DNA of 19,172 bases from Magnetococcales bacterium (lineage in GTDB: Bacteria > Pseudomonadota > Magnetococcia > Magnetococcales > UBA8363). Positions 1-19,172 of the stretch are shown here, one piece after another; position 1 is the stretch's first letter; each line of letters starts with the position of its first letter. The stretch is taken from contig JADFYU010000044.1 in NCBI GenBank assembly GCA_015232865.1, positions 1 to 19,172 of the forward strand. Direction: 5' to 3'. Both the position numbers and the translations under genes were made by a program. The notes beneath the pieces are model-generated. The model worked only from the letters and a program-made list of their open reading frames with translations, ran no database searches and was not told the origin of the DNA.

Positions 1-594
1 ATCACATTATTGGCCTGCTGGGCGCATGCGAGGAGAAAATTTGATGAAGCCGTTAAGGCTCTTGGGAAAAAGGGAAAACTAAAACCTGGCAGAGCTCAAA
101 AAGGGCTCTCTTTTATCCAGAGTCTTTACCAAGTCGAGCGACAATCTAAAAAAATGACACCAGACGAACGACTGAAATTCCGGCAAGAACATGCTCGACC
201 AATTTTAGATAAATTCAAAATTTGGTTGGATAAGGCCAGACCGGAAGTACCGCCAAAATCTGCTTTAGGTGTGGCTTTGGGATATACGGACAATTTATGG
301 CCCAGGTTAATCCGCTATATTGATGATGGTCGGTTGGAAATTGATAATAATGGGGTGGAAAATGCCATCCGTCCTTTTGTCATGGGCCGTAAAGGCTGGC
401 TGTTTTCAAGTGCAACGCGTGGCGCTGACGCTTCCGCCAATTTGTATAGCCTGATTGAAACGGCCAAGGCCAACGGTCATGAACCATATCAATATCTACA
501 TCACATATTCAAAGAATTACCAAAAACGAAAACTATTGATGGTTTCGAAGCCCTTCTGCCGATAAATTTGGCACCAAAAGAAATTTCTCAATAA
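1..594 (+). CDS. tnpC: IS66-family transposase, C-terminal part (cut by left window edge)
   Basis: The frame is open from base 1, so the N-terminal part lies outside the window. The visible 197 codons begin with CWAHARRKF, the conserved IS66 segment just after the second catalytic Asp. They include NNGVENAIRPFVMGRKGW, which carries the expected catalytic Glu of the DDE domain, and end with the IS66 C-terminal element (SLIETAKANGHEPYQYLHHI). The family is a DDE transposase, normally about 500 residues, encoded with small accessory genes tnpA and tnpB that would lie to the left. The stop codon is 17-20 bp before an IS66-like terminal repeat, as expected for the last gene of the element. No internal damage is visible in this part, so the element may be intact. 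The family call is very secure; whether the element is active cannot be judged. Confidence 0.95.
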   Translation: MTLLACWAHARRKFDEAVKALGKKGKLKPGRAQKGLSFIQSLYQVERQSKKMTPDERLKFRQEHARPILDKFKIWLDKARPEVPPKSALGVALGYTDNLWPRLIRYIDDGRLEIDNNGVENAIRPFVMGRKGWLFSSATRGADASANLYSLIETAKANGHEPYQYLHHIFKELPKTKTIDGFEALLPINLAPKEISQ

Positions 595-612
595 TCAGAG
601 CGAAAAATCTAC

Positions 613-632
613 GTGCTTCACTAAGCGCTTAC
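613..632. repeat. IS66 right terminal inverted repeat
   Basis: Read on the minus strand the end starts GTAAGCGCTTAGTGAAGCAC, and the GTAAGCG start is the usual IS66 terminus. IS66 elements make 8-bp target duplications, so TTTTCACC at 633-640 is the predicted duplication. The matching copy should lie left of the window. Confidence 0.75.
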
Positions 633-1157
633 TTTTCACCGCACTCCAAAAACTCTCGCCAGTTCTCAACCCTTTCCAGCAGAGGAGAGTTTTCTACCAG
701 CGCATCACTTTCCCCCTTCAGATGTGCTCGTGCGCTGCTCCATCTATACTTCTCCGCTCTATCAACCATTCCTGCTCGAACTGGATTCAACTCCACATAT
801 CGTGCCGCCATCAATAAATGAGCCTCATCATCGGATACGATGAGTACCGCCCTTGCCATAGGTGTCCCCGCCAACCTTTCTTGAAGTTGATCCTTCGAGC
901 ATAACGTAAATGTACTTCCCTAAAAGCAGACTGCAATCCTTCATTGGTTTCTGGCACAGCAATTAAATCAAATGAATATGGTTTGTCATCAGGCAATACG
1001 CCCAAACTTCAACGCCATACCTACCACACCACTCAGCAGCCAAATCAAGATAGTACCGATAATCCTCATCATCAAAAAAGACATCCAGTCGGCGGTTACC
1101 CCTCTGGGTCAAATGATGCGCCACACCTGGAACCACAACTCTCGCAAGTCTTGCCAT
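629..1157 (-). pseudogene. REP-associated (RAYT) IS200-like Y1 transposase, frameshifted and 3'-truncated
   Basis: Three consecutive minus-strand frames together read as one RAYT protein. Segment 1 (1157 to 966) has MARLARVVVPGVAHHLTQRG and WAYCLMTNHIHLI, including the HxH metal motif. Segment 2 (about 965 to 828) has the RRINFKKGWRGHLWQGRYSS block. Segment 3 (about 830 to 632) has AARYVELNPVRAGMV and WRWSSARAHL-like residues. The first break is explained by 5 extra bases near 961-966 and the second by one missing base near 828. The usual C-terminal 50 or so residues are absent because IS66 begins right after GEK; the apparent stop at 629-631 lies inside the IS66 end. RAYTs are single-copy transposases that act on REP-type palindromes. 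The gene is almost certainly inactive. Confidence 0.88.
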
Positions 1158-1185
1158 ATCTTAGACCGTTTCAACTTATTGAATT

Positions 1186-1620
1186 AGGTAACTGTCCCCC
1201 GAACTCCGTAGGTAACTGTCCCCCGAACTCCGTAAAAAAATAGGTAAGGTGTCCCCCGATTCTCGATTCGTCCCGATTCTCCCCGAAATAGGTAAGGTGT
1301 CCCCCGATTCCTGCTTGGGCTAGGAACCCGAACTCCGTAGGTAAATAGGTAAGGTGTCCCCTGATTCCGTCCAAATAGGTAAGGTGTCCCCCGATTCGTC
1401 CCCCGCAAATAGGTAAGGTGTCCCCCGATTCTCTGTCCCCCGATTCTCCCCGATTCGTCCCCCGATTCTCGCCCCGATTCTCGTGTCCCCCGATTCTCGA
1501 TTCCCGATTCCCCCGATTCGTCCCCTGTCCCCCGATTCCGAGGTACGTAACTCCCCCGAACTCGGTAACTGTCCCCGTTGGCCCCCCGAACTCGTTAAGG
1601 TAATTGTCCCCCGAACTCGT
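1186..1620. repeat. Degenerate RAYT-associated short-repeat array
   Basis: Two related units alternate with decayed pieces. Unit A is AGGTAACTGTCCCCCGAACT followed by CCGTA, clear at 1186-1210 and 1211-1234, with fragments near 1328-1345, 1561-1577 and 1596-1620. Unit B is AAATAGGTAAGGTGTCCCCC followed by GATTC, clear at 1238-1262, 1286-1310, 1343-1367, 1373-1397 and 1407-1431. Between 1434 and 1540 only the CCCCGATTC half is repeated. The array lies directly 5' of the RAYT remnant and no gene is visible inside it. Spacing is irregular and copies abut or overlap, so it is not a CRISPR array. Translations through it give low-complexity peptides such as NRGTPYLF, which are artefacts. Confidence 0.85.
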
Positions 1621-1650
1621 CCGGTGATTTGGATGGAGATGGTTATGGTG

Positions 1651-4053
1651 TTATTGTGACAGCTTTTTGATCTGAAATTTTTCGGGACAACCTTGATTAA
1701 CAGCATGTTGGTAGGAGCTGGAAAAAAACTGTTCAAAACAATTGATGATTTTTTGGTCATGGAAAAGCAGATGTTTTCTGGCCAATATTTGATCCCGAAG
1801 CTTGCGTCGAAACGGCTCATCATGGGTCAAGCGCAGAGACAGATCGACATACTGTTCCGACGTTTTTGCGATTAAATCCACCAGACCCATTCGACGATAC
1901 ATTCCCTGCACATGCCTACCCCGTTGTAAATTTCCCGGAAGAGTGACACAAGGAATGCCCATGGAAAAAACTTCCAACGCACTGGTCATGCCGTTGAAGT
2001 GTGGGGTATCCAGCACCACATCGGCAATGGAAATTAAACCCATGAATCGATCATGCGCCATGGGTTTGAGAAAATGGATCCGGGTCGACAATCCATCCCG
2101 TATGGTCTGGGCCAACCGCTTTTTGAGCATGGCTGACCAGTTACGCTCGACACCATCAACAAAAAGAATTTTTCCCTTGGGATCTCGAGTGAGAATATCG
2201 GCCAGAATAGTGTCAAAATCGGGATGAATTTTGTAGAGGGTCTGATGACAAAGATAGAGATGATCCTGTTCATCAAAGCCATAATGGTCACGCCCCATCA
2301 ACCGTTTCGGACGGGGTGGTTCCTGATAATAGGTCAGGGTGGCCGCATCTGGGATTAAAACCAATTTTTCGCTGTAGTGTTCCTGACCATTTTCCGGTTC
2401 ATAGAGTTCGCTGGAGACAAAATAGTCCATATTGGGCACCCCGGTCGTAACCGGGTGTCCGTAGGTCACGCACTGCACCGGAGCCAAACGAGAAAAACAG
2501 AGCAGGTAGGAGAAGCTTTCCATTCCGATATCCTGATAGAAAAGGATATCTAGCTGCAATGCGGCGATCTGCTCACGGGCTTTCACCAGGTCTTCAACCA
2601 AGATGACGCCATGATCAGCCTGTTCACGTATCTGCAGGCTGGTTGTGTCGTCAATGGTGGGTGGAATGAATAGAGCAATCAACTCAAAACGGCTGCGATC
2701 CAGTTTTTCCAGATAACCACGGGTAATCTTACCGATACTGTGATCGAACAGATATTTGGAGATCAGACCGATCTTCAAGCGGCGCCCCTTCACCGGAACC
2801 GGTGCAACCGTATGGGGAGCCTGCCAGCCCAGATCCGGTGCCGCTTTCAGATAAGCCTTGGCCATACGCTCATGGAAAGCTCGATCATTTCTTCCGTGAT
2901 AGGCCAGATAAAACAGCGTAGTACCAACATGCTGGTAAGGATCAAGTAAAGGCGCTGTGATATGGTTTTCCAATCGGCTCAGACGCTCATGTAACTGCTG
3001 CCGAGTCTGATCGATCGCCACAAAGGATGTCATGATCGGCGGCAGCAAATTGGCCAACTTGAATGCCCAGGCACTATTGGATCTGTCTTCTGTACCAATT
3101 TTTTCAAACAGTTCCGCCGCTTCCTCTACTCGCCCCATTTTCTGTAGGGCACGGGCCAGATTGTCACAAGCGACCAAAAAACCGGGGTTGATTTCCAACG
3201 CTTGATGGTAATGCTCGATAGATGCTTCGGAACGGTTCAACTGAACCAGGGCATTCCCCATATTATTGTGGGCAATGGCAAATCCGGGATGATTATCCAA
3301 AGCGATCCGATAGTGTTCCAACGCCTCTTCAAATCGCCCCATCGCCTGAAGAAGGTTCCCCATGTCATTTCGGGCTTCGGCAAAATCGGGGGCCAGTGCG
3401 ATAGATTTATTGAGCAGATCAGTGGTTTGCTGCCACCGCTCTTCCTTCATATGTTCCCCAGCCTGCTGCCAAAACAAAATAGCCAGTTGCTTTTTGGCTT
3501 TGGTCAAATCGATATCGACGCGCCCATTAACGGGTGTCAGGCTTTTTGCCTGCTCAAGGTGGCTAAATGCCCGCATCAGCTGATTGAGTCGCAGGTATAA
3601 ACGGCCCAGGTTGACATGGGCCTTGAGATGATTTTTCTGCCGTTCCAAGGTTGCTTGATAGTATTTAACCGCCTGTTCAACCCGCTCCTGAGCCTCATGG
3701 ATTCGCCCCATTCCGAAATAGGCATCGGCAAAAGAGGCATCCAACAAAACGGCCTGTTGGAAATAGGTCAAAGCCTGTTCATATCGCTTGGCGCCGCAAA
3801 GAACATGGCCCAAATTAACCAAGATGATCACCGATTGAGGGTTCCGTTCAAGCGCTTTGGAAATGCACCGTTGCGCCTCATCTAAGTCATTGCGGGCAAA
3901 GTGGACCATACCCAGCAGATGGAGGGCATCCATATTCTGTGATTGAATCGCCAATACCCGCCGATAAAGGGCTTCGGCATTATCCAACCGGCCCTGTTGG
4001 TGAAACTTTAGAGCCTTGTTCAAGATTTCAGTAATGGAATTGTCTGTCGTCAT
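1651..4053 (-). CDS. TPR protein with OGT/SPINDLY-type (GT41) O-linked glycosyltransferase domain
   Basis: An 800-residue protein. Residues about 5-330 form tetratricopeptide repeats (for example ALYRRVLAIQSQNMDALHLLG and AEARNDMGNLLQAMGRFEEA). Residues about 425-790 match the Glyco_transf_41 domain: FDHS (His438), YGHPVTTG (His533), LYKIHP (Lys608, equivalent to the nucleotide-contacting Lys of OGT) and LDTPHFNGMTSALE (681-694). The family transfers a sugar from a nucleotide donor to Ser/Thr of proteins in the cytoplasm; the TPRs choose the substrate. I chose ATG at 4053, 11 bases after the upstream stop. A TTG at 4089 would add 12 residues and overlap the upstream gene. It is the last gene of the sugar operon, which suggests it uses the sugar made by that operon (inference). 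Its true donor and acceptor cannot be read from the sequence. Confidence 0.88.
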   Translation of the reverse strand: MTTDNSITEILNKALKFHQQGRLDNAEALYRRVLAIQSQNMDALHLLGMVHFARNDLDEAQRCISKALERNPQSVIILVNLGHVLCGAKRYEQALTYFQQAVLLDASFADAYFGMGRIHEAQERVEQAVKYYQATLERQKNHLKAHVNLGRLYLRLNQLMRAFSHLEQAKSLTPVNGRVDIDLTKAKKQLAILFWQQAGEHMKEERWQQTTDLLNKSIALAPDFAEARNDMGNLLQAMGRFEEALEHYRIALDNHPGFAIAHNNMGNALVQLNRSEASIEHYHQALEINPGFLVACDNLARALQKMGRVEEAAELFEKIGTEDRSNSAWAFKLANLLPPIMTSFVAIDQTRQQLHERLSRLENHITAPLLDPYQHVGTTLFYLAYHGRNDRAFHERMAKAYLKAAPDLGWQAPHTVAPVPVKGRRLKIGLISKYLFDHSIGKITRGYLEKLDRSRFELIALFIPPTIDDTTSLQIREQADHGVILVEDLVKAREQIAALQLDILFYQDIGMESFSYLLCFSRLAPVQCVTYGHPVTTGVPNMDYFVSSELYEPENGQEHYSEKLVLIPDAATLTYYQEPPRPKRLMGRDHYGFDEQDHLYLCHQTLYKIHPDFDTILADILTRDPKGKILFVDGVERNWSAMLKKRLAQTIRDGLSTRIHFLKPMAHDRFMGLISIADVVLDTPHFNGMTSALEVFSMGIPCVTLPGNLQRGRHVQGMYRRMGLVDLIAKTSEQYVDLSLRLTHDEPFRRKLRDQILARKHLLFHDQKIINCFEQFFSSSYQHAVNQGCPEKFQIKKLSQ

Positions 4054-4064
4054 GGTTTCTGGCG

Positions 4065-5267
4065 TCAATGCAACGAAGAGAGGGTACAATCAATGGCATT
4101 TTTCAACAATTCTACCCGTATTTCCGACTCATAAACAGGATTCATGATGATCACTTCAGCCGGTTGAACCTCTGTTAACTGATCGGGGCTGATGACCCGG
4201 CAGCCACTGGCCGGAAGATAGGTCGCTGTTTTATTCGGATTGATATCCACGACCGCAACGATTGTTGGATGGTTGTTCATGGCGGATAGAAACGCCACCG
4301 CCTTGGATCCTCCACCCCACAATACCACTCGCTGAGCACAATCGGCATGTTTTTGCAAACGAGATTGCCAATAGGTAACCTTTTGTGAAGATCTATCGCA
4401 AAAATGATCACTCATGGCATCCAGATCATTCCAGACCAATAACGGCTCATCGCCATTTTGAGGTCGGGAGGGTGGTACCCCTTCCACATTGACCAGGCCA
4501 AACAGTTGTAGATGCTGATCATCGTAGGTTCGGGAGATCTCCTCTATCAAAAAACCAGACTCTTTGAACAGCTTGACCAAGCTTTGCCAAGAAAAATAGC
4601 CACAATGTTCATAATAGAGGTCCCAAAATGCCCCTTCCCGCAAGATACGTCGATTATCCGGAACGGTAAAAAAAATCGGTATCGGTCGACTTCCAACCGC
4701 TTGCCGCAAATGTTGCAAAAGCCGCAACGGTTGAGAAATATGCTCCAACGTGTGTCGACAGATGATGCAGTCGGCATCCTGAACCAGGTCCGTATGCTCT
4801 TCAAAAAATCCGGAAACATAGTGTACCCTTTCCCGGTTGGATTGCCGGAGAGAATCGGGTATGGGTCCGGGATCAATGCCGATCCCAATGTTATCCCCCA
4901 ACTGACACAGTTGTGTTAAAAACTCCCCCTTGCCACAACCGATCTCGACGATTCTTTTACCAAACAACTCATATCGATCCCGCAACTCCTCAGCCTGTTT
5001 AATGGCAAACGAGCGGTATTTTTGGGAACAGGCCTGACTCTCTTCGCTGTGTGCGGTGTAATCCACCTTTCGCTGATCAAACTCCCGATTAAACAGATGA
5101 CCGCATCGACGGCAGCCATGGATAGCCAACTCCCCCACGGGATAGGCTTTCGCCTCGGCAGGGTTGTGGATGATCACCACATTTTGCAAGGGAACCCGAG
5201 CCAGATTAAAAAGCGGTCGGCTGTCACCGGATGAGCAGATAGGACACGTTGACATGGCGTGGTTCAT
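4065..5267 (-). CDS. Class I SAM-dependent C-methyltransferase-like protein (second of a pair)
   Basis: 400 residues with the three-part layout of sugar C-methyltransferases (Methyltransf_13, SAM fold, Methyltransf_14). An N-terminal Zn-ribbon-like set has Cys8/Cys11 and Cys52/Cys55. The SAM motif VEIGCGKGEF is at 107-116. A C-terminal Rossmann-like part contains VVLWGGGSKAVAF and VVDINPNKTATYLP. The catalytic-loop motif, usually YHEH, reads YYEH at 218-221. The family methylates carbons of NDP-keto-sugars. The start ATG overlaps the stop of the preceding gene as ATGA, which indicates translational coupling. It is a diverged paralogue of its neighbour, so it may methylate a different position or substrate, or have lost the activity. 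Fold confidence is high; the exact reaction is unknown. Confidence 0.85.
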   Translation of the reverse strand: MNHAMSTCPICSSGDSRPLFNLARVPLQNVVIIHNPAEAKAYPVGELAIHGCRRCGHLFNREFDQRKVDYTAHSEESQACSQKYRSFAIKQAEELRDRYELFGKRIVEIGCGKGEFLTQLCQLGDNIGIGIDPGPIPDSLRQSNRERVHYVSGFFEEHTDLVQDADCIICRHTLEHISQPLRLLQHLRQAVGSRPIPIFFTVPDNRRILREGAFWDLYYEHCGYFSWQSLVKLFKESGFLIEEISRTYDDQHLQLFGLVNVEGVPPSRPQNGDEPLLVWNDLDAMSDHFCDRSSQKVTYWQSRLQKHADCAQRVVLWGGGSKAVAFLSAMNNHPTIVAVVDINPNKTATYLPASGCRVISPDQLTEVQPAEVIIMNPVYESEIRVELLKNAIDCTLSSLH

Positions 5268-6517
5268 CTCGCTGGGTGGTTGATGAGCCGGACCGGAAAA
5301 CCGGGAATGAGAAAAGAGCCACCTTGATCTATAAACGGCTGTTCCTGAGCCAGGATCTCCCTCTCAAGATTCCAGGGAAGCAGCACCAACAGTTGAGGTG
5401 GTTTCCGCCGCAACCGCTCAATAGGGAGAATCTCGACACCGACACCCGGCATGAAACGACCCTGCTTGTGGGGGTTTCGATCCACCGCAAAGGGTATCCG
5501 GCTGTGGTCCACCCCACACATGTTCAACATCATCGTCCCCTTGGCCGCAGCCCCATATGCCGCCATGTCCACCCCCTGCCGATGTAGCTTCTCGATGCTC
5601 TGGGCCACGGACTGACAAAACTGAGGCACACGGCTGGAAAAGAGCTGCAACCCCTCCGCATCGACGCATTCTACGCGATTTTTCTCTTTTTGCAAAAAAT
5701 AGTCTATCGATTCATCCGGTTCACATTGGCGGGAAATCCATAAACGTAAAGAGCCTCCATGGACGGGAAAATGATCTACCCGATTCAGATGAAGTTCATG
5801 GTGGGCGAGCAGGGCCAAAAGGGAGGTGACGGTAAAGTAGCATTGATGCTCATGGTAGATGGTATCAAAACGGACTCCATCGACCAGATCGACAAAATAG
5901 GGGACCTCCATCACCAAAGTGCCATCGTCGGCCAGGAGCTGTTCGACTGCAGACAAGAAACCGTGCTGGTTACCTACATGAGCAAAAACATTGTTGGCAA
6001 CCACTACCTTGGCCCGACCACGTTGGGCTAGGAGTTGATCAGCCACAGCACGATCAAAAAACACCTCTAGGGTATCGATCCCCCGGCTGCGCGCCATCGA
6101 AGCCGGACCGCTGGCCGGATCGATTCCCAATACCGGAACCCCCTTATCCTTGAAATAGCGGAGTAAATATCCATCATTACTGGCGATTTCAAGCAGCCAA
6201 TCATCCTGTTTGAGATTGAGCCTTTCCAGAATGGTATCGGCCAGTTTTCGGGCATGCTCCAGGTAGGATCGGCTGTAGGAAGAGTAATAGGGAAACTGGG
6301 CTCCGAACAATTTTTTCTCAGAGATGGAGTGGCCGAGTTGGGCCAGCCCACACCGTTCACAGACCAATAGTTGCAAGGGATAGCGATCACAGCGCAACGA
6401 TTCTTCTCGACTGTGGCACAAGGCATCTGATGGGGGTAATCGGCCAAAATCCAGCACCTGGCGAAAGCCGGTATGGTGACACGCCCGACAGTTGCTGACC
6501 AGCTTTTCCTCGGCCAT
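5264..6517 (-). CDS. NDP-hexose C-methyltransferase (TylCIII/TcaB9-like)
   Basis: 417 residues. The N-terminal zinc-binding domain has Cys10/Cys13 and Cys53/Cys56. The SAM-binding motif LLEIASNDGYLL is at 108-119. The catalytic signature FDTIYHEHQCYF has Tyr221-His222-Glu223-His224. The C-terminal domain carries YGAAAKGTMMLN and FAVDRNPHKQGRFMPG. This is the full domain order of the C-3 methyltransferases that make branched sugars from NDP-4-keto-6-deoxyhexoses using S-adenosylmethionine. I chose ATG at 6517 rather than TTG at 6523 because it forms a TGATG overlap with the stop of the preceding SDR gene. The neighbours (RfbF, SDR, second methyltransferase) fit a CDP-sugar pathway. The actual sugar substrate is inferred, not shown. 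Confidence 0.9.
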   Translation of the reverse strand: MAEEKLVSNCRACHHTGFRQVLDFGRLPPSDALCHSREESLRCDRYPLQLLVCERCGLAQLGHSISEKKLFGAQFPYYSSYSRSYLEHARKLADTILERLNLKQDDWLLEIASNDGYLLRYFKDKGVPVLGIDPASGPASMARSRGIDTLEVFFDRAVADQLLAQRGRAKVVVANNVFAHVGNQHGFLSAVEQLLADDGTLVMEVPYFVDLVDGVRFDTIYHEHQCYFTVTSLLALLAHHELHLNRVDHFPVHGGSLRLWISRQCEPDESIDYFLQKEKNRVECVDAEGLQLFSSRVPQFCQSVAQSIEKLHRQGVDMAAYGAAAKGTMMLNMCGVDHSRIPFAVDRNPHKQGRFMPGVGVEILPIERLRRKPPQLLVLLPWNLEREILAQEQPFIDQGGSFLIPGFPVRLINHPAR

Positions 6518-7566
6518 CAGCAAGAGGCTTGTTTTTCTTCAGTTTGAACCCAACGCATCATCTCATCCAGCCTCCCCTGGGACTGTAGTGCCATGACATG
6601 CCGATTGCGAAAGAAGGGGTTCTCTTCAAACAGTTTGTTTTTCAGGGAAAAACGTTTAAAATCAGTAAAGAGTGTCCGGATTCCGGCTTCCAGATCCCAC
6701 TGCGGTTTAAAAGCGGGAATCTGCTCGGCAATTTTGGCACAATTCACCCGATAGTTTCGGATATCGGGTCCGGCTCCCTCAGCAAAACTGATTTGGCTGT
6801 CGGGTACCACCTGTTGAATCAGATTGGCCAACTCCCGGATACGAAAGTTGTCATCCCGGCGACCGACATTATACGCCTGATTATGAACCACCTTCCTGGA
6901 AGCCTCCAAAGTGGTGGCAAAAGCCAGAGCGATATCGCTGACGTGAACAACTGGACGCCAAGGGGAGCCGTCACTTTTTAGGCGAACCATTCCGGTGGTA
7001 ACAGCCCAACCCAGCAAATTGTTGATGACCAAATCACCACGCAAACGTGGAGAACTGCCGTAGGCGGTGCCGGAACGCAGATAGGTTGGGCTAAAATCCG
7101 CTGTGGCCAATTCTGCCAATGCCTGCTCGGCCCGCTCCTTGGCCCAGCCGTAGGGGGTAACCGGATTGAACGGTGCACTTTCATCCAGCAACGCCTCTCC
7201 CGAACTACCATAGACACTACAGGTGGATGCGTGGATAAAACGGCTTACTCTGGCATCCCGCGCCATTTTTGCCATGTGGATGGTACCGTGAAGATTGATA
7301 GATTCGGTACAGGCCGGGTTGAGGTCACCCAGAGGATCATTTGAGATAGCGGCCAGATGGATGACCGCATCAAACCCCACCAAATCTTTTTTTTCAACAT
7401 CCCGAATATCTTTGATTCTCGTAGCGATTGCTTTCGGTGGACAACCAAAATCACAGCCCGTGTAGAGCAAGCTGTCCAGCCCGTGCACATCATGACCACG
7501 CTCTGCCAACATGGGCGTCAACACACTGCCGACATAACCATCATGACCTGTTACCAAAACTTTCAT
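6517..7566 (-). CDS. NAD(P)-dependent extended SDR, nucleotide-sugar epimerase/reductase type
   Basis: 349 residues. It begins MKVLVTGHDGYVG, the GxxGxxG dinucleotide-binding loop (residues 7-13). The active-site stretch STCSVYGSSGE (114-124) and Tyr139-xxx-Lys143 (YGWAK) complete the extended-SDR catalytic set. 4,6-Dehydratases carry an acidic pair (STDEVYG-like) where this protein has STCSVYG, so an epimerase or reductase role is more likely than RfbG-type dehydration (inference). The start at 7566 is preceded by a strong GGGAG Shine-Dalgarno sequence 8 bases away. An upstream ATG at 7602 would place that signal inside the coding region, so I reject it. The stop overlaps the next start (TGATG). 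It probably acts on the nucleotide sugar made by the preceding RfbF-like enzyme. Confidence 0.88.
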   Translation of the reverse strand: MKVLVTGHDGYVGSVLTPMLAERGHDVHGLDSLLYTGCDFGCPPKAIATRIKDIRDVEKKDLVGFDAVIHLAAISNDPLGDLNPACTESINLHGTIHMAKMARDARVSRFIHASTCSVYGSSGEALLDESAPFNPVTPYGWAKERAEQALAELATADFSPTYLRSGTAYGSSPRLRGDLVINNLLGWAVTTGMVRLKSDGSPWRPVVHVSDIALAFATTLEASRKVVHNQAYNVGRRDDNFRIRELANLIQQVVPDSQISFAEGAGPDIRNYRVNCAKIAEQIPAFKPQWDLEAGIRTLFTDFKRFSLKNKLFEENPFFRNRHVMALQSQGRLDEMMRWVQTEEKQASC

Positions 7567-7574
7567 ACGATCTG

Positions 7575-7587
7575 CTCCCTTCCTCCC
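7575..7587 (-). promoter_or_regulatory. Ribosome binding site that fixes the SDR start
   Basis: On the minus strand GGGAGGAAGGGAG ends 8 bases before ATG at 7566. It is the clearest Shine-Dalgarno sequence in this operon and argues for the shorter start. Confidence 0.75.
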
Positions 7588-7650
7588 GACCTTCAGCTCC
7601 ATAACCCAACACTTTTTCCAATTATCCGTTTTATCCGCCGAAGCCCGTTT

Positions 7651-8424
7651 TCATCCTGTATACCAAGGGGCCTGATCATTTTCCCACCGTTTTTCGAGCA
7701 ACTCCTTTTCCGCCAAAGTATCCATGCACTGCCAGAACCCCTCATGCTTGAAGGCCATCAGCTCTCCTGACCGGGAGAGCTGCGTTAAAACATCTCGCTC
7801 CCAGGAGCAATTTTCAGAGGGAATCAGATCAAAGATCCCCGGCTCCAGGATAAAAACACCCCCATTAATCCACCCCTCTCTGCCCGGTTTTTTTTCCTGG
7901 AAGTCGACAACCCGGTCATCCTGCAAGTGCAAGCGGCCAAACCGAGGCGGTGGATAAACCGCTGCGACAGTTGCCAGCCGCCCGTGACCTTGATGAAACG
8001 TCATCATCTCCCGCAGATCGATATCATGCAGACCATCACACCAAGAGAGAAAAAAACGCTCTCCCTGCAACCAGGGTTGTAACCTTTTCACCCGTCCTCC
8101 GGTATCGGTATCCAGACCGGTATCGACCGCCTGAAAAAGAATATCCTCACCTTTTCCGATATGACGGGATTGGTGACAATACCGGTTGGCAGCAGGGTGA
8201 TCCGAAGAGATTTCCGTACACTGAGTGCTCAAAAAATCCGTCACTTTATCCGCCATATACCCCAAGGCCAGAACAATCTCATTCACTCCGGCCCGAGCAA
8301 CCAAGCCATGACAGATATGCCATAAAATAGGTAAAGGTCCAATGGCGGTGAGGGGTTTGGGCAGTTGGCGGGTCAGTTCGGCCAATCGTGTTCCACGTCC
8401 TCCGGCAAGAATCGCTCCTTTCAT
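7651..8424 (-). CDS. rfbF: Glucose-1-phosphate cytidylyltransferase-like nucleotidyltransferase
   Basis: 257 residues, the usual length for RfbF. The N-terminus MKGAILAGGRGTRL holds the nucleotide-binding loop (GGRGTRL, 8-14), followed by PKP at 22-24. Other family hallmarks are ILWHI, TGGRVKRL (108-115), Asp130 in LSWCDG (usually YGDG), PPPRFG, WINGGVFILEP (185-195), GELMAFKHEGFWQCMDT (220-236) and a closing APW. The enzyme joins CTP and glucose-1-phosphate to give CDP-glucose, the entry step to CDP-linked deoxy and branched sugars. The start ATG at 8424 has AAAGGGAG about 11 bases upstream. The gene heads the SDR/methyltransferase run. No RfbG dehydratase is present in the window, so the pathway must be completed elsewhere or work differently. 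TrpCysAsp instead of TyrGlyAsp at 128-130 is a mild oddity. Confidence 0.87.
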   Translation of the reverse strand: MKGAILAGGRGTRLAELTRQLPKPLTAIGPLPILWHICHGLVARAGVNEIVLALGYMADKVTDFLSTQCTEISSDHPAANRYCHQSRHIGKGEDILFQAVDTGLDTDTGGRVKRLQPWLQGERFFLSWCDGLHDIDLREMMTFHQGHGRLATVAAVYPPPRFGRLHLQDDRVVDFQEKKPGREGWINGGVFILEPGIFDLIPSENCSWERDVLTQLSRSGELMAFKHEGFWQCMDTLAEKELLEKRWENDQAPWYTG

Positions 8425-8451
8425 GGCTTGTCAAGCTCCCTTTACTCAAAC

Positions 8452-8612
8452 CTAGAAACGGCAGTTGTTAGTATATGGTTGGCATAGCCTCTTGATTCAT
8501 CTACTGTAATAAAAAAAAGTCTTATCACCCATTGGGTGACTTCGATTTTTTCTATTACAGTAGCTAAACCAATATTTTGCACCATTCATACACTCCCATC
8601 TGCCGTTTCTAG
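8452..8612. mobile_element. 161-bp nested palindrome, MITE-like, possible IS5-type CTAG ends
   Basis: The whole segment is symmetrical about base 8532 without gaps. Outer arms CTAGAAACGGCAG (8452-8464) and CTGCCGTTTCTAG (8600-8612) are perfect. Middle arms CTACTGTAAT (8501-8510) and ATTACAGTAG (8554-8563) are perfect. The centre is TCACCC-ATT-GGGTGA (8525-8539). The stretches between outer and middle arms still match at about 20 of 36 positions. No coding frame is present. The ends could be a CTAG target duplication flanking a 153-bp element with AAACGGCAG termini (inference). It separates the GT2 gene from rfbF. T8 follows the central hairpin on the minus strand and T6 on the plus strand, so it could also terminate or attenuate transcription into rfbF. 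Confidence 0.7.
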
Positions 8613-8639
8613 ATTAAAGACAAGACAAAACTTGGCAAT

Positions 8640-9707
8640 TTATTTGTTGGCAGTTTGCTGAATAATCTTCGTCACCTCTTGTTCAAACCGAGTCAGTTCC
8701 GGTTGATTGGGAAACAGTACCATCAATAGAGCCAGATCACGCCGGAGTTCCAAGGCATCCTGAAAAGGTATCAGGCCAGGAATACGGATTTTGTCCAGAA
8801 CAGCCTCTTTAGCGTTGTCCAAAAGATTGCGCAGTTCTACGTCAAGAAAGGGAAACCGCTGGGCTGCATAGTTGACTAAGGCATTGGAGACCGTGGTTTT
8901 TTTGTCCGGTGCCAATACAGGTGTGTAGCGAATCACGTCCAGATGAGATTGGATCATATAGGTGTAAGGAAGAATGTTCGACCAACCCTCGGTTGGATCG
9001 ACAAAACCGAACTCCGGCTTCATGCGCCGCAACTCCGCCTCCAAGCCTTGAAACTCTATTTCCCGGTTTTGTCGCAACTTGTGCAAAATCTCGGGTATTT
9101 GATCCGTCTCTCCGTAGAGGTTGACCTCCGCCAGAAGGATCCGATCCGTTGCCAGACGGGTGGAAAACAGGCCGGTTTTTCTCAGTATTTCAGAACGATA
9201 CAAACCCCAGATCATTTCACAACCGGGACCCAGTTGGGTAAAAACATCAAAAAAACGTTGCTCAGGCGGACTCCCTACTGTTTTCAACAGTGGGCTGGGT
9301 TCACTGGTGACGTTGTTTTCGTAATCCATAAAAACAGTCTGGGGATAGGCCAGGGCCAGATTGGGGTTGTCTAGATGCAGATCAACCAATTTACGGATAA
9401 AGGAAGGTTCCCATAGATCATGATCCGACCCCCACATGAAAAACTCACCTCGGCTTAACCGAAAAACCTGGTTGAAATTCTCCGGCTGTCCATAATTGTA
9501 GTTGTTCTGGACGGTATGTATGCGAGAATCTCGTTTTTGATAGTCGGTGATGACCGCGTAGGCGTCATCTGTTGAGGCGTTGTCGGAGATGATGATCTCC
9601 AGGTTGGCATAGTCCTGGCCGAGCAGGGAATCCAAGGCACTGGGTATCCACCGCCCCCCATTGTAGGTCGGAATACCGACGCTCACCAAAGGCAACGAGT
9701 CTTTCAA
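8640..9707 (-). CDS. Family 2 glycosyltransferase
   Basis: About 355 residues from the preferred TTG at 9707. The GT-A fold is clear: LVSVGIPTYNGG at the start, LEIIISDNASTD around residues 36-47, and GSDHD (about 93-97) at the DxD position that binds the nucleotide-sugar metal. The remaining 250 residues are typical of large GT2 proteins with helical C-termini. Such enzymes add sugars to glycans or to lipid- or protein-linked acceptors in the cytoplasm. I prefer TTG at 9707 because AAGGA lies 8 bases upstream. A TTG at 9731 would add LKKKRKTT-type residues encoded by a run of ten A. No ATG is available. The gene is transcribed toward the sugar operon but separated from it by the palindromic element, so shared transcription is uncertain. 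Confidence 0.86.
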   Translation of the reverse strand: MKDSLPLVSVGIPTYNGGRWIPSALDSLLGQDYANLEIIISDNASTDDAYAVITDYQKRDSRIHTVQNNYNYGQPENFNQVFRLSRGEFFMWGSDHDLWEPSFIRKLVDLHLDNPNLALAYPQTVFMDYENNVTSEPSPLLKTVGSPPEQRFFDVFTQLGPGCEMIWGLYRSEILRKTGLFSTRLATDRILLAEVNLYGETDQIPEILHKLRQNREIEFQGLEAELRRMKPEFGFVDPTEGWSNILPYTYMIQSHLDVIRYTPVLAPDKKTTVSNALVNYAAQRFPFLDVELRNLLDNAKEAVLDKIRIPGLIPFQDALELRRDLALLMVLFPNQPELTRFEQEVTKIIQQTANK

Positions 9708-9718
9708 TGTTGTTTTCC

Positions 9719-9728
9719 TTTTTTTTTT
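9719..9728 (-). repeat. A10 homopolymer at the start of the GT2 gene
   Basis: Ten T on the plus strand are read as A10 on the minus strand. The run lies just after a possible TTG start (9731) and just before the AAGGA ribosome site for TTG 9707. Runs of this length can slip during replication. Confidence 0.8.
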
Positions 9729-9731
9729 CAA

Positions 9732-10017
9732 GAATCAAGTTTAGCGACAATACAATTTCCCCGGATATTTTACGGCTTGCAGCCTAACTGTATAATAGTA
9801 AAGTTGGCAAAGTTTTTTTTGCTGCCGTATCGTTTGCTGACCGGTACACTTTTTCATCAACGATCCAGTCGCCCGGGTATGATATAATCCATAAAAAACA
9901 ACAGTCCCAAGCAAAAGATCGGCTCTTTTTTGCCTCATTCTTTATAAATTAATTTTCCGATTTCGGGCCTCGTGTCGGTTTTTTCAGTAGATTTTTCTAA
10001 AATAATACGAATTAAAA
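9732..10017. other. Divergent intergenic region between GT2 and autotransporter (left part)
   Basis: No gene was found here. Short frames such as 9741-9938 minus have no recognisable features. The region is AT-rich and must hold the leftward promoter for the GT2 gene, but I could not pick out a convincing -35/-10 pair. A weak CCGA/TCGG hairpin with T6 sits at 9958-9987 on the plus strand. Confidence 0.5.
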
Positions 10018-10046
10018 TTGACTTGATCGGCAACGTTCAATAAAAT
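10018..10046 (+). promoter_or_regulatory. Sigma70-type promoter for the autotransporter
   Basis: TTGACT (10018-10023) and TAAAAT (10041-10046) are separated by exactly 17 bases, and each matches consensus at five of six positions. Transcription would start near 10053, giving an untranslated leader of about 75 bases. The leader contains a small hairpin, TGTGC-ACAG-GCACA, at 10088-10101. Confidence 0.7.
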
Positions 10047-10065
10047 CGTTTGATTTTATTGAATG
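10034..10065. promoter_or_regulatory. Perfect 12-bp palindrome over the -10 and start site (operator candidate)
   Basis: TTCAATAAAATC (10036-10047), loop GTTT, GATTTTATTGAA (10052-10063). The pairing extends by one G-T and one C-G pair outward. It covers the -10 box and predicted start point, as expected for a repressor site. It could instead act as a hairpin at the 5' end of the transcript. Confidence 0.6.
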
Positions 10066-10117
10066 ATTCTTACATATAGATAATTTTTGTGCACAGGCAC
10101 ACATACCATAAAGAGAC

Positions 10118-10121
10118 GGAG
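10118..10121 (+). promoter_or_regulatory. Ribosome binding site of the autotransporter
   Basis: GGAG, with 8 bases to the ATG at 10130. It supports this start, which also gives a proper signal peptide. Confidence 0.7.
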
Positions 10122-10129
10122 TTTAGACA

Positions 10130-13100
10130 ATGATCCCTTCGCACCGTTCACCGCATAGAACCAAATTCATTTCCCTGCTGGCCCTCTCTGCCATCATCGC
10201 CGCTCCCTCAACATCCATATCAGCTAATATCACTATCAACACGGATATCACCACCAATCAAACCGGTGATAACGTCGTCAATTTTACACAGGATGTTGCG
10301 GCCACGGTCAAGGATGGCGTCACCCTCAGCGAAGCGACACCCGGTACCCACAATGTGGTGGTCAACAACGGTACCGGCGTTGTCGATAAGGGTACACTTA
10401 ATCTGGAAGGTGATGTCATCGTCAAAGGTAAGGTTGGAACCAGCACCAATAGTTACAGCATCAAACTTCTCAACCTGCAAGCCGACTCAACCAACGCCTC
10501 CACCGGTACATCGACCTTTACCAGCGACATCTATGCGGCGACCGTCAACTTTGAGGCCGACAACATCATGCAGATGGACGCCGACGTCGACATTACCGGC
10601 AAGGTAACCGCCAGCTCCAATAATATCGGGACCCTGGACTTTGTCGGGAACGGTTCGGTGAGCAGTACCATTGGCGATGTAACCAACGCCATCAAGAAAA
10701 TTACAGTTGACTCATCAACAGCCAGCACGGCAACCATCACCCTGAACGGCGACACCTTTTCCCAATCAGTCTTTTTCGACAACGATTCCACTCTGGTTTT
10801 GGCCGATACGGTGGACATCACCGGAGATACCAGTGGCAACGACAGCCTGGGTATCTATCACGACGGCGCTTCTGCTTCCGGTACCATCACAGCCAACGGA
10901 ACCAGTATCCTGGCTGTCGATATCGGCTCGTCCGGTACAAATAACCGTCTGAAACAGTTAAATATCGCCGGCGCCAACAGCCTCACCCTGAATGGTAACG
11001 CCTACTTTGCCGATGTGGACTTTGCCTCCACCGGCACCTTGGAGATCGGCTCTGGAAAAACCCTGGGCGTCACCAATAAAATTGAGACCGCTGGCAACAA
11101 TCAGGGAACCGTCACGGTTACCGGTACCTTGGACCTGGATGGCGATTTGGGTGCGAGCAATCTGGATATCAATTTATTGACCGTAAACGGATCGGCAGAT
11201 CTGGCTGGAGATATCTATGTCAATGATGCCGCCAGTGCCGCTACCGGTGCTGTTATCGGTGCGGCGGGTACACTGACCCTGAGCGGAACCGGCAAGACCA
11301 TCCATGGCGTCATCAATGGTGCCAGTGATGGAGCTGGCTCCCTGACCACGACCGGTTCAGCCACCTTCGGAAATACCGTTGGTGCCCAAAACGCCTTAGC
11401 CACGGTAACCGTAAACAGCACCGGAACCCAAGCCTTCAACAGCAGCCTGGCGGCCACTACCCTGGACTTTGATCTGGACGGCACAGCAACGGTAGCCGGC
11501 ACCACCGGCATCACAAACGTCACCGTCGCCTCGGACTCCATCGGTACTTTGCAGTTGGATGGCGCCGGCACCATTGCCGGAGACGTCGGTGTTAATACCA
11601 GTACTGAATTAAAATTGCTGACGGTCAATGAAACCAGCTCCGTAGCCGGTCATCTCTACTCGGAATCGACCACCATTGCCAATGGTAAAACTTTGACTCT
11701 ATCCGGCACCGGTAAAACCGTCTCGGGCACCGTCACCGGTGCCACTAACGGTGTTGGAACGCTCACCCTAACCGGCAGCACCTCCTTCAATAGTGCCGTC
11801 GGTGTGGCTAACTCTTTAGCTGACCTCAACATAAACAACACCAACACATTTAACGGTAGCGTTGCCGCCACCACATTTAATTTCAACTCAGACGGTACGG
11901 CGGTTTTTGCCGATAATGCCAACCTGACCAGCACCAACATTGAAATGGGCTCCGCCAACATTGGTACCCTAACCTTCAACGGCAACAGCACCGTTGGTGG
12001 CAACGTCAATGCCAACGGTTTAAAGCAAATCAACGTAAGCTCCGCTGGTGCCGGTAAGACGGTTGCCTTCAGCGGCACGGTCTATACCAAAGATATTGAT
12101 TTTACCACCAGCAATGCCGGAACCCTGGCCTTGAATGGAACCACCAACATCACCAATGACGTGGAATCTGCCAACGACGGTGTCGGCACCATCACCTTTG
12201 CCGGAACCACCACCCTGACTGATGACCTGGGTACCAGCTCCGGCACGGAACTGGCCCAAGCCAACATCAATGAAAATACCAGTGTCGGCGGTAACGTCTA
12301 TACCCAAGATGTCAACATCGCCTCCACCAAAACCCTGACCCTCTCCGGGGCCAGTAAAACCGTAAGCGGTGAGGTGGACGGTACCGGTAACATGACCCTG
12401 ACCGGTACGACGACCTTCTCGACCAATGTCGGCTCCAGCACTCCCTTGGCACTCCTGACCGTCAACAACGCCGGAACCCAAGCCTTCAGCGGCAGCCTCG
12501 CAGCCACCACCCTAGACCTGGACCTGGACGGTACGGTAACGGTTGCCGGTGCGGCAGCCATTACCAGTATCACGGTAGCCTCCGACTCCATCGGTACCGT
12601 GCAACTAGACGGAGGCGGCACTCTGGCGGGGGATGTGGGTGTAAATAGCAATACCGAACTCAAACAACTTTCGGTCAACGGTGACACCAGCATTGCCGGA
12701 CACAGCTACGTTGAAAGTATTGACGTACTCGCTTCCAAAACCCTGACCCTCTCCGGCACCGGAAAAACGGTAACCGGAGCCATTGACGGACCGGGTAATC
12801 TCACCCTGACCGGAACACAAACCTTCAACAGTAATGTTGGTTCCTCCAGCAGCTTGGCTACCATCACCATCAACAATGCCGGCGCACAAGCCTTCAGCGG
12901 TAATTTGGCAGCCACCACCCTGGACTTTGATCTGGACGGCACAGCAACGGTAGCCGGCACCAGCGGCATCACAAACGTCACCGTCGCCTCGGACTCCATC
13001 GGTACTTTGCAGTTGGATGGCGCCGGCACCATTGCCGGAGACGTCGGTGTTAATACCAGTACTGAATTAAAATTGCTGACGGTCAATGAAACCAGCTCCG

Positions 13101-15832
13101 TAGCCGGTCATCTCTACTCGGAATCGACCACCATTGCCAATGGTAAAACTTTGACTCTATCCGGCACCGGTAAAACCGTCTCGGGCACCGTCACCGGTGC
13201 CACTAACGGTGTTGGAACGCTCACCCTAACCGGCAGCACCTCCTTCAATAGTGCCGTCGGTGTGGCTAACTCTTTAGCTGACCTCAACATAAACAACACC
13301 AACACATTTAACGGTAGCGTTGCCGCCACCACATTTAATTTCAACTCAGACGGTACGGCGGTTTTTGCCGATAATGCCAACCTGACCAGCACCAACATTG
13401 AAATGGGCTCCGCCAACATTGGTACCCTAACCTTCAACGGCAACAGCACCGTTGGTGGCAACGTCAATGCCAACGGTTTAAAGCAAATTAACGTAAGCTC
13501 CGCTGGTGCCGGTGAGACGGTTGCCTTCAACGGCACGGTCTATACCAAAGATATTGATTTTACCACCAGCAATGCCGGAACCCTGGCCTTGAATGGAACC
13601 ACCAACATCACCAATGACGTGGAATCTGCCAACGACGGTGTCGGCACCATCACCTTTGCTGGAACCACCATGATCACCGGCGATCTGGGTACCGCAGCGG
13701 CTAACGAACTGGCCGGAGCCAACATTGGTGCCGATACCACCGTCGGCGGTCATCTCTATGCTCAGGCGATCAATTTCAATAGCGACAACAATCTGACCAT
13801 GACCGGCGCCGGGAAAACCATCAGCGGTGCCATCACCACCAACACGACGGAAACCGGTACCCTCACCCTTTCCGGTACCGGTGCCAACACCATTTCCGGT
13901 CTGGTTGGTGCCAGTGGTAAGGTCCTTAAAAGTATCTCTATCGATGACTCCGGTACCAACACCTTCTCCTCGAACATCTACACCAAAGGAATCGGTTATA
14001 CCGCCACCGGGTCAGGTACCTTGGCCATCGACGGCACCATGTTGACCTTGGGCACCACCGGAATAACTGTCGCCACTAATGATGTTGGTATCTTCAGCTC
14101 TAGCGGAACCAGCACGCTTGCCATGAGTGGAGATGTCGGATCTGCGGTGAATGAACTCTCCCAATTCAATGTTACCGGAGGCACGCTATCCCTTACCGGT
14201 AGCAATGCTATCTATGCCGATGACATCACCATTTCCAGCGGAGCGACCATGGACCTGGGAGCCAGCCGGACGATGGTTGGTTCCAACAGCCTGACCAACT
14301 CAGGCACCCTGGATCTAAGCACTTATACGGCAACCCTAGGTGCCTCGCCGGTCACCCTATCAGCCGATTCAAAACTATCCACCACTCTTTTGACGGCAGC
14401 CAACGGCAAGCTGGTTACCACCGCTGCAGTTGATTTGGGCGGTAACGATACCACCATGCCGAAAATCACCGCAACCTTGGACTCCAGCCTGGACCTTTCA
14501 TCTGGCACAACAACCATCACCATCATTGATGCCGGCACCGGTATCACCTACTCCGGCGGTGGCGCAATTGGTGATTACAACACCGCGGGCAACGGTATTT
14601 TGACCTTGAACAATGCCTCCGCATTCTTCGATGCCGCCGCAGTCCATGATACCGTCAATCATGACTTGAACCTGACCTTTACAATTAAAGACGGATCACA
14701 AATAGGGACCTCCACCGAGCAAGGCGGTACTGTACTTGCGAGTGCAATCAAGGCGGGCAATACGGCAGCTAAAACAGCTCTGTTTGCCCTTACTACCCAA
14801 GCTCAACTGGATGAGGCGGCAGAAAAGCTCACCGGCAATAGCCAAGCGGTCGTTGCCGGCTCGATTCAAGCGGCCGGCAATGGCATAACCAATACCCTGG
14901 GTAATCGTTTGACCGATCTGCGTGCCTCATCCGGTCGCTACGGCAAAAATACCTTTGCCGCCAATCGTGCGACTCAAACCGGTATCTCTTCCGGTTCATC
15001 AGCGAAAGATACCGGTCTCTGGATCGAGGGGTTTGCCGGCAATGCCAACCAGGGCAAAAAGAACGGTATCTCAGGTTATGATTCTACCACTACCGGTATT
15101 GTCGCAGGTATAGATGGCAGCCTGAACCCGGACACCCGAATCGGCGCCTCTCTGGCCTATGCCAAAGCAGAAGTGGACGGCGATGGCACTGGTGCGGTTG
15201 AGGTTGATTCAGGAATCGTACAGCTCTCCCTCTATGGCACCCACCTGATGTCCGACTTTTACATCGATGGAATGGTGGCCTTTAGCTTGGGGGATAACGA
15301 TTCCAAACGTGTCGATATTCTCAATGACACCATCACAGCCAGTTATAACAGCAGTGTTTCAACCGCCAAGTTAGGGGTTGGCATGCCACTTGATCAAGGA
15401 GACTGGGTCATCACTCCGCAAGCGGACGTTCAGGTCACCCACAGTCGCGTCGATGGCTATACCGAGACCGGTTCCACCGGTGGTTTGAATCTGACGGTAG
15501 ACGCCTACCGTAAAACCTCTGCCAAACTGGAAGTTGGTGGTCGTGTTTCTACCGCCATTAAATCAGGAAGTGGTACCCTCTCTCCATCTTTTGTGGCTAA
15601 AGGGGTCTGGTACTCCGACGATACAGTGACCACCACCAATACCTTCAGCGGTGGCGGTGCAGCCTTTACCTATACCGGTATCGATCGTGGCAATATCGGC
15701 GGCAAGCTCAGTGCTGGTCTTGAGTATCTTACCGATGACGGTACCTACGCTGTTTCTCTCAACTACGACGGTGAGATTCGTGACAGCTACAACAGCAATA
15801 CAGGTACACTGCGTTTCCGCTACAATTTCTAA
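10130..15832 (+). CDS. Large type Va autotransporter with repeat-rich passenger
   Basis: 1900 residues. Residues 1-32 form a signal peptide: Arg/Lys-containing start, hydrophobic FISLLALSAIIAAPS, and likely cleavage after SISA. Residues about 33-1500 are a Thr/Ser/Asn/Gly/Ala-rich passenger of short beta-strand repeats, such as six versions of TLTLSGTGKTVSG, and fit a beta-helix. Residues about 1540-1605 (ending NTLGNRLTDLR) look like the helical pore linker. Residues 1625-1900 (GLWIEGFAGN to the terminal RFRYNF) form the autotransporter beta-barrel, ending in Phe as outer-membrane proteins do. I see no cysteine in the protein. A 251-residue block is duplicated almost exactly (445-695 and 931-1181). 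The passenger would be exposed at the surface or released; I recognise no adhesin or enzyme domain. It is divergent to a glycosylation locus, which may matter because many autotransporter passengers are glycosylated. Confidence 0.93.
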   Translation: MIPSHRSPHRTKFISLLALSAIIAAPSTSISANITINTDITTNQTGDNVVNFTQDVAATVKDGVTLSEATPGTHNVVVNNGTGVVDKGTLNLEGDVIVKGKVGTSTNSYSIKLLNLQADSTNASTGTSTFTSDIYAATVNFEADNIMQMDADVDITGKVTASSNNIGTLDFVGNGSVSSTIGDVTNAIKKITVDSSTASTATITLNGDTFSQSVFFDNDSTLVLADTVDITGDTSGNDSLGIYHDGASASGTITANGTSILAVDIGSSGTNNRLKQLNIAGANSLTLNGNAYFADVDFASTGTLEIGSGKTLGVTNKIETAGNNQGTVTVTGTLDLDGDLGASNLDINLLTVNGSADLAGDIYVNDAASAATGAVIGAAGTLTLSGTGKTIHGVINGASDGAGSLTTTGSATFGNTVGAQNALATVTVNSTGTQAFNSSLAATTLDFDLDGTATVAGTTGITNVTVASDSIGTLQLDGAGTIAGDVGVNTSTELKLLTVNETSSVAGHLYSESTTIANGKTLTLSGTGKTVSGTVTGATNGVGTLTLTGSTSFNSAVGVANSLADLNINNTNTFNGSVAATTFNFNSDGTAVFADNANLTSTNIEMGSANIGTLTFNGNSTVGGNVNANGLKQINVSSAGAGKTVAFSGTVYTKDIDFTTSNAGTLALNGTTNITNDVESANDGVGTITFAGTTTLTDDLGTSSGTELAQANINENTSVGGNVYTQDVNIASTKTLTLSGASKTVSGEVDGTGNMTLTGTTTFSTNVGSSTPLALLTVNNAGTQAFSGSLAATTLDLDLDGTVTVAGAAAITSITVASDSIGTVQLDGGGTLAGDVGVNSNTELKQLSVNGDTSIAGHSYVESIDVLASKTLTLSGTGKTVTGAIDGPGNLTLTGTQTFNSNVGSSSSLATITINNAGAQAFSGNLAATTLDFDLDGTATVAGTSGITNVTVASDSIGTLQLDGAGTIAGDVGVNTSTELKLLTVNETSSVAGHLYSESTTIANGKTLTLSGTGKTVSGTVTGATNGVGTLTLTGSTSFNSAVGVANSLADLNINNTNTFNGSVAATTFNFNSDGTAVFADNANLTSTNIEMGSANIGTLTFNGNSTVGGNVNANGLKQINVSSAGAGETVAFNGTVYTKDIDFTTSNAGTLALNGTTNITNDVESANDGVGTITFAGTTMITGDLGTAAANELAGANIGADTTVGGHLYAQAINFNSDNNLTMTGAGKTISGAITTNTTETGTLTLSGTGANTISGLVGASGKVLKSISIDDSGTNTFSSNIYTKGIGYTATGSGTLAIDGTMLTLGTTGITVATNDVGIFSSSGTSTLAMSGDVGSAVNELSQFNVTGGTLSLTGSNAIYADDITISSGATMDLGASRTMVGSNSLTNSGTLDLSTYTATLGASPVTLSADSKLSTTLLTAANGKLVTTAAVDLGGNDTTMPKITATLDSSLDLSSGTTTITIIDAGTGITYSGGGAIGDYNTAGNGILTLNNASAFFDAAAVHDTVNHDLNLTFTIKDGSQIGTSTEQGGTVLASAIKAGNTAAKTALFALTTQAQLDEAAEKLTGNSQAVVAGSIQAAGNGITNTLGNRLTDLRASSGRYGKNTFAANRATQTGISSGSSAKDTGLWIEGFAGNANQGKKNGISGYDSTTTGIVAGIDGSLNPDTRIGASLAYAKAEVDGDGTGAVEVDSGIVQLSLYGTHLMSDFYIDGMVAFSLGDNDSKRVDILNDTITASYNSSVSTAKLGVGMPLDQGDWVITPQADVQVTHSRVDGYTETGSTGGLNLTVDAYRKTSAKLEVGGRVSTAIKSGSGTLSPSFVAKGVWYSDDTVTTTNTFSGGGAAFTYTGIDRGNIGGKLSAGLEYLTDDGTYAVSLNYDGEIRDSYNSNTGTLRFRYNF
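11462..12212 (+). repeat. Direct repeat, copy 1 (751 bp) in autotransporter passenger
   Basis: This copy matches 12920-13670 with an offset of 1458 bases (486 codons, in frame). By direct comparison I count five differences, at 11505, 12031, 12056, 12072 and 12202. Three of them change residues (Thr/Ser, Lys/Glu, Ser/Asn), and four of the five lie in the last 200 bases. Confidence 0.93.
12920..13670 (+). repeat. Direct repeat, copy 2 (751 bp) in autotransporter passenger
   Basis: This is the second copy, residues 931-1181. Between the copies, starting near residue 795, lies a clearly diverged third version of the same module (LDLDLDGTVTVAG). The 751-bp identity is therefore a recent event on top of older repetition. 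Confidence 0.93.
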
Positions 15833-15843
15833 TTCTCTAAACT

Positions 15844-15875
15844 TCACTCCTCCTGACAAACGTCGGGAGGAGTGA
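15844..15875 (+). terminator. Hairpin after the autotransporter gene
   Basis: CACTCCTCCTGAC, loop AAAC, GTCGGGAGGAGTG form a 13-bp stem with one T-G pair, extended by one T-A pair, 12 bases after the stop codon. There is no immediate T-run (a T6 occurs about 25 bases later), so it is a strong hairpin but not a textbook intrinsic terminator. Confidence 0.6.
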
Positions 15876-16165
15876 GGTGGCCCCCATTGCAAGGACAATT
15901 TTTTAGCAAAATTAAACGTTTCGGAAAAATAATAAACCAGCATAAAACAGCGCATAAAGATTATCGAAACTCAGAGGGTTTTTGCACAGAAAAAAGAGCC
16001 CGACCGCCTACTCAGGAAGGGCATGGTTCTACATTAAGTTATTTGTGAGGATATTTGGAGAGTTCATATATGTAGCTGGAAACGGGAATCTGCAGCCCAA
16101 ATCATGTTCTTTCACAGACAAGATTGTCAGATCGCAAATAAACAAGGTTCGTGAAGCCTCCTGTT
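15876..16165. other. Intergenic stretch without a recognisable gene
   Basis: Open frames here, including one at 15982-16260 plus, show no known motif, and that frame overlaps the 3' end of the MBL remnant. Apart from a weak terminator candidate at 15990-16022 I see nothing. Confidence 0.5.
15990..16022 (-). terminator. Weak intrinsic terminator candidate downstream of the MBL remnant
   Basis: Read leftward, GCCC..CC / GG..GGGC is followed by TC and T6. The stem is only four plus two pairs with internal mismatches. It is correctly placed about 145 bases after the MBL remnant's stop. Confidence 0.3.
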
Positions 16166-16680
16166 CTACCACCCCATATGGTAGTAAGCCCAGATACGCT
16201 CAATATTCATCGGCAGCCATTGGTCATAACCCCGCCAATGCGCATATTTGGGAAGCTTGACCGTTTTTCTTAGAGCATCTGGACCGTGAACCCCGGACTC
16301 CTCAGCCTTCTTGACGGCTGTCATGAGGTCTTCTAGTTGGGGCCAAAGTAGCTCAATTCCAAGCTGCGCCCACCCAAACGCACGGTAAGATTTTTCTTGA
16401 AAGTGATCTCCGGAACCGGGATCACCGGGCTGGGATGATCCCCAAGCTGCTTAACCACATTCTCATGGCCGATGAACTTGGCACCCTCGGCCTTGAATAT
16501 ATTCCCACCAGAGATGTGATCATGATGGTTATGTCTATAAACCACATACTTAACCGGCTTATCGGTACGTTTACGAATCTCGGCCTGTAGCAGTTTTGCT
16601 GCCTTGGGATTAAGAGGGTCGGTAACAATGACTCCCTCATCCGTAATAAGAAACAAATTCCGGTATACCCGCTCTCGGAT
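16166..16680 (-). pseudogene. MBL-fold metallo-hydrolase remnant: N-terminus missing, large internal deletion
   Basis: The first piece (about 16680 to 16336) reads VYRNLFLITDEGVIVTDPL and RHNHHDHISGG, the HxHxDH zinc motif of the metallo-beta-lactamase fold, and runs to LELSYFGPN before a stop. The coding sense resumes at 16333 in another frame with EDLMTAVKKAEESG, then VKLPKYAHWRGYDQWLP and NIERIWAYYHMGW, and stops at 16166-16168. That second piece matches the usual C-terminus of this family. The central part, which should carry the remaining zinc ligands, is gone; I estimate more than 100 residues. The signal-peptide and N-terminal region is also missing, ending where LysR begins. The gene cannot make a working hydrolase. 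Confidence 0.8.
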
Positions 16681-17491
16681 CAGTAAACAAGTTGCTGCAT
16701 TGGAGGAGAAGACCGGTGTACGCCTCTTCGACCGAACAACACGGCGGGTTAGTCTAACCGAAGGGGGACAGCTCTACCTGGAACGATGTCAGTGGATTCT
16801 TAAAGAGTTGGAGACGGCAGATTCCGCACTTGACCAGATCCGTGACGAACCACGAGGCCGACTGAGATTGAGTGCCCCTCTCACTTTTGGCCTGTTACAC
16901 ATAGCACCAACACTGCCGGAGTTTCTTCACCAACATCCACAGATCCAGGTGGATCTCTCTTTGAATGACCGGCATGTAGACCTCATTGAGGAGGGGTTCG
17001 ATCTGGCCATCCGCATCGGCAACCTCCCAGATAGCAGTTTTAGAGCCCGAAAACTGGCAACAGACCGGCGTGTGGTTTGTGGTTCACCCGACTATTTCCG
17101 CCAACACCTACCCCCTCAAACCCCAGCGGATTTGGAACAACACAACTGCCTGACCTATAGCTATGCGGCCCGGAACGATATCTGGCAGTTTTCAGGACCG
17201 GATGGAGATTTTCAGGTACACGTAAAGGGCAACCTTCGAGTCAACAACGGGGATACGTTGCGACTGGCCGCCTTGGCAGGACTTGGGCTGATACAGGTTC
17301 CCACCTTCATGGTCGGTGGAGATTTGCAGATGGGACGGCTAAGGTCGATCCTAACCGAATACGGTGGGGACAGAGTGACTATTCAGGCTCTTTATCCTGG
17401 GGGGCGGCACACACCTTCCAAGGTGCGGGCCTTCATTAACTTTTTAGCACAACGTATCGGCAAACGGCCTGACTGGTATTTAACCGATTGA
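16679..17491 (+). pseudogene. LysR-family regulator lacking the first part of its DNA-binding domain
   Basis: Homology starts abruptly at ISKQVAALEEKTGVRLFDRT, the second half of the LysR winged helix-turn-helix. It continues through LTEGGQLYLERC, the linker helix and the substrate-binding domain (RGRLRLSAPLTFGLLHIAPT, VDLIEEGFDLAIRIG, LAALAGLGLIQVP) to an intact C-terminus. About 30 N-terminal residues with the first helices are missing. The frame is open to 16604, but those upstream codons are antisense to the MBL remnant and are not LysR sequence. Head-to-head placement suggests LysR once sat divergently beside the MBL gene and may have regulated it (inference). The ligand is unknown. It is probably non-functional because the recognition domain is incomplete. 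Confidence 0.8.
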
Positions 17492-17510
17492 AAATATGTG
17501 AAAAAATAAA

Positions 17511-17610
17511 AACACCCGCATAACTGAGCTCATAACATAACAAGAGATCAAGACAATACCAGAAAATACCAAGTCAGGCATCGCGCTGACCAAAATAGTG
17601 TGCGGGTGTT
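17511..17610. repeat. 100-bp segment with 10-bp inverted ends
   Basis: AACACCCGCA (17511-17520) and TGCGGGTGTT (17601-17610) are perfect inverted repeats. A second, interleaved pair, GCGCTGA (17583-17589) and TCAGCGC (17610-17616), overlaps the right side. There is no coding content. It could be a small mobile-element remnant or a chance pairing. Confidence 0.4.
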
Positions 17611-17624
17611 CAGCGCATCATAAT

Positions 17625-17939
17625 TCACGCTACCTGCGTGAGTTTGATAATTCCGGTAAGTCGGTTATAATGCGGCCAAAGAGGTTCAAATGATGTGGCA
17701 GGAGGTTCAGTATGACGAAACATGACCTGCCAATTCTCCTCATCCCATATAAGGTTATACAGCATACCAGGGTTTGCAGCCATTTCTTGGATGGTATCAA
17801 CCGAGGATTGATCAAACCAGGTCACATCTTCCTCGGCAAATAGGGTGATCGGACGACCATTCTTGAGTTCCTAAGAGAACACGACCAACTGGCCGCCCAA
17901 AGTTCGCATGGTATTTTGAGCAACGGGAGACCATTTATC
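17625..17939 (-). pseudogene. Remnant of a small phage-like protein with an internal stop
   Basis: On the minus strand the frame reads DKWSPVAQNTMRTLGGQL, VVFS, then TAG (17871-17873), then ELKNGRPITLFAEEDVTWF. It continues through LIWDEENWQVMFRHTEPP to IIKLTQVA and a stop at 17625. The pattern (WSPVAQ, GRPITL, VxFRH, a closing LTLxV-like strand) resembles short proteins I associate with tail regions of prophages, but I cannot name the family with certainty. The frame is bounded upstream by another TAG at 17940-17942, so the N-terminus is missing. About 104 codons survive. The intact part from GTG 17825 alone is unlikely to be functional. Confidence 0.45.
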
Positions 17940-17970
17940 CTAGATTCGGCAGCTGGGTGTGCATTAATGG

Positions 17971-18048
17971 TGAAAGCCGGTCAATCTTGTAGGTGACGAT
18001 ACTATTCACCTTGCCCGCCTCGATGTCATCAAGGGGCCGCTGCAAGGA
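17971..18048 (-). pseudogene. Short fragment of a serine recombinase (resolvase/invertase family)
   Basis: The translation contains SLQRPLDDIEAGKVNSIVTY followed by KIDRLS. This is the conserved block of large and small serine recombinases (family pattern: RPALQRLLDDIEAGKIDxVVVYKxDRLSR). Only about 26 residues survive: sequence before 18048 and after RLS (PLMHTQLPN) does not fit the family. The catalytic Ser region is absent. It sits next to the phage-like remnant but in another frame, so the two were joined by deletion or are separate scraps of one prophage or integrative element. Confidence 0.65.
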
Positions 18049-18181
18049 TGCCACACACCTCAACAAAATTGTGCCCTGGGGTGAAAACCACGCTTACAGT
18101 TAACAGCCCAGAAACTCATCCTGAAAAAAACAATTTCCAGTTGATAATAGTGTCAAGACTTTTCTTTGCCAAACTTCAAAA
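18049..18181. other. Non-coding stretch between recombinase scrap and hairpin
   Basis: I see no gene or convincing signal. A TTGACA occurs on the minus strand near 18150-18155 without a well-placed -10. Confidence 0.35.
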
Positions 18182-18216
18182 AAAGTGCTACCGTTTTGCA
18201 GTGTTGGTAGCACTTT
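18178..18216 (-). terminator. Leftward intrinsic terminator
   Basis: A perfect 11-bp stem, AAAGTGCTACC (18182-18192) with GGTAGCACTTT (18206-18216), has a 13-base loop. Read on the minus strand the stem runs into T7 (18184-18178), the classic arrangement. No minus-strand gene lies immediately to the right, so it is probably a leftover or marks an element boundary. Confidence 0.6.
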
Positions 18217-18257
18217 AGCCTGAGATCCTCGTCAATGAACAAGAGATCTCTGAACGA

Positions 18258-18286
18258 TTGCGGATAGTTAAAACTTTTCTTAATAT
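18258..18286 (+). promoter_or_regulatory. Weak promoter candidate before the RelA/SpoT-like gene
   Basis: TTGCGG (18258-18263) and TAATAT (18281-18286) are 17 bases apart. The -35 is poor and the -10 matches at four positions. It is well placed for a start near 18322. Confidence 0.3.
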
Positions 18287-18321
18287 TATTCATCGTCAAG
18301 ACAGCAATTCCGAGCAACAAA

Positions 18322-19172
18322 TTGTCATTATATACAAAAAATATTGAAGAAATTCTAGATACATACGATGAGTATTACGACTTGCACAAGTCTTATTGTG
18401 AAAGGCTCGTCGTTATACTTAAAGAAATATTCAATAAAACTACGATACCAGTAAGCTCCATATCAGGAAAAATCATATCTAGAGGTATGTTGCGAAACAA
18501 GCTCCTATCAAAAACAGGTGCTACATATAATACGTTAGATGACATAGAAGATATAATAAGCCTAAAGTTAGTGTTAAACTTTCATGATGATATTAATTTA
18601 TCAATATCTATGGTTGGAAGAGAATTTTTGATTGAAGAGTTTCAGCTATCAAAGGCAGAAGAAAAAGCTCAAATCCATTTCGGAATACTTATGAAGCGAC
18701 TTTCATTAATGTTACCCGAGGAAAAATATCGTCAGGTTGAATATGAGCGCTTCGCATCATTGAGAGCCGAATTAATAATCAGGACGGATCTTCAGAACTC
18801 ATGGTTCGATGTAAAAGATATATTTGATGATATTGTAAAAGCAAATCATATTTCTGGTGAGGAAATCAATAAATTAGCGCAAGTTTCATATTTGCTAAAA
18901 ATGGCTGATGACGAGCTATGCAGGATAAGAAGCGCACTAATTAGTCAAACAAAGGATAACGAAAAACGGGATCGCTCCGAAGAAAAAAAAGCACAACGTC
19001 AGAGGGAAAATCTAATTCAAGATGATGTCCCTAAACAACGTCAGAGGAAAAATCTAATTCAAGATGATGTCCCTAAACAACGTCAGAGGGAAAATCTAAT
19101 TCAAGATGATGTCCCTAAACAACGTCAGAGGGAAAACCTAATTCAAGATGATGTCCCTAGGCAACCTCAGAG
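18322..19172 (+). CDS. Divergent RelA/SpoT-like nucleotidyltransferase-fold protein with C-terminal tandem repeats (partial)
   Basis: The frame is open from 18268 to the right edge, with no stop. TTG at 18322 is the best available start; no ribosome site is obvious. An in-frame ATG at 18235 is cut off by TAG at 18265. Residues about 1-210 align by eye with small (p)ppGpp synthetases of the RelQ type. SISGKIISRG fits the GRVK strand, LDDIEDIISLKLVLNFHDDI fits the QDIAGLRI...DDI segment, and AELIIRTDLQNSW fits EIQIRTxxxxxW. A helix ending LLKMADDELCRIRSAL matches the family C-terminus. Several catalytic positions differ: GRVK is GKII (49-52), GLR is SLK (Lys82), Gln of EIQ is Ile152, His of IEH is Asp166, and the GYRSxH loop is not recognisable near 119-128. 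From residue 225, 14-residue repeats begin. AT-rich composition suggests acquisition by transfer. Alarmone synthesis is doubtful. Confidence 0.68.
   Translation, partial: MSLYTKNIEEILDTYDEYYDLHKSYCERLVVILKEIFNKTTIPVSSISGKIISRGMLRNKLLSKTGATYNTLDDIEDIISLKLVLNFHDDINLSISMVGREFLIEEFQLSKAEEKAQIHFGILMKRLSLMLPEEKYRQVEYERFASLRAELIIRTDLQNSWFDVKDIFDDIVKANHISGEEINKLAQVSYLLKMADDELCRIRSALISQTKDNEKRDRSEEKKAQRQRENLIQDDVPKQRQRKNLIQDDVPKQRQRENLIQDDVPKQRQRENLIQDDVPRQPQ
18994..19172 (+). repeat. 42-bp in-frame tandem repeats (four copies plus a fifth beginning)
   Basis: Units are at 18994-19035, 19036-19077, 19078-19119 and 19120-19161, and a fifth begins at 19162 and leaves the window. Each encodes QRQRENLIQDDVPK. 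Copy 2 has Lys for Glu, and copy 4 ends in Arg with one silent change. Near-identity at the DNA level indicates recent expansion. Confidence 0.95.

Follow-up and report, generated by a model that had tools for sequence, protein, structure and literature searches.

A truncated gene at the end of the contig

At its right-hand end the window, by which we mean the whole stretch of 19,172 nucleotides analysed here, carries an open frame on the forward strand (18322-19170, 283 codons) that continues past the contig edge, the contig breaking off within a tandem repeat of that gene (Table 1). The sequence-only reading had seen in this frame the landmarks of RelA/SpoT proteins, and these are indeed present and in the correct order. 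The window is apparently the entire contig, since the copy of this protein in the database lies on one contig of 19172 bases. A TTG start is plausible because the relatives of the gene start MSLYSKNIE at the same position, and the N-terminal domain is collinear with theirs, bar one additional residue.

Table 1. Features of the RelA/SpoT-like gene and of the sequence just upstream of it (window coordinates)
Feature	Position	Strand	Remark
Possible serine-recombinase remnant	17935..18093	-	PF00239, E 0.057 (14 bits; cut-off 23.3); upstream of and separate from the gene
N-terminal RelQ/RelP-like (RelA_SpoT) domain	18322..18957	+	residues 1-212; most catalytic motifs replaced
K50-I-I52, equivalent of R-V-K	18469..18477	+	last residue corresponds to the ATP-binding Lys80 of SaRelP
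D77-I-I-S-L-K82, equivalent of D-x-x-G-x-R	18550..18567	+	Mg-ligand Asp kept; Gly and Arg replaced
G121-I-L-M-K-R126, equivalent of the GYRSxH G-loop	18682..18699	+	Tyr replaced by Ile, His by Arg
E150-L-I152, equivalent of E-I-Q	18769..18777	+	Mg-ligand Glu kept; Gln replaced
Inter-domain linker, charged, partly predicted disordered	18958..19172	+	cut by the contig end
42-bp / 14-residue tandem repeat QRQRENLIQDDVPK	18993..19172	+	4.3 copies visible; continues past the contig

The 14-residue repeat that had been noticed in the letters is real: TRF gives the 42-bp array of 4.3 copies 95% matches and a score of 325, whereas 200 dinucleotide shuffles of the region yielded three rows of 50 or more, the best scoring 66. 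In the predicted model, pLDDT lies below 50 for residues 233-263 and 275-283. The first protein search returned eight relatives of 343-483 residues, each with an N-terminal domain, a linker that varies in both sequence and length, and a roughly 140-residue C-terminal domain. The earlier suggestion that the repetitive tail is itself a sensing or scaffolding module is not supported, since the repeat belongs to the variable inter-domain linker, after which a conserved second domain follows in full-length relatives. Repeat expansion as a family-wide feature was also rejected, TRF (score of at least 40) giving rows in 5 of 53 family ORFs (the window gene, L051, L067, L070 and L072); linker arrays are found in the window gene and L051, and the L070 linker has a two-copy 23-bp repeat. 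An exact scan of viral_contigs for the window repeat gave 0 occurrences. The idea that the C-terminal domain is common to synthetases of other bacteria was likewise dropped, its profile performing at chance level in four of four outside proteins: the best match (E 0.017) fell in the wrong part of a Klebsiella protein, and a Bacteroides protein was matched in the correct part at 2.7 bits.

Elsewhere in the window an IS66 transposase occupies the far left end, and a 1900-residue autotransporter with repeated stretches (by eye) spans 10130-15832. Two other window genes have relatives in the order at 32-49% and 32-40% identity, too little to fix the host, and no RNA family scored above its gathering threshold in the window.

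Family membership, distribution and predicted fold

The sequence-only reading had pointed to a PF04607 profile search and a structural comparison with RelQ; the former gave no PF04607 row for the window protein (the sole Pfam row being PF03636, E 0.079), and the latter returned a RelQ-like predicted fold in which window residues 12-209 align with RelQ 3-197, nearly the whole enzyme. All structure predictions are of monomers, and the fold matches listed for a modelled relative, which barely reach its C-terminal domain, include none to that domain. PF04607, with a cut-off of 27 bits, produced a row in one of the eight relatives (P0006, 18.9 bits) and 19.7 bits in the relative at L048, and two near-canonical members of the family, L067 (67.7 bits) and L076, lie above the cut-off. 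A PDB sequence search with the window protein gave a marginal match to 2be3 (E 0.0097), and because a PDB search with the family profile A2 gave 0 matches, it is the near-canonical relatives that connect the sequence to RelQ. Among PHROGs, searched for this gene alone of the window genes, phrog_9640 (function unknown) matches residues 7-214 of 283 at E 2.6e-22, there being no curated cut-off; the profile has 365 positions, and a search of two genomes with its C-terminal part found a match to the paralogue at G001:C44 alone (E 1e-5).

A family-wide profile search gave at least 19 rows, the window included, among the best 7999 candidates. Labelled database relatives come mostly from metagenome-assembled genomes of Magnetococcales or Magnetococcus, with one from Nitrospirae and one from Alphaproteobacteria, and two JGI relatives are annotated as putative GTP pyrophosphokinase. 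By profile A2, the family is present in 38 of the 48 genomes of the order to which the genome G001 belongs. When 398 genomes were drawn evenly from the phylum, 40 had a match at E 1e-10; 38 of them are genomes of the order, and the two outside it (G101, G344) match more weakly and over positions 14-234 only. PF04607 itself is above its cut-off in all 48 genomes of the order, and in 44 of them the match is very strong, as a long Rel should give.

We collected 53 family ORFs from 42 loci and the window, leaving out 10 contigs with further matches. Fifty of the ORFs, being full-length or from the window, were sorted into near-canonical members (14), tandem pairs and other paralogues (20) and the window type (16, or 22 rows once six database proteins are added). 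The window type forms a single clade (support 100/100, and 100 in the quick tree), within which the window's own subclade comprises 10 rows (99/96) and the other 12 rows stand apart (93 in the quick tree). Nearest to the window are P0003 and P0002, each at 68.7% identity over 211 columns. By A2 score the window type occurs in 17 genomes, two of which fall outside the tree, G032 with a fragment and G011 with a piece 61% identical to the window. The G011 gene is broken by a stop, and the gene can therefore be lost. In the open-licence PMC literature (titles and starts of abstracts) we found no description of the window-type clade; the available part of one source lists divRel for Magnetococcus (PMC3153485).

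The active site across the window-type clade

The residues that the sequence-only reading had called replaced, those of GRVK, GLR, GYRSxH, EIQ and IEH, are substituted in every case: the window has G49-K-I-I52 for GRVK, S80-L-K82 for G-x-R, G121-I-L-M-K-R126 for the G-loop, E150-L-I152 for E-x-Q and K165-D166 for E-H. Compared with RelQ (SAS1, YjbM) and RelP (SAS2, YwaC), whose fold is the same as that predicted for the window, the window protein has lost the ATP lysine, the G-loop Tyr and His, the EIQ Gln and the E-H His; its relatives, in addition, carry a linker and a C-terminal domain, and its own sequence is missed by PF04607. In SaRelP, residues Lys80, Ser84, Lys88, Arg91, Asp107, Glu174 and Tyr151 take part in binding ATP, Mg and guanosine, according to the part of the source available (PMC5794853). 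Mapped by motif spacing, aided by a HMMER alignment of L067 with RelQ, the equivalents of Lys80, Ser84 and Tyr151 are replaced in the window and those of Lys88, Asp107 and Glu174 retained, so that the protein lacks the complete set of ATP, Mg and guanosine residues conserved in small alarmone synthetases.

These changes extend to the clade as a whole. The GRVK Arg and Lys, the Asp, Gly and Arg of DxxGxR, the G-loop Tyr and the Glu and Gln of EIQ are invariant in the 14 near-canonical rows and in five synthetases used for comparison (four taken from named phage or plasmid records and one TPR-type from G002). Of the 22 window-type rows, by contrast, 21 have Met at the Lys80 equivalent, where the window has Ile; Ile stands at the Tyr151 equivalent in 21 rows, and Arg replaces the G-loop His in 21. 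Within the clade, the entropy of these Met, Ile and Arg columns is at the 12th percentile. Residues differ between rows at the Ser84 and Lys88 equivalents (the latter being Lys in six rows, the window included), the Asp107 equivalent is Asn in 15 rows and Asp in five, and the Glu174 equivalent is Glu in 15. Judged from the alignment, the active site of the clade is rewired rather than just worn. Near-canonical rows have His at the G-loop position in 5 of 14 cases and at the E-H position in none, so the losses of these two histidines are either older or unrelated to activity; whether the near-canonical members are themselves active is not certain from their residues. Nine pairs of window-type genes, which share members, include some dS values near saturation and do not include the window, gave Nei-Gojobori dN/dS ratios of 0.060-0.166, which fits a protein with a role and speaks against a family of pseudogenes.

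The proposal of a pseudo-enzyme, which the sequence-only reading had made alongside that of altered chemistry, is well supported by the RelQ-like predicted fold, by the clade-wide replacement and re-fixation of residues and by purifying selection between relatives. We favour, with a probability of roughly 0.6, a pseudo-(p)ppGpp synthetase that joins a RelQ-like domain, through a flexible linker expanded by repeats, to a conserved and mostly helical C-terminal domain, which the window copy lacks because the contig ends first; an extension of the contig into a C-terminal domain ending near FANDLLFYYRKSV would favour this reading. Synthesis of (p)ppGpp by the window protein is unlikely, and the data suggest that a dead alarmone-synthetase-like enzyme has been reused for a new job in these bacteria. 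Alarmone production would have been lost, and most likely the RelQ-like fold would serve as a platform for oligomers, with a pocket remodelled to bind a protein or some other ligand; the C-terminal domain would contact a partner and relay this binding to it, and the repeat in the linker would alter tether length only. In the available part of the source a tetramer is described for RelQ and RelP, not for the window's family (PMC5794853).

Dead synthetase domains are already known inside long SpoT proteins. One example is the pseudo-SYNTH of Acinetobacter baumannii SpoT, which, as far as the accessible text of the source goes, is an inactive RelA/SpoT synthetase fold in a regulatory part; it is, however, one domain of a long hydrolase, whereas the window type lacks a hydrolase and has a different C-terminal domain (PMC9974481). 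If the favoured reading is true, a small stand-alone protein retained with new fixed residues would represent an alarmone-synthetase fold reused as a binding module. Clear homologues of the window gene with the same two-domain architecture (L067, L076) occur in the same order, and these near-canonical members retain GRVK, D-x-x-G-x-R, the G-loop Tyr and EIQ, which the window clade does not; since near-canonical and rewired paralogues coexist in one order, the change lends itself to stepwise testing.

An enzyme of altered chemistry, in which the fold transfers a pyrophosphoryl or nucleotidyl group between other substrates, is unlikely and keeps some standing because the window retains D77 and E150, both Mg-ligand equivalents, as well as K60. 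Changes of substrate within SAS folds are exemplified by toxSAS such as FaRel2, to judge from partial accounts. Retention of D77 and E150 is nevertheless not clade-wide, the Mg ligands being preserved in the minority (Asp) and majority (Glu) of rows counted above, and the near-uniform Met at the Lys80 position, together with the variable Ser84 and Lys88 positions, also argues against this chemistry. It is quite improbable, too, that the protein is a dead subunit which co-assembles with a more canonical paralogue of the family and regulates it. For another enzyme, activation of a live paralogue by a dead one is reported in the available part of PMC5201418, and 11 of the 17 window-type genomes have a further family member elsewhere; in the remaining six (G034, G035, G036, G042, G043 and G045), whose assemblies are perhaps incomplete, the same search found no second member.

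Neighbouring genes, mobility and defence

Recurrent neighbours vary between subgroups of the family. In 10 window-type loci, all of the sister subclade (L042-L049, L053 and L054; e.g., L048:9549-10055), the gene that follows on the same strand, at a distance of 28-107 bases, encodes a small FlgB-like protein; in L051 and L052 of the same subclade this neighbour is absent. A profile of the 10 proteins recovers the true FlgB of L071 among 3002 ORFs at E 2.4e-17, and profile A6, built from the 10 proteins plus L050 and L041 and from no canonical FlgB, matches the place of FlgB in all 40 genomes with a FlgB above the TIGR01396 cut-off. Kinship of the small proteins to FlgB is therefore sound. PF00460 gave no match in the only one searched, that of L048. 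The small proteins diverge where the L071 FlgB reads ANVANGDTPGYKA, which we take to be the usual rod signature. The small gene of G042 (L050) was rejected as FlgB-like: profile A6 contains it and so hits it by default, and a profile made without it misses it at E 10 among 3002 ORFs yet recovers the L071 FlgB and the L041 gene.

Overall, 11 of the 17 window-type genomes carry a FlgB-like gene, and eight of these 11 have a canonical FlgB elsewhere. With profile A6 none was found in G001, G002, G043 or G045, and in G032 the contig ends. Among the four genomes in or nearest the window subclade (G001, G002, G042, G011), only G011, near that subclade by identity, has one, 3.7 kb upstream of its broken gene (L041:6632-7006, E 1.5e-8). 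The near-canonical L071 is divergent from and adjoins a true flgB (TIGR01396, 112 bits), with fliF- and fliG-like frames nearby (by eye). The co-located FlgB-like protein may be the first candidate partner in the sister subclade and is a concrete one, while for the window gene itself the partner idea is weak. At long odds, some bacteria of the order could possess a two-gene module in which a rewired, dead alarmone synthetase and a divergent FlgB paralogue without the rod signature couple some signal, nucleotide or otherwise, to the assembly of flagella or to another process derived from FlgB; the window gene would then be a cousin with its partner beyond view.

As had been remarked from the letters, the base composition of the gene is unlike that of the rest of the window (GC 0.334 over 18322-18992 and 0.506 over 1-18099). 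Gene GC is below that of the rest of the locus in 15 of 15 intact window-type loci and in 11 of 14 near-canonical ones, with drops of more than 0.10 in the window, L050, L054 and the tandem pairs L063, L065 and L066. Given this genuinely low GC of the window copy, the gene may have been transferred recently; a chimeric contig end is possible too. Of the recombinase and phage debris said to lie beside the gene, the former is represented by a weak remnant below cut-off, and Pfam found no phage gene among the 10 ORFs and three pieces of the window. The further suggestion of a defence or element-borne gene is not supported for the window type: with the truncated protein PADLOC returned 0 families at E 10, viral_contigs contained no relatives, tblastn of the relative P0006 gave no match in phages and one weak match in plasmids, and the type occurs across one order with repeated neighbours. 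On the other side, distantly related sequences of the more canonical L067 are present in 14 phage records and 40 plasmid records.

CapRel senses phage, and its C-terminal domain is a pseudo-zinc-finger antitoxin. A toxSAS or CapRel-like role in phage defence is very improbable for the window protein, in which the intact catalytic site expected of such enzymes is lacking (CapRel being a tRNA pyrophosphokinase by the title of 7ztb), in which PADLOC found nothing and whose type spans one order, the only place with full-length matches in the 398-genome draw. Just as poorly placed is a decaying gene or chimeric contig end, for which low GC beginning near 18100 beside the possible recombinase remnant and a contig ending inside a repeat can be adduced, against which stand a frame open to the edge, the collinear N-terminal domain and purifying selection on the relatives.

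Other neighbours were seen around the family. ABC-transporter genes resembling pst lie upstream in seven window-type loci (L042-L044, L047-L049 and L055; by eye). Primase and transcription are targets of (p)ppGpp, and the paralogues L058:8469-9722 and L080:317-1522 are directly upstream of dnaG- and rpoD-like frames (by eye). The tandem family pairs of L059, L060, L062 and L064 adjoin a gene that a radical-SAM model matches weakly (in L060, TIGR04078 at E 1.6e-4, below cut-off), and three of these loci also have a glycosyltransferase-like gene (by eye). The pair at L065:3224-6728 adjoins HExxH-peptidase- and HlyD-like genes, similar genes lying beside the L066 pair; the L065 peptidase-like gene scores 159.4 bits against a daptide metalloprotease model with a cut-off of 300. 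Finally, convergent to the window gene's relative, L001:11245-17319 encodes a protein of 2024 residues that has 44 Sel1 repeats and, at its C-terminus, sequence outside the repeats; a similar protein is found in L002.
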